From Arcobacteraceae bacterium (lineage in GTDB: Bacteria > Campylobacterota > Campylobacteria > Campylobacterales > Arcobacteraceae): a stretch of DNA of 64,000 nucleotides. The DNA is taken from the NCBI GenBank assembly GCA_021107755.1, contig JAIOSF010000002.1, forward strand, positions 1 through 64,000. The letters run 5' to 3'. Each line of letters opens with the position of its first letter. Position 1 is the first letter of the stretch. Shown piece by piece: positions 1 to 64,000 of the stretch. A model generated the notes under the pieces. It was not told the origin of the DNA and made no database searches. It was given only the letters and a program-made list of their open reading frames with translations. Both the position numbers and the translations under genes were made by a program.

Positions 1-665
1 GCTTGAGCAACTTCGTGGTGACCTAGAACTACTTCTAAACCAACCTCTTCAAGAACTTGCATCATCTCTGCTCTTAAATCTACCATAGAATCTGTTGGTT
101 GTACTGGGAAGTATCCACCTTTTGTTCCAGGTCTATGTCCCATGTTTCCAAATTCATACTCTGTATCTCTACTCCAAGCACCCTCTGTTGAGTCAACTCT
201 AAAGTATGCACTGTTTGTGTCATCTCTAAATTTCACATCATCAAAAACGAAAAATTCATTTTCAGGTCCAAAATATGCAGCATCTGCAATACCTAAATCT
301 TCCGCATGTTTTAATGCTTTTTTAGCAATAGATCTTGGACATTTAGCATAAAGCTCATTTTTGTAGATATCATAAACATCACAAATAACTATAATTGTAC
401 TATCCGCTGTAAATGGATCTAAAAATGCAGTAGAAACCTCTGGCTTTAATAACATATCTGATTTATTAATTGGTTGCCATGCATCAATACTAGAACCATC
501 AAAAGGTAATCCATTTTCAAGTTGATCTGCACTTACTGCACTCATTCTGTATGAAATATGATGCCATGCACCTTTGATATCAGAAAATCTAAAATCAACA
601 AATCCAACTTCATTTTCTTCACAATATTTAAAAAATTCCTCTGTATTATTTACAAATTTACCCAT
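1..665 (-). CDS. glnA: Glutamine synthetase, N-terminal part (3' end outside window)
   Basis: Makes glutamine from glutamate, ammonia and ATP in the cytoplasm. Translating the minus strand from the ATG at 665 gives a protein beginning [20 protein letters not shown], followed by the beta-grasp sequence [14 protein letters not shown], then [11 protein letters not shown] and the GPENEFF segment with metal-binding Glu residues. All are typical of bacterial type I GlnA. A good ribosome site (AGGAG on the minus strand, 674-678) lies about 8 bases before the ATG. Only about 221 codons are present; the gene runs off the left edge. It is divergent from the yggS-like gene across 154 bases of very AT-rich DNA. 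Confidence 0.95.
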
Positions 666-772
666 ATACTTAACTCCTGTATTATTTTTAAACATTTTAT
701 CTTATTAATTCAAAAAATAAAGTTAATTTTTGTATATAAAACATACAAAATTCTATTTTTACTATAAAAGAG

Positions 773-778
773 TATAAT
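773..778 (+). promoter_or_regulatory. Likely -10 box of the yggS-like gene
   Basis: A perfect TATAAT sits about 41 bases before the ATG at 820. It is preceded by T-rich DNA and has no clear -35 box, as is usual for the main sigma factor promoters of Campylobacterota. The ribosome site AAAGGAA follows near 808-814. Confidence 0.5.
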
Positions 779-819
779 ATAAAAACCAATACAATAATTT
801 TTATTATAAAAGGAATTTT

Positions 820-1491
820 ATGACCCAAAATCAAGCAATAGAGAATTTAGATAAAATCATAACAAAAATAGAATTTTCAAGACTCCAAGTTAGTGATCAC
901 CATATAGTACAGTTAGTAGCTATTAGTAAGTATTCAGAAGCTTCTGATATTAAAACACTTTATGAAGCAGGTCAAAGAGCTTTTGGAGAAAACAAAGTAC
1001 AAGATTTAAAAGAGAAACAAGAAATTTTAAAAGACTTACCAATAGCTTGGCATTTTGTAGGAAGTTTACAAAAAAATAAAATAAATAACCTTATAGATTG
1101 TAATCCATCATTGATGCACTCACTTGATAGTTTAGAATTAGCTCAGGAATTAGATAAAAAACTAAAAGTAAAAAACAAGACCATGCGATGTTTACTTCAA
1201 ATAAACTCTGCTTATGAAGAGTCTAAATCAGGAGTTGATCCAAAAGAGGCAGTTAGTATTTATAAGCAAATTCAAGAAAAATATACAAATATAAAACTAC
1301 AAGGTATTATGAGTATAGGAGCCCATAGTGAAGATTCAACAAAGATTCTGGAAAGTTTTCAAATCACAAGAGCTATTTTTAACCAATGTGATGGTGCAAC
1401 CATTTGCTCCATGGGTATGAGCGGAGATTTTGAACTTGCCATTGCTAATGGAAGTAATATGATCAGAGTAGGAAGTGCTTTATTTAAATAA
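820..1491 (+). CDS. yggS: YggS/PLPBP-family pyridoxal-phosphate homeostasis protein
   Basis: A small cytoplasmic PLP-binding protein of the alanine-racemase-like barrel family, known from other bacteria to buffer PLP and affect amino-acid and keto-acid balance; no enzyme activity is established for the family. The 223 residues match the family's usual length. The PLP lysine is K37 in the VAISKYSE strand. FGENKVQD, WHFVGSLQKNK and the C-terminal SMGMSGDFELAI and IRVGSALF motifs are all diagnostic. The ATG is preceded by AAAGGAA. It is a single-gene transcript: divergent from glnA and convergent with the rhodanese gene, with a hairpin terminator at its stop codon. Confidence 0.93.
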   Translation: MTQNQAIENLDKIITKIEFSRLQVSDHHIVQLVAISKYSEASDIKTLYEAGQRAFGENKVQDLKEKQEILKDLPIAWHFVGSLQKNKINNLIDCNPSLMHSLDSLELAQELDKKLKVKNKTMRCLLQINSAYEESKSGVDPKEAVSIYKQIQEKYTNIKLQGIMSIGAHSEDSTKILESFQITRAIFNQCDGATICSMGMSGDFELAIANGSNMIRVGSALFK

Positions 1492-1500
1492 GCACTTTTT
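1473..1500 (+). terminator. Intrinsic terminator of the yggS-like gene
   Basis: Perfect 8-bp inverted repeat AAGTGCTT / AAGCACTT (1473-1480 and 1490-1497) with a 9-base loop, followed by a run of T. It overlaps the stop codon of the yggS-like gene. The T-run is present only on the plus strand. Confidence 0.7.
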
Positions 1501-1920
1501 CTACTCTTTTACAGTTTCCAATCCCTTATCAATCCAACCATAGTTTATCCCACCATCAAGTTCTTGTACATACTTATATCCAAGTTGAATACCAAGTAGT
1601 TCTCCAACAGCTTTAGTTCTATTTGCATGGGCACACACTAAAATAAATGGTTGATCTTTTGAGGTTACTATTTTAGTAAATTTTGCCATCCAAGCGTTGA
1701 TATCGTATCTCCCTTGCCCATCAAAAAAAGTGAGTTTGTGACTTCCTTTGATGATACCAAATCGTTCCCACTCATCGGGTCTTCTTATATCTATAACTAT
1801 CGCACCATTTTTAAGTGCCTCTTCAACTTGTGCTGTTTTTAAAGTTGTAAAACCAGCCATCAATGTTTCTGCCATAATTAACACCCCTACTATTATTATT
1901 TTTATCCTATTAAATTTCAT
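1501..1920 (-). CDS. Secreted rhodanese-like domain protein
   Basis: A single rhodanese domain (about residues 28-137) behind an N-terminal hydrophobic segment (residues 7-22) that reads as a signal peptide, so it probably acts in the periplasm as a sulfurtransferase or persulfide carrier. The predicted active-site loop is CAHANR, with the nucleophile at C96 and R101. VIDIRRPDEW is the typical CH2A region. At 139 residues it is the normal size for a one-domain secreted rhodanese. A strong ribosome site (AAGGGAG) precedes the ATG. It stands alone: convergent with the yggS-like gene, and 138 bases from the permease gene. Its physiological sulfur substrate cannot be told from sequence. Confidence 0.85.
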   Translation of the reverse strand: MKFNRIKIIIVGVLIMAETLMAGFTTLKTAQVEEALKNGAIVIDIRRPDEWERFGIIKGSHKLTFFDGQGRYDINAWMAKFTKIVTSKDQPFILVCAHANRTKAVGELLGIQLGYKYVQELDGGINYGWIDKGLETVKE

Positions 1921-2058
1921 CTTCTCCCTTTTGTTTACAATAAGTCAAAGAAAAGCTCAGAAATAGGTAAGATTTTGCTAAAGAAAATATAAAGGTGTAC
2001 AGTAGTACATCAAGTATTTTTTTAGTTAAAAGTTGCCTACTTCTGTACTTTTATTGAT

Positions 2059-3267
2059 TTATTCATTTCTTAATACATCTAGTACATCGATTTGTGTTGC
2101 TTTTTTTGCTGGATAATATGAAGATAAAAATACTATCACCATACTCCCTATAACTATAGATATAAAGTCTATTACATCTAAAACAAGTGGTAATTTAGAA
2201 GTACCATATACATCAGCAGGTAAAGAGATAATATCAAAATTTTCTAATAAATAAATTCCACTAAAACCTAATAGTATTCCCAATAATATTCCAGTATATC
2301 CTATAATAATTCCCAGTCTTAAAAAGATATGTTTTACCTCTTTTGCACTTGCACCAAGTGATAAAAGTAATGCAATCTCTTTTCTTCTACTCATAACTGT
2401 CATAAGAAGTGAGCTAATAATATTAAGTGATGCAATAAGAATTATCAGCATCAATACTACAAATAAAGCTTTCTTCTCCATCTCCATAGCTGCAAAGAAG
2501 TTTCCATTTTGTTGCCACCAACCAACAACTCCAACACCAAAAGATGGTAGCTCTTTTTTAATTCGCTCTATATCTTTAAATGGCTCATCACTATATATAT
2601 GTATCCCATCATAATATTTATCACTTTTTTTCAATATGGTTCGAAGAGCTTCAATAGAGGTATACATATAAGCTTTGTCATAAGCTGTAAGTCCCGATTT
2701 AAACTCACCACTATAGATAAATCTTTTCATCTTTGGCATCATTGAAAAACCACTTGGACTTATTGTAGTAAAATACAAAGTAACTTTTTGTTCATCATAA
2801 AGATATAGGCTATCTTTTATCCCTTGTCCAACAATAATATGATATTTCCCTAAATTATCTAATTTATCTGCTGTTTGTTTATAGATTTTATTGATTGATG
2901 CTTCTTTTTCTTTATCAACACCAAAAATAACCCCACCACTCATAGACTCATCACTTTGAATCATCACTTGAGAAGTTAAATAGGGTGAAAACTTTAATTC
3001 AGGAAATTTTTTCTCTAACTTATATAGAAGTCCTTCATTTACTGTCCCATCTATTTGAGGATAGATACTTAAAGGATAATTCATAGTAAAAAGTTTATCT
3101 TTGAACTCTTTAGCAGTTCCATTCATAATAGCCATAGCGACAATTAAAACCATCACCCCAACACTAACTCCTACAAATGCCAAAATAGCACTTATAGAGA
3201 TAAATGGATTTTTTTTATCAAATTTAAGATATTTTCTTATTATAAAATTTATTAATTTTGTATTCAA
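2059..3267 (-). CDS. LolC/LolE-type ABC transporter permease (FtsX fold)
   Basis: Inner-membrane permease subunit of the MacB/LolCE type, which in the Lol system moves lipoproteins out of the inner membrane to LolA. It has one N-terminal membrane segment (about 23-48), a periplasmic domain of about 220 residues, and three C-terminal membrane segments with the FtsX signature SRRKEIALLLSLGAS. The start is a TTG at 3267: an in-frame stop lies immediately upstream and the next Met is inside the first membrane segment. The gene follows secA by 9 bases, and lolA is just beyond secA, which supports a role in lipoprotein sorting. The matching LolD ATPase is not in the window. LolC and LolE cannot be told apart here; many Campylobacterota use one permease. 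Confidence 0.88.
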   Translation of the reverse strand: MNTKLINFIIRKYLKFDKKNPFISISAILAFVGVSVGVMVLIVAMAIMNGTAKEFKDKLFTMNYPLSIYPQIDGTVNEGLLYKLEKKFPELKFSPYLTSQVMIQSDESMSGGVIFGVDKEKEASINKIYKQTADKLDNLGKYHIIVGQGIKDSLYLYDEQKVTLYFTTISPSGFSMMPKMKRFIYSGEFKSGLTAYDKAYMYTSIEALRTILKKSDKYYDGIHIYSDEPFKDIERIKKELPSFGVGVVGWWQQNGNFFAAMEMEKKALFVVLMLIILIASLNIISSLLMTVMSRRKEIALLLSLGASAKEVKHIFLRLGIIIGYTGILLGILLGFSGIYLLENFDIISLPADVYGTSKLPLVLDVIDFISIVIGSMVIVFLSSYYPAKKATQIDVLDVLRNE

Positions 3268-3276
3268 CTACTTTGC

Positions 3277-5895
3277 CTATGCTTTAGCTAGAAGTCCTTT
3301 TTTAGGACCACTTTGTCCACAACATTGTTTATATTTTTTACCACTTCCACAAGGACAAGGTGCATTTCTAGGAGTTTTCTTTTGTGTAGCTGTAGTTGAT
3401 TCTTGACTACTTAAAGAAACATCTTCAATAGTATGTTCCATCTCTTCTCTTAGTTTTTCTATAGCTGCTTTTTCTCTTTCCATCTCATCTTCATCTCTTA
3501 ATTGAACAGAAAAAAGTATTCTTATAATCTCAAATTTTATAGAACCTATTAGTTCTAAGAACATATTGTATGATTCTTTTTTATACTCTACTAATGGATC
3601 TTTTTGGTTATAACCTCTAAGTCCAATTCCTGTTTTTAGAGTATCCATTGAATATAAATGCTCTCTATACGCTTTATCTAAAACTTGAAGATATAGAATT
3701 CTCTCTATCTCATGTCTTTGTTCTGGTGCAGGGGCACTCATCTTTTGTTCATAGATATCTTTTAATATTGTAACAAGTTTTTCATACATCTCATCAAAAT
3801 CATCTGATTCTATATCCTCTTTTGATATATCAACATTTAAATCTTCTTTGATTTTAAGTACTACATTTTCATAATTAAAATCTTCAATCATTACACTTGT
3901 ACTGACATCTTTTGCATTCTCAATAGTTACTGATACAAATTCTCCAATATTTTCATCAATTTTTGATGTAATATCATAATCTTCACTTAAAAGATTATTT
4001 CTAAAGCTATAGATTACTTTTCTTTGTTCATTTGCTACATCATCATACTCTAATAGATGTTTTCTTGACTCAAAGTGCATAGTTTCTACTTTTTTCTGTG
4101 CATTTTCAACTGCTCTTGTAACCATACCAGATTCAATATGTTCACCCTCTTCAAGACCAAGTCTACTCATAACTCCAGCGATCTTATCACTTCCAAAAAT
4201 TCTTAAAAGATTATCTTCTAAACTAAGATAAAATTGAGATTCACCAACATCACCTTGTCGCCCTGCTCGTCCTCGAAGTTGGTTGTCAATTCTTCTACTT
4301 TCGTGTCTTTCAGTTCCAAGAATCACTAACCCTCCAAGTTCTAAACACTCTTTTGGTAGCTTAATATCAACCCCACGACCAGCCATATTTGTAGCTATTG
4401 TAACAGCACCTTTAAGTCCAGCATCTTCAACAATTTTACCCTCTTTTTCATGCTGTTTAGCATTTAAAACTGTATGTGGTATTTTCTCTTTTTTCAATAA
4501 TTCATGTAGTTTTTCAGATTTTTCAATACTTGCAGTTCCCACTAAAACAGGTTGCCCTTTTTGATTTAACTCTTTGATTCTATTACAAACAGCTACAAAT
4601 TTTTCTCTCTCTGTTTTATAAATAAGGTCATTTTTATCTAATCTTTGGATAGGTACATTTGTTGGTATTGATACAACATCAAGATTATAAATCTCTGCAA
4701 ACTCTGTAGCTTCTGTTTGTGCTGTTCCTGTCATACCAGCTAACTTGTCATACATTCTAAAGTAGTTTTGGAAAGTGATATCAGCTAGTGTTTGAGACTC
4801 CTCTTTGATCTCAACACCCTCTTTTGCTTCTAAAGCTTGGTGTAAACCATCACTAAATCTTCGCCCTTCACTTAATCGTCCTGTAAACTCATCAACAATG
4901 ATTACCTCATCATTTTGTACAACATAATCAACATCTTTTTCAAATAAATAGTTTGCTTTTAAAGCCTGATCTAAATTATGTGAAAGTGAAGCAAACTCTA
5001 AAGAATAAAGATTGTCTACACCGTATAACTCTTGAGCTTTTTCAATCCCAGCTTCTGTTAAAAGTACCACTTTATTTTTCTCATCAACAGTAAAATCACC
5101 AGTAACTTCATCTGATTCACTAGGATTTTTAGCCTCTTTTCTTTCACCTTTTTCAAGTTGTAGTGCTATTTTTTGAGATCTTACATAGTCAGAGTTTTTA
5201 TGACTTGTAGGTCCAGAAATAATTAAAGGAGTTCTAGCCTCATCAATCAAAATTGAATCCACCTCATCCACTATTACAAAATTATAATTTCTCTGCACTT
5301 GCTCTTCAAGTGAATAGTGCATATTATCTCGTAAGAAGTCAAATCCAAACTCATTGTTTGTACCATAAGTGATATCTGCATTGTATTGCTCTTGTCGTTC
5401 TGACTCACTTCCTATAGCTGCTGTTAAAGCACCTACACTAAATCCAAGAAAATTATATAAAGGCTCTAATTCTTTTGCATCTCTACTTGCAAGATAATCA
5501 TTTACAGTAACTACATGTACCCCTTTTCCACTAAGTGCATTCAAAGCAACAGCTAAAGTACCAACAAGAGTTTTCCCCTCTCCAGTTTTCATCTCAGCTA
5601 TTCGTCCTTCATGTAAAACCATACCACCAATAAGCTGTACATCATAGTGTCTCATGTTTAAAACTCTTTTACTAGCTTCTCTTGTGATTGCAAAACTATC
5701 TACGAGTACTTCATCTAAGGTTTTTGTATTATTTTGAACCTCATTTTTTAGTTCATTAAATCTTTGTTGTAATTCTTCATTTGTAAGTGTTGCGTAAGAT
5801 TCCTCTAAAGCATTGATAAGTTCTACCCTTTTTCTATACTTTTTAACCTCTTTATCATTTTTAGTTCCGAATATTTTTGAAAAGATATTTAACAT
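3277..5895 (-). CDS. secA: Preprotein translocase motor ATPase SecA
   Basis: Drives protein export through SecYEG. The 872 residues carry Walker A MKTGEGKT (102-109), Walker [15 protein letters not shown] (from 209), the preprotein cross-linking region, the second RecA-like domain with GTASIEKSE and GRAGRQGD, and a C-terminal zinc-binding CxCx8CC (C847, C849, C858, C859) that contacts SecB or lipids. It is full length. AAGGAA lies ahead of the ATG. The gene is divergent from lolA and is followed by the permease gene, probably cotranscribed. Confidence 0.98.
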
Positions 5896-5951
5896 TTATA
5901 GTGTTCCTTGTTGTATGTTTTGTAAGTAAAATCGCTTAAGACGATATATGC

Positions 5952-5957
5952 TATAAT
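5952..5957 (+). promoter_or_regulatory. Extended -10 promoter of lolA
   Basis: TATAAT preceded by TGC gives a full extended -10 element, 31 bases before the lolA ATG at 5989, in the 93-base gap between divergent secA and lolA. No -35 consensus is visible. Confidence 0.55.
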
Positions 5958-5988
5958 TTGAAGCTATTATTTTATCCAAAGGTTTGTT

Positions 5989-6507
5989 ATGAAGTCATTA
6001 ATTCTATCTTTTTTTTTCGCAACTATATTATTTGCTAATAACCTTCAAAATATCAATAGTTTTGAAGCTTCATTTAAACAATCAATTATTAATAGTTCAA
6101 ATAAAGAGATACTTTATACAGGAAAAATATATATAAAAAAGCCTCTACAAATAGTATGGCAATACAATGAACCAACCCAAAAGTTTGTTTATATCAAAAA
6201 CAATAATGTAACTATCATAGAACCAGAATTAGAACAAGTAATAATCTCTAAACTTGATAAAGAGTTTAATATCTTAGAACTTTTAAATACCTCTACTAAA
6301 ATATCTTCATCTGAATATCTTGCTACTTTTAATAATACTCAATATACACTAACTGTTATAAATGATATACTTCAAAGTATAAGCTACAAAGACAACATTG
6401 ATAATAACATTCTTATAAGTTTCTCTAAAATAGATCAAAATAAACCTATCTTAGATAATATATTTGAATTTAAGATACCTACTGATTACGATATCATAAG
6501 AAAGTAA
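5989..6507 (+). CDS. lolA: Periplasmic outer-membrane lipoprotein carrier LolA
   Basis: Periplasmic chaperone that takes lipoproteins from the LolCDE-type transporter to the outer membrane. It has a signal peptide (residues 1-16, ending LFA before NN). The mature part then reads like LolA: SFEASFKQ strand, GKIYIKKPLQIVWQY (the common KKPxxxRW-type motif), and a C-terminal beta-rich half. Length is 172 residues, slightly short but within the range for epsilon-type LolA. A ribosome site (AAAGG) and an extended -10 promoter precede it. secA and the permease are the divergent neighbours, and rnpB follows 24 bases after its stop. Confidence 0.88.
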   Translation: MKSLILSFFFATILFANNLQNINSFEASFKQSIINSSNKEILYTGKIYIKKPLQIVWQYNEPTQKFVYIKNNNVTIIEPELEQVIISKLDKEFNILELLNTSTKISSSEYLATFNNTQYTLTVINDILQSISYKDNIDNNILISFSKIDQNKPILDNIFEFKIPTDYDIIRK

Positions 6508-6518
6508 GTTATTTTAGA

Positions 6519-6524
6519 TATAAT
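6519..6524 (+). promoter_or_regulatory. -10 box of rnpB
   Basis: TATAAT just after the lolA stop codon. Seven bases downstream is the predicted 5' end of the RNase P RNA (about 6531), which is the right spacing for a transcription start. Confidence 0.6.
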
Positions 6525-6530
6525 TAGACT

Positions 6531-6857
6531 TAAGGTACAATAAGCAATAGCTTGCATTTTGCAAGAGGAAAGTCTGAGCTGCTGTGAAGTATGGTTCCAT
6601 TTAACTAATGGCTAGGGCAACCTAAGGGACAGTGCAACAGAAAGTAAACTACCTATTATTTTTAATAGGAAAAGGTGAAACGGCGAGGTAAGAGCTCACC
6701 AGTGTCTTAAGCAATTTTGACAGCTATGTAAACCCAACCTGCAGCAAGAAGAGATGGTATAAACTTCACATTTTTGGCTCTTCGCACGATTGATTTTGTA
6801 AAAAATCAACTAGATAAATTATTGCTAACTACAAAACTCAGCTTACCGTTGTACCCT
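6531..6857 (+). ncRNA. rnpB: RNase P RNA, bacterial type A
   Basis: Catalytic RNA that trims the 5' leader of tRNA precursors. The terminal helix P1 is visible: GGTACAA (6534-6540) pairs with TTGTACC (6849-6855), extended by AAGC with GCTT. Conserved cores are present: GAGGAAAGTC (6565-6574), the GGGCAACCTAAGGGACAGTG stretch (from about 6615), CAACAGAAA (from 6635), and GGTGAAACGG followed by TAAGAGCTCACCAG (6673-6702). Length is about 327 bases. A short T-run follows P1. It fills the only gene-free stretch over 300 bases in the window. Confidence 0.95.
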
Positions 6858-6879
6858 AATTTTTTTAAATGGATATCTT

Positions 6880-7407
6880 ATGATAATAAATATACTTTTT
6901 TTAACCTCAGACGATGATTATATTTTAGATTTTATTAAATATGCACTAGAAGATCTATTACCAAATACAGAGGTAAATCTTTTTGGTGCACATTCAGAAG
7001 AACGAGCCTATGAACTTTTACAACAAGAAAATATAAAATTAATAATAGCAGATATGGATATTTGTACAATAGAATCATACGAGTTTTATGATGATTTAAA
7101 GAAAAAAAACTATAGCACTATTCCATTTGTATTTTTATCTTCAGATATAGAAAATCAAGAATTTTCAATGCTCAAAGGGATAGAAAATTTCTTTTTAAAA
7201 CCTTTAAGTGAAAAAAATTTAATAGAGAAGATAAATACTATACTTAATACTACATCTCCGTGTAGTCAAAATAACAAAAATAAAATCTTACAAGAGATAG
7301 ATGAACTTAGTTTAAACATAGAGAGTCATCTACTAGAAGCAAAAAGACTCACTGCTCTTCTAAGAAAAAAAGCAGATAGTTTAAATACTAATTCAACTGA
7401 TGAGTAA
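6880..7407 (+). CDS. Receiver-domain (CheY-like) protein with C-terminal helix
   Basis: A response-regulator receiver domain (residues 3-118): acidic cluster DDD (11-13), predicted phospho-acceptor D58 in LIIADMDI, S87/S88 in place of the usual Thr/Ser, and conserved K107 in FFLKPL. About 45 residues follow, predicted as a helix or short coiled coil, with no DNA-binding or enzyme domain. It could be a single-domain relay or a protein-interaction regulator. It starts 23 bases after rnpB and its 3' end overlaps the convergent dehydratase gene by 20 bases. No histidine kinase is nearby, so its partner is unknown. Confidence 0.75.
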   Translation: MIINILFLTSDDDYILDFIKYALEDLLPNTEVNLFGAHSEERAYELLQQENIKLIIADMDICTIESYEFYDDLKKKNYSTIPFVFLSSDIENQEFSMLKGIENFFLKPLSEKNLIEKINTILNTTSPCSQNNKNKILQEIDELSLNIESHLLEAKRLTALLRKKADSLNTNSTDE

Positions 7408-9124
7408 ATTCAGGAACTATCTCTTTTAATTTAGTTAATTTATCTTGTGTACTAATTAATTCAAAAATATCATGATTTAATTTTCCTATATCATACTCTG
7501 TACGACCTGCAACTGTGATTGATTCATATTGTGTTTGAGCATCACTATCATCTAGTAATAACTCTTCATAAAGCTTTTCACCCGGTCGTAATCCTGTATA
7601 CTCTATAGATATATTATCTCTACCACTTAATTCAATCATTTTTTGTGCTAAATCAACTATTTTAATCGGTTCACCCATATCTAAAATAAATATCTCACCA
7701 CTATTCCCTATTGAAGCTGCTTGAAGTACTAGTTCACAAGCTTCAGGTATAAGCATAAAATATCGTGTAATATCTTTGTGTGTTACAGTTATAGGACCTC
7801 CTGCTTCTATTTGAGCTCTAAATTTAGGGATTACACTTCCACTTGAACCTAATACATTTCCAAATCGCACTGCAACAACTTGCGTATCTTTTGAATCTAC
7901 ATTTTGTAAATACAACTCACAAATACGCTTTGTAGTACCCATAACATTTGTAGGACGAACTGCTTTATCAGTTGAAATCAATAAAAATTTTTCCGCATTA
8001 TGCTTAATAGCACAATCTATTGTATTTTTAGTTCCTATTATATTATTAACTATTGCTTCTTTGATATTATGTTCTACTAATGGCACATGTTTATATGCTG
8101 CTGCGTGTATAACTATATCTGGAGTATATTTTTCAAATGTTTTTTCCAAATCTTCTTTGTTTACAACTGATTGCATAATAGGGATAATTTCTATTGTTGT
8201 TAATTGCTGTATCTCTTGTTCTATTTGATACAAATTAAATTCACTATGGTCTAGTAATATTATTTTAGAAGCTTTAAAAAATAAACATTGCCGAACAATC
8301 TCACTCCCTATACTTCCTCCAGCTCCTGTAACTAAAACAACTTTATTTGAAATAAATTGAGATATTTTTGTCTTATCTAAGTCTTTTGGGTGTCGTGCTA
8401 ATAAATCTTCGACTGAGATATGTTTTAACTGCTGTGAAAAATCTTTATCCCTTAGAATATCCTCTAAAGATGGGAGTATCTGTACATCTTTAAAAAATGT
8501 GTGTAAATCATCATAAATAGTATTTATATTCTCTGTTTTTGCACTTGGTATTGCAATAACAAGTAAATCAAGTTTTCTATTCTCTATACTATTTTTTAAC
8601 TCATTTCTTGAGATAATTTTAATACCATCTATACTTCTTCTTTGTAAAATAGTATCATCATCTACAAAATATTTTACCCTATATTCACTATTTCTAAACT
8701 CTTCATCAAGTTTCACACCAGCTTTACCAGCACCATAGATTACGACTTGTTTTGTTTTTGTGGTTCGGTTTCTATTTATTACAAAATAATAAAAATACAT
8801 TAAAAAATTGATAGAAAATATATAAAGAAATAACTCACTTGCTAAAAAAGCGAATCGAAACTCTCCATGATAATATGGTGCATACAAAATAAAAGGGACA
8901 ATATAAACAAAACTTTTAATCAAAAATGTTTTCTGAGTAGCCTTACTCCAAGAGAGTGAATAGTCTTTAAATATAAAAAATGAAGATAAACTTCGCAAAG
9001 TAATAACACTTAGAACTAAAGTTATATCAAAGTCTAAATGAAATATAAAAAAAGTCCACCAAAAAGTTACAAAAGATAGTCCTATTATCACTAGAAAATT
9101 TAATATTCGTTTGTCTAAAATCAT
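7388..9124 (-). CDS. Membrane nucleotide-sugar 4,6-dehydratase (WbpM/PglF/FlaA1 superfamily)
   Basis: Converts UDP-GlcNAc to its 4-keto-6-deoxy derivative in known relatives. Four N-terminal membrane segments (about 8-120) are followed by a first nucleotide-binding fold (GAGKAG, 131-136) and the catalytic SDR domain with TGAGGSIG (266-273). Active-site residues are T385-D386-K387 and MxxxK (M395, K399); Met in place of Tyr is the hallmark of the large WbpM/PglF class. Length (578) is normal. The gene overlaps the WecA/WbpL-like gene by ATGA. As last gene of the polysaccharide run, with a 4-reductase and a WbpL-like transferase directly upstream, it probably makes the precursor for the initiating QuiNAc or FucNAc. 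A PglF-type role in bacillosamine synthesis is the alternative. Confidence 0.9.
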   Translation of the reverse strand: MILDKRILNFLVIIGLSFVTFWWTFFIFHLDFDITLVLSVITLRSLSSFFIFKDYSLSWSKATQKTFLIKSFVYIVPFILYAPYYHGEFRFAFLASELFLYIFSINFLMYFYYFVINRNRTTKTKQVVIYGAGKAGVKLDEEFRNSEYRVKYFVDDDTILQRRSIDGIKIISRNELKNSIENRKLDLLVIAIPSAKTENINTIYDDLHTFFKDVQILPSLEDILRDKDFSQQLKHISVEDLLARHPKDLDKTKISQFISNKVVLVTGAGGSIGSEIVRQCLFFKASKIILLDHSEFNLYQIEQEIQQLTTIEIIPIMQSVVNKEDLEKTFEKYTPDIVIHAAAYKHVPLVEHNIKEAIVNNIIGTKNTIDCAIKHNAEKFLLISTDKAVRPTNVMGTTKRICELYLQNVDSKDTQVVAVRFGNVLGSSGSVIPKFRAQIEAGGPITVTHKDITRYFMLIPEACELVLQAASIGNSGEIFILDMGEPIKIVDLAQKMIELSGRDNISIEYTGLRPGEKLYEELLLDDSDAQTQYESITVAGRTEYDIGKLNHDIFELISTQDKLTKLKEIVPEFTHQLN

Positions 9125-10083
9125 TTAAATTCTTTCTTTTTATCTATATATTTTACAATAGAGTATAATAACATAATAGTTATGAGAAATACTACAAAAA
9201 TATTACTAATAAAATATACCAATAAAAATAAAATGAGATTAATAATAATTGAATAATTTGTAACTTTATAGTGACTCCAGCCAGATTGAGTAAGGCGTTG
9301 ATAAGCATGTTTCTTATGAGCTTGAGATAATTTTTCACCATTAAACTTTCGTCGTATTAATGTTAAAGTAGCATCAAACCAAAATACACCAAATAAAACT
9401 ATCCAAATCCATAAATTTGTAGCTTCTTGATTCCCATAATATATTGTGAATATAGCTATATTATATCCAAGAAATGTACTTCCTACATCACCCATAAATA
9501 TTTTTGCCTTATTCCAATTCCAATAAAGAAAACCTAGAACAGCCACAGCCAATACTATAAAATGACTTCCACCAAAAAGTATTAATCCTGCTAAACTTAA
9601 AAATAAAGCCTCACTACCAGCATAACCATTAATACCATCTAAAAAATTAAAGAGGTTAATGTACCAAACAATTAATAAAAAAGCAAAAATATTCGTCAAA
9701 AATAAATTTGAAATTTCTAAAATACCAAAACTTAAACTATTTAAACCACCTAATACACTAAGTCCACTTATAGCTACAACCATTTGAGTGATCAACCTAA
9801 TTTTTGGACTTAAGTCATAGATGTCATCAAAAAAACTTACAATTGAAATAATCACTCCCATCATTAAAGCATAAAATAACTTAAGTGGTATTTCATTAGT
9901 ATAATTTAAATAAAAAATACCACTAAACCAAACAATAGCTACAGCAATACCTCCACCATGAGGTGTAAGTGTAGTATGGGAACTTCTCTCATTTACTTTG
10001 GCTACAAGTGCTTTTTTTATATAAAAAATTTTAATGAAATAAGTTAAAGAAAAAGATACTATAAAAAAAATAATATAAATCAA
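9121..10083 (-). CDS. WecA/WbpL-type polyprenyl-phosphate sugar-1-phosphate transferase
   Basis: Starts the repeat unit by transferring an HexNAc-1-phosphate to undecaprenyl phosphate at the inner membrane. It has about ten membrane segments. Family residues are DDIYD (86-90), FNFLDGINGYAG (145-156), GDVGSTF (198-204) and HKKHAYQRL (256-264), the last typical of the WbpL branch. The start is a TTG whose TTGA overlaps the stop of the upstream reductase gene; the stop overlaps the dehydratase start as ATGA. The two neighbours suggest QuiNAc or FucNAc phosphate as substrate, but specificity is inference. Confidence 0.9.
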   Translation of the reverse strand: MIYIIFFIVSFSLTYFIKIFYIKKALVAKVNERSSHTTLTPHGGGIAVAIVWFSGIFYLNYTNEIPLKLFYALMMGVIISIVSFFDDIYDLSPKIRLITQMVVAISGLSVLGGLNSLSFGILEISNLFLTNIFAFLLIVWYINLFNFLDGINGYAGSEALFLSLAGLILFGGSHFIVLAVAVLGFLYWNWNKAKIFMGDVGSTFLGYNIAIFTIYYGNQEATNLWIWIVLFGVFWFDATLTLIRRKFNGEKLSQAHKKHAYQRLTQSGWSHYKVTNYSIIINLILFLLVYFISNIFVVFLITIMLLYSIVKYIDKKKEFK

Positions 10084-10937
10084 TTTACTTCCCCTTCAAT
10101 CATAAAATGTATCCCATTTTCTATAGTATAAGGATTTGTTAAATTTAATTTCTTTTTTGTTAACGTGTTATCTACTTCTAAACTGCAAAATAATCTTTTA
10201 TGAAAAGATGGTTTTATAAATTTTAAAAATGTTTCAAACAGAGGTATTTTTAGTAGAATAGTATTTTTATTTAAATTTTTCGAAATTATTTTTATAAGTT
10301 TTGTTGTACTAAATGGTTCATTATCACTTCCTAAAAATATACCTGATTGATGATATTCAATTACCTGATCTATTAAATGTGATATATTTCCAATATATAC
10401 CATACTTCGCTTATTTTCAATACCCCCAAATGGTAAAATAGGAACTTTATTAACTAAATTAACTAAATTTTTAATATTTTCTTTTACCCCGTTCCCATAT
10501 ACAATAGGTGTTCTTATGATTGAAACTTGAAAATTATCATCTTGTAATTTTAATAATTCTTTTTCTGCTTTTAATTTACTTTTCCCATATTCATCTTCTG
10601 GAACACATAGTGTTTCTTCAGTATATACACTATTGGTTTCTTCGCCATATACTTTTACTGTACTCATAAATATAAACTGTTTAACCCCAGATACTTCAGC
10701 CTTATTAGCAAGTTGCATTGTCTGTGTTACATTGACTTTTTCATACTCCTCTTTGCTAGCACCACCCATTTGATGTACTAAAGCAGAAAGATGTACAATA
10801 GAATCTATACCATCTAAATCTAATTCATCTATATTATCATTAAGAAATGAAAATATTCTTATATCATACTTTTTATTATACTTTTTTATAAAATATTTTC
10901 CTATAAAACCACTACTCCCTGTTAATAGTATTTTCAT
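10080..10937 (-). CDS. NAD-dependent sugar epimerase/reductase (WbpV/WbjF-like)
   Basis: Extended SDR with the Rossmann motif TGSSGFIGK (6-14) and catalytic YGKSK. It matches in size (285 residues) and position the 4-reductases that turn UDP-4-keto-6-deoxy-GlcNAc into UDP-QuiNAc or UDP-FucNAc. The order glycosyltransferase, this reductase, WbpL-like, WbpM-like is the same as wbjE-wbjF-wbpL-wbpM in Pseudomonas aeruginosa O11. A strong ribosome site (AAGGAG) lies inside the end of the upstream gene. The stereochemistry of its product cannot be read from sequence. Confidence 0.82.
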   Translation of the reverse strand: MKILLTGSSGFIGKYFIKKYNKKYDIRIFSFLNDNIDELDLDGIDSIVHLSALVHQMGGASKEEYEKVNVTQTMQLANKAEVSGVKQFIFMSTVKVYGEETNSVYTEETLCVPEDEYGKSKLKAEKELLKLQDDNFQVSIIRTPIVYGNGVKENIKNLVNLVNKVPILPFGGIENKRSMVYIGNISHLIDQVIEYHQSGIFLGSDNEPFSTTKLIKIISKNLNKNTILLKIPLFETFLKFIKPSFHKRLFCSLEVDNTLTKKKLNLTNPYTIENGIHFMIEGEVN

Positions 10938-12149
10938 TTATCTACTCCTTACTAACAAATCAAGTAAATTATTAATGATATTATCTTTATCAAAAGTTGT
11001 TTTTGTTAGAGTATCGCAATTCTTTGAAAATGCAAGCGACTCATTTTCATTCACATCTGTTGCTTTTCTAAAAATATTGTTTATCTCTTCTATATCAGTA
11101 GGTTTTGCAACAAAACCTAAATTATTTTCTTTAATAATGTCAGCAGCATCACCATTTATAACTGCTAAAATAGGCTTGGATGCTGCAATATAAGTTTGAA
11201 CTTTAGCAGGAACAGTTAATGAGAATATAGGCTTATCAACTAAAGAGACAATTAGAAAATTGCTTGCTTTAAAATACTTATACATCTCATCTCTTGGTTG
11301 TTTCCCCCAAAAAACTATATTTTTATAGTTATTATTTTTAACTATACTTTTTAAATTATCAAGTTCTGACCCATCACCTATGATATTTAATTGTACTTTT
11401 ATGAGATATTCCCAAGACAAGCTTCCAAATGAGGTAATAATATTATCTAAGTTTTGAACTTTTCCAACATTACCAGCAAATGTAAAATGAACTTTTTTAT
11501 CTTCACTAAATTGAAATAACTCTAAATTTCTATTAAATTCATCTGCCCAATTTGGTGAATATTGAATAGTTTTCTCAACATCAATATATGGTAAAATCTT
11601 ATCGTGAAAACCTTTACTAGAAATTGCAAAGTTTGTAGTATTTCTATAAACAAATTTTACAAAACCATTGAGAAAAAATTCTAAAATTTTTGTTTTTTTA
11701 AATCCGTAAGCATAAACACTATCAGGCCATACATCTTGAATCCAAAGTGTTACAGGTTTATTATAAAATTTATTTACCAATATTGCAGGTACCATACCAG
11801 TTAATGCACCTACATCAAATCCAAATATATAATCATATTTCTTCCCTATTTTAAGACTTATAAAACTTCCTAAAATCATAAATGTAAAATATTTTAAAAG
11901 TTTTTTAAATAAACTTTCTCTGTATCCAGTTACAGCTTTTACCCTATAAATATTAATATCATTCCAAACATTTTTTTGATATAACTTATTTTCAAATCCA
12001 TCAAAAACGATACTTTGAGGATAAGTTGGAACCATAGTCAAAACATCCACATCATATCCTTTTTTTTTCCAAGATAATGCAATATCATTTATCTTAAATT
12101 CTTCAGGATAAAAGCATTCTGTTACAATCAATATTTTCTTTTTTTTCAA
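10938..12149 (-). CDS. Glycosyltransferase family 4, WbuB-like
   Basis: GT-B glycosyltransferase of 403 residues. The N-terminal half resembles WbuB/WbjE proteins (TECFYPEEFKINDIA near the start, then LWIQDVWPDS), which transfer L-FucNAc or a related 2-acetamido-6-deoxyhexose to the lipid-linked first sugar. The donor-binding half includes FAGNVGKVQNLD and a shortened EX7E-like region. It starts with TTG, overlapping the Wzx stop as TTGA. A 9-base A-run occurs in the coding strand near codon 29 (12060-12068). With the WbvD-like epimerase and RmlD-like reductase upstream, an L-configured HexNAc is the plausible donor. Confidence 0.85.
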   Translation of the reverse strand: MKKKKILIVTECFYPEEFKINDIALSWKKKGYDVDVLTMVPTYPQSIVFDGFENKLYQKNVWNDINIYRVKAVTGYRESLFKKLLKYFTFMILGSFISLKIGKKYDYIFGFDVGALTGMVPAILVNKFYNKPVTLWIQDVWPDSVYAYGFKKTKILEFFLNGFVKFVYRNTTNFAISSKGFHDKILPYIDVEKTIQYSPNWADEFNRNLELFQFSEDKKVHFTFAGNVGKVQNLDNIITSFGSLSWEYLIKVQLNIIGDGSELDNLKSIVKNNNYKNIVFWGKQPRDEMYKYFKASNFLIVSLVDKPIFSLTVPAKVQTYIAASKPILAVINGDAADIIKENNLGFVAKPTDIEEINNIFRKATDVNENESLAFSKNCDTLTKTTFDKDNIINNLLDLLVRSR

Positions 12150-13660
12150 ATTGTATCTTTCTTAAACTTCATAAATGACATTATATACAACTTATCATTA
12201 GTAGCTAATATATACCAAGATATACCAAAGTATATAAATGACATTAAAATAAAAACAATAATTTTAATTATAAGTAAATTAAATAAAGTAGTTATTAAAA
12301 ATGCAATTATAATATTAGGTAATAAAACTATAATGAATTGCTTTTTATGAAAGCTAAAGTCAACTATTAACTTACCCTTAGTTTGACTTTCAATATATGA
12401 AGGTAATAATCTTGCAGAGATAATAGCTATTGAAACTGAAATTCCAATTGCAATACCTATTAAACCAAATAAATAAGTGAATAAAATTGAAATCACTATA
12501 TTTATGATAACCTCAAACCATCGTAAATATATAATACTTTTAATTTCACCTATACTATATAATAATGTAATATAGCTATTAACATAACCTGTTAAATAAA
12601 AAAACAAACCAAAAAATAAAATAAATAAAGGTCCTATATAAAACTCACTAGAACCAGTCCAAAGACTTATTATATTAGGCATAAAATAAATTGCACTCAT
12701 CCAAATAAAACCTCCAAAAATCGGTAAAACTAGAATCATTGTATGAAATATTTTTTTTATATCTTCCCATTGATTATGAGCAAAAAACTTTCCATATAAA
12801 GGTGCTAAAACTGTATTAATGATTGTAAAGGCATAAAAAATATATGTAAAAACTTTCATTGTTAAACTATACATTGTAACATCTTGCAGTGAAAGCATAT
12901 GACTTACAATTGTGATACCCGCTCCAAAAATAATTGTTTGTGTTATAGAAAGTTGCCAAAACAATAACCCTGTTTTAAAAAGCGTAGTATTAGTTATCTC
13001 CTTCTTACTAAATGTTGACTGAGAAAATTTATATTTAATCCACATATGTATAAAAGAGATTAAACTTACAAAAAAATCTAACAAACCAGCTAAAAGTGCG
13101 AAAAAAACTATACTTTTATCAGTATAAACAACAAATAATACTAGTATAAAATTAACTACTAAATTAACAATTTTGTAAATTTTTTCTAAATATACTTCAT
13201 GAAACCCTATAAAAGTAGATAATGAGATATCCATTGGTATTTTCATTAATGCAAAAAATATCAAAATATAAAAAACATTTATTACATCATCTTTATTTAA
13301 ACTATAAACATCACCTAATAATACTCTCCAATCTGTTATCAAAAATTCTACTATTTGTAATAATACTAAAGTAGCTACTGTTAATAAAACTAAAAGGAAA
13401 AAAATTCTTTTTACTACATAAATATTAAAAACATCATCTTTACTTTTTGCTAATAAAGCAGCTAATGATTCGGGTAGTCCAAAACGAATATTATTTAAAT
13501 AAGTTATTAATGTATACACTAACATTAATAAGGCAAAATAATCTGCTTTAAAGTGATGCAAAAGCATAGGAGTAGTTAAAATACCGGTTATTAAATAAAT
13601 AAATATATATATATAACTGTATGATATTCCTTTAAAAAATACATGCTTATGTTGTGACAT
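12146..13660 (-). CDS. wzx: Wzx-type oligosaccharide flippase
   Basis: Polytopic MATE/PST-family membrane protein (504 residues, about 12-14 segments) expected to flip the undecaprenyl-linked repeat unit to the periplasmic face. I place the start at the ATG at 13660 (MSQHKHVFFKG), because AAGGAT lies at the right spacing and the longer reading from 13702 would overlap the upstream gene by 56 bases without a ribosome site. The chosen start overlaps the upstream stop by 14 bases. The first membrane segment contains a short AT-dinucleotide run in its codons. The specific repeat unit is unknown. Confidence 0.85.
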   Translation of the reverse strand: MSQHKHVFFKGISYSYIYIFIYLITGILTTPMLLHHFKADYFALLMLVYTLITYLNNIRFGLPESLAALLAKSKDDVFNIYVVKRIFFLLVLLTVATLVLLQIVEFLITDWRVLLGDVYSLNKDDVINVFYILIFFALMKIPMDISLSTFIGFHEVYLEKIYKIVNLVVNFILVLFVVYTDKSIVFFALLAGLLDFFVSLISFIHMWIKYKFSQSTFSKKEITNTTLFKTGLLFWQLSITQTIIFGAGITIVSHMLSLQDVTMYSLTMKVFTYIFYAFTIINTVLAPLYGKFFAHNQWEDIKKIFHTMILVLPIFGGFIWMSAIYFMPNIISLWTGSSEFYIGPLFILFFGLFFYLTGYVNSYITLLYSIGEIKSIIYLRWFEVIINIVISILFTYLFGLIGIAIGISVSIAIISARLLPSYIESQTKGKLIVDFSFHKKQFIIVLLPNIIIAFLITTLFNLLIIKIIVFILMSFIYFGISWYILATNDKLYIMSFMKFKKDTI

Positions 13661-15080
13661 TTGTATCCTTGTTTTTATACCATACAAACAATATCTTATC
13701 AATACTATATATCATTAATAGATTTAAAAAAATTGTACCAAATAAAAGATAACTTTGTGCGGGTACATATCCAAAATGAATAAGTCTATATGCAATAACT
13801 TGTGCTATTAAGGCTGAAAGAATTTGATTGTTTTTTCCCAACTTATATGCAGATACTTCTATTAGGCTTACTATAATTCCTATAGAAAATAAAACTATAA
13901 ACAAAAATAGTAAAGATTCTGGATAATAAAAAAATGCTATAAATCCAGGCATTGACAATATATGACGATTTTGCTCTTTTGAATTTACATATCCTGAATC
14001 TACAAAACTATCATAAAAGCTTGTTTTAGATTCATCATATTTTTCAGATAATGCTTCACTAAAAATATTCCATCCTAAATTCTCTTGTGTAGATATTGCT
14101 AAGACACCCTCCATACCTACACTTCTTGAGACAATTAAATGAAAAATGCTACCAACATTTTTCGTTACATTAATATTCGAAAAAGTTTCTGAAATAGTAT
14201 GATTTTGTTGTGTTTGTAAAAATGAATATTCTCGTAATTTATTAGCAAATGAAATAGATACTATAAAAACAAAGATCATTATAAAAATAATAAATAGCCA
14301 ATATTTTATATTTATTTTATATTTATTTATATACGAATATCTCATCAAGCCTAACCCTAAAGAGCTACTATTTAAAATCATACCTCGACTGAGTAGCGAT
14401 ACATTAGTAATAGCTGACTCTATAAGTGTTAAAATAGGCACAAAATATATAGCTCTTCTCTTCATACTAAACTCATACTTTAGTATTAATGCTGCAAAAG
14501 TAGATAATCCAAAAAGTAACAACCATTTATATATACCAGATATTATAAATGGAATATCTGAAGGGGATATCTCCCCTCTTTGATATATATGAAAATAATA
14601 ATTTGTGACTCCTATAAATAAAAACAAGCTTATATAAAATATTATGATTTTAATTCTATGTAAAATATAAAACTTAAAAAGACTACTATTTTCAATGTCT
14701 ATAGTTGGATACTTAAATATGTAGTTTTCTCTAATAAAACTAGCTAAAATTAAAGCACTAAAAGCAATAGCTGATATTAACAAAGCATTATCAAACTGTA
14801 TCCCTGAACCATCAAACTTACCTACTTTTTCAATAAATCTATTTTCAAAAAATATTAAAATCATTGTTGTTTTAAACCAAAATCCAAGCCACAAGAATAT
14901 ACCTATAAACGTATCAAAAAAAATAGCATTTTTTCTAAATCCGAAATATAAAAGAGTATTTGATGTTATTGTGAAAAATAAAAAAATATATGATTTACCA
15001 GTATAGCTATCCAATGCAAAAATAGTTATAAGTGCTATTATTATGATAAATACAATTAAAAACATTAATCTAGTCACCAA
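13647..15080 (-). CDS. Polytopic membrane protein, O-antigen polymerase (Wzy) candidate 1
   Basis: 477 residues with about 11-12 membrane segments and a large periplasmic loop (about residues 285-370). It is very hydrophobic and of low sequence conservation, as Wzy proteins are. It contains SRGMILNSSS between two segments, reminiscent of the Arg-containing loops of Wzy. The start is GTG with a strong AAGGAG site located in the end of the upstream gene. It lies between Wzx and a second Wzy-like protein. Wzy polymerase is the best guess; an O-antigen ligase is the alternative. Confidence 0.6.
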   Translation of the reverse strand: MVTRLMFLIVFIIIIALITIFALDSYTGKSYIFLFFTITSNTLLYFGFRKNAIFFDTFIGIFLWLGFWFKTTMILIFFENRFIEKVGKFDGSGIQFDNALLISAIAFSALILASFIRENYIFKYPTIDIENSSLFKFYILHRIKIIIFYISLFLFIGVTNYYFHIYQRGEISPSDIPFIISGIYKWLLLFGLSTFAALILKYEFSMKRRAIYFVPILTLIESAITNVSLLSRGMILNSSSLGLGLMRYSYINKYKINIKYWLFIIFIMIFVFIVSISFANKLREYSFLQTQQNHTISETFSNINVTKNVGSIFHLIVSRSVGMEGVLAISTQENLGWNIFSEALSEKYDESKTSFYDSFVDSGYVNSKEQNRHILSMPGFIAFFYYPESLLFLFIVLFSIGIIVSLIEVSAYKLGKNNQILSALIAQVIAYRLIHFGYVPAQSYLLFGTIFLNLLMIYSIDKILFVWYKNKDTNVTT

Positions 15081-16266
15081 ATTCTCCTTGATTTTTTTTA
15101 TTCTTATTGATACTAAAAAGAGCTAAAATCATTCCTATAATTATAGCAATATATGGATTAGATACATTTATTTGAACTATTGCCCCAATAATAATAACAA
15201 ATATTAAAAAAAATGAAATTAGTTGATACTCATCATTAACCTCTATAAATATTTGCATTAAACAATAATAATAATAAAATGTTATAAATCCAAAAAAACT
15301 ATATATTTCTATAAATTCATTATGTAACGAACCTACTACTTCTAGTCTACAATCATTAAAAAAAGGGAATATAATATTTATAAAATTAATGTTATAAAAA
15401 TATTCTAAAAGCAAATTGTTTCTTATAGATAAACTTTCATCTAAAAAATGAAAATTACTAATTCCCATTAAGATAGTAATAACAACTCCTAAACTCGTAA
15501 ATAAATAAAAATAAGTTTTTAATTTTAATTTTATCATACTATAAAAAACATATAATATTGGTATCAAATATATACCATAAATAAATAATCTTGAACCTGT
15601 ATCTAAAATAACTATACTTGATAATAAAATTAAAAATACTGATATAATAATAATTTGCTTATTTAGTAAATTATAAACGGAAAGTACCACTGCAACATAA
15701 TATATAAAAGGAAAATAATCATAATAACTATAAATTGCAATACTTGTAGTAATATAATATGGTGTATTTAACTTTATGTCTGTCCAGTTATTATTAAGTA
15801 ATAAATCAATCTCAAAACTATTATTATATAATATATTTAAATCAAAAATAAACTTAATAACAATGACACTGATTAAAGAGATGTACATTGTCATGTATAG
15901 ATTCTTTTGATCTTCAAAAATTATTTTGAAGATATAAAATGAAATTAAAGGTAACATCATGCCCAAACCAACAATAATGGCTCGGGGAATGCCATAGTAA
16001 AAGTTAAAAATCATAAAAACGCTAATTACTAAAAATAATAATATAAGATGATAATGAGTTAATAAGGATTTAAACTTTACTAATGAAAGAAGGCTTAATA
16101 CAAAAAAAGAAATAGGTATGGAAGGACGAGAATATAAATGTCCAAAGTAAGCATCAAACTTAATACCATTTGTTATATCCAAGCTAATAAAAAATGGACT
16201 AAAAATAAGAAAAAAGAGTGAAAAAAATAAAGTGTTATATATTGTATTTTTTGTAAATAATATCAT
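15070..16266 (-). CDS. Polytopic membrane protein, Wzy/WaaL-like candidate 2
   Basis: 398 residues with about 10-11 membrane segments and the loop sequence GSLHNEFIEIYSFFG, which resembles the H-N/E motif of the O-antigen ligase/polymerase superfamily. TGSRLF in the middle also fits Wzy-type proteins. It overlaps the upstream reductase gene by 32 bases and the next Wzy-like gene by 11. One of the two should be the polymerase; this one could alternatively be the ligase. Composition is extremely AT-rich even for this locus. Confidence 0.6.
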   Translation of the reverse strand: MILFTKNTIYNTLFFSLFFLIFSPFFISLDITNGIKFDAYFGHLYSRPSIPISFFVLSLLSLVKFKSLLTHYHLILLFLVISVFMIFNFYYGIPRAIIVGLGMMLPLISFYIFKIIFEDQKNLYMTMYISLISVIVIKFIFDLNILYNNSFEIDLLLNNNWTDIKLNTPYYITTSIAIYSYYDYFPFIYYVAVVLSVYNLLNKQIIIISVFLILLSSIVILDTGSRLFIYGIYLIPILYVFYSMIKLKLKTYFYLFTSLGVVITILMGISNFHFLDESLSIRNNLLLEYFYNINFINIIFPFFNDCRLEVVGSLHNEFIEIYSFFGFITFYYYYCLMQIFIEVNDEYQLISFFLIFVIIIGAIVQINVSNPYIAIIIGMILALFSINKNKKNQGEFGD

Positions 16267-17095
16267 TTTTAATTAAATTACACAGATCTTTTATCATGAT
16301 ATCATAAGGTGGTATTCTATAATTAATCTTATCTTTAGTATCTATAAAACTTTTATCTGTATTTCTCCCTCCAATTTTATTAATTTGTATATCTCTATTT
16401 GTATATTTCTTAAATAAACATAATAGATCATATTTACTAATAGATACATTATTTGTTATATGATATAAACCCGTTATATTATTATCAATTGCCCAATGAA
16501 CTGCTTTTGCTAATTCTATAGTTGTAACCCCAGACCAAATAGCTTTTGTAAATCCATTTATCTCACCTGATTGTTTCATAAACCAATGAAATAACTCTTC
16601 ACCATCATCTTTTAACTCTGGTCCAACAACAGATGTTCTCAATGTTAAATGTTTATCATTAATAATTTCACCAAGAGCTTTTGTTCTTGCATATATATCC
16701 TTACCATCAGGTTCATCAATTTCAATATATGGTTCTTTTTTATCTCCTGAAAATACACAATCAGTTGAAATATGTATTAATTTCGCATCTATTTCATCTG
16801 CTAACCTCATTAATCGAAGTGGCATATAAGCATTTATAAATATTGCACTTTCTGGATCTTTATTTGAACCTTGAATCAAAATTCCAATACAGTTAATGAT
16901 AATATTTGGTTTAATATTTTCAATTGTTTCTAAAAATATTTTTTCATTTCTAACATCTATAAGTATTGTATCTTCTTGTAGTTTTTTCCGATAAGAAATG
17001 TTTGATAAATCAAAATTACTATTAATTTTTAAATAATTATATACTTGATGTCCAATCAAACCAGTTGAACCTAAAACTAAGACTTTTATTTTCAT
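16235..17095 (-). CDS. RmlD-like NAD(P)-dependent sugar reductase (WbvR-like)
   Basis: SDR of the dTDP-4-dehydrorhamnose reductase branch: GSTGLIG (9-15), HISTDCVFSG, and the catalytic YARTK. At 286 residues it matches WbvR-type reductases, which reduce UDP-4-keto-L-RhaNAc in UDP-L-QuiNAc synthesis, better than the longer FnlB/WbjC proteins (about 370). It directly follows the WbvD/FnlC-type 2-epimerase gene, the usual partner. A true rmlD role is less likely because the rmlA/rmlB pair is 15 kb away and no plain rmlC is seen. The expected first enzyme (FnlA/WbvB) is not in the window. Confidence 0.7.
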   Translation of the reverse strand: MKIKVLVLGSTGLIGHQVYNYLKINSNFDLSNISYRKKLQEDTILIDVRNEKIFLETIENIKPNIIINCIGILIQGSNKDPESAIFINAYMPLRLMRLADEIDAKLIHISTDCVFSGDKKEPYIEIDEPDGKDIYARTKALGEIINDKHLTLRTSVVGPELKDDGEELFHWFMKQSGEINGFTKAIWSGVTTIELAKAVHWAIDNNITGLYHITNNVSISKYDLLCLFKKYTNRDIQINKIGGRNTDKSFIDTKDKINYRIPPYDIMIKDLCNLIKNDIIYKKYNI

Positions 17096-17096
17096 A

Positions 17097-18224
17097 CTAA
17101 ATATCTTTATGCCAGACTGTTCTATTTACATAATCTGTGTATGACAAAATAATTCTCAATATTTTTTTGGAAACATTATCTACTTCATAATCTTTAATAG
17201 GTTTAATAGTTCTTTCACTTTCAGCATTATGTTTTGTAGCAACTTCAACAGCTTCTAAAACTCTATTTTTATTTAAACCAGACATAATCACTGTTGTTTC
17301 ATCCATACCTTCTGGTCTCTCATGTGCTTGTCGTATAGTAACTGCTGGTAAGTTTAAGATAGAACCTTCCTCTGCAATTGTTCCACTATCTGAAATAACA
17401 CAAAATGCATTCATTTGTAAATTATTATATTCATGAAAACCATATGGTTTGGAAAATCTAATTAATGGATTTTTATTTTCATATTCCATATTTTCTAATT
17501 TTTTTCTTGTTCTAGGATGAGTTGAAATAATAATTGGCATTTTATAAACTTCACTTAACTCTTCAATAGATTCTAAAAGGTCTGAAAAGTTTTTAGGAGA
17601 ATCAACATTCTCCTCTCTATGAATACTCATTACAATATAATTTTTTGCTTTTAAATTCTCTTTTTCTAATATATTACTTGAAAGTATTTTATCCATATTC
17701 GCATTTAATACTTCAGTCATTGGGGAACCAGTTTTAATAACTGTTTCAGGCTTAATACCTTCTGCAATAAGATAATCCCTAGCATGTTCAGACAAGGGTA
17801 AGTTTATATCACTTAAGTGATCTACTATTTTTCTATTTACTTCTTCTGGAACTCTTTGATCAAAAGATCTATTACCAGCTTCCATATGAAAAATTGGTAT
17901 TTTTCTTTTTTTGGCAGGAATTACACTAAGACAACTATTAGTATCACCATATATTAAAAGAGCATCAGGCTTCACTTGTTCAAAAAGTTTATCTGCCTTA
18001 ATTATAATATCTCCAATCATCTCAGATGGTGTACCTTTAACAGCTTCCAAAAAATAATCAGGAGTACGAACATCAAGTTGTTCAAAAAACAATTGATTCA
18101 ATTCATAATCATAATTTTGTCCAGTATGAACAATCGTATGTTCTGTAAATTTATCTAACTCTTTCATAACTTGACTTAACTTTATAATCTCTGGTCTTGT
18201 TCCAACTATTGTCATTACTTTCAT
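17097..18224 (-). CDS. UDP-N-acetylglucosamine 2-epimerase family (WbvD/FnlC/WbjD type)
   Basis: GT-B-like nonhydrolysing 2-epimerase of 375 residues. Family landmarks include GTRPEIIKLS (7-16), GDTNSCLS, HMEAGNRSFDQRVPEEVNRK, SIHREENVD and SDSGTIAEE. The end of the protein (ERPEGMDETTVIMSGL and YVNRTVWHK) matches the branch that makes UDP-L-FucNAc or UDP-L-QuiNAc rather than ordinary WecB. An AAAGG site precedes the ATG. The next gene downstream encodes the matching reductase. Confidence 0.82.
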   Translation of the reverse strand: MKVMTIVGTRPEIIKLSQVMKELDKFTEHTIVHTGQNYDYELNQLFFEQLDVRTPDYFLEAVKGTPSEMIGDIIIKADKLFEQVKPDALLIYGDTNSCLSVIPAKKRKIPIFHMEAGNRSFDQRVPEEVNRKIVDHLSDINLPLSEHARDYLIAEGIKPETVIKTGSPMTEVLNANMDKILSSNILEKENLKAKNYIVMSIHREENVDSPKNFSDLLESIEELSEVYKMPIIISTHPRTRKKLENMEYENKNPLIRFSKPYGFHEYNNLQMNAFCVISDSGTIAEEGSILNLPAVTIRQAHERPEGMDETTVIMSGLNKNRVLEAVEVATKHNAESERTIKPIKDYEVDNVSKKILRIILSYTDYVNRTVWHKDI

Positions 18225-18249
18225 CTTTATACCTTTATCTATAATATAG

Positions 18250-19371
18250 TTAACATAATTTTTCTATTTCTTTAAAATAAATTTCATTCACTATCTTATA
18301 ATCAAACTTTTGTTTAGCAATTTCTCTAGATCTTTTCCCAAAATTCTCCAAATCTTTATCTGTACATCGAAAAAACTTTTCAATACAATGAACCAAAGAT
18401 ACAACATCTTTTACTTCACATAAATAACCATTATGACCATCTTCTACAACTTCTTTACATCCAGGAACATTAGTTGTAATAATTGGCTTATAAGAACTAG
18501 CTGCTTCTATTAGTAATCTTGAAAGCCCTTCACGGTAGCTTGGTAATACAATAATATTAGTTAAATTAAAAAAATCCTGTATATTATCTGTTTGACCAAT
18601 ATAGCTAATTAAATTATTGTTTTCCCATTCTTTAACTTCTTTTTCTGTTACAGCAGAAGGATTTTCACTATCAAATTGTCCTCCAAGTAAAAACTTATAC
18701 TGTGTACTATATCTTTTCTGAATTATTTTTATTGCTTCAATATATTCATATATCCCTTTGTCTTTCAGAAGCCTAGATACTAATAAAAAGGTAAGCTTTT
18801 CATTATCTACTTTAAAATTATTAAAAGATTCAATATTCACTCCCGAACCAGGAACAATACTAACTTTATTTTTTTCTATCAGTTTATTATTAATAAAAAA
18901 ATTTCTATCATCCTTATTTTGAAAAAAAACTTTAGTTGAAAACTTCAATGAAAACTTATAAAATATTTTTAATATTTTAGATAACAAACCACCTTTTATT
19001 ATAGCTGAACCAAAACCATTTATAGTATTTATAGAATTGACCCCTACAATCCTTGCCGCAATCGTTCCATATATATTTGGCTTAATTGTAAAATGGAAAA
19101 TCAAATCAGCTTTTTCTCTTTTATATATTTTTATAAGAGAAAATAAATAACTTAAATCTTCTATAGGATTTAAACCCTTTCTACTAATTTTAATATTTAT
19201 AAATCGAACTCCTAATTTATTTAAAATATGTTCAGACTTTAAAGACAATTTATCTTGAGATGCAATACAGACAACTTCATAGTTTTTTTCTATTAAAAAT
19301 TTAATCAACTCCTTTCTAAAATTAACAATTGTGAAAAATACATTAGCACTTATTATTATCTTTTTTTTCAT
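18250..19371 (-). CDS. Glycosyltransferase family 4, PglA-like
   Basis: GT-B fold, 373 residues. N-terminal acceptor half (FTIVNFRKELIKFL, HFTIKPNIYGTIAAR, INGFGSA) resembles the Campylobacter PglA / WbnH branch, which adds HexNAc to a lipid-linked sugar. The C-terminal donor half has LLVSRLLKDKG and a standard EX7E motif (YREGLSRLLIEAASS). The ATG overlaps the asnB stop as ATGA. Donor and acceptor are unknown. Confidence 0.83.
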   Translation of the reverse strand: MKKKIIISANVFFTIVNFRKELIKFLIEKNYEVVCIASQDKLSLKSEHILNKLGVRFINIKISRKGLNPIEDLSYLFSLIKIYKREKADLIFHFTIKPNIYGTIAARIVGVNSINTINGFGSAIIKGGLLSKILKIFYKFSLKFSTKVFFQNKDDRNFFINNKLIEKNKVSIVPGSGVNIESFNNFKVDNEKLTFLLVSRLLKDKGIYEYIEAIKIIQKRYSTQYKFLLGGQFDSENPSAVTEKEVKEWENNNLISYIGQTDNIQDFFNLTNIIVLPSYREGLSRLLIEAASSYKPIITTNVPGCKEVVEDGHNGYLCEVKDVVSLVHCIEKFFRCTDKDLENFGKRSREIAKQKFDYKIVNEIYFKEIEKLC

Positions 19372-21173
19372 TTATTTTTATTCCAAATTTCTAAACTATA
19401 TAAAGTCCATAACATTTTAGCTCTTTTTTCATCAGATACACTTATCTTTTTATTAAGTAAATTTTCTATAAACTGCTTATCAATAAATTTATATGAATAA
19501 CAATTAGTATCTAATATATCAAAAATATTTTCTTTCAAATCTTTTTCAACCCAAAGCTTCAATGGCACTTCAAAGCCTCGCTTTGGCTGATTGAGTAATT
19601 CTTTTGATAAATACTTTTTAGCCAATTCGCGCAAAATAAATTTCGTATTTTTACCATTGACTTTATATTGATCTTGGAGTGTTGGAACAAACTCCAACAT
19701 ATACCGACTTAAAAATGGACTTCTCCCTTCTAGGGAATGAGACATTGTAGCAATATCCATTTTAACAAGTAAATCAGAAAATAATATTAAGGAAAAATCA
19801 AGATAAAGTTGCTTTGATAGTGGTGTTAAATTAGTTTTATGAATATCATTAATAAATTCATCCATTTCGCCAAAAATTCTATTTTTATCAAATAAATATA
19901 TATCTTCAAAAATATCATTTGTAGCACTTAAATAAAAATTTAATCCTTTTTTCTTTGACATAGATAAAAGTCTATAAAAATAATTATATAAAGATTGCTT
20001 ATTATGAGGATTAGGTATCATCTTTAATAGGAATGTAAATTTTGATGCTATATTTAACCAGCCATTCGCAATTGGAACATATCGTCTATATCCTCCAAAC
20101 AGTTCATCTGCACCATCTCCATTAAGTATTACTGTTACATGTTTTTTAGCTTCTTGACTCACATAGTAACTAGGAATTGCACTACTATCCATAAAAGGTT
20201 CACCATAGTTATATAAAATTTTTTCTATATCATTTTTAAGATTCATTGAAATAGATATTTCTTGATGATTAGTATTATATTTATTAGCAGTTAGTTTAGC
20301 CAAATTGGACTCATCAAAAGTTCCATCAAACTTAACTGTAAAAGTTTTAAGTTTATTAGTATATTCACTAGCAATCGCAACAACAAGTGAACTATCAATA
20401 CCTCCACTTAAAAATGCACCTACTTCAAGGTCTGAACTTAATAGTCTATCCTTGACACTTTTATGTAACAAAGAATCAACTTTATTAACCGATTCTTCAA
20501 AACTTAGTAATGATTTTTTTTGATAAAAATCAAACATATTAAAATACTGTTTTGACTCAATTTGCAAAGTATTTATATCAATGTAATAAAAGTATCCAGC
20601 TTCTGCTTCTATAACATCCCTATAAGGAGTATACTTTTTATAAAAAAAACCTGTTCTTAAGTATGAAGATATATATTCTTCATTCACCTTCAATTCAACT
20701 GATGATTTAATAGCATTCAATTCACTTGCAAATAAAAGTTTATTATCCTTTTTATAAATATACAGTGGCTTTTTTCCTGCTCTATCTCTTGCAAGAAAAA
20801 GTTTTTTCTCTTTTTTATTTAAAATACAAAAAGCAAACATTCCATCAATCATTGAGAACATCTTTTCACCATATTTTATAAACATATAAAGTAATGTTTC
20901 TGTATCCGAATGAGTTTGAAAAATAAATCCTTGAAGCTTTTTTCTCAACTCCATATGATTATAAATTTCACCATTAAAAACTATACTATATTCTTGAAAA
21001 TGAAACGGTTGGTGTCCATGAGAAATATCTTGGATTGATAATCGCGTATGTATTAAATTAATATTTTCATAACTATAAATAAATTGTTCATTTGGTCCTC
21101 TATGATATAAAGCTTGTTTTATAGCCTCACAAGCATTACCATTAAAATTTATTGTTCCTGCTATACCACACAT
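19368..21173 (-). CDS. asnB: Asparagine synthetase B-like glutamine amidotransferase
   Basis: 601 residues in two domains: a class II glutaminase (nucleophile C2 in MCGIAG, residues 1 to about 200) and a synthetase domain with the PP-loop FLSGGIDSS. All expected residues for glutamine-dependent amide formation are present. In polysaccharide loci such proteins (for example WbpS in P. aeruginosa) are often thought to amidate a uronic-acid carboxyl rather than aspartate. Placement inside the glycosyltransferase run favours that, but housekeeping asparagine synthesis cannot be excluded. Confidence 0.88.
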   Translation of the reverse strand: MCGIAGTINFNGNACEAIKQALYHRGPNEQFIYSYENINLIHTRLSIQDISHGHQPFHFQEYSIVFNGEIYNHMELRKKLQGFIFQTHSDTETLLYMFIKYGEKMFSMIDGMFAFCILNKKEKKLFLARDRAGKKPLYIYKKDNKLLFASELNAIKSSVELKVNEEYISSYLRTGFFYKKYTPYRDVIEAEAGYFYYIDINTLQIESKQYFNMFDFYQKKSLLSFEESVNKVDSLLHKSVKDRLLSSDLEVGAFLSGGIDSSLVVAIASEYTNKLKTFTVKFDGTFDESNLAKLTANKYNTNHQEISISMNLKNDIEKILYNYGEPFMDSSAIPSYYVSQEAKKHVTVILNGDGADELFGGYRRYVPIANGWLNIASKFTFLLKMIPNPHNKQSLYNYFYRLLSMSKKKGLNFYLSATNDIFEDIYLFDKNRIFGEMDEFINDIHKTNLTPLSKQLYLDFSLILFSDLLVKMDIATMSHSLEGRSPFLSRYMLEFVPTLQDQYKVNGKNTKFILRELAKKYLSKELLNQPKRGFEVPLKLWVEKDLKENIFDILDTNCYSYKFIDKQFIENLLNKKISVSDEKRAKMLWTLYSLEIWNKNK

Positions 21174-21179
21174 ATATTC

Positions 21180-21941
21180 TTATCCAAATATTCTTCGTTT
21201 TATATACTTTAAAATTGATAAAGTAATTAGAAAATTATAAGTTAAAAAATTTATATATTTCATCTTATATAAATATTTATAATTATATAACTCACCTTTT
21301 TCCATTTTCCACATATGTGAAGATAATCCACTTTCTCCATAGGGTTTTTTATATAATTTCACTAAAGGTACATCTATAAAAACTAATGTTTCTTTTAAAG
21401 ATATTTTAAGCCATAAATTATAGTCCTCAGAGTAAGATAAACTTTCATCAAATCCTCCAACTTCTTCAAATAAATTTCTCTCTATCACAGTACATGGTGT
21501 AGAAGTTCTATTAGAAATCAAAAAATCATTAAATATAAATTCTTTGATACTAATATTTTCTATATCTTTAAATTCATTAATTGTATAACTTGAACTTACA
21601 AATTTAATTTTTAATTTTTGAATACAGTCATATTGTATTTGTAATTTATCCTTATGCCATTCATCATCTGAATCTAAAAAAGACAAATATTTTCCTACTG
21701 AATTTTTAACTGCATAATTTCTTGCTTTTGATGGCCCACTATTTTTCTGATACATATATTTATATTTTATATTCTTTTGATTCTTAAAATATTTATGAAT
21801 TATTGTTTTTGTATTATCATTACTTCCATCATCTACAATAACTATTTCAAAATCTTTGAAAGTTTGATTTACAACAGAATCTAAAGCCCTTACTACTGAT
21901 TTTTCAGAATTATAACATGGTATAATTACAGAAAATATCAT
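21180..21941 (-). CDS. Glycosyltransferase family 2
   Basis: GT-A fold inverting glycosyltransferase, 253 residues. FSVIIPCYNSEKSV at the start, IVDDGSNDNT, NSGPSKARNYAV, and the metal-binding DSDD (SFLDSDDEW) are the family signature. A possible membrane-associated C-terminus follows. It overlaps the upstream membrane-protein gene by 4 bases (ATGA), so it may act with the Gtr-like trio, but its donor is not evident. Confidence 0.85.
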   Translation of the reverse strand: MIFSVIIPCYNSEKSVVRALDSVVNQTFKDFEIVIVDDGSNDNTKTIIHKYFKNQKNIKYKYMYQKNSGPSKARNYAVKNSVGKYLSFLDSDDEWHKDKLQIQYDCIQKLKIKFVSSSYTINEFKDIENISIKEFIFNDFLISNRTSTPCTVIERNLFEEVGGFDESLSYSEDYNLWLKISLKETLVFIDVPLVKLYKKPYGESGLSSHMWKMEKGELYNYKYLYKMKYINFLTYNFLITLSILKYIKRRIFG

Positions 21942-23488
21942 AATGCATACTCTAATCTAGGCATTAGCTTAAGAACTATTTTCATTATAAAATTATCCTT
22001 ACTAAGAAGCTGAATCCAATGACGATTATCTTTAGGTAAAGTATTAATATACTCTTGAATATTTTCTTTTTTAATAGTAATTAATTTATTTTCTTTTGAA
22101 TCATAAATATAGACAAAGTCATCTATTTTAGTTTTAATATCAAATTTTTTATCAACTAAAAAATCGTCTTTTTTTATAAATCTTCTATTGATAGTTGAAA
22201 CTTTATATTCTTTATTAGTTGCTAGTTTAAAAATATGAGATGTCATACCTTGTGCAAAAAACTCAATATGGGATAAACTCCCTAATTTACTATACTGACC
22301 ATAACTTACAAATAATTGTTTTGTTCGATCAAATTCTTGTAAAGATTGGTTATTTGTAATATTATTTATAATTTCTAATTGTGTTTTATTCCATGCTTTC
22401 CAATGATCTGATATTCCTAATACAGATAAAATAAAAATTGAAAATATTATTGTTGCAACATTTTTGTTTTTTAGCAAATAAAATACAATAAGATAAGATA
22501 ATAATAATGAACTATATATTGTTACTCTATTACCTAAATTAAATGCAATTTGAGGGTATAAACTTGTTAATGAAAATATCCCTAAACCAAGAGCCAAAAC
22601 TAAGATTAAAGTTAATAATAATTTATTATTTCTTTTTTCTTCATGTACTTTATAATACTTATAGAAAGTAAATATCAATAAAACACCTATAAATAAAGAA
22701 GTTAATGTTATATTGCTAATAGAATAAAATAATTTTAACCACATAGATGGACCAACAGCTGTATCAAAGAATGTTCCTATTTGTAATATATATTGCTTTA
22801 TTAATTTTAAAATATTTAAACCTGAATCAATTCTACCTTGCGGTCCATCACTAAATATAGTAATATAAAAATAAAATAGAATATAAAATAATGTAGGTAT
22901 TAATGATACAAAAAACTTTTTAAATTCTTTTACTAATAAAAAATAAAATGATAATCCTATAATATAAGGGGGTGAAGAAAAACCATAAAACGAACCAAAT
23001 GTTAATGTAAAAAATCCTAATTTAAATCGATTTTGATTAATAAGATAAAACCCATACATTATTATTGCTGGTACCATAGTATACTTTAGTGCGGAATACC
23101 AATAATTTGTTGCATCATGAAGAGGGAAAAGCACAAATAACACTGCAATAAACATAGCATTATGTTGCGATAAATATTGTCTAAAGAACTTATAGGTTAA
23201 TACTATTGCCAAATAAGATATTAACACTTTTGGTATAAAATATAAGAAACTATTATCACCAAAAAGTAAAAGCCAAAATCGGTGAAAATAAGATGAGAAA
23301 ACACTAAATATAGCCACATGATGTGTTTTCATATCTATATGGAAAAATTCACCTAAACTATGAATATTTAAGTTATACTCTGTAATAAACTCAATAAAAT
23401 CATCAGAATAAAAACCAGTATTATAAAAAAGATAAATTAATACCCCAACTAATAATATATTGACTTTTATAATTTCATTTTTATTCAC
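21938..23488 (-). CDS. Polytopic membrane glycosyltransferase, GtrC-like (GT-C fold)
   Basis: 516 residues: about 10-11 membrane segments (residues 10-365) and a soluble, probably periplasmic C-terminal domain (about 365-516). The acidic pair FYSDDF (27-32) lies in the first loop, as in GT-C enzymes that use undecaprenyl-phosphate sugars. It follows GtrA and GtrB-like genes, so it probably transfers the flipped sugar onto the polymer. The start is GTG with AAGGAAAA upstream. No close family was recognised; the call rests on architecture and neighbours. Confidence 0.65.
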   Translation of the reverse strand: MNKNEIIKVNILLVGVLIYLFYNTGFYSDDFIEFITEYNLNIHSLGEFFHIDMKTHHVAIFSVFSSYFHRFWLLLFGDNSFLYFIPKVLISYLAIVLTYKFFRQYLSQHNAMFIAVLFVLFPLHDATNYWYSALKYTMVPAIIMYGFYLINQNRFKLGFFTLTFGSFYGFSSPPYIIGLSFYFLLVKEFKKFFVSLIPTLFYILFYFYITIFSDGPQGRIDSGLNILKLIKQYILQIGTFFDTAVGPSMWLKLFYSISNITLTSLFIGVLLIFTFYKYYKVHEEKRNNKLLLTLILVLALGLGIFSLTSLYPQIAFNLGNRVTIYSSLLLSYLIVFYLLKNKNVATIIFSIFILSVLGISDHWKAWNKTQLEIINNITNNQSLQEFDRTKQLFVSYGQYSKLGSLSHIEFFAQGMTSHIFKLATNKEYKVSTINRRFIKKDDFLVDKKFDIKTKIDDFVYIYDSKENKLITIKKENIQEYINTLPKDNRHWIQLLSKDNFIMKIVLKLMPRLEYAL

Positions 23489-23866
23489 TTAATTTTCCTT
23501 TTGTATATAAACATATTTTTTATTAAGATAAAACCCCAATAATGGCATATAAAATAACGCAATAAACTGTGCTAGATAAATATTGACTTTATAAATATCT
23601 ACCGTTATCCATAAATGAATCAAACTTAAAAGATAAATAAAAAAGTATACTCCAATAAAAGCAATTATTTTTTGTTTATCAGAATCAATAAATACAATAT
23701 GTTTATAACTATAATAATTAAAGGTAACGGCAATTATTGTAGTAAGTGTAACAACTAATTCTTTTTGTTGTATAAAAAAATACAATATAACAAATACAAA
23801 ATAGCTAAATAATGTATTCAAACCTCCGGTAAATAAAAATTTAAAAAACTGTCTATTTATCTTCAT
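23489..23866 (-). CDS. gtrA: GtrA-family membrane protein (Und-P-sugar flippase)
   Basis: 125 residues with four membrane segments and the GtrA signature FLFTGGLNTLFSYFVFV (10-26). GtrA proteins are thought to flip undecaprenyl-phosphate-linked sugars to the periplasm. The ATG overlaps the end of the GtrB-like gene by 14 bases, and the GtrC-like gene follows directly, making a complete side-branch modification trio. Confidence 0.87.
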   Translation of the reverse strand: MKINRQFFKFLFTGGLNTLFSYFVFVILYFFIQQKELVVTLTTIIAVTFNYYSYKHIVFIDSDKQKIIAFIGVYFFIYLLSLIHLWITVDIYKVNIYLAQFIALFYMPLLGFYLNKKYVYIQKEN

Positions 23867-24812
23867 TTAATTTATCAAAAATTTTTGAAATAACATAAGT
23901 TGGTCTGTTCCTAACTTCAACATATATTCTCCAAATATATTCTCCTATTATACCAAGGGCAATCAATATAAAACCAGAAAAAATTGATATTAAAACCACA
24001 ATTGTAGCCCAACCTTCAGGAGACCCCTCTTTAGCAGGATTTGTTAGCCAAGTTAATATTATATAAATAGCATATAAAAAGCCCCCTAATGATGTTGTAA
24101 AACCAAGAGCAGTCACAAATCTTATAGGCATATATGTATTAGCCAATAAAGAATCATAAAAAGTTAAAATTTTTTTCCAAAAAGTATATTGAGACTTCCC
24201 TCTTTTTCGTTCTTTTCTTTCATAATGATGTAAAGTATATTCATATCCAAAATTAAAAATAGTAAAAAGCATACCACTTGTTTTTTGATTAATATTTATA
24301 AATTGATCAACAATAACTCGATCCATAATACAAAAATCGAATCCCCCTTTAGGATAGTTTTCTACTACAAAACTATTGGTAATTTTATAAAACATTCTAG
24401 AAAAAAAGTCACTTAGCAATCCATCTTTCCTAGTTTCTCTAGTTGCAATTACTAATCTAGTCCCTTTTTCCCAATCTTTAAGCATATCTCCAAATAACTC
24501 TATAGGATCTTGCATATCAGCAGATATAATACCTACTACATCACCAGAAGCATAAGCTAACCCAGCTGTAGTAGCAGCACTTTGTCCAAAATTTTTAGAT
24601 AGTTTAATTACTTTAATTATATCTGTATACTGTTCATAATAAGATTCTAAAAGTTTTTGAGAAGAATCAGTAGAGCCATCATTTACAAATATTAACTCAA
24701 CATTATACTTCTCTATACTATTTATAAATTTAATACATTCTGGTATTGTATCATCAAGATTTAATTCATTTTGATATACAGGTATTACAATTGAAAATTT
24801 CTTCTTAATCAT
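23853..24812 (-). CDS. GtrB/DPM1-like undecaprenyl-phosphate glycosyltransferase
   Basis: Family 2 glycosyltransferase with two C-terminal membrane segments (about 230-300). KFSIVIPVYQNELNL, FVNDGSTDSS, and SADMQDP (the DXD region) match GtrB-type enzymes that load a sugar onto undecaprenyl phosphate. I use the ATG at 24812 (MIKKKFSIV; GAAGAG at good spacing). A GTG five codons upstream is also open but lies within the stop region of the upstream gene. The transferred sugar is unknown (glucose in phage-type Gtr systems). Confidence 0.87.
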   Translation of the reverse strand: MIKKKFSIVIPVYQNELNLDDTIPECIKFINSIEKYNVELIFVNDGSTDSSQKLLESYYEQYTDIIKVIKLSKNFGQSAATTAGLAYASGDVVGIISADMQDPIELFGDMLKDWEKGTRLVIATRETRKDGLLSDFFSRMFYKITNSFVVENYPKGGFDFCIMDRVIVDQFININQKTSGMLFTIFNFGYEYTLHHYERKERKRGKSQYTFWKKILTFYDSLLANTYMPIRFVTALGFTTSLGGFLYAIYIILTWLTNPAKEGSPEGWATIVVLISIFSGFILIALGIIGEYIWRIYVEVRNRPTYVISKIFDKLNEDK

Positions 24813-24813
24813 T

Positions 24814-26373
24814 TTATTTCTCTTCACTTAATTGTAAAAGTTTTTTTCTATCTATTTTACCATTTTTGTTTTTCGGTAACTCATATACAAAGTTAATAAT
24901 ATTTGGTATCATATAAGTAGGTAGCAACTTTTTTAATCTATATAATATATCTTTTTCATCTATTTTTAATTGTTTATTTATACTAATATAGGCAATTATT
25001 TTACCATAGCTCACCTTTACCCTATGATAAACTACACCACATTCAAATACATATTCTAAAGAATTGATTTTTGCTTCAATTTCTTCCAATTCAATTCTAT
25101 ACCCCATATGTTTAACCTGATTGTCACCTCTACCGATAAAATGTAACAAGTTATTTTGATCTTCATAAACTATATCACCAGTTTTATAAACCATATCTTT
25201 AAAGTTATTTTGTAAAGGATTTTGAATAAAAAACTCTTTTGTTCTTTCAACATCACTATAATACCCTAAGGCAACATTAGGTCCTACTAAATACAATTCT
25301 CCTTTTTCCATACATTGTACTTTATTCATATTTTCATCTAAAATAAAATAATTAAAATTTTTATTTATCTTACCTAAAGGAGATAATACTTTCATATCAT
25401 CAAAATCTACAGAACTAATCTTATATGCTGAGCATATACAAGTTCCCTCTGTTGGACCATACACATTAATTATTTGTGCACTATGACTGTAAATATTAAA
25501 TAGTTTTTTTAATTCCGTTTTAGGATAACCTTCTCCACCAAAAGTAAATATTCGTATACATTGTAATACTTCTTTTTTAAGTACACGCATAGTTGTTAAA
25601 TATACTAAAAGGGAAGGAACACTGAACCATATAGTACATTTCATACTATCAATATATGATACTAATTCAATAGGATTATTTAAAACAACTTTTTGTATTG
25701 GTACTATTGTAGCCCCGCTAAAAAATGCTGTATAAAAATCAAAAACTGAATTATCAAAATACATTGGACTTATTTGTGCAAAAATATCACTGTTTGTAAT
25801 ATTATAATATTCTATACTCCAACCAATAAAACTTAATAAATTTGCATGGGAAATTGTTACACCTTTTGGAACACCTGTAGATCCTGATGTAAACATTATA
25901 TATGCAGGTGAACTACTTATAACTGTTTTTGTAAGATTTAAATTTCCACTATCATAATCATTTAAACCATAATTGTTTAAAGCAAAATTTATGAATTGTA
26001 TTCCAGAATTATCAATACTTTTATTTAGACTATCAGATAAAATTCCATCTGAAATAATCAATTTAGGTTTAGCTGTTTTAAAAATACTTTCTACTCTAGT
26101 AGATGGATTATCTATATCAATATTTGTATAAATCAAGCCAAGCTTCAAGCAAGCTAACATTGTTGCATAAGAATATTCTTCCTTATTGTTAAAAATAGCA
26201 ACAACATCGTTATATTGCATTTTATTTTTAATTAGCATATTTGCTATTTGATTTACTAGTCCATTAAGTTCATTATATGTAAGTGATTTATCTTGATATT
26301 TTAAAGCCGTACTATTTCCATATTTTGATACTATAAATTCAAAATATAATCCTAAATTATGAAAGTAATTCAT
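24814..26373 (-). CDS. Stand-alone amino-acid/acyl adenylation enzyme (NRPS A-domain/DltA-like)
   Basis: ANL-superfamily enzyme of 519 residues. The core motifs are complete: A3 MFTSGSTGVPKGV, A5 NVYGPTEGT, A7 YKTGD, A8 GRGDNQVKHMGYRIELEEIE, and the A10 lysine in NGKIDRKK. The sequence is closest in style to NRPS adenylation domains and D-alanyl carrier ligases rather than fatty-acyl-CoA ligases. With a carrier-protein gene 2.4 kb upstream in the same run, it probably activates an amino or hydroxy acid and loads it on that carrier. No condensation or thioesterase domain is attached. The acid is unknown. Confidence 0.85.
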   Translation of the reverse strand: MNYFHNLGLYFEFIVSKYGNSTALKYQDKSLTYNELNGLVNQIANMLIKNKMQYNDVVAIFNNKEEYSYATMLACLKLGLIYTNIDIDNPSTRVESIFKTAKPKLIISDGILSDSLNKSIDNSGIQFINFALNNYGLNDYDSGNLNLTKTVISSSPAYIMFTSGSTGVPKGVTISHANLLSFIGWSIEYYNITNSDIFAQISPMYFDNSVFDFYTAFFSGATIVPIQKVVLNNPIELVSYIDSMKCTIWFSVPSLLVYLTTMRVLKKEVLQCIRIFTFGGEGYPKTELKKLFNIYSHSAQIINVYGPTEGTCICSAYKISSVDFDDMKVLSPLGKINKNFNYFILDENMNKVQCMEKGELYLVGPNVALGYYSDVERTKEFFIQNPLQNNFKDMVYKTGDIVYEDQNNLLHFIGRGDNQVKHMGYRIELEEIEAKINSLEYVFECGVVYHRVKVSYGKIIAYISINKQLKIDEKDILYRLKKLLPTYMIPNIINFVYELPKNKNGKIDRKKLLQLSEEK

Positions 26374-27322
26374 TTTTTTCTATGATGGCATAACCAAAAC
26401 CATCTCTCCCATAATTATTTCCACAATAAAACATAATAAACTTATCTTGATGACTAACAACATGAGGATAACAAATCATTGTACTATCCCAGCCTTTTTC
26501 AGATTGATTAATTCCAACTTCGTCATCTCTTCTTATCCAATTTATTTTATCCAATGATTGCGCATACCCTATTCTATATCCACCTTTTGAACCTCCATCC
26601 TGACTAAAAGAATCTCTTACAGAGTACCACATGTGATATTTATTATCAATTTTTAAAACACTTGGTGTTGCTAAATTTTCTTGAACATGATTTATATCAA
26701 TACATGTAATATCAGGATATTCCCAATCTAGTCCGTTCATAGATGTTGCATATTTTATAACATAAGTTGGATTATAAATACTATTCTCTTCTTCCCATCC
26801 GGTATAAGAGGTATACCACATATGCCAGTTCTTATCATTATCTATATGTATTGATATATTTCCAACTCCATAAGGAACATCTTTAGAGATACCAATGATA
26901 GGACCCTCGCTATACTTTTTAAAACTCAATCCATTATCATCACTTATAGCCAGTCCAACAGTAATATAATAAGGGACATTACTACCTCTTTGCCACCCCA
27001 TGTAATACATATAAATTTTATCATCAAACTCAACAATTTCAGCAACCATTGTACCATTTTCATCAAAGGTACCAACATTACCTGTATTTAATAAAGAAGT
27101 ATCATATAGCTTAATTATATTACTAGGATTATTGATATCTAAATCAACTACACCAATTTGTGAAATAAAATTACCATTTACATCTGGCTTTTTTCTTGTG
27201 CTAAAATATAATCGGTAAATTTTATCATCTACAAAAAAACCTGTTAATGGAGAAGTATAAGTTGCCATCCAGTCAAATTGATTTTCAGCACTTAAAATTT
27301 TACCTTTTTTTTGCCAATTCAT
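26357..27322 (-). CDS. Predicted five-bladed beta-propeller, GH43/GH130-like fold
   Basis: 321 residues with repeated blade signatures: GFFVDDKIYRLYFSTR, DKIYMYYMGW, NWHMWYTSYTGW, KYHMWYSVRD, KFIMFYCGN, each pairing a short strand with an aromatic/Trp turn. This is the pattern of glycosidase-type propellers (families 32/43/68/117/130). There is no signal peptide, so it should act in the cytoplasm, which is unexpected for a polysaccharide-degrading enzyme. It overlaps the adenylation gene by 17 bases and so belongs to the sugar-acylation module. It may bind or trim a sugar intermediate. Catalytic acids could not be assigned. Confidence 0.65.
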   Translation of the reverse strand: MNWQKKGKILSAENQFDWMATYTSPLTGFFVDDKIYRLYFSTRKKPDVNGNFISQIGVVDLDINNPSNIIKLYDTSLLNTGNVGTFDENGTMVAEIVEFDDKIYMYYMGWQRGSNVPYYITVGLAISDDNGLSFKKYSEGPIIGISKDVPYGVGNISIHIDNDKNWHMWYTSYTGWEEENSIYNPTYVIKYATSMNGLDWEYPDITCIDINHVQENLATPSVLKIDNKYHMWYSVRDSFSQDGGSKGGYRIGYAQSLDKINWIRRDDEVGINQSEKGWDSTMICYPHVVSHQDKFIMFYCGNNYGRDGFGYAIIEKNELLS

Positions 27323-28077
27323 TAACTTATCCTTATATTGTAAAAATTATATTCCAATTTTTTTTGAAATCCTATTTTATCTGCTAATTTGTAAGATGAA
27401 GTATTATTTTTATAACAATCCCATAATGGTATTAAATTTTTATTTTTTAACATATATACATACTTATTTGCTAACCTTGTTCCTATATTTTTTCCTCTAG
27501 AATTTTCTTCAATGAAAATATCAATCTCCGTATAATTGTCTCCAATTGCAGCAGAATAACAAATACCTTTTATGCTATTCTCTTCGAGATATACCACTGC
27601 ATCACTGTATTGTTCAAAATCATTACAGTTTTCCCAAAATCTATTACATAAATCAAGCTCTTTAAATTGAGTATAATCTATATTATTTTCACTAACTAAA
27701 TTAAATTTTTTTTCAATGTAATCTTTAGATTCTTTTTCATGTGTAAACTTTACTCGTAATGAAACATTTTTTTCAAAAAAAGGATGTTGCAATTTTCCCA
27801 TAGGATCATATATTCGTAATGTGGTAAGTTTATTCTGCAACTCTAAACTTACACTATTAATAAATTTTATATACTCTTCTTGCTGAATATTTGAATTTTG
27901 TGATAAGATATAAGAAAATCCAAATTTATGAATAATGATATATAGATCACTATCATATAAAATATATCCACTTTGTAATTTATTCACAACTGAGTTGATA
28001 ATGGGAAAATACTTAATATATTGATCATATAAAATTTTTATATTTTCATATTTTTCAGTTTCTAAATAGTTTATCAA
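27322..28077 (-). CDS. GNAT acetyltransferase (ZmaR/PF12746-like)
   Basis: 251 residues. The C-terminal half carries the GNAT core: IKGICYSAAIGDNYTEIDIF, the acyl-CoA loop SRGKNIGTRLANKYV, and LIPLWDCYKNNTSSYKLADKIGF, which is characteristic of the ZmaR-like group. The N-terminal half is specific and unassigned. It starts with TTG, TTGA overlapping the SDR stop. It may transfer an acyl group in the sugar-acylation module, either from CoA or from the nearby carrier protein. Confidence 0.72.
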   Translation of the reverse strand: MINYLETEKYENIKILYDQYIKYFPIINSVVNKLQSGYILYDSDLYIIIHKFGFSYILSQNSNIQQEEYIKFINSVSLELQNKLTTLRIYDPMGKLQHPFFEKNVSLRVKFTHEKESKDYIEKKFNLVSENNIDYTQFKELDLCNRFWENCNDFEQYSDAVVYLEENSIKGICYSAAIGDNYTEIDIFIEENSRGKNIGTRLANKYVYMLKNKNLIPLWDCYKNNTSSYKLADKIGFQKKLEYNFYNIRIS

Positions 28078-28817
28078 ATAACAAGTCCACCATCAACTTC
28101 TATTGTTTTACCATTAATATGATCATTTTCTATGACAAATTTAACCGTAGAAGCTATATGTTTTGATTCACCAAGTTTTTTTATTGGAGTTTTAGACTTC
28201 ATCTCATCAAGTAATTTATCTGTCATTGCATTGTGTGTAGATTCTGTATTCATAAAACCAGGAGCAATAGATACCGATCTAATACCAAAAGAACCTAGCT
28301 CTTTTGCCCACACTTTAGACATAGATTCTAAACCAGCTTTTGCTGCTGAATATGCACTTTGACCCATATTTCCTTTAGCGCTAATTGAACTTATATTGAT
28401 AATTACACCTTTTGTTCTAGACATAATCATTTGCTCAACCACATAAGAACTCAAAATAAAAGGTGCTGTAAGATTAATATCTATTACTTTCTGCCAAGAG
28501 CTAATACTGTGTCTTTTTTCTGGAGATAAAATATTAACAAGCGGTTCACTATATAATATTCCGGCATTATTAACTAGAATATCAATTTTAGAAAACTTTT
28601 CTATTGTAAATTGTATAGCTTTTGCTACTTGTTCTTCGTTTGTCAAATCACAACATAAGATTAAAAGATTATCATTTTTTTCCATTATATCCAATGCTGA
28701 TTGATTTATATCAAATACTACAACTTTTGAACCAAGCTCTAATAAAGTTTCTACGATGTTTTTACCTAAACCGCTTGCCCCACCAGTAACTATTGATACT
28801 TTATCTTTAATATTCAT
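28074..28817 (-). CDS. Short-chain dehydrogenase/reductase (FabG-like)
   Basis: Classical SDR, 247 residues: cofactor motif TGGASGLGK (11-19), NNAG, catalytic Ser in NISSISA and YSAAK, and the C-terminal substrate-closing region ending in GGLVI. Resembles 3-oxoacyl-ACP reductases. It directly follows the acyl carrier gene (1-base gap), which suggests reduction of a carrier-bound oxoacyl group, as proposed for VioR in the Pseudomonas syringae viosamine island. A sugar dehydrogenase role is possible. Confidence 0.85.
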   Translation of the reverse strand: MNIKDKVSIVTGGASGLGKNIVETLLELGSKVVVFDINQSALDIMEKNDNLLILCCDLTNEEQVAKAIQFTIEKFSKIDILVNNAGILYSEPLVNILSPEKRHSISSWQKVIDINLTAPFILSSYVVEQMIMSRTKGVIINISSISAKGNMGQSAYSAAKAGLESMSKVWAKELGSFGIRSVSIAPGFMNTESTHNAMTDKLLDEMKSKTPIKKLGESKHIASTVKFVIENDHINGKTIEVDGGLVI

Positions 28818-28818
28818 A

Positions 28819-29040
28819 TTATTGTTTTTCTAAAATTATTGATTTTATTGTAGCAACATCTTTCATATTCATAATATCATCCATTGTTAATTCTATATTT
28901 AATCCATCTTCAAGTGATGTTACTAAGTCCATATGTGTTAGAGAATCCCAATGATCAACATCTGCCATAGTTAATGAATCATTTAATTCTTCTTTTTTTA
29001 GTTTAAAAACTTCACATAATATCTCTTCTAGTTTTTCCAT
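28819..29040 (-). CDS. Acyl carrier protein-like
   Basis: 73 residues, acidic, with the phosphopantetheine attachment site DSLTHMDLV (S33). Four-helix carrier-protein pattern throughout. AGGAG precedes the ATG. It lies between the PglD-like acyltransferase and the reductase, so it is probably a dedicated carrier for an acyl or aminoacyl group destined for a sugar amine. The housekeeping ACP normally sits with fab genes, so this is a specialised copy. Confidence 0.88.
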   Translation of the reverse strand: MEKLEEILCEVFKLKKEELNDSLTMADVDHWDSLTHMDLVTSLEDGLNIELTMDDIMNMKDVATIKSIILEKQ

Positions 29041-29043
29041 TTT

Positions 29044-29709
29044 TTATACTCCTGTAAATTGTAAAAATCTTTGACTATCTAATCTAAATTTTTCACCCTC
29101 TTTTGATATATATACTTCTTTTTTATTTGTATTTTTAGTCACTAATGTATTAGCACCAATAAAGTTATCTTCTTCTATTGTTATATTATGTCCAATTGTT
29201 GCATTGACTCCTAAAAAACAATTAGACTTTATAACAGAGTCTCCTGAAACAATTACCCCGGATGTGATCCAAGTTGTATCTTCAACTATACTTCCATGTG
29301 CTATAACTGCATTGCTCCAAATAAAATTACTATTCCCAATCTCAGCATAAGGTTGTATTGTAGCATGGTCCAATATTATATTATTAACACCAATTTTAAT
29401 GTTATCATGTAACTCAACTGATGGGTGTATATAATTTATAAAACTATAACCTTTTTGTATAGATTCTTCATACTTCTTCGCCCGTATATGATTCATTTGT
29501 ACATAACCAACTGCAATAATCATTTTATATTCTTTTGGGTCATATTCTTGTTCTATATTTTCAAAAGGAACTACTGGTAATGTTTCTATACTAGCTTCTT
29601 CAATAAAACCTTTATTAACTGTAAATGCAACAACTTCATATTCTTTTTTTAAAAATTGGTATATAATTTTTGCAATCCGACCATTACCATATATTATTAC
29701 TTTTTTCAT
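29044..29709 (-). CDS. PglD-like left-handed beta-helix sugar O/N-acyltransferase
   Basis: 221 residues: an N-terminal nucleotide-sugar-binding domain (VIIYGNGRIAKII, 4-16) and a C-terminal hexapeptide-repeat helix (about 95-200; INYIHPSVELHDNI, LDHATIQPYAEIG, FLGVNATIGHNI). PglD and VioB-type enzymes acylate the 4-amine of nucleotide-linked 4-amino-6-deoxy sugars. The neighbouring VioA-like aminotransferase would supply that amine. Whether it uses acetyl-CoA or the adjacent carrier protein is open. Confidence 0.82.
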   Translation of the reverse strand: MKKVIIYGNGRIAKIIYQFLKKEYEVVAFTVNKGFIEEASIETLPVVPFENIEQEYDPKEYKMIIAVGYVQMNHIRAKKYEESIQKGYSFINYIHPSVELHDNIKIGVNNIILDHATIQPYAEIGNSNFIWSNAVIAHGSIVEDTTWITSGVIVSGDSVIKSNCFLGVNATIGHNITIEEDNFIGANTLVTKNTNKKEVYISKEGEKFRLDSQRFLQFTGV

Positions 29710-29721
29710 AAATTCTATCCT

Positions 29722-30411
29722 CTAAATTAATTCATATGAATTCAACATAATTTTTATGTCATCTATATTATTAAACATCATTATATCAATAATAGATAAA
29801 TTGGGAATAAAATCGTTCGAAAATTGTTTATATTTTAGAGGATTATTTTTTATAAAATTTAATCTAATATTTTGATTTTTGAATTTTATTTTATCGTAAA
29901 GTTCAATTCCACCAATTGCATTAATATATTGTTCAGTCTCCAATTTTGTAGAGATTTCAATTAGTTTATCTTGTCCTTTTAAATTATTATTTTTATTAAT
30001 TTCACTAGAATATAAAAAATTAGTATCTAAATTCAAATAAGAAGATATATATACCAGTTGAAATCCAAGAAATTTTGCCAAATTTTTTTCACTGTTTGTT
30101 AATACTTTTTCTAATAATTGATATACATCCTTAAAATATGGGGCTTTACTATATGTTCGTTGAATAGTTTTAAGTAATTTACTAGTATTACCACTATGCA
30201 TAATTTCATTGATATATTTATTTTGACTTGCCTCAAGTATTTCCAATACAATATTTTGTGGTTTTCCTGAAATTAAAATAGCATTTTTATTAATATAACC
30301 TTTTTTTATATAATTAACATCATCTAATATTACAAATGTATCGACAGCATTTATTAATTGCCAATACCCTATATATGGGAAAAAATATGGTTGCATAATT
30401 GCAGTCTTCAC
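29722..30411 (-). CDS. WbqC-family protein
   Basis: 229 residues with the family hallmark AIMQPYFFPYIGYWQLI at the N-terminus followed by FVILDDVNYIKKGYINKN and the central GGIELY segment. WbqC proteins are widespread in O-antigen loci but have no settled biochemical function. The start is GTG, overlapping the aminotransferase stop as GTGA, with AAGGAAAG upstream. Its place between the aminotransferase and the acyl-carrier genes suggests a part in acylating the aminosugar. Confidence 0.85.
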   Translation of the reverse strand: MKTAIMQPYFFPYIGYWQLINAVDTFVILDDVNYIKKGYINKNAILISGKPQNIVLEILEASQNKYINEIMHSGNTSKLLKTIQRTYSKAPYFKDVYQLLEKVLTNSEKNLAKFLGFQLVYISSYLNLDTNFLYSSEINKNNNLKGQDKLIEISTKLETEQYINAIGGIELYDKIKFKNQNIRLNFIKNNPLKYKQFSNDFIPNLSIIDIMMFNNIDDIKIMLNSYELI

Positions 30412-31481
30412 AAACTTTCCTTAATTAAACCTATAATTAAATCTTGAGTTTCATAATCCAATTCAGGGTAGATAGGTAAACATAAAATTCTTTTTGATAT
30501 ATCTCTAGATATTTTACAAACTTGTTTAGATTTAATATATTTAAGAGTATCTAAAGATGGATAAAAATATCTTCTTGGAAAAATATCATTATCATTTAAT
30601 ACTTTTTGTACTTTTTTCAGTGAAGCTTCATTTTTTAAGATAATAGGGAAATAACTAAAATTATTTTTTGAATTTTTATGAATAGCTTGAGTCTTAACTA
30701 TATTTTCCAGTTTATTAATATATCTTTTATATAACTTTTTTCTTTTTAATTTAATTTCTTCAATCTCTTCTAATACTAATAGACCCATTGCTGCTTCGAA
30801 CTCATTCATTTTAGCATTTATGCCAACTAAAGGAATAGATTCATTATTTTCTATTCCAAAATTAATTATCTGTCTTGCTTTTTCAACTAAAGTATCATCA
30901 TTAATGATTAATGCTCCACCCTCAATTGTATGAAATAGTTTTGTTGCATGAAAACTCAATACTGAAATATCCCCATAGTTTAATATACTTTGTTTTTTGT
31001 ATTTTACATCAAAAGCATGGGCAGCATCATAAATAACCTTTAAATTATTTTTATTAGCAATATTTTGTATTTTTTCTACTTCACATGCATTTCCAAAAAC
31101 ATGTACGGGAACTATAGCTTTTGTTTTTTTTGTTATAGATTGTTGAATATATTTATGATTAATATTTAGTGTATCTTTATCAATATCAGCAAATATAGGA
31201 TTTAAACCATTTGCTACTAAAGAACTAGTTGTTGCAACAAAAGAAAAAGGAGTAGTAATAACATCACCTTCTAATTCCAATGTTCTGTATGCAACTTCAA
31301 GTGCAGCTGTACCATTAGAGACAAGTATAATATTTTTAACACCTAAATATTTTGCTAGCTTTTTTTCCAATTCTTTTGTTAAAGGACCATTGTTTGTTAT
31401 CCAACCACTTTCATAGATTTTATCTATACATTCTTTATATTTAGAAATTGGAGGTAAATAGGTTTTTGTTACATTTATCAT
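30408..31481 (-). CDS. vioA: dTDP-4-keto-6-deoxyglucose aminotransferase, VioA/FdtB-like (DegT family)
   Basis: PLP-dependent sugar aminotransferase of 357 residues from the ATG at 31481 ([11 protein letters not shown]), which overlaps the rmlB stop as ATGA. The TTG two codons earlier is less likely. PLP residues: K181 in SFHATKLFHTIEGGA and D152 in YDAAHAFD. The K-L-F-H-T-I-E-G-G region is the type found in VioA and FdtB/QdtB. Coupled to rmlA and rmlB, it most likely makes dTDP-4-amino-4,6-dideoxyglucose (Qui4N). A 3-amino product would need a ketoisomerase of the FdtA/QdtA type, which I do not see here. Confidence 0.8.
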   Translation of the reverse strand: MINVTKTYLPPISKYKECIDKIYESGWITNNGPLTKELEKKLAKYLGVKNIILVSNGTAALEVAYRTLELEGDVITTPFSFVATTSSLVANGLNPIFADIDKDTLNINHKYIQQSITKKTKAIVPVHVFGNACEVEKIQNIANKNNLKVIYDAAHAFDVKYKKQSILNYGDISVLSFHATKLFHTIEGGALIINDDTLVEKARQIINFGIENNESIPLVGINAKMNEFEAAMGLLVLEEIEEIKLKRKKLYKRYINKLENIVKTQAIHKNSKNNFSYFPIILKNEASLKKVQKVLNDNDIFPRRYFYPSLDTLKYIKSKQVCKISRDISKRILCLPIYPELDYETQDLIIGLIKESL

Positions 31482-32536
31482 AAACAATCATTCCGATATT
31501 TTAATAGATACCATTCAACAGTTTTTACAATACCTGTTTCAAAGTTTTCAGATGCCATCCAACCTAATTTTGTTTTAATTTTAGTAGCATCTATAGCATA
31601 TCTTCTATCATGTCCAGCTCTATCTTCTACAAAAGTTATTAGGTTTTTATAACTAGCTATTTTTTTACAATTATTTTGAGGAAAATTATCTTTTATAGGA
31701 TATTGTATATCCAAAATCGCACATATTATATCGACTATTTGTAAATTTGTTCTTTCATTTTCTCCACCAATATTATAAGTCTCTCCATTGCTTCCATTGT
31801 GATATGCTAAATCTATACCTCTACAATGGTCCATAACATAAAGCCAATCTCTTATATTTTTACCATCACCATAAATAGGTATTGGCTTTAAGGACAAAGC
31901 GTTTCTAATTATTGTTGGAATTAACTTTTCATCATGTTGCTTTGGTCCATAGTTATTTGAACAATTGGTAATAATTGTATTAAGTCCAAATGTTTTTTGA
32001 TAGCTTCGTACTATCATATCACTTGATGCTTTACTTGCACTATATGGAGAATTTGGCGCATAAGGTGTTTCTTCTGTAAATAAATCATGTTCATTTAATG
32101 ATCCATATACTTCATCTGTAGATATATGATGAAATCTAGCTTCCTTATACTCATCTTTATAACAAAAAGGTTTAATCATCCAATAATTTTTTGCAACATC
32201 TACTAGTGTATATGTCCCCTGTACATTTGTTTGCACAAAAATTCCAGGATTTATTATTGAATTATCCACATGGGATTCAGCTGCAAAATGGATAACTCCA
32301 CATATATTATATTCTTTAAAAATAAATTCTAATAATTCCCTATTACATATATTACCATGAATAAATTTATATCTAGGATTCTTTTCTATCTCTTTTAAGT
32401 TTTCTAAATTTCCTGCATATGTTAGAAGATCTAAATTTACAATATTATAGTTAGAATACTTATTTAAAAAGTATGGTATAAAATTACTACCTATAAAGCC
32501 TGCACAGCCTGTGACTAAAATATTTTTATTAGACAC
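31478..32536 (-). CDS. rmlB: dTDP-glucose 4,6-dehydratase
   Basis: 352 residues: Rossmann motif [11 protein letters not shown] (9-19), HFAAESHVD, catalytic STDEVYG and YSASK, then NCSNNYGP and the RDWLYV segment, all diagnostic of RmlB. Converts dTDP-glucose to dTDP-4-keto-6-deoxyglucose. The GTG start lies inside the end of rmlA (8-base overlap), with GAGGGAAG upstream. Followed by the aminotransferase rather than rmlC/rmlD, so the product probably goes to an aminosugar. Confidence 0.95.
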
Positions 32537-33404
32537 TATCTTCCCTCACTAAATCATAAAGGTATTGACCATAATTATTTTTAGAAAGAGGAGAGGCAAT
32601 CTCTAGAATTTTTTCTTTTGATATCCATCCATTATTATATGCTATTTCTTCAAGACAAGCTATTTTATAACCTTGTCTATGCTCAATTGTTTGTACAAAT
32701 TGTCCTGCTTCTAGTAAACTATCATGGGTTCCTGTATCAAGCCAAGCAAACCCTCTACCTAAAAGTTCAACATTTAGTTTCCCTTTATTTAAATATGCTT
32801 GATTAATTGAGGTTATTTCAAACTCTCCTCGATGTGATAATTCTACTTTTTTAGCTATTTCAATTACTTCATTGTCATAGAAATAAAGACCTGTTACAGC
32901 AAAATTAGACTTTGGTTTTTCTGGTTTTTCCTCTATAGACATCACTTTTCTATTCACATCAAATTCAACTACTCCGAATCTTTCAGGATCTTTGACTTGA
33001 TAACCAAACACTATAGCACCTTCACTCAAAGAAACTGCATTTTTTAACATATTTGTAAACCCTTGTCCGTAGAATATATTATCCCCTAGAATTAAACAAA
33101 CATTACTACCACCTATAAATTCTTCACCTAATATAAAAGCTTCTGCTAATCCACGAGGAGAAGGTTGTATCTTATATTGGATAGATACACCCCAATCAGT
33201 ACCATCACCTAAGAGTTCTTTGAACTTATTTATATCATTAGGTGTTGAAATAAGAAGAATCTCTTTAATACCAGCTAACATTAAAACTGATAATGGATAA
33301 TACACCATAGGTTTATCATATATAGGTAAAAGTTGTTTACTTATACCTCTTGTAATAGGGTATAATCTCGTACCACTTCCTCCTGCTAATATTATCCCTT
33401 TCAA
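32529..33404 (-). CDS. rmlA: Glucose-1-phosphate thymidylyltransferase
   Basis: 291 residues: [15 protein letters not shown] at the start, [21 protein letters not shown] and [20 protein letters not shown]. Makes dTDP-glucose from glucose-1-phosphate and dTTP. The start is a TTG that overlaps the stop of the deacetylase gene as TTGA; the family alignment requires this start. Forms a translationally coupled series with rmlB and the aminotransferase. Confidence 0.96.
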
Positions 33405-34159
33405 ATAGTATTTTCCTTTATCATCAAGTAGTCATAATACCCATCAATTTTTTCTCTTAATGAGTTAATACTATCACTAGCAATTATTTCAATTCTTTTA
33501 ATTTTTTTCATATCTATGTTATCTTTAGTATTGAGTCCTACATGGCTAGAACCCACTGTATTATAACCTAATTTATCTAAAATTATAAGTGTATGTTTAT
33601 CATAACTTCCATGAGGATAACTAAAATGTGTTATTTTATATTCCACTATATCCTCAAGAACTTTTTTACTCTCTTCTAATTCTTTATATTGTTCATCATA
33701 ACTTAAAGTATCTAAATGGGGATGTGTTACACTATGTGTACCTAGTATACAAAACTGACTTTTAGCAAATCTCTTTATATCTTCTGCTGTTAAATAGTTT
33801 TCTTGCCCAATAAAACCTGTAGTAATATAAAGAGTAAAAGGGATATTATATTTTTCACAAATCTCTAAAGCATAAATGTTATCTTTATATCCATCATCAA
33901 AAGTTATTGATAGTGTCTTTCTATCTAAATTATCTTGGTAATTTTCATCTATTGGTATAATTTCATAATGATCTTTTAGATAAAGAATATGTTCGGTAAA
34001 CTTTTCTTTAGATATAGCTATCCCATAAGTATCATGATCTAGTTTTGAACCAATTGAATGATATAAAACTATTCTATTACCCACACTAGTTTGATATCGC
34101 CTATAAACATTGTAATATATAAAACCAATTATATATTTTATTGTTTGCTTTATACTCAT
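33401..34159 (-). CDS. Polysaccharide deacetylase (NodB domain)
   Basis: 252 residues of the carbohydrate esterase 4 family. Metal and catalytic residues are visible in [11 protein letters not shown] and [11 protein letters not shown], followed by [10 protein letters not shown]. An N-terminal hydrophobic stretch (about 6-18) may anchor it, but no clean signal peptide is seen. The ATG overlaps the FemAB-like stop as ATGA. Part of a three-gene set with the FemAB-like and DegT-fold proteins. Confidence 0.83.
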
Positions 34160-35124
34160 AAATATACCTTATTAATTAAAAAACTAATCAATTTAGAATT
34201 TGAAAGTTCCCATTCCCCTAGCTTTTCAACAGTTTGTGCTCTAATACCATTTTTAAAACTGTATACATTTGGATTATTGAGAGGGTCTATCCCTGACATA
34301 TCATATTCTTGAATATTCATTTCTTTTGCTTTTTTAAATAATTCAAACAACAACATATAAGAGGTATAGTTCTTTCTCCCTACTAAATCTGTTGTTGCCC
34401 AAAAATCCAGTGCTTTATTCCCAATAAATAAAAATGCTCTTAACCCAACAATTTGGTCATCTATAGAAGATGTTGCAATTATGATATTTTTTGATAAATT
34501 TTTTTTAATAAATGTTAACTCTTCTAAGCTAGGTAAGGGGACATCTTTAATCATCTTAAATCTATGAAATAATTCAGAAATTTCATTTTCACTATATTGG
34601 CTTAATTCTTTAACTTCTACAGATAGATTTTTATTTATACCTCTTTTTACATTTTTTCTAAAATTATTTGAACAAGCTTCTAATAGATTTTCTATAGATT
34701 GATTTAAATCAACATATACAGTATAATCACTCGTAAGTTTTTTAGAAGTTTTAGACCAACCTGAAGTATATAAAGATATAGATTCATTAACATCCAGTGT
34801 ATTTGTAAAACTACTTTTTATAAATACATATTTAATATTGAATTTCTTTTGTAAATATTCTATGAACTCATTTTTATTAAATGCTGAAATATCTCCCACA
34901 ATACTTCCAACACACCAACCGAGAAAAATATTTAATTTAATCTTATATGTAATTTGTAAATAAGCAATATGTCCATTTTTATTTGCTTTAATTGAGACAA
35001 CATTCCAACCTATATTTTTCTTATATTCACCCCATTCGTACACTTGATAGGGATTATAATTTGGGTATTTTACAATTTCATCATTCCAAATTTTTCTATC
35101 ATTTATTAATGTAAAACTTACCAT
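34156..35124 (-). CDS. FemAB-like (double GNAT) acyl/aminoacyl transferase
   Basis: 322 residues with the lipid II glycyltransferase/FemAB layout: NPYQVYEWGEYKK near the start, NFRKNVKRGINKNL in the first domain, and YDMSGIDPLNNPNVYSFKNGI with EKLGEWE at the end. Relatives add amino acids to peptidoglycan precursors, and similar proteins occur in exopolysaccharide loci with unknown acceptors. It lies between the deacetylase (ATGA overlap) and the DegT-fold gene (7-base overlap). Confidence 0.8.
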   Translation of the reverse strand: MVSFTLINDRKIWNDEIVKYPNYNPYQVYEWGEYKKNIGWNVVSIKANKNGHIAYLQITYKIKLNIFLGWCVGSIVGDISAFNKNEFIEYLQKKFNIKYVFIKSSFTNTLDVNESISLYTSGWSKTSKKLTSDYTVYVDLNQSIENLLEACSNNFRKNVKRGINKNLSVEVKELSQYSENEISELFHRFKMIKDVPLPSLEELTFIKKNLSKNIIIATSSIDDQIVGLRAFLFIGNKALDFWATTDLVGRKNYTSYMLLFELFKKAKEMNIQEYDMSGIDPLNNPNVYSFKNGIRAQTVEKLGEWELSNSKLISFLINKVYL

Positions 35125-36113
35125 AAAAAAGGCACCACCTTAATATTTTTATAAAACTTAGGACAATTACTTATTACTTCATCAGGTAAATCTGGCCAAG
35201 GAAGAATAAAGAAACCTTTTTTTAATAAAAAAGCTTCAAACGCTTGATAGTTACCATTATCAATAAAAGCAAATTCAAATGGACAACTAAATTTGTCCAA
35301 TTCAAATATAGGTTTTATACAAAATACTTCAGCCCAAATTTTAATCTTATTATACATTAGTCGTCTTCTATTAACTTCATAATCCATATCAATATTAACT
35401 ATCTTATCTTCTAATAAAGGTGTCAAGTATACATTTTCAGGTATATATTTTTCACTATTTTTATCTGGTAAAGGAATAATAGAACCAGTTTTTATATATC
35501 TTATAAAGCGTCTCAATAAAAGTATAATAATACCTAAATATTTTGTAAAAATCTTTTTTTTGATACTCAGTTTTTTATTATAGTTATCATCTTCAAAGCT
35601 CTTTAAGACTATAGCACTTTCAAACTCAATCTTTTTGTACTCTCTATTATTCACCAATAATGCTCCACCATTAGGTAAGAAAATAGTTTTTCTTATACTT
35701 AAAAGTCCCATATCGCCCCTTGTACCTAATAAATGACCTTGTGAATCTTTACTTAAAAAACCATGTGCATTATCTTCAATAAGAATAGCCCCAAACTTTT
35801 CCTTATATTCAGTAAAAGGTCTAATCTCTTGTTCAAAACCAAAATAGTTCACAAATAGTATAGCATCACACTCAATATCTTCTAAAATAGGTTGTAAATT
35901 TTTATTAACTTCATAAAAATAATATTTTATATTTAAAGAGTTAATGGGAGCTAACATATCTCTACATATAAAACCTGGTATATATATAGTTTTAATACTT
36001 AACTTCTTTAATGCTTCAAAAAAAGCATTCCTTGCATATGGAAATAAATATATATTATCACCATAATTTGACAATAAATAATTACCGTTCTTTTGAATAT
36101 TAAATGGCGACAA
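35118..36113 (-). CDS. DegT/aminotransferase-fold protein, divergent
   Basis: 331 residues with a PLP-dependent fold type I outline. K142 in SIRKTIFLPNGGALL matches the PLP lysine region of DegT enzymes and D114 in IEDNAHGF the cofactor aspartate. Residues 165-215 form an insertion with a short hydrophobic stretch. The start is a TTG at 36113 with only a weak ribosome site; no good alternative exists. It is shorter and more divergent than the two DegT enzymes elsewhere in the locus. Substrate unknown. Confidence 0.7.
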   Translation of the reverse strand: MSPFNIQKNGNYLLSNYGDNIYLFPYARNAFFEALKKLSIKTIYIPGFICRDMLAPINSLNIKYYFYEVNKNLQPILEDIECDAILFVNYFGFEQEIRPFTEYKEKFGAILIEDNAHGFLSKDSQGHLLGTRGDMGLLSIRKTIFLPNGGALLVNNREYKKIEFESAIVLKSFEDDNYNKKLSIKKKIFTKYLGIIILLLRRFIRYIKTGSIIPLPDKNSEKYIPENVYLTPLLEDKIVNIDMDYEVNRRRLMYNKIKIWAEVFCIKPIFELDKFSCPFEFAFIDNGNYQAFEAFLLKKGFFILPWPDLPDEVISNCPKFYKNIKVVPFLW

Positions 36114-36115
36114 AT

Positions 36116-36814
36116 TTATATCTTTTGAAAAATTATTATATATTGGCTAGCCCAACCATTATTTTTTTTATAAAGGATTAGTGGCATAAGTAATAACTCT
36201 AATATTTTATAACTTATTTTCCCAAATATAAACTTGTTAAACTTTTTAAAAATAAATTCATGATATTTTGAACTTACCAAAATATTTTTATCCTTTTTAA
36301 TTGTTTTTATAATTAAGTTATAATCCATACAATTAGGATAACTTACATCACTAGCTACAAGCATAAATATACCATTTAATTTTAAACTATCAACTATATT
36401 TGAAATTATCTGTTTCTGTTCTGTAAAACAGTTTACTCTTGTAATCAAATAGACTTCTCTTGAAAAGATAAAATCATATTGATTTTCTTCTTTAAATTTA
36501 CTCATATCTCCTTGAATAATTTCTAAATTTGGATTATGCTCTTTTGCAATAGTTAAAGCATCTTCAGAGTACTCCATACCTTTGATATTAAAATTATTTT
36601 CACTAAACTCTCTAGTAATGTATCCTGCTCCACAACCTATATCAATACAATTATTTATAGCGTTTAATTTAAAATTATAAAAATTTAAAATATTTATATA
36701 TCCTTTTATCATTTTTGCCGCATTACCACCATCTACAGTATGGGAGAATACTTCTTCTCTCTTTCTATACCCAGTATGTTCTTTTGAATTTGCTATTTGA
36801 TCAAATATTTTCAT
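36116..36814 (-). CDS. Class I SAM-dependent methyltransferase
   Basis: 232 residues with the nucleotide-binding motif CIDIGCGAGYITREF, followed by GMEYSEDAL and QGDMSKF. Rossmann methyltransferase core with a less conserved C-terminal part. In this setting it may methylate a sugar hydroxyl, possibly as an O-methyl decoration of a 6-deoxyhexose. The target is not evident. Confidence 0.82.
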   Translation of the reverse strand: MKIFDQIANSKEHTGYRKREEVFSHTVDGGNAAKMIKGYINILNFYNFKLNAINNCIDIGCGAGYITREFSENNFNIKGMEYSEDALTIAKEHNPNLEIIQGDMSKFKEENQYDFIFSREVYLITRVNCFTEQKQIISNIVDSLKLNGIFMLVASDVSYPNCMDYNLIIKTIKKDKNILVSSKYHEFIFKKFNKFIFGKISYKILELLLMPLILYKKNNGWASQYIIIFQKI

Positions 36815-36832
36815 TCCAATTTACCTTTACTA

Positions 36833-37726
36833 TTATTTTTTTATACCTAAAAATGCAAAAATCAAGGATATATACTTTTTAACATTAAATGGATAAGTAA
36901 TAATAGACTTTGTTAATACCGATATGGCAAGTCTACTTTCCCCATTCATTTGATATGTTCTACCTTTATAATATTCAATTCTTGAACCATGTATTTTTTT
37001 TAATTTCTCTTTATTTTTTATATCAAGCATATCAATATGATTTAAAACTAAAGTTTTTAAATTATTATTTATTAACTCTACATTACCAGACATATTTGTA
37101 TCTGTAATATTAAACACCCCTAACACCTCTTTAATATATGCAAATTTTCCAACTTTTGATAATTTCATCCACATATCATAATCTTCTACTGCAAAATAAT
37201 CTTTTCTTGTATCAAAGAAACCAACCTCAATTAATTTATCTCTTTTTACAGTCATTGCCGATGTAGATAAATTATTTCCATTAAAAAGTAAGTCTAAATA
37301 GGTGTTTTCCTCTTTAAGTCTGTTCCCGTGCTCTAATATAGAATGATATTTTTCATCGACAATTTTATCTTCATAATGACTCACAGCTATAACATCTTTA
37401 TTTTCCTCTATTGTTTTAGCAACCATCTCTAACTTATTTTTATACCAATAATCATCCGAGTCTAAAAAAGAAACCCATTCTTCTAAAGACTTTTGTATAC
37501 CCGTATTTCTACTTCCTGCAGGTGAGCCACTATTCTCTTGCCAAAAATATTTAATTCTGTTATCTTGATTTATATAATCTTGAACAACTTGTTTAGTATT
37601 ATCTGTTGAACCATTATCTACAATAATTAATTCAAAATTTGTATAAGTTTGTTCCAGAACTGATTCTACACATTTAGGTAACTCTTCTTCTCTATTATAA
37701 GCTGGTATTATTACTGAAAATTTCAT
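36833..37726 (-). CDS. Glycosyltransferase family 2
   Basis: 297 residues. GT-A signatures: FSVIIPAYNREEELP, IVDNGSTDNT, GSPAGSRNTGI, and SFLDSDDYW. The C-terminal 90 residues are helical and of unknown role. It overlaps the upstream epimerase gene by 4 bases and follows the CDP-6-deoxyhexose genes, so that sugar is a candidate donor. Confidence 0.86.
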   Translation of the reverse strand: MKFSVIIPAYNREEELPKCVESVLEQTYTNFELIIVDNGSTDNTKQVVQDYINQDNRIKYFWQENSGSPAGSRNTGIQKSLEEWVSFLDSDDYWYKNKLEMVAKTIEENKDVIAVSHYEDKIVDEKYHSILEHGNRLKEENTYLDLLFNGNNLSTSAMTVKRDKLIEVGFFDTRKDYFAVEDYDMWMKLSKVGKFAYIKEVLGVFNITDTNMSGNVELINNNLKTLVLNHIDMLDIKNKEKLKKIHGSRIEYYKGRTYQMNGESRLAISVLTKSIITYPFNVKKYISLIFAFLGIKK

Positions 37727-38652
37727 TTTTCTTCCAATATGTTAAATATTTTATTAATCTCGTCTTCAAACATATCATTGATTTCAAAGTTAATTATATA
37801 TTTTAATTTATCATTTTTAACATTTATATCTTCATATATAGTTTTATCACTATTATTTATTTGAATTTCAATATCTTTATTATATCTTTTTATATATACT
37901 TTTTTAACTATATTCGCTAGTTCAATAATTTTATAATATTTATTTGAAGATAGATTATATATATCATTTGTTGCATTAATTTGTAATATATAATGTACAA
38001 TATTTGAAACATCGCCCATCCATATAAAATCTCTTTTTACTCTACCATTACTTTTTAGAATAATTTTATTATTTTCATATGCAGATTTTACTAAATCATT
38101 CAAAACTAAATACCATTTAGTAGTATCACAAAAAGTAGGCGCTCCATAACTATTAGTAAGTCTAAAAATTGTATATTTTAAATTATGAGTACAGGCAAAT
38201 TGTTTCACATAATACTCTGCAAATAAATGTGTAGATGCATAATCATTTTTAGGATTTGCAAGCGTATTCTCATCTATAATACCACTTTGTATACCATAAA
38301 CATGAAAAGTACTAAAATAAATAAAATTTTTTAAATTTTTTGTACTCAATACTTCAAGAATATTTCTAGTTCCTAAGGTATTAATAGCTAATGCATTTTG
38401 TGAATAGTTTGGTAAAAAAAACTCATTAAAACTTGCAGTATGTATGCAAAAATCTATATCAAAATTTAACTCCTCTTTCAATTCATCTAAATTAGTTATA
38501 TCACATTCAATTACACTATATTTTATATTTTCAAATTTGTGTTTTTCTTTTCTTGTTAGTACATAAATATCATATCCAAGAGAAGCTAGATGAAGAGTTA
38601 TCCAACTTCCTAAGTTTCCGAAGCCTCCAGTAATTAAAACTTTACCACTCAT
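37723..38652 (-). CDS. NAD-dependent epimerase/reductase of the CDP-6-deoxyhexose module
   Basis: Extended SDR of 309 residues: VLITGGFGNLGSW (5-17) and a Y-x3-K-type element around YASTHLFAEYYVKQ, in which the usual YxxxK reads Y-A-S-T-H, so the catalytic lysine is replaced or shifted. ATG start; 11-base overlap with the RmlC-like gene. The order rfbF ... rfbG, cupin epimerase, this gene suggests reduction of a CDP-4-keto-6-deoxyhexose. Confidence 0.75.
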   Translation of the reverse strand: MSGKVLITGGFGNLGSWITLHLASLGYDIYVLTRKEKHKFENIKYSVIECDITNLDELKEELNFDIDFCIHTASFNEFFLPNYSQNALAINTLGTRNILEVLSTKNLKNFIYFSTFHVYGIQSGIIDENTLANPKNDYASTHLFAEYYVKQFACTHNLKYTIFRLTNSYGAPTFCDTTKWYLVLNDLVKSAYENNKIILKSNGRVKRDFIWMGDVSNIVHYILQINATNDIYNLSSNKYYKIIELANIVKKVYIKRYNKDIEIQINNSDKTIYEDINVKNDKLKYIINFEINDMFEDEINKIFNILEEK

Positions 38653-39049
38653 ATGCTATATCTTCAAATTCCATATTTATTGATTCACTAGGTTCATGTT
38701 CTATACTTGCTAAATTTAAGAGTATATTATATTCCCCTAAACCTCTAAATGCCATCCAAACATTTGGTTTTACAGTTAATCGGTTATAATTATTTTGTGA
38801 TAATTTAATAGAAAAAAACTCTTTACTCTCATCATCAAATACTACAAATTCTATCTCTCCTACTGGTACAATTAAGTTTAAAGTCATTTGAGTATGTTTT
38901 TTCCAACCTTTTATCTCATCTTTATTTATAGTGGAAAAATAGGCTTCCCCAAAACCTTCAAAGCCATTATCGCTTTTTTTCATAGCATGATATACATCAC
39001 CTTTAGGATTATGAATTTGTTTTAATGGTGTAACAATTATTTTGTCCAA
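38642..39049 (-). CDS. RmlC/RfbC-like cupin sugar epimerase
   Basis: 135-residue cupin. GWKKHTQMTLNLIVPVGEIEFVVFD and YNRLTVKPNVWMAFRG with LLNLASIEHEP follow the short dTDP-4-dehydrorhamnose 3,5-epimerase-related branch; H52 is the candidate base. The start is TTG with AAAGG in the end of the rfbG gene. It is shorter than RmlC (about 180) and probably epimerises the CDP-4-keto-6-deoxyglucose made by the upstream dehydratase. Confidence 0.78.
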   Translation of the reverse strand: MDKIIVTPLKQIHNPKGDVYHAMKKSDNGFEGFGEAYFSTINKDEIKGWKKHTQMTLNLIVPVGEIEFVVFDDESKEFFSIKLSQNNYNRLTVKPNVWMAFRGLGEYNILLNLASIEHEPSESINMEFEDIAYEW

Positions 39050-40137
39050 ATTAAACCTTTTTCTTGCGCTAAAGTTTCATATTCTCGAATCTGCTTAATT
39101 GTTATATCATAAATATTCTTATCTGTTTTATAGTAGTTATAATACCATTCACCTGTAAATCTAATAGTATCTTTATATTCAAGATTAGCTTGCCATTTGA
39201 AATAAAATAAAGCCTTATCACAATTAAGTTTTAAAAGTCCTGCTTCATGAAAGGGAATATTTCCTGTAACTTTATATGCATCATTTACATTTACAAAATC
39301 CCAATACTTACTTAAATCTATTAACAACTCTTCAACTGTATGGTTTTGCTCTGCTCTTGGGCCAAAATTAAAAGCTTCTCCATCTAATGAATCATCTTCA
39401 TATAAAACTTGACCAAGATTAAGATAACCACTTAGTGGCTCTAATACATGCTGCCAAGGTCTTGTAGCTTTTGGAGACCTTATTTCCACTACTTTCCCTT
39501 CACTCCAAGCTTCCATACAATCAACAACTATTCTATCTGTTGCCCAATCACCACCACCAATGACATTCCCAGCACGCCCAATTGCTAATTTAATATTTGA
39601 ATCTGTACTTTTAAAAAAAGAATGATAATATGACTTTATAATAAGTTCTGCAGCACCCTTACTCCCACTATATATATCTTTTCCACCCATTTTATCATCT
39701 TCTTTATATCCCCATACTTGCTCAACATTATCATACGCTTTATCACTTGTAATTATAATCGCTGTACATTTATGATTTGATGTTTTTAAAGCTTCAAGAA
39801 TATTTGCTGTCCCCATAACATTTGATGAGATAGTTTCTATTGGTTCACTATATGATGTTGATACAATAGGCTGAGCAGCTAAATGAAATAAGATCTCTGG
39901 CTTTTCATTTGAGATTATTTCTATCATTTTAGGTAAATCCCTAATATCTTCTTGATAATGTATAATTTTATCTTCTAGTTTCAACTCTTCAAACATCGAA
40001 GGTTGTGTTGGTATATCTTTTGATATTCCTACTACCTTTGCTTCTAATTGTAATAACCAAGCAGTAAGCCATGTTCCCTTAAATCCAGTATGCCCTGTAA
40101 CTAAAATTTTTTTATTTTTATATATTTTATTAAACAT
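39037..40137 (-). CDS. rfbG: CDP-glucose 4,6-dehydratase
   Basis: 366 residues. GHTGFKGTWLTAWLL (16-30) is the RfbG-specific Rossmann motif; also HLAAQPIVSTSYS, TSDKAYDN, YSGSKGAAELI (catalytic Tyr/Lys), GRAGNVIGGGDW and ATRPWQHVLEPLSGYL. Converts CDP-glucose to CDP-4-keto-6-deoxyglucose. Its partner rfbF is about 2.4 kb upstream, separated by the acyltransferase pair. RfbH (the 3-dehydrase for dideoxy sugars) is absent. Confidence 0.95.
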   Translation of the reverse strand: MFNKIYKNKKILVTGHTGFKGTWLTAWLLQLEAKVVGISKDIPTQPSMFEELKLEDKIIHYQEDIRDLPKMIEIISNEKPEILFHLAAQPIVSTSYSEPIETISSNVMGTANILEALKTSNHKCTAIIITSDKAYDNVEQVWGYKEDDKMGGKDIYSGSKGAAELIIKSYYHSFFKSTDSNIKLAIGRAGNVIGGGDWATDRIVVDCMEAWSEGKVVEIRSPKATRPWQHVLEPLSGYLNLGQVLYEDDSLDGEAFNFGPRAEQNHTVEELLIDLSKYWDFVNVNDAYKVTGNIPFHEAGLLKLNCDKALFYFKWQANLEYKDTIRFTGEWYYNYYKTDKNIYDITIKQIREYETLAQEKGLIWTK

Positions 40138-40178
40138 TATCTTCTATTACCTTTTTTTTATTTTATTATTTTTATTAT

Positions 40179-41126
40179 TTATTTTAGCTTGAACTTTAAA
40201 GAGTCATCTTTTCCAATATAATATTTATGCTCAAATTTTATTTTATCCAGTAAAGCTTTCATACCTTTTGTATTTAAATGGGACACATCTCTAAAAAATG
40301 TTCTATCGTTAGAAATATCGTCCAAATAAGTAAAATCATAAAATCCATCTATATTTTTCAAATAAAGCTCTTTCTGTTTTTTTAATATATCTAAGTCAAA
40401 ATTTTTTATTATATCACTATAAAGTGTTGGTGTAAAAAAAATAATTTCTATATTATTTTCTTTACACCAACTTTCAATTCTACCTAAATAGAGAAAAACT
40501 TCTTCATCATATTTTAAAAAAGGTTTCCATTTTAAACTTTCTTTTGTTAATTTCATCTTTTCATCTTTTTGAACTATTATAGCTGATCCACTATTTCGAT
40601 CAATATATGAATCATTATTATTTGTTAAATTCAACAAAAACATTTTAATTGAATCTTCTATTTTAATACTATTTGTATTTCGTACTAAATAATACATCTG
40701 TGGAAAAAAGTTATTTGTATCAAATTTTCTATATGATTCAGTATTAAACACATGAAAGTCTAGTAAAAAATATATTTTTTTTATATTATGAATTTCTTTT
40801 TTTGATAATTTATCTAATACATTAAATATATTTTTAGGATTACCATAAAGAGAGTGAAAATTTAACACTTTTTCATTTAAAACTTCTTCACTTAATAAAT
40901 GAGATCTTGATGTTCCAAAAACCAAAGTATATTGTTCTTGATTATTTAATTTTTTTAATAAAGTATTATATGTTAATATACTATCCTTCACAATTCTTTT
41001 ATTTAATGAATAATTAAATATACCAATTTCATTATAAGGATCTATTAAAACATTTATTATAAAAAAGAATATTGAATAAATAATTATAGAAGATATTAGT
41101 ATTTTTAATAAGAATTTTTTTATCAC
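40179..41126 (-). CDS. SGNH/DltD-like membrane-anchored protein paired with MBOAT
   Basis: 315 residues with one N-terminal membrane anchor (about 8-28). The periplasmic part has an SGNH-like block I GTSRS (71-75) and block V D280-x-x-H283 (RDVSHLN), which fits DltD/AlgX/AlgJ-type partners of MBOAT acyltransferases. The start is GTG with GAGG upstream, 12 bases after the MBOAT gene. It probably completes O-acylation of the polymer in the periplasm. No closer family was recognised. Confidence 0.7.
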   Translation of the reverse strand: MIKKFLLKILISSIIIYSIFFFIINVLIDPYNEIGIFNYSLNKRIVKDSILTYNTLLKKLNNQEQYTLVFGTSRSHLLSEEVLNEKVLNFHSLYGNPKNIFNVLDKLSKKEIHNIKKIYFLLDFHVFNTESYRKFDTNNFFPQMYYLVRNTNSIKIEDSIKMFLLNLTNNNDSYIDRNSGSAIIVQKDEKMKLTKESLKWKPFLKYDEEVFLYLGRIESWCKENNIEIIFFTPTLYSDIIKNFDLDILKKQKELYLKNIDGFYDFTYLDDISNDRTFFRDVSHLNTKGMKALLDKIKFEHKYYIGKDDSLKFKLK

Positions 41127-41138
41127 TTTAATACCTCA

Positions 41139-42530
41139 TCAAAAGTTAAAATATAAAAAATCACTATGTCTATTTAAAAACAGTATGGAAAATGTTAAAA
41201 GAAATCCAATTAGACAAGAATATCTAAAGTTTATTTTAAATGAATTTTTAAGTTCATTAGAATTTTTCAAAAACATTACAAAAACTGTAATTATAATAGT
41301 AAATAAAACTAACATATTTTCCATGTTGATACCTATTGTTTGATTATTAAAGGCAAACATACCACTTAAAACTTTAATAGCATCATCCCACTCTTTAGCT
41401 CTAAAAAAAACCCATGCAATATTCACAAAGTTAAATGTTATAAACCAAGCAATAATTGAATTTAATCTAAAATCTAATTGATTCCATATTTTTTGTACTA
41501 CTAAAGCAATACCATGTAAAAAACCCCAAAAAACAAATGTCCAACCAGCACCATGCCATAACCCTCCGATTATAAATGTAATTATCAAATTGTTATAAGT
41601 TTGAAAAGAGCCTTTCCTATTTCCCCCTAATGGAATATATACATAATCTCTCAAAAATCGAGAAAGTGTTATGTGCCACCTTCTCCAAAAGTCTTGTATA
41701 TTGATTGCTTTATATGGTGAATTAAAGTTTATTGGTAATTTTATATTAAACAATAGTGCTACACCTATAGCCATATCTGTATATCCTGAAAAATCAAAAT
41801 ATAATTGAAAGGTATAAGATAAAGATGTTATCCATGCTTCAATTAAATTTAATGTTACAGCTGTATCAAATCCATTTGTTGCCCATATAGCAAAGCTATC
41901 TGCAATTACTACTTTTTTAAACAATCCTATTGAGAATATAAACAATCCTAGTGCTATATTCTTATACTTTTTTACTTTATTCCATTTTACAGCAAACTGA
42001 GGCATCATCTCTTTATGATGTACAATTGGACCTGCTATTAATTGAGGGAAAAATGTTACAAACAAGGCATAATTCAAAAAATCATATTCTTTTGTCTCTT
42101 CTTTATAGCTATCTACTAAATATGCTATTTGTTGAAAAGTAAAAAAACTTATTGCTAATGGTAATGCTAAATCTAATGTAACTATAGAAATATCACCAAA
42201 ATAATTTATATTTTCTATAAAAAAATCAACATATTTAAAATATCCAAGTAATGAGACATTTGCCACAATTCCAAAAATCAATAATTTTTTTTTATTTATT
42301 TTAACTTTTATGTTTTTACCATTTATACTATTTCCCACTATATAGTTAAATAGCATACTTGATAAAATCAACGGTAAATAAAGTATATTCCACCAACTAT
42401 AAAAAAACAAACTCGCAAAAACCAAAAATCCTTTTGCTCCTATTACTAATCTTTTACTTAATAAATAAAAATAAACAATAAATGTAATTGGTAAAAAGGC
42501 AAAAATAAATTCATAGCTATTAAAAAGCAA
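41139..42530 (-). CDS. MBOAT-family membrane O-acyltransferase (AlgI/PatA-like)
   Basis: 463 residues, about 11 membrane segments. Signatures are FDFSGYTDMAIG, FWRRWHITLSRFLRDYVYIPLGG, and GGLWHGAGWTFVFWGFLHG with the conserved histidines H326 and H339. AlgI-type enzymes pass acyl (usually acetyl) groups across the inner membrane for polysaccharide O-acylation. The start appears to be a TTG 5 bases after the rfbF stop, with a weak ribosome site. Confidence 0.9.
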   Translation of the reverse strand: MLFNSYEFIFAFLPITFIVYFYLLSKRLVIGAKGFLVFASLFFYSWWNILYLPLILSSMLFNYIVGNSINGKNIKVKINKKKLLIFGIVANVSLLGYFKYVDFFIENINYFGDISIVTLDLALPLAISFFTFQQIAYLVDSYKEETKEYDFLNYALFVTFFPQLIAGPIVHHKEMMPQFAVKWNKVKKYKNIALGLFIFSIGLFKKVVIADSFAIWATNGFDTAVTLNLIEAWITSLSYTFQLYFDFSGYTDMAIGVALLFNIKLPINFNSPYKAINIQDFWRRWHITLSRFLRDYVYIPLGGNRKGSFQTYNNLIITFIIGGLWHGAGWTFVFWGFLHGIALVVQKIWNQLDFRLNSIIAWFITFNFVNIAWVFFRAKEWDDAIKVLSGMFAFNNQTIGINMENMLVLFTIIITVFVMFLKNSNELKNSFKINFRYSCLIGFLLTFSILFLNRHSDFLYFNF

Positions 42531-42534
42531 TCTT

Positions 42535-43311
42535 TTACCAAACCTTCCAAGGAGCTTTATTTTGATCCCAAAGTTTATTTAAATCATTTTTATCTTTTAA
42601 ACTATCCATTGGTTTCCAAAAGCCCTTATGTTTAAAAGTAAATATTTCTCCATCTTGTGCCAAATTTTGAAGTGGTTTTTGCTCAAAAATAACACTATCA
42701 TCATTATCATTAATATAATCAAATACTTTTGACTCACAAACAAAAAAACCTGCATTAATCCAGCCACCATCACCTTTTGGTTTTTCTAAAAAATGTGTTA
42801 CTTTATTATTTTCTTCTATATTTAATGCACCGAATCTACCTTCTGGCTGTGCTGAACTCATAGTCAATAATTTACCGTGAGCCTTATGAAAAGCAATTAA
42901 CTCTTTGATGTTTATATCTGAAACTCCATCACCATATGTTAGCATAAAACTCTCATTTCCAACAAAGTGCTGAGCCTTCTTAATTCGACTACCTGTCATA
43001 CTATTAAGTCCAGTATCAAGTAAAGTTACTTTCCAAGGTTCACTAGAATTATTTAAAACTTCCATTTTACCATTTTGCATATCTATAGTTACATCACTTT
43101 GATGTAAAAAATAATTTGCAAAATATTCTTTTATATAATAACCTTTGTATCCAAGCAAAACTACAAAATCATTGAAACCATAAGTTGAATATAATTTCAT
43201 GATATGCCACAAGATTGGTTTACCACCAATTTCAACCATAGGCTTAGGTCTGATATCTGTTTCTTCACTAAGTCTTGTTCCAAATCCACCTGCTAAAAGT
43301 AAAACTTTCAT
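42535..43311 (-). CDS. rfbF: Glucose-1-phosphate cytidylyltransferase
   Basis: 258 residues. MKVLLLAGGFGTRLSEET, RPKPMVEIGGKPILWHIMK, YGDGVSDI, and SAQPEGRFGALNI match RfbF closely. Makes CDP-glucose. First enzyme of the CDP-6-deoxyhexose module. A short gap separates it from the upstream glycosyltransferase gene. Confidence 0.95.
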   Translation of the reverse strand: MKVLLLAGGFGTRLSEETDIRPKPMVEIGGKPILWHIMKLYSTYGFNDFVVLLGYKGYYIKEYFANYFLHQSDVTIDMQNGKMEVLNNSSEPWKVTLLDTGLNSMTGSRIKKAQHFVGNESFMLTYGDGVSDINIKELIAFHKAHGKLLTMSSAQPEGRFGALNIEENNKVTHFLEKPKGDGGWINAGFFVCESKVFDYINDNDDSVIFEQKPLQNLAQDGEIFTFKHKGFWKPMDSLKDKNDLNKLWDQNKAPWKVW

Positions 43312-43317
43312 AGCTAC

Positions 43318-44505
43318 TTACTCCTTATCTATTATTTTTTGATAGTTTTTTACCATATTATTTATTGTAAATTTTTCATTAAAAATTTTATACGATTGAC
43401 TACCAAATTCACTAATTCTACTTTTATTCTCAATAAAAAATATAATTTTCTGAACAAAATCATCTAAATCATCTTGGGCAACTACAAAACCATTTTTACC
43501 AATTTGAATTTGTTCTAATACTCCACCTGCTTGAGCTGATATTATCGGCATTCCTACACTCATAGCCTCTAATATTACCGTTGGGAAACTTTCTATAATA
43601 GATGTTAATAGTAATATGTCACACTCATTATAATAATTTGATAAATTTGTTTGAAATCCTTCAAATGAAACATATTCAATTAAATTATTCTTTATTACAT
43701 AACTCTTTAATGTATTTTCATATCCTATCTCAGCTTCATTTCCAACTATATATAGTTTAATATTATAGTTCTTTTTTATTAACGAAGAGAGAATTTTTAA
43801 TGCAAATAATTGATTTTTATTACTATCAAGTACACCAACTATTAAAAGTTTTAAAATAGGAAAATCTGTATATTTTTTTTTATTTAATGGTTGTGTTCCA
43901 TTGTATATAACTTTTGGAAGACTTTTAATATTTCGCTTAGCCAATAACTCTTTTGCACAATAATTTGAATCAGTGATAAAGGTTAATCTTTTATCAAGAA
44001 TTTTATCATAAAACCCTTCTATAAAGCCTGTGAATTTATTATAAGTTTGAGGTATACTATGATATATATGATATGTGTGATTTTTTAAAATAAATGAAGC
44101 TGCTAGACTAGAACTTCGATTGTATTCCCCCCCAGGATAACCGCCATTATTTGAAAAATATACATCAATCTTCAAAGGCTTAATTAGAAAATAAAAATAT
44201 ATTATAGAAAATATTATTAATGGGTATCTTAAAATTAAATTTAAGGCTCTTATACCTATATATAATATTCTATTTTGTTTAAATCTAGAAGCAAATGCCC
44301 CAAGCATTGCGGGAGATATTAAGCTATAATATATGATTTTTATATTATCTTTCTTTAGCCCAGTTAATAATATATTTTTAGGTGCATTCTTATTAACCAT
44401 TAAATATATATTCGAAGAAATATTTTCTATAATAAGTCTAGCAATTTTATCACTTCCACCAGTGATATAACTTTCTACAAAAAATAATGTGTTTTTATCT
44501 TGCAT
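43318..44505 (-). CDS. Glycosyltransferase family 4
   Basis: GT-B retaining glycosyltransferase, 395 residues. Donor-half motifs: KLLIVGVLDSNKNQ, YIVGNEAE, EGFQTNLSNYYNECDILLLTS and EX7E in ESFPTVILEAMSVG. The acceptor half contains SNNGGYPGGEYNRSS, whose codons form a run of seven G on the coding strand (44127-44133); slippage there would truncate the protein near residue 125. ATG start overlaps the aminotransferase end by 11 bases. Confidence 0.85.
   Translation of the reverse strand: MQDKNTLFFVESYITGGSDKIARLIIENISSNIYLMVNKNAPKNILLTGLKKDNIKIIYYSLISPAMLGAFASRFKQNRILYIGIRALNLILRYPLIIFSIIYFYFLIKPLKIDVYFSNNGGYPGGEYNRSSSLAASFILKNHTYHIYHSIPQTYNKFTGFIEGFYDKILDKRLTFITDSNYCAKELLAKRNIKSLPKVIYNGTQPLNKKKYTDFPILKLLIVGVLDSNKNQLFALKILSSLIKKNYNIKLYIVGNEAEIGYENTLKSYVIKNNLIEYVSFEGFQTNLSNYYNECDILLLTSIIESFPTVILEAMSVGMPIISAQAGGVLEQIQIGKNGFVVAQDDLDDFVQKIIFFIENKSRISEFGSQSYKIFNEKFTINNMVKNYQKIIDKE
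44127..44133 (-). repeat. G7 homopolymer in a glycosyltransferase gene (possible slippage site)
   Basis: Seven consecutive C on the plus strand (G on the coding strand), the longest G/C run I found in this AT-rich window. In Campylobacter such tracts, usually G8 or longer, switch surface-sugar genes. The present length keeps the frame open. Confidence 0.45.
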
Positions 44506-45631
44506 ATTGTAATACTTTTTTTATTACAAAATCCACTTCCTCATCACTCATATCTGGATAAATAGGTAAAGATAAAGATTCATTATATACTTTATTTGCG
44601 ATAGGATAAAGTTCATTTTCATATTCAAATTTTTCTTTATAATATGGATGCTTGTGAATCGGTATAAAATGAACAGAACTGCCAATACCTTCTTCTCGTA
44701 ACTTATTAAACAGTTCATCTCTATTTTTTACTTTTATTACATATAAGTGCCAAGATGTCTTTCTATCATCTCTTATTATAGGTGTTAAAATACTAGTATT
44801 CTTAAATGCATTGGTATACTTAATTGCAATTGATTCTCTTTTTTTATTCATCCAATCTAGTTTTTTTAACTGTTCCATACCTAATGCAGCATTTAAATCA
44901 GTTGTATTGTATTTATTTCCATTATCAACTACTTCATAATACCAACTTCCCTTTTCTGTATATCTATCCCATACATCTTTACTGATACCATGAAGTCTAT
45001 TTATAGATATTTTTTTTGCAACTTTTTCATCTCTTGTAGTTGCCATACCCCCTTCTCCAGTAGAAAGAGTTTTTGTAGCATAAAATGAAAAACAAGTAAT
45101 ATCTCCAATATCTCCTACTATTTTATTTTTATAGTATGAGGGTAAAGCATGCGCTGCATCTTCTATTACTTTTAGATTAAATTTATTTGCAATATTAATA
45201 ATCTCATCCATATCACAAGGTTGTCCTGCAAAATGTACTGGTATTATTGCTTTTGTCTTGGAAGTAATAAGTTCTTCTATTTTTTTAACATCTATATTAT
45301 GAGTGTCATATTCAATATCACATAAAACTGGTTTTGCACCAAAATATGTCATAACTTCTGCTGTTGCTACAAATGTATTCGTAGGTATAATAACTTCATC
45401 ATCTCTTTTTAATTCTATAGCCTTAAGTGCTAAATGTAAAGCTGCAGTTGCTGAATTTAGAGATATTGACTTCAGTGAGCTATCTGCATTGTTACTTATT
45501 AAATGGTCAGTAAATTCTTGTTCAAATTTTATTGTTTTTGGCCCCATAGTAAGCCATCCAGATTTAAGAGTATCAACAACTGCATCTATCTCATTTTGAG
45601 TAATATATGCCTTATGAAATGGTATTTGCAC
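44495..45631 (-). CDS. DegT/DnrJ-family sugar aminotransferase
   Basis: 378 residues, PLP-dependent. K187 in FSFYATKTLSTGEGGM is the PLP lysine; D158 lies in IEDAAHAL. The start is GTG with AAGGAAC upstream. The Lys rules out an RfbH-type 3-dehydrase, which has His at that position. The next gene upstream encodes a hexapeptide acyltransferase, so the pair may make an N-acylated aminosugar; the keto-sugar substrate is not evident from context. Confidence 0.86.
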   Translation of the reverse strand: MQIPFHKAYITQNEIDAVVDTLKSGWLTMGPKTIKFEQEFTDHLISNNADSSLKSISLNSATAALHLALKAIELKRDDEVIIPTNTFVATAEVMTYFGAKPVLCDIEYDTHNIDVKKIEELITSKTKAIIPVHFAGQPCDMDEIINIANKFNLKVIEDAAHALPSYYKNKIVGDIGDITCFSFYATKTLSTGEGGMATTRDEKVAKKISINRLHGISKDVWDRYTEKGSWYYEVVDNGNKYNTTDLNAALGMEQLKKLDWMNKKRESIAIKYTNAFKNTSILTPIIRDDRKTSWHLYVIKVKNRDELFNKLREEGIGSSVHFIPIHKHPYYKEKFEYENELYPIANKVYNESLSLPIYPDMSDEEVDFVIKKVLQYAR

Positions 45632-45651
45632 TTTTAAGTTCCTTATTTAAA

Positions 45652-46239
45652 TTATATTTTTCGCAATACTTTTGCTGGATTGCCTACTGCGATATGGTAA
45701 TCAGGTATATCTTTAGTTACAACAGAATTTGCCCCTATAACACAGTGCTTACCAATCTTTACATTTGGTAATATTGACACATTATTTCCTATCCAAGTTT
45801 CATCACCAATTTTTATATTACCTCTTGAAGAGATATACTGATCCTTAATTGCTAAATCTTTATTTTCAAAATTATGTTGTATATCTCCAATATAACATCT
45901 ATCTGCAATTAATACTTTTTTACCAATATAAACCTTAGAAGCACAACTTATAGAACAAAACCTACCAATATATGTATCCGAATCTATTTCTAATACAGGA
46001 TTAGATGCTACTTTTGGTGACCCTTTTTGATATGTATACTTTCCTATACTTAGCCAACAATCATTATTTATAAACACATTATCTCGTATAAGTAAACATT
46101 CTGGATAATCTATGATTAATCCTTTTTTAAGAATAACATTTTTCCCAAAATATAACATACTCTTTTTATAAGAATAATAATAAAAGTATAAGTGTAAATT
46201 GTTTAATTTATCAATTATTCTTTTATAAATTCTAAACAT
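45652..46239 (-). CDS. Hexapeptide-repeat (LbH) acyltransferase
   Basis: 195 residues of imperfect hexapeptide repeats from about 35 to 190 ([62 protein letters not shown]), ending [15 protein letters not shown], typical of the WbbJ/maltose-acetyltransferase-like family. Probably acetylates a sugar hydroxyl or amine in the polymer. Cytoplasmic. Confidence 0.83.
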
Positions 46240-46254
46240 TTAATTTTCCTAGTT

Positions 46255-47328
46255 CTAGTAAAGTTGAGAGATACCATAACTACTACAAATCTTACATAAC
46301 TCTAAATTCTTTTGTTTTGTATTAACAATATTTCTAAATTTTTTATATTTTTCATTGTTCCACACATTTTTAAAATCATCTTCCAGTACATTTCCTAAAA
46401 CATGTTTTCCACACGAATCTTCACAACAGGGTACAACATCTCCATTAGATAATATCACTGTAGAATAATACATCCAAGGACATTGATTCGTATATTTATT
46501 CTTTTTAATCAACTCTTTATTTTCTATAAATTTTGTTTTATCATATGTCCAATATTCTTCATTATTGGGTAAGTAGATTTCACCTTCTTCATAGTTTCTA
46601 ACAACAGGAATTACAATATTAAAACAATCAGCCCCAATATCTTTACAAAAACTTTTAAATTCTTCAACTTCATGCTCGTTGTGTTTCATAACAATAAATC
46701 CAACATCAATCGTAAGCCAATGTGCATTCTTTTCTTTTTTTAAATTGATCGTTTCTTTTAAGTTTTTGAAAACTTTCTCTAAATTTGAATTAACTCTATA
46801 AATTTCATGTGTTTTTTGTGTCATTCCCCCAATTTGAAAAGATATAAAATCTATTTTTGAACTTATTATATCTTCAGCAATTGCAATATCACCATTTGTA
46901 CTTGTTTCTACACGATTAATACCCATTTTTTTTGCATATTGAACTTGTTCTACCCAATCTTTATTAAGGAATGGTTCCCCCATAAAATAATAAATTAAAG
47001 TATTTGTATGAGCATAAACTTGATCTATGATTTTTTTAAAATCATTAGTTTTTAATACCCTCTTAACTCTGTCTAACTTTCCAGCACCTGTTTCACAAAT
47101 TGGACAATTAATATTACAAATATTTGCTGGTTCTATAGTAATTGTTGTAGGTAATCCTATTGTTTTTTCATTATTAAGCATAGAATCAATTGATGCTTTT
47201 AAATGTTCCTTAGACTTCTCTTTAAATTTAATTACATATAAAAGACTAATTAGTAATGCTCTCATTCTTGTATATAATTTATATAATTTTTCATTTGACT
47301 TAAATTTAACTTTTATACTATTGTTCAC
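46255..47328 (-). CDS. Radical SAM/SPASM-domain protein
   Basis: 357 residues. The 4Fe-4S/SAM motif is CNINCPIC (C71, C75, C78) after an N-terminal extension of 60 residues. A C-terminal SPASM region has CPWMYYSTVILSNGDVVPCCEDSCG and a final CKIC, which can hold auxiliary clusters. ETSTNGD and MGEPFLN are typical of this superfamily. The start is GTG preceded by AAAGG. Substrate unknown; a sugar or a lipid-linked precursor is suggested only by context. It is distinct in sequence from the two radical SAM proteins at 52-58 kb. Confidence 0.85.
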   Translation of the reverse strand: MNNSIKVKFKSNEKLYKLYTRMRALLISLLYVIKFKEKSKEHLKASIDSMLNNEKTIGLPTTITIEPANICNINCPICETGAGKLDRVKRVLKTNDFKKIIDQVYAHTNTLIYYFMGEPFLNKDWVEQVQYAKKMGINRVETSTNGDIAIAEDIISSKIDFISFQIGGMTQKTHEIYRVNSNLEKVFKNLKETINLKKEKNAHWLTIDVGFIVMKHNEHEVEEFKSFCKDIGADCFNIVIPVVRNYEEGEIYLPNNEEYWTYDKTKFIENKELIKKNKYTNQCPWMYYSTVILSNGDVVPCCEDSCGKHVLGNVLEDDFKNVWNNEKYKKFRNIVNTKQKNLELCKICSSYGISQLY

Positions 47329-47338
47329 AAAATACCTT

Positions 47339-48925
47339 TTATACTTTTAAAAATTTAGAATATATTATATCTTTTATTTCATTATAATTATTGTGATATA
47401 AAGCATTATTATTAAAATATTCTACATTTTGACTTTTTTTATTTAATAAATTAAATTTTAGACCCTCTAAAGTTGCTACTGCATTTACATATTCTTCATG
47501 AAAAATAGATATTTCATTTTCCCTCAGTATATCTGGTTCTGGTTCATAGGTATAATACGGCTTTGATAAAAATGATGCTTCATAAATCACAGTACTTGCT
47601 GGACCAATCACAAAATCAACTTTATTAATTAAATCTACTAAGTTCTCTTCTTTTATTATATTTTTCGATAGTAATTCATTTTGATAGACTTTAGTATAAA
47701 AAAATTTATTTGCTCTGCCTGGATGTATTTTAAATTTTAAATTTTCTTTTTTGAAACCTAATTCTAGGAGCATATTGATTAAATTTTTATTGATTTCAAT
47801 AATTTGTCCTCTAGAAAAATCATACCTTTCATCAGGTACAAATGGTAAAATCAATATTTTTTGTTCTTTTAAATCTTTTTTAATAACTATATCTTCTTTA
47901 TATTTTTGAATTTCAATAAAACTTGGATAACCAGCAGGGATTACATTTAAATCAATTGATTTATAAAAACTTGTTTCAAAGTTTGACCAAGTTAATACTG
48001 TATTAATATTATCTAACTCTTTAATTTGATGTGTGTATATTATTACACCATGATTATACAAGGCTACTTCACCTTCTATATTATTTAAATATTGTTTAAA
48101 TATACTTGGTATTCTTCCCTCAGGATGAATCAAAATGGCTTTTGTAATATTATATTTTTTTGAATATTTAATAACTGTATCAATGACATATTTTACCTCA
48201 TTCTTTACATATTTATAATGTTTTTTACATATTTCAGAAACTATAGTATTTAAGTCACTATTTTTATCAATATTTAAAGAATAATTTATTCTATTAACTT
48301 TAGATAGTTTTGGCATAAAATATAATGGATTAGATATAGAAAATATTTTTTTTAGATTAACAGGGAGCTGATCTGTCACTATTTTATTGTCAAACTTTTC
48401 CATCAGTTTTATAGTATTAAAATACCCTTGATAAAAACACTTTTGTTGTTGTTTTCTATTTTTTAATAAATTATTTGTTGAGATTATTATTTTTCGTAAA
48501 AAATTTTTAAAAAAATTTTCATGAGAAGACTCATTTATATTACTCAATTCCTGTTCAACACTTTCGTTTAATACTATTAACTTATAAGATATATTCATTT
48601 TTTCCAAAATCTCAAAATAAATACTATCAATATTTATAGAAGTAGACTTATATATATTAATATGACTAGGGTTTACAGACAATACCATCATGATAAAAGA
48701 TATGGTATTTATATTGGAATTAAATAATTCATAACTAATTACTTTACCAATTGAAATATTTTTATAGATAGTGTAATCGTTGCCATCCTTTATAAACCAA
48801 TTTCTAGTTAGATAATCTATTTTTGGTCTCATATCATTAAATTTATCTCTATTAATTAATTCATCAAAATAATATATACCATCTTTTTTTAACAGATACT
48901 CAAAACATATATTTATAGTTTTCAT
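47339..48925 (-). CDS. Large GT-B-like protein, possible CDP-glycerol/sugar transferase
   Basis: 528 residues, not confidently recognised. The C-terminal 250 residues resemble GT-B enzymes of the CDP-glycerophosphotransferase/surface-carbohydrate type: AILIHPEGRIPS, VALYNHGVIIY, HPGRANKFF and FVIGPASTVIYEASFLSKPYYTYEPE, where HPGR and GPxST would face a nucleotide donor. The N-terminal half is Lys/Asn/Ile-rich and unique. It lies between a radical SAM gene and a TIGR04372-like transferase gene. Probable transfer of a sugar or polyol phosphate. Confidence 0.5.
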   Translation of the reverse strand: MKTINICFEYLLKKDGIYYFDELINRDKFNDMRPKIDYLTRNWFIKDGNDYTIYKNISIGKVISYELFNSNINTISFIMMVLSVNPSHINIYKSTSINIDSIYFEILEKMNISYKLIVLNESVEQELSNINESSHENFFKNFLRKIIISTNNLLKNRKQQQKCFYQGYFNTIKLMEKFDNKIVTDQLPVNLKKIFSISNPLYFMPKLSKVNRINYSLNIDKNSDLNTIVSEICKKHYKYVKNEVKYVIDTVIKYSKKYNITKAILIHPEGRIPSIFKQYLNNIEGEVALYNHGVIIYTHQIKELDNINTVLTWSNFETSFYKSIDLNVIPAGYPSFIEIQKYKEDIVIKKDLKEQKILILPFVPDERYDFSRGQIIEINKNLINMLLELGFKKENLKFKIHPGRANKFFYTKVYQNELLSKNIIKEENLVDLINKVDFVIGPASTVIYEASFLSKPYYTYEPEPDILRENEISIFHEEYVNAVATLEGLKFNLLNKKSQNVEYFNNNALYHNNYNEIKDIIYSKFLKV

Positions 48926-48941
48926 ATTATATCATTTCAAA

Positions 48942-50207
48942 TTATCTTAAATTTTTTTCTAATTGAAATAAACAAACTCTACCATTTGCATTAATTCTAT
49001 TTGCATAACGGTAAGCAAGCTCAACATTAGTCCAGTTTTCTGAAAAAAACAATTTTTCTTCTTCTATCCATCTTAATATATTTGTTTCAACTATTTTATC
49101 AAATTTATCATCTAATATAGTTCTTTTTGCGGGTTGTTTTAGATTAGAATACATCTCTTTCACAGCTAAAAGTATTTCTTCTTCTGTATTTTCTATCAAA
49201 TTAAATTTTTCAAAAAATTTATTTAAATAAAAGTCATTTATATTTGTATTTATATACATAGGTTTTTCAAAAATTTCATTGAATGTTAATAATTTATTTG
49301 TTTGTTTATCCTGTATATTAACAAAAAGAGTTCTATCAGAACTCTTATATGCTTTTACTAAACCAAAATCAGAATAATTAACTGCAAGAACAGGTGTACC
49401 AAAGAGAAAAGCTGTATCAAGTATTCCTGAGTTTGTACCAATATAAAACCTACATTGTTTAATTAAAAATAAATCCATTAGTCCTGATTTATATATAGTA
49501 TTTGGATAATCAATAAAATCTTCATTAATATTCATTTTAATTGGATCACCTAATCTTACAACTTTACCACCTAGCTCATTTATATATTTTATTGTTTTTT
49601 CATAGTTTTTAGGTGTAGAATTTCTAAAACTTGCGTTTGTACCTTCATTTCCAAAGTGACTTGTTCTTATATGTAAACATACAAACCAATCATTTTCTTG
49701 AATTCCTAGTGTGTTAAGATTATCCAAACAACTCAATTGAGTCTCTCTTGAAAAATCTAAATCTATTTTTTCCTCATATAATTTAGACCAATGAGTTTTG
49801 TTAACAGAGTCTTGACTGAATGTTTTTAATGATTCAATATTGAACAAATCTTTATGTCCAACTCCAAGATAACTATATTTAAAAGGTCTAGAAATATAAA
49901 GTATATATAAAATTGATTTAATTAATAAATAGATACCAAATATACACCCAAATATTACTCCTAGTATTAAATTAAAAAATTTATTTTTATATATATAAGG
50001 TGATTCTAGTTCATAAAAAGAGATTAATTGGTTGTACCTTAATCTTTTTAATAAAAATTTAAAACATATCCTTTTTCTTGGGAAAATAAGTTGTTTATTA
50101 TTTCGTTTTGCCTTATAAAGAGCATGTAATAATTTTTCTGAAAAATTACCTATATTAACATCATAATCCATAATAAAAAGTATCTTATTTCTAAAAAAAT
50201 TAAACAT
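48942..50207 (-). CDS. TIGR04372-like glycosyltransferase
   Basis: 421 residues, with a membrane-associated hydrophobic segment around 85-110. The C-terminal half has the pattern VCLHIRTSHFG, NYEKTIKYINELGGKVVRLGD, and RFYIGTNSGILDTAFLFGTPVLAVN, which I recognise as that family of GT-B enzymes related to ADP-heptose transferases. ATG start overlaps the nucleotidyltransferase gene by 8 bases. It is the last gene of the radical SAM/transketolase block and the best candidate to transfer its product. Confidence 0.72.
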   Translation of the reverse strand: MFNFFRNKILFIMDYDVNIGNFSEKLLHALYKAKRNNKQLIFPRKRICFKFLLKRLRYNQLISFYELESPYIYKNKFFNLILGVIFGCIFGIYLLIKSILYILYISRPFKYSYLGVGHKDLFNIESLKTFSQDSVNKTHWSKLYEEKIDLDFSRETQLSCLDNLNTLGIQENDWFVCLHIRTSHFGNEGTNASFRNSTPKNYEKTIKYINELGGKVVRLGDPIKMNINEDFIDYPNTIYKSGLMDLFLIKQCRFYIGTNSGILDTAFLFGTPVLAVNYSDFGLVKAYKSSDRTLFVNIQDKQTNKLLTFNEIFEKPMYINTNINDFYLNKFFEKFNLIENTEEEILLAVKEMYSNLKQPAKRTILDDKFDKIVETNILRWIEEEKLFFSENWTNVELAYRYANRINANGRVCLFQLEKNLR

Positions 50208-50922
50208 ATTTTATCCCTTCTATTTGGGCTAATGCATAACTTTCAATAGTTCCTATATCCCTATGATATACATCGTTTAAATATGTATTAATTTTACCCA
50301 TAAAATGGGGAAGAACATCATTACTAAAATCTATATCTTTCTTATTTAAAGATTCTAAAAAGTTAAATATTGATGCTTCACAAATGTATACTGCACCATT
50401 TGCTAAATTTGAAGGGGGATTTTTCACTTTTTCATGAAATTTTTGAACAACATTATTCTTATCTAACTCCACGATACCACAGCTAGATGGGTTGTCACTT
50501 TTAAATAGCATCATAGTAATATCACAATTTTTAGGTCTATTTTTATGAGAATAAATAAAGGCAGTAAAATCACATATTGTAAAATTATCAGCATGTATTA
50601 ACATAAATGGCTCATTATTGTCTGACTTTTTATTCATAAAAAAGCTTTTATTAGCTAAAAGCGTTCCTCCTGTGTTTAAAAGTTCCTCTTCATGCACCAA
50701 TGTCACTATATCTTTATATTGACTATCATTAATATAATTTTCTACTTTATTTGATAAGTAAGAAGTATTAACAAGTATTTCTTTAATACCAACTTTAGAT
50801 AAATTTTCAATCCAATATTCTAAAAGTGGTTTTCCATTTATTGGTACTAAACATTTTGGTATAGTATTTGTAATAGGTCTTAATCTTGTACCTAGTCCAG
50901 CAGCTAACAATAAAGCTTTCAC
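50200..50922 (-). CDS. Sugar-1-phosphate nucleotidyltransferase (HddC-like)
   Basis: 240 residues: KALLLAAGLGTRLRPIT, PKCLVPINGKPLLEYWIENL, NTGGTLL, LIHADNF and HRDIGTIESYALA. This short form without a C-terminal beta helix is typical of HddC (GDP-heptose) and other NDP-sugar synthases. The start is GTG, overlapping the stop of the kinase-fusion gene by one base. With a kinase domain and a GmhA-like isomerase in the same neighbourhood, a heptose-1-phosphate substrate is plausible. Confidence 0.83.
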   Translation of the reverse strand: MKALLLAAGLGTRLRPITNTIPKCLVPINGKPLLEYWIENLSKVGIKEILVNTSYLSNKVENYINDSQYKDIVTLVHEEELLNTGGTLLANKSFFMNKKSDNNEPFMLIHADNFTICDFTAFIYSHKNRPKNCDITMMLFKSDNPSSCGIVELDKNNVVQKFHEKVKNPPSNLANGAVYICEASIFNFLESLNKKDIDFSNDVLPHFMGKINTYLNDVYHRDIGTIESYALAQIEGIKYV

Positions 50923-52391
50923 TATAATAATTCTTTCTTCAATTCTTCTATATTTAATGGTAAATTACCAACTCTACCAACTTGTGTTGCTGCCGCTAAA
51001 GAACCAATATAAATACTTTCAAATACACTTAAACCAGAAACTATTGCCATCGATGAAGAAATAAGTAAAGAATCTCCTGCACCTGATACATCTTTTGGTG
51101 AAGAATTTAATGCTGGTATTTGATCTGTAAACCATTTATCTTTACTATTATCATTTTTATCCGCATGGATTAAAACACCTTCTGAACCAAGAGTAATAAA
51201 TATATTTTTGATTTTTGATTTTTGCCTTAATTTTTCAGCTAAAATAATTAGACCAGATTCAAAGTCATTAAGTGCCAATCTAGCTTCTCTTTCCGTAGGT
51301 GTAACTAAAGTCATATTATAAAATTTTGATATATCTCCAGTTTGTGATGATGATTGACTATCTGCTACCATCATAATATTGTTTTGTAGAGCTAAATTTG
51401 TGATGTTATTAATTAAACTTTGTGGTAAACATCCATAACTAAAGTCTGAAAAAACAATTAAGTCTTTTTCTTTAATTGTCTTTTCTAAATCACTCATAAT
51501 TTCATTTTGGATATCTTTATTTATATGGTGTTGTTTTAGATGATTCACTCTTAAAAGAGTTTTACCGTTTGCACGAAAACGCTGTTTTAATGTAGTTGGT
51601 CGTGTACTATCCTTATAAATATATCCATTAATATTATAAGCATCTAATTTTTCTTGAACTATTTTTGTATTTTCATCATCTCCAAGTACAGTGATAAAAT
51701 CTACATTTGCACCTAAACTAGAAGCGTGAGCAGCAACTATTCCAGCTCCTCCTAAAAATATATCTGAAGATATAGGGGTTACAACAATTGTTGGATCTTC
51801 TTGACTCATACCAAGAGGTTCACAAGTTTTATATTCATCTACTATAGTATCTCCAATAACCAAAACATTTAATTTACTAAATGTATCCAAAGTTTTAATT
51901 AATTTTTTTGAATCAATATTATTTCTTTTTATATAGTCCATTGGTTTATGGATATTTGAAGTATCTAAAGTTTTAAATTCCTTTTGAAGAAGAGATAATG
52001 AAGAAAAACGAATATCCCCTGAACTAAATATTAAATTTCCACCATAAGATTTAACAACATCTAATTCACCATTAAATTTATCTTCATGTTCATTTCCTTT
52101 TACAACAATATCAGGTTTTAATTTTTTAATAAACTCTAAAACATCTATATCTATTACAAATGAATAATCTACAAATAAAGAATAGTTTAAAGCTTCCAAC
52201 CTTAACTCTGAGTCAATTAAAATATCACCACTTTCATTTCCCTCTAAAGCTACAACTAAGAAATCACCATTATCTTTTGCAAATTTTAATAATCTTAAAT
52301 GACCCGGATGGAGAATATTGAATTTACCAGATACAAAGACTACTTTTTTATTCTTAGAAAGTTTTTTAATATTATTAATATGTTGATTCAT
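50922..52391 (-). CDS. Fused cytidylyltransferase-PfkB sugar kinase (HldE-like parts, reversed order)
   Basis: 489 residues. Residues 15-145 form a nucleotidyltransferase of the HldE-C/TagD type (SGKFNILHPGH, with HPGH at 28-31; VVKGNEHE). Residues 160-489 form a PfkB/HldE-N-type kinase (LVIGDTIVDEYKTCEPLGMSQEDP, FLGGAGIVAAH, catalytic D440 in DVSGAGDSLL). In HldE the kinase comes first, so the order is swapped. Both halves keep their key residues, so a bifunctional enzyme phosphorylating and activating a heptose-like sugar is likely. The next gene encodes a second nucleotidyltransferase, so the first half may have another substrate. Confidence 0.85.
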   Translation of the reverse strand: MNQHINNIKKLSKNKKVVFVSGKFNILHPGHLRLLKFAKDNGDFLVVALEGNESGDILIDSELRLEALNYSLFVDYSFVIDIDVLEFIKKLKPDIVVKGNEHEDKFNGELDVVKSYGGNLIFSSGDIRFSSLSLLQKEFKTLDTSNIHKPMDYIKRNNIDSKKLIKTLDTFSKLNVLVIGDTIVDEYKTCEPLGMSQEDPTIVVTPISSDIFLGGAGIVAAHASSLGANVDFITVLGDDENTKIVQEKLDAYNINGYIYKDSTRPTTLKQRFRANGKTLLRVNHLKQHHINKDIQNEIMSDLEKTIKEKDLIVFSDFSYGCLPQSLINNITNLALQNNIMMVADSQSSSQTGDISKFYNMTLVTPTEREARLALNDFESGLIILAEKLRQKSKIKNIFITLGSEGVLIHADKNDNSKDKWFTDQIPALNSSPKDVSGAGDSLLISSSMAIVSGLSVFESIYIGSLAAATQVGRVGNLPLNIEELKKELL

Positions 52392-52399
52392 AAGTTTCT

Positions 52400-53509
52400 C
52401 TAAATAAAATTAATATGGTTTGGTATTTGCCCAGTGGGTTTCTCTAAACTTATATTTTCTTTTTGTAATGCATCTAAATATTCATTTGGTTTATGTTGCA
52501 AACATAAAGAACCACACATTTTTTGAGCATCGAAATTAGGTGAGGCCAAATAATTCATAACTTCCCAATATCTATCACTGTTAACAATATCTTTAAATCT
52601 AGTTTGTGTAATATTACCAATGTGAAATTTTTTATATTTTTCATTAAATAACATTCCACAAGGAGCTACAAGTCCTGATCCTGACATTTGAATCTGAAAA
52701 GGTGGTCCATAACATCTTTGGTAACTTCGTTTTCCCTCAGCATTGATTTTAGACCATTTAACTACAACTTGGTACTCATCATCTGAATAAGTTTCTGCTT
52801 CTTTTAATAAATCCTGTAATTCAGCATATTTAGAATAGTCAACTCCTAAATCACCCTCTTCACTATCACTCGTATGTTTTATTACAACATAATCAGGACG
52901 GATTTTTTTACCAAGCTTTGCTAGAGGAATAATCTGGTCACCATCTTGTGGCATTAAAACCATTTGCATACCAATTGTAACATCTAAATTTAATCGTTTT
53001 TTAATTTCCATCATATCTACAATATTATCACATACATCATCAAAATATGACTCTTTCACACCCATAATTTCAGAGTATCTTTTAGGTTCACCTGCAGAGA
53101 AATTTACACGTAAATAAGTTAAGTGAGGTAAAATTTTTTCTAAATCATCTTTTCTTGTGTTCCATCCATGTGTAGCTACAGCCATTGAAATACCAAGTTC
53201 GGAACCTTTTATAATAGTATGTACATAATCAGGATGAATAGAACTTTCTCCATCTGAAACTAAACTAATAGCTTTAACTCCCATTTCAGCACAATCTTCA
53301 AGAAAATTATCAATTATTTCTTTGGTAATTTCAAATCTATCATTTTCTTGTAATCTTGCATAACAAAAACCACATCCATAATTACAAGCTCTTGTTAAAG
53401 ACATATCTATTGTAATTGGAGCTATTCTTTCTCCATTTAACCATTGTTGTACACGCTCACCATGCCAAGCTAATTTAGTACCATCTAAGATCAGTTCTTT
53501 ATTTTTCAT
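52400..53509 (-). CDS. Radical SAM enzyme of the transketolase block (copy 2)
   Basis: 369 residues. CNYGCGFC (C42, C46, C49) binds the SAM cluster. SLVSDGESSIHPD and VATHGWN line the barrel. Later cysteines include RCYGPPFQIQMSGSGLVAPCG and MCGSLC, giving a SPASM/twitch-like auxiliary-cluster region. The protein ends in PNHINFI, and the copy at 56.5 kb ends in NNHVNFI; both also begin with an H-x2-RV-x2-W pattern just before the core, so they are paralogues. Likely a redox or epimerising step on a sugar; substrate unknown. Confidence 0.88.
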   Translation of the reverse strand: MKNKELILDGTKLAWHGERVQQWLNGERIAPITIDMSLTRACNYGCGFCYARLQENDRFEITKEIIDNFLEDCAEMGVKAISLVSDGESSIHPDYVHTIIKGSELGISMAVATHGWNTRKDDLEKILPHLTYLRVNFSAGEPKRYSEIMGVKESYFDDVCDNIVDMMEIKKRLNLDVTIGMQMVLMPQDGDQIIPLAKLGKKIRPDYVVIKHTSDSEEGDLGVDYSKYAELQDLLKEAETYSDDEYQVVVKWSKINAEGKRSYQRCYGPPFQIQMSGSGLVAPCGMLFNEKYKKFHIGNITQTRFKDIVNSDRYWEVMNYLASPNFDAQKMCGSLCLQHKPNEYLDALQKENISLEKPTGQIPNHINFI

Positions 53510-53511
53510 TT

Positions 53512-54231
53512 TTAGTTCTTTCTTTTTCTGTTAGCATCTTGTTTTTCAACAAACATAATTTCTAGTGAAAATCCCAATTCTTTACTTATGCTTGTTTCCA
53601 TATCAAAAAGTAATTTAGCAAGAGAAGGGTATATCTCTTTATCTGCAAAAAATTCAACGCGCATATCTCCAATTAGTTTAATGTCATAATTATCTATATT
53701 ATTTTTTTTACAAAAAGTAGCTATATTTTCAGACACTATATTTTCTCTTTCTTTTATATCTAAGTTTTTCCACTTTGTTATTGCGTTTGGACTATAAGTA
53801 TTTACAATAGGTTGATAATTTTGAGTTTCGCAATATTGTTTATATATGTTTCTAATTAAATGTAATGGCGTTTTAAAAATTTCACAACTATTAGATGGCA
53901 TTATAACACCTTTAATACTATGTACCATAGAATCATCTCTTAGTAAATTTTCTAGTCTCAATACACTATGATCTTGTGCTTCTAAAATTGGTAGTCCTCT
54001 AATAATCTCACAAAAGGCATTCATTACACCCTGAAGATATTTATCATTATTAGATATATCAAATACAGCATTATCAATGACATGTGAATTTGGATTAACA
54101 CTAATCGTAAGTTCACATCCATTTTCTATTTCTTTATATTCTATACATTGATTACATTTATTGTAATTAGTGTTAATATGCTTATCATTATATAACAAAA
54201 TATTTTTTTCATAAATTTTTATATTTTTCAA
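53512..54231 (-). CDS. Unrecognised Cys-containing protein of the transketolase block
   Basis: 239 residues, no family recognised. Seven cysteines: C26 and C29 form CNQC, then 39, 74, 116, 134, 174. The middle part (ISVNPNSHVIDNAVFDI, NAFCEIIRGLPILEAQDHS) weakly recalls Fe-S scaffold (IscU/NifU-like) domains, but this is by eye only. The start is TTG with AAGG seven bases upstream. It is wedged 3 bases from a radical SAM gene and 18 bases from the transketolase gene, so it should act in the same pathway, perhaps as a cluster or electron helper. Confidence 0.6.
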   Translation of the reverse strand: MKNIKIYEKNILLYNDKHINTNYNKCNQCIEYKEIENGCELTISVNPNSHVIDNAVFDISNNDKYLQGVMNAFCEIIRGLPILEAQDHSVLRLENLLRDDSMVHSIKGVIMPSNSCEIFKTPLHLIRNIYKQYCETQNYQPIVNTYSPNAITKWKNLDIKERENIVSENIATFCKKNNIDNYDIKLIGDMRVEFFADKEIYPSLAKLLFDMETSISKELGFSLEIMFVEKQDANRKRKN

Positions 54232-54249
54232 TTTTTTGCCTTATCTTAA

Positions 54250-54741
54250 TTATTTACATCTTAAATATGTTGGACCATTATAATCAAACATCTCTTTTAT
54301 ATCATTTTTGAGTGTTTCATTAGTAGGTGCAAAAATTTTAAAATTTTTAAATATCTTCATCATTTTTATATCATCATCATCCATGCAATGACTTCGTCCA
54401 AGTGTACTAAAATAATTGTCTGCGCCAACTCCAACTAGTTTTATATTCATTTGATGCTCATTTAAATCATATCGAATTTGCTCGTAAGCTCTCATAACTA
54501 AAAATGGAACTTGAGAATACACAAGAGGTTTTAATCCTGCTAAATACATACCAGCACTCATGCTAATTGTTGCTTGTTCACAAATTCCCGTATTAAATGT
54601 TCTATTTTTATGATTATAGAAAAAATCATCAAGAACAGCAAATCCCATATCTCCAACTAAAAGACTCATACTCTCATCATCTTTAAAGTATGTGTATATT
54701 TCAGCCATCACTTCTTGTTTTGTTGCTAATTCATTTACCAT
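54250..54741 (-). CDS. Transketolase-like Pyr-domain subunit, minimal
   Basis: 163 residues, covering only the pyrimidine-binding ThDP domain: LVGDMGFAV, FNTGICEQATISMSAG with the catalytic Glu (E55), VYSQVPFLVMRAYEQIRYD, and GVGADNYFSTLGRSHCMDDDD. It ends at GPTYLRCK, where ordinary split transketolases continue for another 130-140 residues (the C-terminal domain). The stop is followed by another gene, so nothing continues in another frame. I use the ATG at 54741; a GTG two codons earlier is open too. It works with the PP subunit upstream. Confidence 0.85.
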   Translation of the reverse strand: MVNELATKQEVMAEIYTYFKDDESMSLLVGDMGFAVLDDFFYNHKNRTFNTGICEQATISMSAGMYLAGLKPLVYSQVPFLVMRAYEQIRYDLNEHQMNIKLVGVGADNYFSTLGRSHCMDDDDIKMMKIFKNFKIFAPTNETLKNDIKEMFDYNGPTYLRCK

Positions 54742-55525
54742 TGTCACAACCTAAAATATATCCATCCTGTGTTGGACATCTAAAATGATGAGATATTGAA
54801 TCTTCACACATTTTTATACCTTTTCCTTTAATAGTGTCACATACAATAATTGATAACATGTCATTTTTATTATTAAAAAATTTACCCATAGATTCTTCTA
54901 GCAAAACCTCATTGTGTCCATCTATTTGATGAAAATTATCAGTGTATGCATTTAAAACTTTAGCAAGTCTATTATTATCCAATCCGACATCTTCTACTCT
55001 ATCCATAGCTTGCAATCCATTTCCATCTACAATTAAAAGTAAATTATCAAGTTTAAATCTATAAGCTAAAGATAAGGCTTCAAAATTACTACCCTCTTGC
55101 ATCTCCCCATCACCAACAACACATACAACTTTATTATCTTTTCCTTGCATTTTAAAGGCTTGTGCTATACCTACTGAAATTGGTAACCCATGTCCCAAAG
55201 AACCTGTTGAAGCTTCAATCATATAATCTAAGTTTTGAGTTAAGCACCCTTTGATACTAGCACCATTATAGAATGTTTCTAATTCATTATCTGGTAAAAA
55301 TCCAAGTTCATTTAATATAACATAGTATGCATAAGCACCATGTCCTTTGCTAAAAATCAATCTATCTCTGTCATTATCTTGAGGATTATTTATATTATAC
55401 TTTAAGAATTTTCCAAAAAGAGTTGTAAGCATTTCCACACAAGATAACGACGGAGCTAAATGACCTGCGCCAGTGTTACATGACAATGCAATAGTTTTTT
55501 TTCTTATATCAGAGCTATTTAACAC
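54731..55525 (-). CDS. Transketolase-like PP-domain subunit (N-terminal half)
   Basis: 264 residues forming the ThDP pyrophosphate-binding domain: SKGHGAYAYY, SLGHGLPISVGIA, and the ThDP motif GDGEMQEGSNFE ending about 30 residues later at DGN (138-169). The start is GTG with AGGAG upstream, inside the end of the epimerase gene. With the Pyr subunit it forms a two-gene transketolase-type enzyme, moving a two-carbon unit between sugars in known relatives. In this setting it could make a seven-carbon or branched sugar for the neighbouring kinase and nucleotidyltransferase. Confidence 0.9.
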   Translation of the reverse strand: MLNSSDIRKKTIALSCNTGAGHLAPSLSCVEMLTTLFGKFLKYNINNPQDNDRDRLIFSKGHGAYAYYVILNELGFLPDNELETFYNGASIKGCLTQNLDYMIEASTGSLGHGLPISVGIAQAFKMQGKDNKVVCVVGDGEMQEGSNFEALSLAYRFKLDNLLLIVDGNGLQAMDRVEDVGLDNNRLAKVLNAYTDNFHQIDGHNEVLLEESMGKFFNNKNDMLSIIVCDTIKGKGIKMCEDSISHHFRCPTQDGYILGCDNGK

Positions 55526-56515
55526 TTATTTTTCTCCTAAACATTCAAACCAATCTTTTGTAGCTTCATTTATACTATCTTCATCCCACACAGGAGCATC
55601 CCTCCACTGTTCTATGTTTTCAAGCATAATTTGAACACCATTTTCAAATGTAACTTTTGGAAACCAGTTTAGTTTTTCTTTAATTTTAGAGATATCAGCA
55701 TAAGTACAATCTGGTTCACCTGGTCTTTTTGGAATATATTTCTTATTACCACCTAAAAGCTCTACTAAATAATTAATACTATAAGTATTATCACTTCCTA
55801 CATTAAATATTTCACGAACATAGTCACTTTGGCTTGCCGTATAACAAGCATCAACAACATCTGTTACATAGGTAAAATCTCTTGTTTGTTCACCATCTCC
55901 AACAATTGTTAGTGGTTTGTTATTTAATAGTTGTGCTAAAAACACACCAAAAACTGCACCATATGTACCACTAGTTCTATGTCGAATTCCATATACATTA
56001 AAAAATCTCATAGATACTACTGGCATATCATAAACTAATCCCCAATGCATTACATACTGTTCACCAACAGTTTTTGTATGGGCATAAGGATATTCTGGCT
56101 TAATAGGACTTGTTTCAGGAGTTGGATATACTTCAGGAATGCCATAACATGAACTAGATGCCGCATAAACAAACTTTTTAAGATTCTGAGATTTTTTTGA
56201 AGCTTCTAAAACATTAATAGTTCCATCAACATTTGCTTTATGATAAGTTAATGGGTTGTTTATTGATGGTACTATATCTGCTAAAGCAGCATAATGAAAG
56301 ACATAATCTACATCATGAAAATACTCATCTAAGTTTATATTATAATCACCGATATCTATATTTACAAATCTTATAGAACCTTTATGATGCTCAATATTAT
56401 CTAGTCTACCATTAGCAAGATTATCAATAACTGTAACCTCATAATTCTTTGATACAAGAAGATCTACCATATGTGATCCAATAAAACCTGCGCCACCCGT
56501 AACTACTACTTTCAT
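55526..56515 (-). CDS. NAD-dependent sugar epimerase/dehydratase
   Basis: 329 residues of the extended SDR family: VTGGAGFIGSHM (5-16), HYAALADIVPS, SSSCYG, YAHTKTVGEQYV (catalytic YxxxK), RFFNVYGIRHR and RDFTYV. General UDP-glucose 4-epimerase/GDP-sugar type; a 4-epimerase, 4,6-dehydratase or decarboxylase cannot be distinguished. It sits between a radical SAM gene and the transketolase genes. Confidence 0.85.
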   Translation of the reverse strand: MKVVVTGGAGFIGSHMVDLLVSKNYEVTVIDNLANGRLDNIEHHKGSIRFVNIDIGDYNINLDEYFHDVDYVFHYAALADIVPSINNPLTYHKANVDGTINVLEASKKSQNLKKFVYAASSSCYGIPEVYPTPETSPIKPEYPYAHTKTVGEQYVMHWGLVYDMPVVSMRFFNVYGIRHRTSGTYGAVFGVFLAQLLNNKPLTIVGDGEQTRDFTYVTDVVDACYTASQSDYVREIFNVGSDNTYSINYLVELLGGNKKYIPKRPGEPDCTYADISKIKEKLNWFPKVTFENGVQIMLENIEQWRDAPVWDEDSINEATKDWFECLGEK

Positions 56516-56524
56516 ACTTAACCT

Positions 56525-57619
56525 TTAAATAAAATTTACATGATTATTTGGGTTTTTAAGATCCCATAAATAACGATTTACTTCATCCATTCTACAATTT
56601 ACTCTACAATTTTTTATATCTAATTCATTTTTAACATATTCATATGATTCTTTTCTTTTATCACCTTCCCAAATGTCTTGAAAACTATTATTATATATAT
56701 TACCATAGCAAAATTTATCTTCTCCAAGATATGCACTACAACCAAAAACTTTTCCATCAGCAGCTATATATCCCCAAAAAAATGGAGTCGAGTGACATTT
56801 ATCATAAGGCTGTTTCTTTTCAACATGTTTTTGCATTGTATTCGCCCTAAATACTACATGAAACTTATCATCATTAAACTTTTTTAACTCTTCACCAACA
56901 TACATCATTTTACTATAATCTATATTAGCATATTTATCTGTTTCGCTAAAAATATGTTGAGAATATGGCTTAACGACAAGATAGTCAATGCCCATATCTT
57001 TGCATTCTTTTGCTAAAATTTCCACCTCATCTTTATTTTCTGGAAGTAAAAGCATTTGTACACCCAGAGTACATTTTAAATTATTTTTTCTTTTATATTC
57101 AAGTGCATATTTTAAGTTACTCATAACTCGTTCAAAATCTTTTTCAGTCGTTTGATGAATTTCTGCATAACTTTTTGCAGTACCGGCATTTAAACTAACT
57201 TTTATCCAAGAACAGTTCTCCATACATCTTTCAATATTCTTCTTATTTAATGGCACAAAATTTGTTGTTAATGAAGTATCTATACCTACTTTAGAACAAT
57301 GTTCTACAATCAAGTCTAATCCTTTAAAGAGCAAAGGCTCACCTTCTCCTGCAAACATCACACTCTTAACACCTTTTTCAGCCATATTGGTTAATGTATT
57401 TTTTAATGTATCAAATTCTAACCCAATATTTTCATAGCCCATATAATCTAATGCACAAAATGTACATCGATGATTACAACCACCATACGGAGATACCTCA
57501 ACATATATCGGATAAACTTTCTTTAGTTTTTCCCAATCATCACCAGCTTCATACCACTTTGATACTCGTATTGGATGAAATATTAATTTATGACTATCTA
57601 TACTGAATTTGTCACTCAC
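56525..57619 (-). CDS. Radical SAM enzyme of the transketolase block (copy 1)
   Basis: 364 residues. CNHRCTFC (C48, C52, C55) is the SAM cluster motif; FAGEGEPLLF, TTNFVPLNKK and KVSLNAGTAKSY follow. C-terminal cysteines (YDKCHSTPFFWG, VFGCSAYL, KNCRVNCRMD) suggest an auxiliary cluster. It ends in NNHVNFI, like its paralogue 3 kb downstream. The start is GTG with AAGGAG seven bases upstream. First gene of the 50-kb run after a 118-base gap. Confidence 0.88.
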   Translation of the reverse strand: MSDKFSIDSHKLIFHPIRVSKWYEAGDDWEKLKKVYPIYVEVSPYGGCNHRCTFCALDYMGYENIGLEFDTLKNTLTNMAEKGVKSVMFAGEGEPLLFKGLDLIVEHCSKVGIDTSLTTNFVPLNKKNIERCMENCSWIKVSLNAGTAKSYAEIHQTTEKDFERVMSNLKYALEYKRKNNLKCTLGVQMLLLPENKDEVEILAKECKDMGIDYLVVKPYSQHIFSETDKYANIDYSKMMYVGEELKKFNDDKFHVVFRANTMQKHVEKKQPYDKCHSTPFFWGYIAADGKVFGCSAYLGEDKFCYGNIYNNSFQDIWEGDKRKESYEYVKNELDIKNCRVNCRMDEVNRYLWDLKNPNNHVNFI

Positions 57620-57737
57620 AAAATCTCCTTTTAAAAAAAATACTTTTACTATTCACTACAATTATTATTTTAATTTATAACCCTTTTTAACTTTTATAAA
57701 AAATAATTACTTCTTTACTAAAACATAATATTTAACA
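57620..57737 (-). promoter_or_regulatory. Spacer before the radical SAM/transketolase block
   Basis: 118 bases of extremely AT-rich DNA between the GmhA-like gene and the first radical SAM gene, the largest break in the minus-strand run. TATAAA on the minus strand (57674-57679) could be a -10 box. No terminator hairpin with a T-run was found, so readthrough from upstream is possible. Confidence 0.25.
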
Positions 57738-58307
57738 CTAAACTTGTCTTTTATCGATATAATATGAATAAATCATATGATCTAAAATCATATGCATATC
57801 TTCAACGAGACCATAATTGCCTGCACCAGTTTCAACATGAAAGTTTATATCACTTAACTTTTTAAGCTCGCCTCCACTAAATCCAGTTATCCCAATAACT
57901 GTTGAGCCAATATTTTTAGCATAATTAACTGTTTTTGTAATGTTAGGAGAATTTCCACTACAAGATATCGCAATAACGACATCTTCTGGTTTTAAAATAC
58001 CTTCAAGTTGCATATAAAAAATATTTTCAAATCCAATATCATTAGCAATTGCACTTGTTACTGCTGAATTATCACCTAAACTTACTATATTGAAATTTAT
58101 TATTCCTCTTCTTCTTAAACCTACACCTAAATCATTTGCCATATGAGATGCCGTTGCTGAACTTCCTCCATTTCCTACTATATAAATTTTTGCATTATCA
58201 ACTATTGTTTTTTCTAGTCTTTGTATTATTTTATCAATATCATCATAATTAATATTATCTAACATATCTTTTAAATTTTTTGTATACATTTCAAAAAAAT
58301 CTTTCAC
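57738..58307 (-). CDS. SIS-domain sedoheptulose-7-phosphate isomerase-like protein (GmhA-like)
   Basis: 189 residues, one SIS domain. IYIVGNGGSSATASHMANDL is the GmhA signature; SLGDNSAVTSAIANDIGFE, SCSGNSPNITKTV and VEDMHMILDHMIY (Glu/His region) also fit. GmhA isomerises sedoheptulose-7-phosphate into D-glycero-D-manno-heptose-7-phosphate, so it links to the transketolase, kinase and nucleotidyltransferase genes downstream. The start is GTG with AAAGGGAG upstream and a TATAAT box further up. A general LPS copy of gmhA, or another sugar-phosphate isomerase role, is possible. Confidence 0.85.
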   Translation of the reverse strand: MKDFFEMYTKNLKDMLDNINYDDIDKIIQRLEKTIVDNAKIYIVGNGGSSATASHMANDLGVGLRRRGIINFNIVSLGDNSAVTSAIANDIGFENIFYMQLEGILKPEDVVIAISCSGNSPNITKTVNYAKNIGSTVIGITGFSGGELKKLSDINFHVETGAGNYGLVEDMHMILDHMIYSYYIDKRQV

Positions 58308-58351
58308 TTATCATTCTCCCTTTCTAATAAAAATTTATATTAAATAACCTT

Positions 58352-58357
58352 ATTATA
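58352..58357 (-). promoter_or_regulatory. Possible -10 box for the GmhA-like gene and block downstream
   Basis: TATAAT on the minus strand, about 45 bases before the GTG start at 58307, in a 90-base AT-rich gap after the amidotransferase gene. No -35 consensus. It may begin the transcript that reads into the 50-kb polysaccharide run. Confidence 0.4.
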
Positions 58358-58397
58358 TCTATTGTTACACATAACTAACTGAAATATTTCGTATATA

Positions 58398-59627
58398 TTA
58401 TAAAGTAATTTTATTTTTTTCTTTCCAAATGGGTTGCTTTAATTCCCATATTCCATTCTTTTTATCCCAAAGATGTGGGGACCTAAATTTTTCAATTGCA
58501 TCATGATAATCTTGTAAAGAAATATCCATATACTCACAACAATCTTTTATATACTGTTCTGGAAATTCTCCATCAAATCTTTTTATAAGGGCAATTCCCT
58601 CATCCCTAGTAATATCTCCATTTCTTATCTCTTGCGCTGAATCATATGTTGCTCTACCAATTCCAAATTTAATAGTTGTAGTATGATAATGTAACCAATC
58701 AATTTTATCATCTAAAGAGCTATATTTACTGAAACTTCCTTCTGTTCTATGATCATTTGGCATAAAATCACTATTTTCAACAGAATAATAATATGTTTCT
58801 TGAGGATGCCATTTTACATAGTATCCTAAATAGTGAACCTCTGTTCCAGTTTTTTCTATTTCGTAAGGATTAACAGGGAAATATGCTTCCAAATCTGATA
58901 GTTTATAACCATATTTATTTAGAAGTTCATCCGCTGACACTCCTCCTAAAACAAGATCTTTAATACTTAATTCTGCACTATAGTACTTTGGATCTCTTGT
59001 TGGTTTTTCATTATCTTCAATGGCATTTCCATATTCTGCTTCATTTTCACCAAATATAACAAGAGGAATATCTAATAAAACTGACAATCTAGGAGCAAGG
59101 TTTTTTTGTCCTAAAATAAAAGGTTGAAACGGATGCCCTAGGTTCAAAAATGCACTTTTTGTTAAAAACCTATGTAATTTTTTATTTTGATTATAGGTAT
59201 AGTTGGCAAACCCAGCATTTAACCAAGAATCAAAGTTTCTTCTACCTATTTCTGTATATAATGCTGGTGGCCAAGTTATTAAAATAGGATTCATATTATA
59301 CTTATATTTCAAAATATGTGCGGCTTGTACACTGTCTTTACCACCACTTCCTGGAACTACAACATCATATCGTCCATCATCTCTTCTGAATTTATTACAT
59401 AATTCCTCTAACTGTTCATGTCTATCTTCCCAATTTATAGATTTTTTCATCTCTGCATATCGACAAGCTTCACAGATACCATCTTCACCAAAAGCTAATG
59501 TTCTTTTGGTCTCACCCTCTTTTTGTTTAAATTCTACTGTAGAAGATGGTCTTTGATTATTCATTGTACATTTTTTACAAAACTTAACTTCTAATGGTAA
59601 TCCATATTTACCAAATAATTCACTCAT
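58398..59627 (-). CDS. PseA/PtmG-type N-acetyl sugar amidotransferase
   Basis: 409 residues. PP-loop ATPase with PGSGGKDS (92-99), and two CxxC pairs near the N-terminus (C17/C20, C52/C55) likely to bind a metal. NWEDRHEQLEELC and FGENEAEYGN are typical of the PseA/WbpG family. Such enzymes use ammonia delivered by a HisH/HisF-like pair to convert a sugar N-acyl or keto group to an amidino group (acetamidino in pseudaminic or legionaminic acids). hisH and hisF lie directly upstream in the transcript. Confidence 0.88.
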   Translation of the reverse strand: MSELFGKYGLPLEVKFCKKCTMNNQRPSSTVEFKQKEGETKRTLAFGEDGICEACRYAEMKKSINWEDRHEQLEELCNKFRRDDGRYDVVVPGSGGKDSVQAAHILKYKYNMNPILITWPPALYTEIGRRNFDSWLNAGFANYTYNQNKKLHRFLTKSAFLNLGHPFQPFILGQKNLAPRLSVLLDIPLVIFGENEAEYGNAIEDNEKPTRDPKYYSAELSIKDLVLGGVSADELLNKYGYKLSDLEAYFPVNPYEIEKTGTEVHYLGYYVKWHPQETYYYSVENSDFMPNDHRTEGSFSKYSSLDDKIDWLHYHTTTIKFGIGRATYDSAQEIRNGDITRDEGIALIKRFDGEFPEQYIKDCCEYMDISLQDYHDAIEKFRSPHLWDKKNGIWELKQPIWKEKNKITL

Positions 59628-59638
59628 GCTATCTCTCC

Positions 59639-60241
59639 CTACAGTTCAACAAAATTTTTAAACAGTTTAATACCAGCTTCTCTACTTTTTTCAGGATGAA
59701 ACTGCACTCCAAATATATTATTTTTTTGTATAGATGATACAAATTTATGTCCAGCATAATCTGTTAGAGATACAATATTTGTATAGTTTACAACTTCAAA
59801 AGAATGCATAAAGTAAAACTCTTCATTTTCTATCCCCTTTAGCAATACATTTTGAGAGATCATTTCTAATGTATTAAATCCCATATGTGGAACTTTTGCA
59901 TCTACTATTATAGGCTTTACTTCTGCTTTTATAGCATCCAAACCTTGACTCTGACCATATTCAAAACCTAAAGTTGAAAGTATTTGCATACCTAAACATA
60001 TTCCTAAAGTAGGTTTATGTTTTATCTCTTCTTTTAAGGTGTTCAATAAATCATCATTCTCAAGTTCTTGCATGGCATCTTTAAAACTACCAACACCTGG
60101 AATTACTATTTTTGATACTTCACTAAATTCTTTTTTATTATTTATAACTTTAGCAATACCACCAGCTTTTTCTATTGCTTTTTTTATACTGTGAATATTC
60201 CCCGCTATTCCATAATTTACAATACCGATTAAATTACTCAT
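59639..60241 (-). CDS. hisH: HisH-like glutaminase of a sugar amidotransferase
   Basis: 200 residues, class I glutamine amidotransferase with the full triad C82 (LGICLGMQIL), H182 and E184 (VQFHPEKS). Releases ammonia from glutamine for a synthase partner. The ATG overlaps the HisF-like stop as ATGA. The gene is beside a PseA-type ligase and nonulosonate genes, and no other his gene is near, so it most likely serves sugar amidation rather than histidine synthesis. Confidence 0.9.
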   Translation of the reverse strand: MSNLIGIVNYGIAGNIHSIKKAIEKAGGIAKVINNKKEFSEVSKIVIPGVGSFKDAMQELENDDLLNTLKEEIKHKPTLGICLGMQILSTLGFEYGQSQGLDAIKAEVKPIIVDAKVPHMGFNTLEMISQNVLLKGIENEEFYFMHSFEVVNYTNIVSLTDYAGHKFVSSIQKNNIFGVQFHPEKSREAGIKLFKNFVEL

Positions 60242-60993
60242 TGTGATACCTCAATACCATTTTTACTTAAATACTCTTTAATATCTTTAATTGTATATTC
60301 ATTATAATGTAGCAAGCTAGCTATGGCAACACCACTTGGTCTAGCATTAATAATTAGTTCTTTTATATCTTCAAGTTTACCTGCACCACTAGCTACAACT
60401 ACCGGTATATTTACAGCCTCTACAACTTGTTTAGACAATTCTATATCAAATCCTCGTTGTCGTCCATCACAATCTACAGATTGCAACAAAATCTCACCTG
60501 CACCTCTTCCTTCTACTTCTTTCACCCACTCTAATACATTTTTTTTACTTTGTATTCTTCCACAATCTGTATAACATTCCCAGTAGTTATCCCATTTTTT
60601 AGCTTCAATATTCACTACTACTGCTTGACTTCCAAAAATTTCAGCTGCTTTATCGATAATACTAGGATCTTCTTGTACAGCATAGGTATTAAGAAGTACT
60701 TTGTCCGCACCTATATGAAACAATTTTGACATATCTTCTATTGTTTTAATTCCCCCACCTACACCAAATGGTATAAATAAAGTATTAGCAGCTTTTTCAA
60801 TCTCATCAAATAATATTTCTCGTTGATACAGTGAAGCAACTATATCTATATACATAACTTCATCTGCACCTTGATCATAGTATTTTTGAGCTAAATTAAA
60901 AGGAAAGTCTATTTTTCTCAAACCTTCAAAATGAACTGGTTTTACTACATAAGGTGGCTTCACATCTAATTTTGCTATAATTCTTGTTCTCAT
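60238..60993 (-). CDS. hisF: HisF-like subunit of a sugar amidotransferase
   Basis: 251 residues, a beta-alpha barrel close to imidazole-glycerol-phosphate synthase cyclase (IIAKLDVK, GGGIKTIEDM, FGSQAVVVNIEAKK, GAGEILLQSVDCDG). Of the two catalytic aspartates of true HisF, the first (D10 here, D11 in HisF) is kept, but the second (D130 in the Thermotoga enzyme) is E130 here. This fits a copy that has lost PRFAR cyclisation and only channels ammonia to a sugar ligase. It also differs from ordinary HisF in the final loop. Confidence 0.9.
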   Translation of the reverse strand: MRTRIIAKLDVKPPYVVKPVHFEGLRKIDFPFNLAQKYYDQGADEVMYIDIVASLYQREILFDEIEKAANTLFIPFGVGGGIKTIEDMSKLFHIGADKVLLNTYAVQEDPSIIDKAAEIFGSQAVVVNIEAKKWDNYWECYTDCGRIQSKKNVLEWVKEVEGRGAGEILLQSVDCDGRQRGFDIELSKQVVEAVNIPVVVASGAGKLEDIKELIINARPSGVAIASLLHYNEYTIKDIKEYLSKNGIEVSQ

Positions 60994-61007
60994 TACTATA
61001 CCATCCT

Positions 61008-61778
61008 TTATATAGAAAATCCATCATCTACAATAATATTTTGTCCATTAACATACTGACTCATTTCACTAAGTAAATATACTAATGTCCCTTTTAAATC
61101 TTTACTTTCTAACATACCTTTGTTCAAACACTCTTTTTTATATTTATTTAAAAATTCTTCTGGCTGTGTATCTAAAATCCCACCAGGACTTATAGTATTT
61201 ACTTTTATATTCATTCCTTTAAAATATTTTGCCATATACTTTGTAAGATGAATAAGTCCAGACTTAATTGCTGCATATTCAACTGGCATAGTCATCTGTG
61301 TATTTTCATATATATCAAACTTAGGTGCCACTACTCCATATATAGAGGATATATTGACAATGTTACCATAATTTTGCTTTTGAAAATATTTTGCAAATTG
61401 TTGAGAAGCTGTAAAATAACCTCCAAGATTAAGCCCTAAGTTTTCTACAAAACTATCGTATTCTACATCAAAAAAATGTTTTCCATAGTTTTTATTTCGT
61501 GGATATGCATTGTTTACTAAAGCATCAATTCGTTGATATTTTTCATTTAAAAAATCTATACAATTCTTTAAAGACTCTTTTGAAGTAATATCAAGTTGTA
61601 TAAAATCAATATTTTTAGTATTTAATTCTCTTGATAAAAACTCTTTTGCTTCTTTACCTATCTCCTCATTTATATCAGCAATTATTGCAATTCCGTTATT
61701 TTCAACAACAGCCTTAACAAACTCTTTACCAATAAGTCCAGCCCCACCTGTTATAACTACTACTTTATCTTTAAGCAT
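61008..61778 (-). CDS. ptmA: Short-chain dehydrogenase, PtmA-like
   Basis: 256 residues, classical SDR: TGGAGLIGKEF (10-20), NNAYPRN (in place of NNAG), NISSIYG and YAAIK (catalytic Tyr/Lys). Resembles PtmA, encoded beside ptmB in Campylobacter and linked to supply of the GlcN precursor for CMP-legionaminic acid; the exact reaction is not settled. It overlaps the cytidylyltransferase gene by 8 bases. Confidence 0.8.
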   Translation of the reverse strand: MLKDKVVVITGGAGLIGKEFVKAVVENNGIAIIADINEEIGKEAKEFLSRELNTKNIDFIQLDITSKESLKNCIDFLNEKYQRIDALVNNAYPRNKNYGKHFFDVEYDSFVENLGLNLGGYFTASQQFAKYFQKQNYGNIVNISSIYGVVAPKFDIYENTQMTMPVEYAAIKSGLIHLTKYMAKYFKGMNIKVNTISPGGILDTQPEEFLNKYKKECLNKGMLESKDLKGTLVYLLSEMSQYVNGQNIIVDDGFSI

Positions 61779-62472
61779 TCTTTTCCTTTATTAAAAACTC
61801 TACAAATTTATAGTCTAATTCAGTATCAATATCTATTGATCTCTCTTCTGGCATCACATATAATCCAGTATTATCTAAAAATAATGAATTTTCATTTAAA
61901 ATAATTTCTCGTTTCCATATATAGATTGAAGCATTCATATCATAGCTTTTGGGAACATCTTGGCGTCTCACAATGGTACTATCTAATGTTTTAGATAAAT
62001 AAACTTTTCCACCACTATCTTGCTCCACAAGATTAAAATATGGACTTCTTCTACTTGGCATCGCTGTTATTAAATTATCATTATCATTTTTTATAAACTG
62101 TTCAAAAGAGTTAATAATATCTTCCATATCTCTCAATGGTGCTGTAGCATCTAAATCAATAAGATAATCAAATTTTGTATTATAATACTCTTCACTTCTT
62201 TTAAAAGCATCTTTAATCACATCAATTTTTCCAGCTGTATCAGATGCCATAGTTGCATCTCTTTTAAAAAAAACCTCTGCTCCATATTCTTTAGAAATTT
62301 TTGCTATATCATCAGAATCAGTACTTATAACAATATGTTCAAATAATTTAGAATTTTTAGCTTGCTCTATTGTATGAGCAATCAATGGTTTTCCAGATAA
62401 TTCTTTTATATTTTTATTTTTAACACCTTTTGAGCCACCTCTAGCACAAATTGTACACAAAATTTTATTCAT
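61771..62472 (-). CDS. ptmB: CMP-nonulosonate cytidylyltransferase (PtmB/LegF-like)
   Basis: 233 residues: the acylneuraminate cytidylyltransferase signature ICARGGSKGVKNKNIKELSGKPLIAHTI, then STDSDDIA, DLDATAPLRDM and RSIDIDTELDY. Activates a 5,7-diamido nonulosonic or sialic acid with CTP. The ptm/leg-like gene order suggests legionaminic acid, but pseudaminic or sialic acid cannot be excluded from this part alone. Confidence 0.87.
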   Translation of the reverse strand: MNKILCTICARGGSKGVKNKNIKELSGKPLIAHTIEQAKNSKLFEHIVISTDSDDIAKISKEYGAEVFFKRDATMASDTAGKIDVIKDAFKRSEEYYNTKFDYLIDLDATAPLRDMEDIINSFEQFIKNDNDNLITAMPSRRSPYFNLVEQDSGGKVYLSKTLDSTIVRRQDVPKSYDMNASIYIWKREIILNENSLFLDNTGLYVMPEERSIDIDTELDYKFVEFLIKEKNA

Positions 62473-63373
62473 TATTTTGCTCCTGTATAATTTTAATTGT
62501 ATTCATTACATTTTTAGCTTCATTATAAGTACATACATTGATATGGTCAGTTAAAACCGATTTATGCATCTGTTCAAACATAAAGTCGCGTTCAAGATTT
62601 GACAGTGATTCTTTAGTTTCAAAACCCAATTTATCTTTACTAATTAAAGTATTGTCAATAAAATCTAGCTTATAAGTTTTTTCTATTGTATTTACAAACA
62701 TAGTTCGATAAGTAATTTTTGTAATATAATCTATAGATATATTGATCATCGCCCCATTTTTAGCTCTTGCTATAAATGTAACTAAATCATCAGAATCTAT
62801 TTCTAAATCAGAAACTTTCACTTGAAAACTTTTTATCTCAGATAATTCTCCACATAGCCACTGTACATAATCAATTTCATGACTTAAGTCCAAAAGCACT
62901 CCACCACCTTCTTCTTTTTTTGCACTATACGAATTTTGATAACAACTATTAGGTCTCCATGATGGTAAATATTGTCCACAATTTACATTGATACTTATTA
63001 TCTTTTCTTTTTCTACTTTTTGTTTTAATTTTTGTAGTAAAGGGTGGAATCTAAGGACATAACCCACAAAAACACTATTTTTAACAGTTAAATTTTTTTG
63101 TGTTTCGAAAAGTGGTTTTTCACAAAAAATAAGCTTATCTTTCACTACAGAATCTATATATTTCAGCTGTTCAAGATGCTTATTTGTTTCCGAAGCAATG
63201 ATAAAATAATCGTATATAGAAATATTCTCAACTTCTGAAAGCGTTAAATATGTTTGCCGGTTTTGAATAATTTGTTTTGTAACTATATCTATACGGGTAA
63301 TATTCTCAAATTTCAATAGAACATCATCATGCCTTTTTCCAATAGAACCATATCCTATAATTAAAACTTTCAA
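62465..63373 (-). CDS. Gfo/Idh/MocA-type oxidoreductase, PtmF-like
   Basis: 302 residues. Rossmann motif VLIIGYGSIGKRH (3-15) and EKP (CEKPLF) typical of the family; C-terminal sugar-binding domain with GGGVLLDLSHEIDYVQWL. The start is a TTG, overlapping the nucleotidyltransferase stop as TTGA. In Campylobacter, a gene in this position (ptmF) is linked with ptmA and ptmE in making the GlcN/GDP-sugar precursor of legionaminic acid; I assign it on gene order. Confidence 0.78.
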   Translation of the reverse strand: MKVLIIGYGSIGKRHDDVLLKFENITRIDIVTKQIIQNRQTYLTLSEVENISIYDYFIIASETNKHLEQLKYIDSVVKDKLIFCEKPLFETQKNLTVKNSVFVGYVLRFHPLLQKLKQKVEKEKIISINVNCGQYLPSWRPNSCYQNSYSAKKEEGGGVLLDLSHEIDYVQWLCGELSEIKSFQVKVSDLEIDSDDLVTFIARAKNGAMINISIDYITKITYRTMFVNTIEKTYKLDFIDNTLISKDKLGFETKESLSNLERDFMFEQMHKSVLTDHINVCTYNEAKNVMNTIKIIQEQNNE

Positions 63374-64000
63374 TCAAAATGCCTCATATATTCATTATTA
63401 GCTTTTTCAAACTCTTCTACTCTCCCAATATCAAGCCAATACTCGTGTATAGGGAATGATATACTTTTTAAATTTTTATTGATTATATTTTCAAACAATG
63501 TTGGCATATCATAAAATTTTTCATTTGGTATCAAATCTAATACTTTAGGACTTAATATATATACCCCACCACTTACATAAAAAGTATGAGTAGGTTTTTC
63601 CTCTATATTTTTTATATTAATACCATCTATATTTACAACCCCATAAGGAACTTGAAAATCATATTCTCTTACTCCCATTGTTGCATAAGAATTATTAGAG
63701 ATATGATAATCCATCATATGTTCAAAGTTTATATTTGTAAGTAAATCTCCATTCATTACAAAAAATGACTCTTTTAGTTTTTCTTTAATTAAACTCAAAG
63801 CACCTGCTGTTCCCATTCTCTTTTTTTCGTGTATATATTCTATATGAACCCCAAACTTTGTTCCATCTCCAAAATATTCTTCTATCACATGTGATTTGTA
63901 ACTTACACTTAAAATAATATCTATAAAACCATATTTTTTAAAATTTAGAATTATTGTTTCCAGTATTGGTCTTTCCCCTACTTTTAGCATAGGTTTGGGA
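63370..64000 (-). CDS. ptmE: Sugar-phosphate nucleotidyltransferase, PtmE-like (5' part outside window)
   Basis: The C-terminal 210 residues of a nucleotidyltransferase: PKPMLKVGERPILETII, MGTAGALSLIKEKL, FVMNGDLLTNI, VSGGVYILSP and YWLDIGR. The reading frame stays open to the window edge, so the N-terminus is missing. In legionaminic acid synthesis PtmE makes GDP-GlcN and carries CBS domains before this part; those would lie outside. Gene order supports the assignment, but a general sugar nucleotidyltransferase is possible. Confidence 0.75.
   Translation of the reverse strand, partial: PKPMLKVGERPILETIILNFKKYGFIDIILSVSYKSHVIEEYFGDGTKFGVHIEYIHEKKRMGTAGALSLIKEKLKESFFVMNGDLLTNINFEHMMDYHISNNSYATMGVREYDFQVPYGVVNIDGINIKNIEEKPTHTFYVSGGVYILSPKVLDLIPNEKFYDMPTLFENIINKNLKSISFPIHEYWLDIGRVEEFEKANNEYMRHFD

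Follow-up and report, generated by a model that had tools for sequence, protein, structure and literature searches.

Several described systems come close to parts of the locus reported here. The pathways to GDP- and ADP-heptose (GmhA, HldE or HddA, GmhB, HddC) share with it the logic of isomerase, C1 kinase and nucleotidyltransferase, and the kinase of the block is, like that of HldE, of the PfkB type. Unlike the heptose enzymes, the block members score below the model cut-offs and the fusion order is reversed, and the block adds a split transketolase, two radical SAM enzymes and a protein that we call P5. The lincosamide octose pathway, whose genes are tabulated in PMC12945683, offers a second comparison, by analogy only, in that an isomerase, a kinase, a nucleotidyltransferase, an epimerase and an aminotransferase serve a higher-carbon sugar from a C–C transferase. 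Unlike the block, it has neither the radical SAM pair nor P5. It reportedly relies on a transaldolase and a kinase of a different family. Third, the Carboxydothermus split transketolase carries its PP and Pyr domains on separate chains, and the catalytic and cofactor residues of ChTK-C include Glu55 and Phe80 (PMC7661550).

Organisation of the block

The window, as we call the whole stretch analysed, is 64 kb of contig C8 in a genome of 2.62 Mb. Nine closely packed genes had been claimed in the initial annotation, and all nine open reading frames were found at 48942-57619 on the minus strand, spaced by 0-18 bases or overlapping by 1-17 bases. Pfam and NCBIfam supported the family calls for eight of the nine, with the orphan at 53512-54231 left without a family match. 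The last gene of the operon encodes a TIGR04372 glycosyltransferase (48942..50207; 157.7 bits against a cut-off of 45) and had been counted as a block member; it is a variable tail, adjoining the block in just a few relatives. At the other end, the GmhA-like gene that had been noted just upstream belongs to the unit. This SIS isomerase gene (57738..58307, minus strand; SIS_2 of Pfam, 3.9e-20) lies beyond the range first read and opens the conserved unit.

Downstream of the isomerase, and on the same strand, come rSAM1 (56525..57619; Radical_SAM and SPASM), a radical SAM enzyme with one auxiliary-cluster domain of the twitch type; EPI (55526..56515; GDP_Man_Dehyd/Epimerase), an NAD-dependent sugar-nucleotide epimerase-type SDR of the GalE/LegB type; and TKN (54731..55525; Transketolase_N, 1.7e-25) and TKC (54250..54747; Transket_pyr, 1.8e-11), the ThDP (PP-domain) chain and the pyrimidine-domain-only chain of a split transketolase. 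They are followed by P5 (53512..54231; TTG start with AAGG upstream), a protein of NifU/IscU fold with a KH-like part; rSAM2 (52400..53509), a twitch-type enzyme of the radical SAM/SPASM family; CTkin (50922..52391; CTP_transf_like and PfkB), an HldE-like nucleotidyltransferase domain followed by a PfkB kinase domain; and NTase (50200..50922; NTP_transferase, 4.3e-37), a sugar-1-phosphate nucleotidyltransferase. The gene families match those of a dedicated nucleotide-sugar route, as first proposed. Promoter and terminator scans gave no signal over chance level.

The best PDB match of TKN was 6yak (2.5e-33), the N component of the Carboxydothermus enzyme, and its GDG...N motif is invariant. In TKC the catalytic E57 and F82, which correspond to Glu55 and Phe80 of ChTK-C, are invariant in 22 of 22 sequences. 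PP and Pyr domains with their ThDP ligands thus lie on two adjacent chains with the same cofactor residues, as in a split-type transketolase (6yak; PMC7661550). Unlike in Carboxydothermus, the Pyr chain is encoded in a glycan operon and has no third domain: TKC, at 165 aa, lacks the transketolase C-terminal domain, Transket_pyr being its sole Pfam match, and the TKC chains of other loci with a transketolase-type block are of similar length. The motif SSSCYG...YxxxK is conserved in about 50 epimerase sequences (ASSSCYG), the TDE triad of 4,6-dehydratases is absent from the same family, and the nearest PDB entries to EPI are the GalE-like 6dnt and 4zrm.

The surroundings of the block are those of a polysaccharide locus, which runs from 7.4 kb of the window on, with Wzx/Wzy-like, CDP-glucose and Rml genes as read from the translations. 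Upstream of the block, 58398-63990 holds genes for proteins like PtmA, PseF/LegF, PtmE, a WbuX-type amidotransferase and HisH/HisF, a nonulosonate set (legionaminic or pseudaminic type) in which an amidino or amido transfer step is likely. A third, distinct radical SAM protein is encoded at 46255-47328, preceded in its operon by a 528-aa protein (47339-48925) with zero Pfam matches. Further along, at 40179-42530, an AlgJ-like protein adjoins, as judged by eye, an MBOAT-type acyltransferase, the two being a probable glycan O-acylation pair.

Recurrence of the unit and exchange of its thiamine enzyme

Among 298 genomes of the class, an rSAM2 search gave a match in 12. Six genomes besides the one containing the window have a close homologue (63-79% identity), and its neighbours are again rSAM1, the epimerase, TKN, TKC, the CTase-PfkB fusion and NTase. 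Searching the same genomes with TKN yielded close orthologues (E <= 1e-100) in eight, the next match being weaker by 57 orders of magnitude; rSAM2 adjoins in seven of the eight. In the eighth, G134, the block occurs twice in a variant form (L122, L123), with another SDR, a methyltransferase and a zinc alcohol dehydrogenase in place of the epimerase, P5 and rSAM2. This comparison indicates a backbone of GmhA, rSAM1, TKN, TKC, CTase-PfkB and NTase, with the remainder being exchangeable tailoring. One of the G134 copies adjoins a gene for a Maf flagellar glycosyltransferase.

The block is conserved across several Campylobacterota families and in Pseudoalteromonas, in the order GmhA, rSAM1, epimerase, split transketolase, P5, rSAM2, CTase-PfkB, NTase. 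The gene set thus recurs in other genomes, as the initial annotation had anticipated, but not as a frozen unit: P5, the epimerase and rSAM2 are missing or replaced in places. A different cassette was seen in L027, L028 and L029. It has an rSAM1 orthologue (53-55% identity) and more radical SAM genes, and the second chain of its split transketolase, at about 290 aa, is of full length. In L029 a methyltransferase gene follows TKC, and no CTase-PfkB gene lies nearby in L027-L029.

Scanning some 85,000 species genomes turned up 272 rSAM2 relatives, and P5 adjoins rSAM2 in nearly all of the best 80 loci, mostly at a distance of up to about 100 bases. Neighbours were counted in the 40 loci whose flanks reach 8 kb or more on each side of rSAM2, so that the counts are conditioned on rSAM2. 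P5 and CTase-PfkB are each present in 38 of these 40, a two-chain thiamine enzyme in 37, the epimerase in 29 and the SIS isomerase in 26. The thiamine enzyme is of the transketolase type in 14 loci and of the pyruvate-dehydrogenase-E1 type in 24, with both types together in one locus only. In the transketolase-type loci rSAM1 is found in 11 of 14, compared to 0 of 24 for the E1 type; each of two PseC/DesI-like aminotransferases occurs in 19 of the E1-type loci. Of the 14 transketolase-type loci, 11 have a GmhA-like gene no more than 10 kb from rSAM2, mostly directly before rSAM1; in the transketolase-type loci that were mapped, NTase directly follows CTkin. On the rSAM2 tree the thiamine-enzyme type changed at least four times, which indicates that this enzyme was swapped around a constant core of P5, rSAM2 and kinase.

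Block genes are often closer between genomes than SecA of the same genome pairs, pointing to horizontal transfer; that they have diverged unequally shows gene-wise shuffling besides transfer of the block. In L031-L033, rSAM2 is 91% identical to that of the window and the adjoining CTase-PfkB just 57-58%, a sign of single-gene replacement inside the block. Plasmid and phage searches returned one Azospirillum plasmid and otherwise just distant homologues. Carriers of the cassette range from SAR11 and Azospirillum to Myxococcota and Campylobacterota. Culturable environmental strains are among them: Malaciobacter halophilus DSM 18005 and Pseudoalteromonas rubra have the block, and Azospirillum oryzae has the E1-type version. 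As metagenome bins make up many of the records, isolated odd taxa are not to be trusted.

Surface-glycan loci are recombination hot spots, P5, EPI or GmhA is absent from some loci, and gene identities are uneven; these genes might then be scattered pieces of a rearranged polysaccharide locus with no joint pathway. We consider this highly improbable. The same neighbours recur in the 40 full-flank loci across many phyla, contradicting the scatter without co-occurrence that had been named as grounds for refutation, and the TKN search, which was not conditioned on rSAM2, shows co-occurrence as well. Likewise, when the class genomes were searched with a profile of P5 itself, full-length members were found only beside rSAM2.

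The radical SAM enzymes and P5

Seven cysteines are invariant in 89 of 89 rSAM2 sequences, CxxxCxxC plus four auxiliary ones spaced much like those of BtrN, and in rSAM1 C48/C52/C55 and C275/C294/C338/C342 are invariant in 24 of 24. A count of four auxiliary cysteines agrees with a twitch site, a SPASM domain having seven. The rSAM2 profile matches the auxiliary-cluster region of BtrN (BtrN 168-241, E 5e-4), a dehydrogenase in which the twitch-site cluster is fully ligated (PMC6231123); rSAM2 likewise has a single auxiliary site with a full set of cysteine ligands. The nearest structures to the AlphaFold (AF2) model of rSAM2 (mean pLDDT 89.7) are DesII (Z 24.3), BlsE (24.2) and SkfB (23.4). 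DesII and BlsE act on sugar nucleotides or sugar nucleosides. The predicted fold favours a sugar nucleotide as the rSAM2 substrate. With BtrN, DesII and BlsE, rSAM2 shares the fold and, we suspect, substrates of the sugar type, but at about 13-16% identity in structural alignment it forms a separate subfamily, one with a NifU-like partner.

In fold score the peptide maturase SkfB is effectively level with DesII and BlsE, and peptides are often modified by SPASM/twitch enzymes. We therefore considered a peptide- or protein-modifying rSAM2/P5 pair that sits in glycan loci by chance, and judge it very unlikely. Sugar-enzyme partners accompany rSAM2 in 38 of the 40 loci, SkfB is no nearer to it than DesII or BlsE, and in an unsystematic look no precursor-peptide-like gene was noticed.

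P5 had been labelled a Cys-containing protein, but its cysteines are not conserved. In the family (39 sequences) no cysteine occupies an invariant or near-invariant column, and the three cluster-ligand cysteines are absent; His88 and a C-terminal KDxNxxR-like motif are kept. The P5 sequence alone had no match in Pfam, NCBIfam or the PDB, and its kinship with NifU surfaced because the family alignment and the predicted fold were used. Single family members match NifU models, down to 1.8e-6. In the AlphaFold (AF2) model (mean pLDDT 92.5), residues 5-143 are predicted to adopt the IscU/NifU fold (Aquifex IscU, 2z7e: Z 11.5, 121 residues, 3.5 A), and residues 152-231 weakly resemble KH-like domains (Z about 8). 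P5 thus shares with the IscU/NifU/SufU scaffolds the fold over residues 5-143, but differs in lacking conserved cluster cysteines, in having an invariant histidine (H88) that lies, judged by eye, near the position of their last cluster ligand, and in the added KH-like domain. With no conserved cysteine in the family, P5 is probably not a classical scaffold. Its adjacency to rSAM2 makes it a probable partner that assists this enzyme.

The P5 profile also gave weak hits in about 98 further class genomes, mostly to the NifU part and in frames of about 330 aa; from coverage and frame length these are probably housekeeping NifU. Apparent P5 fusions of 535-1136 aa were rejected: the P5 match is confined to about the last third, no other block family is present, and the extensions are probably upstream read-through in GC-rich DNA. 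In L022, L036, L038, L041 and L042, P5 is reduced to its C-terminal KH-like part (92-104 aa) in front of rSAM2, and this lone remnant suggests that the KH-like domain is the essential one. We tentatively propose that P5 and rSAM2 form a new type of radical SAM pair, in which an Fe-S scaffold devoid of ligands has become a dedicated partner, and that a sugar pathway in wide exchange may be built around this pair; the swap between transketolase and pyruvate-dehydrogenase-type enzymes would then decide which two-carbon donor the pathway uses.

Relation to heptose biosynthesis and a candidate pathway

The isomerase, kinase and nucleotidyltransferase of the block score well under the curated heptose models: 99.8 bits against a cut-off of 209 for the GmhA-like gene (TIGR00441), 197.7 against 345 for CTkin (TIGR02198) and 95.6 against 300 for NTase (HddC model NF049965). 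In CTkin the CTase domain (residues 20-110) precedes PfkB (175-475), the reverse of the kinase-then-adenylyltransferase order of HldE, and the HPGH (H28, G30, H31) and GAGD motifs are conserved in 31 subfamily members. A missing GmhB had been taken as a possible sign of departure from GDP-heptose. This argument from absence fails, since the genome has a GmhB in trans on contig C28 (G000:C28:103151; TIGR00213, 188.7 bits, over the cut-off). A second GmhA lies at G000:C28:103741 and a canonical kinase-first HldE on contig C22. As the genome keeps its own GmhA, GmhB and HldE, the block isomerase and kinase constitute a second, dedicated set.

Such a set could be an ordinary second route to GDP- or CDP-heptose, in which the transketolase supplies sedoheptulose 7-phosphate and the radical SAM enzymes decorate the heptose; the association of GmhA-like, HldE-like and HddC-like genes and the GmhB available in trans agree with this. 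We nevertheless regard it as unlikely. All three genes fall far under the heptose cut-offs, the kinase fusion has the reversed domain order, and sedoheptulose 7-phosphate is already made by the housekeeping transketolase and would not be expected from an E1-type enzyme.

Our preferred reading, which we consider fairly probable, is that the unit at 50200-58307 moves by horizontal transfer and encodes an undescribed pathway that makes one nucleotide-activated sugar for a surface glycan. From gene content, motifs, predicted folds, co-occurrence and the thiamine-enzyme swap we infer its reactions, their order and its product. The GmhA-like isomerase would supply an aldose phosphate, which the CTase-PfkB fusion would phosphorylate at C1; the nucleotide could be attached by the same fusion or by the HddC-like NTase, and the GmhB encoded elsewhere in the genome could take off a terminal phosphate, if any. 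Transfer of a two-carbon unit by the two-chain thiamine enzyme would then yield a sugar that has more carbons or is branched. Finally, rSAM1 and rSAM2, the latter with P5, may carry out radical oxidation, epimerisation or rearrangement at carbinol carbons, and the SDR would epimerise the sugar nucleotide. This order (isomerisation, C1 phosphorylation, nucleotide transfer, two-carbon addition, radical and epimerase tailoring) appears the likeliest. An E1-type product would be a 1-deoxyketose, unusable by GmhA, so the two-carbon step cannot simply lie ahead of GmhA in all variants. Since E1 and transketolase are interchangeable and the acetyl product is unusable by GmhA, we lean towards a later branching or extension step. 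Against the proposed pathway stand the absence of GmhA and EPI from some loci, the SkfB tie in fold and the unequal divergence of the genes.

A more specific form of this pathway, possible though doubtful, has rSAM1 or an SDR make an NDP-sugar ketone to which the thiamine enzyme adds a glycolyl (transketolase) or acetyl (E1) branch, with the DegT pair aminating later in E1-type loci. The scheme is simple in making the two enzymes interchangeable at one step, two PseC/DesI-like aminotransferases are present in E1 loci, and a BtrN-type cluster site fits dehydrogenation (PMC6231123). On the other hand, the sugar ketone and the acceptor are hypothetical, and GmhA would then be needed for the early steps only.

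A FliD gene lies near the block in L020 and a Maf gene in L123, where the sugar of the proposed pathway probably decorates flagellin; the block of the window lies in a polysaccharide locus. Full-text searches of the open literature, judged by titles and abstracts of the matches, found no description of this gene combination. PMC2147049 was considered as a prior description and set aside, its radical SAM gene being a different one. We conclude that the cassette is real and widespread and, within the open literature searched, undescribed. In its general logic it resembles known nucleotide-sugar pathways; its most surprising features are the pairing of P5 with rSAM2 and the thiamine enzyme that can be swapped. 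If our reading is right, it would add a route that forms C–C bonds and uses radical chemistry to the bacterial repertoire of surface sugars, and P5 would be a family-wide partner whose role with a radical SAM enzyme is directly testable.
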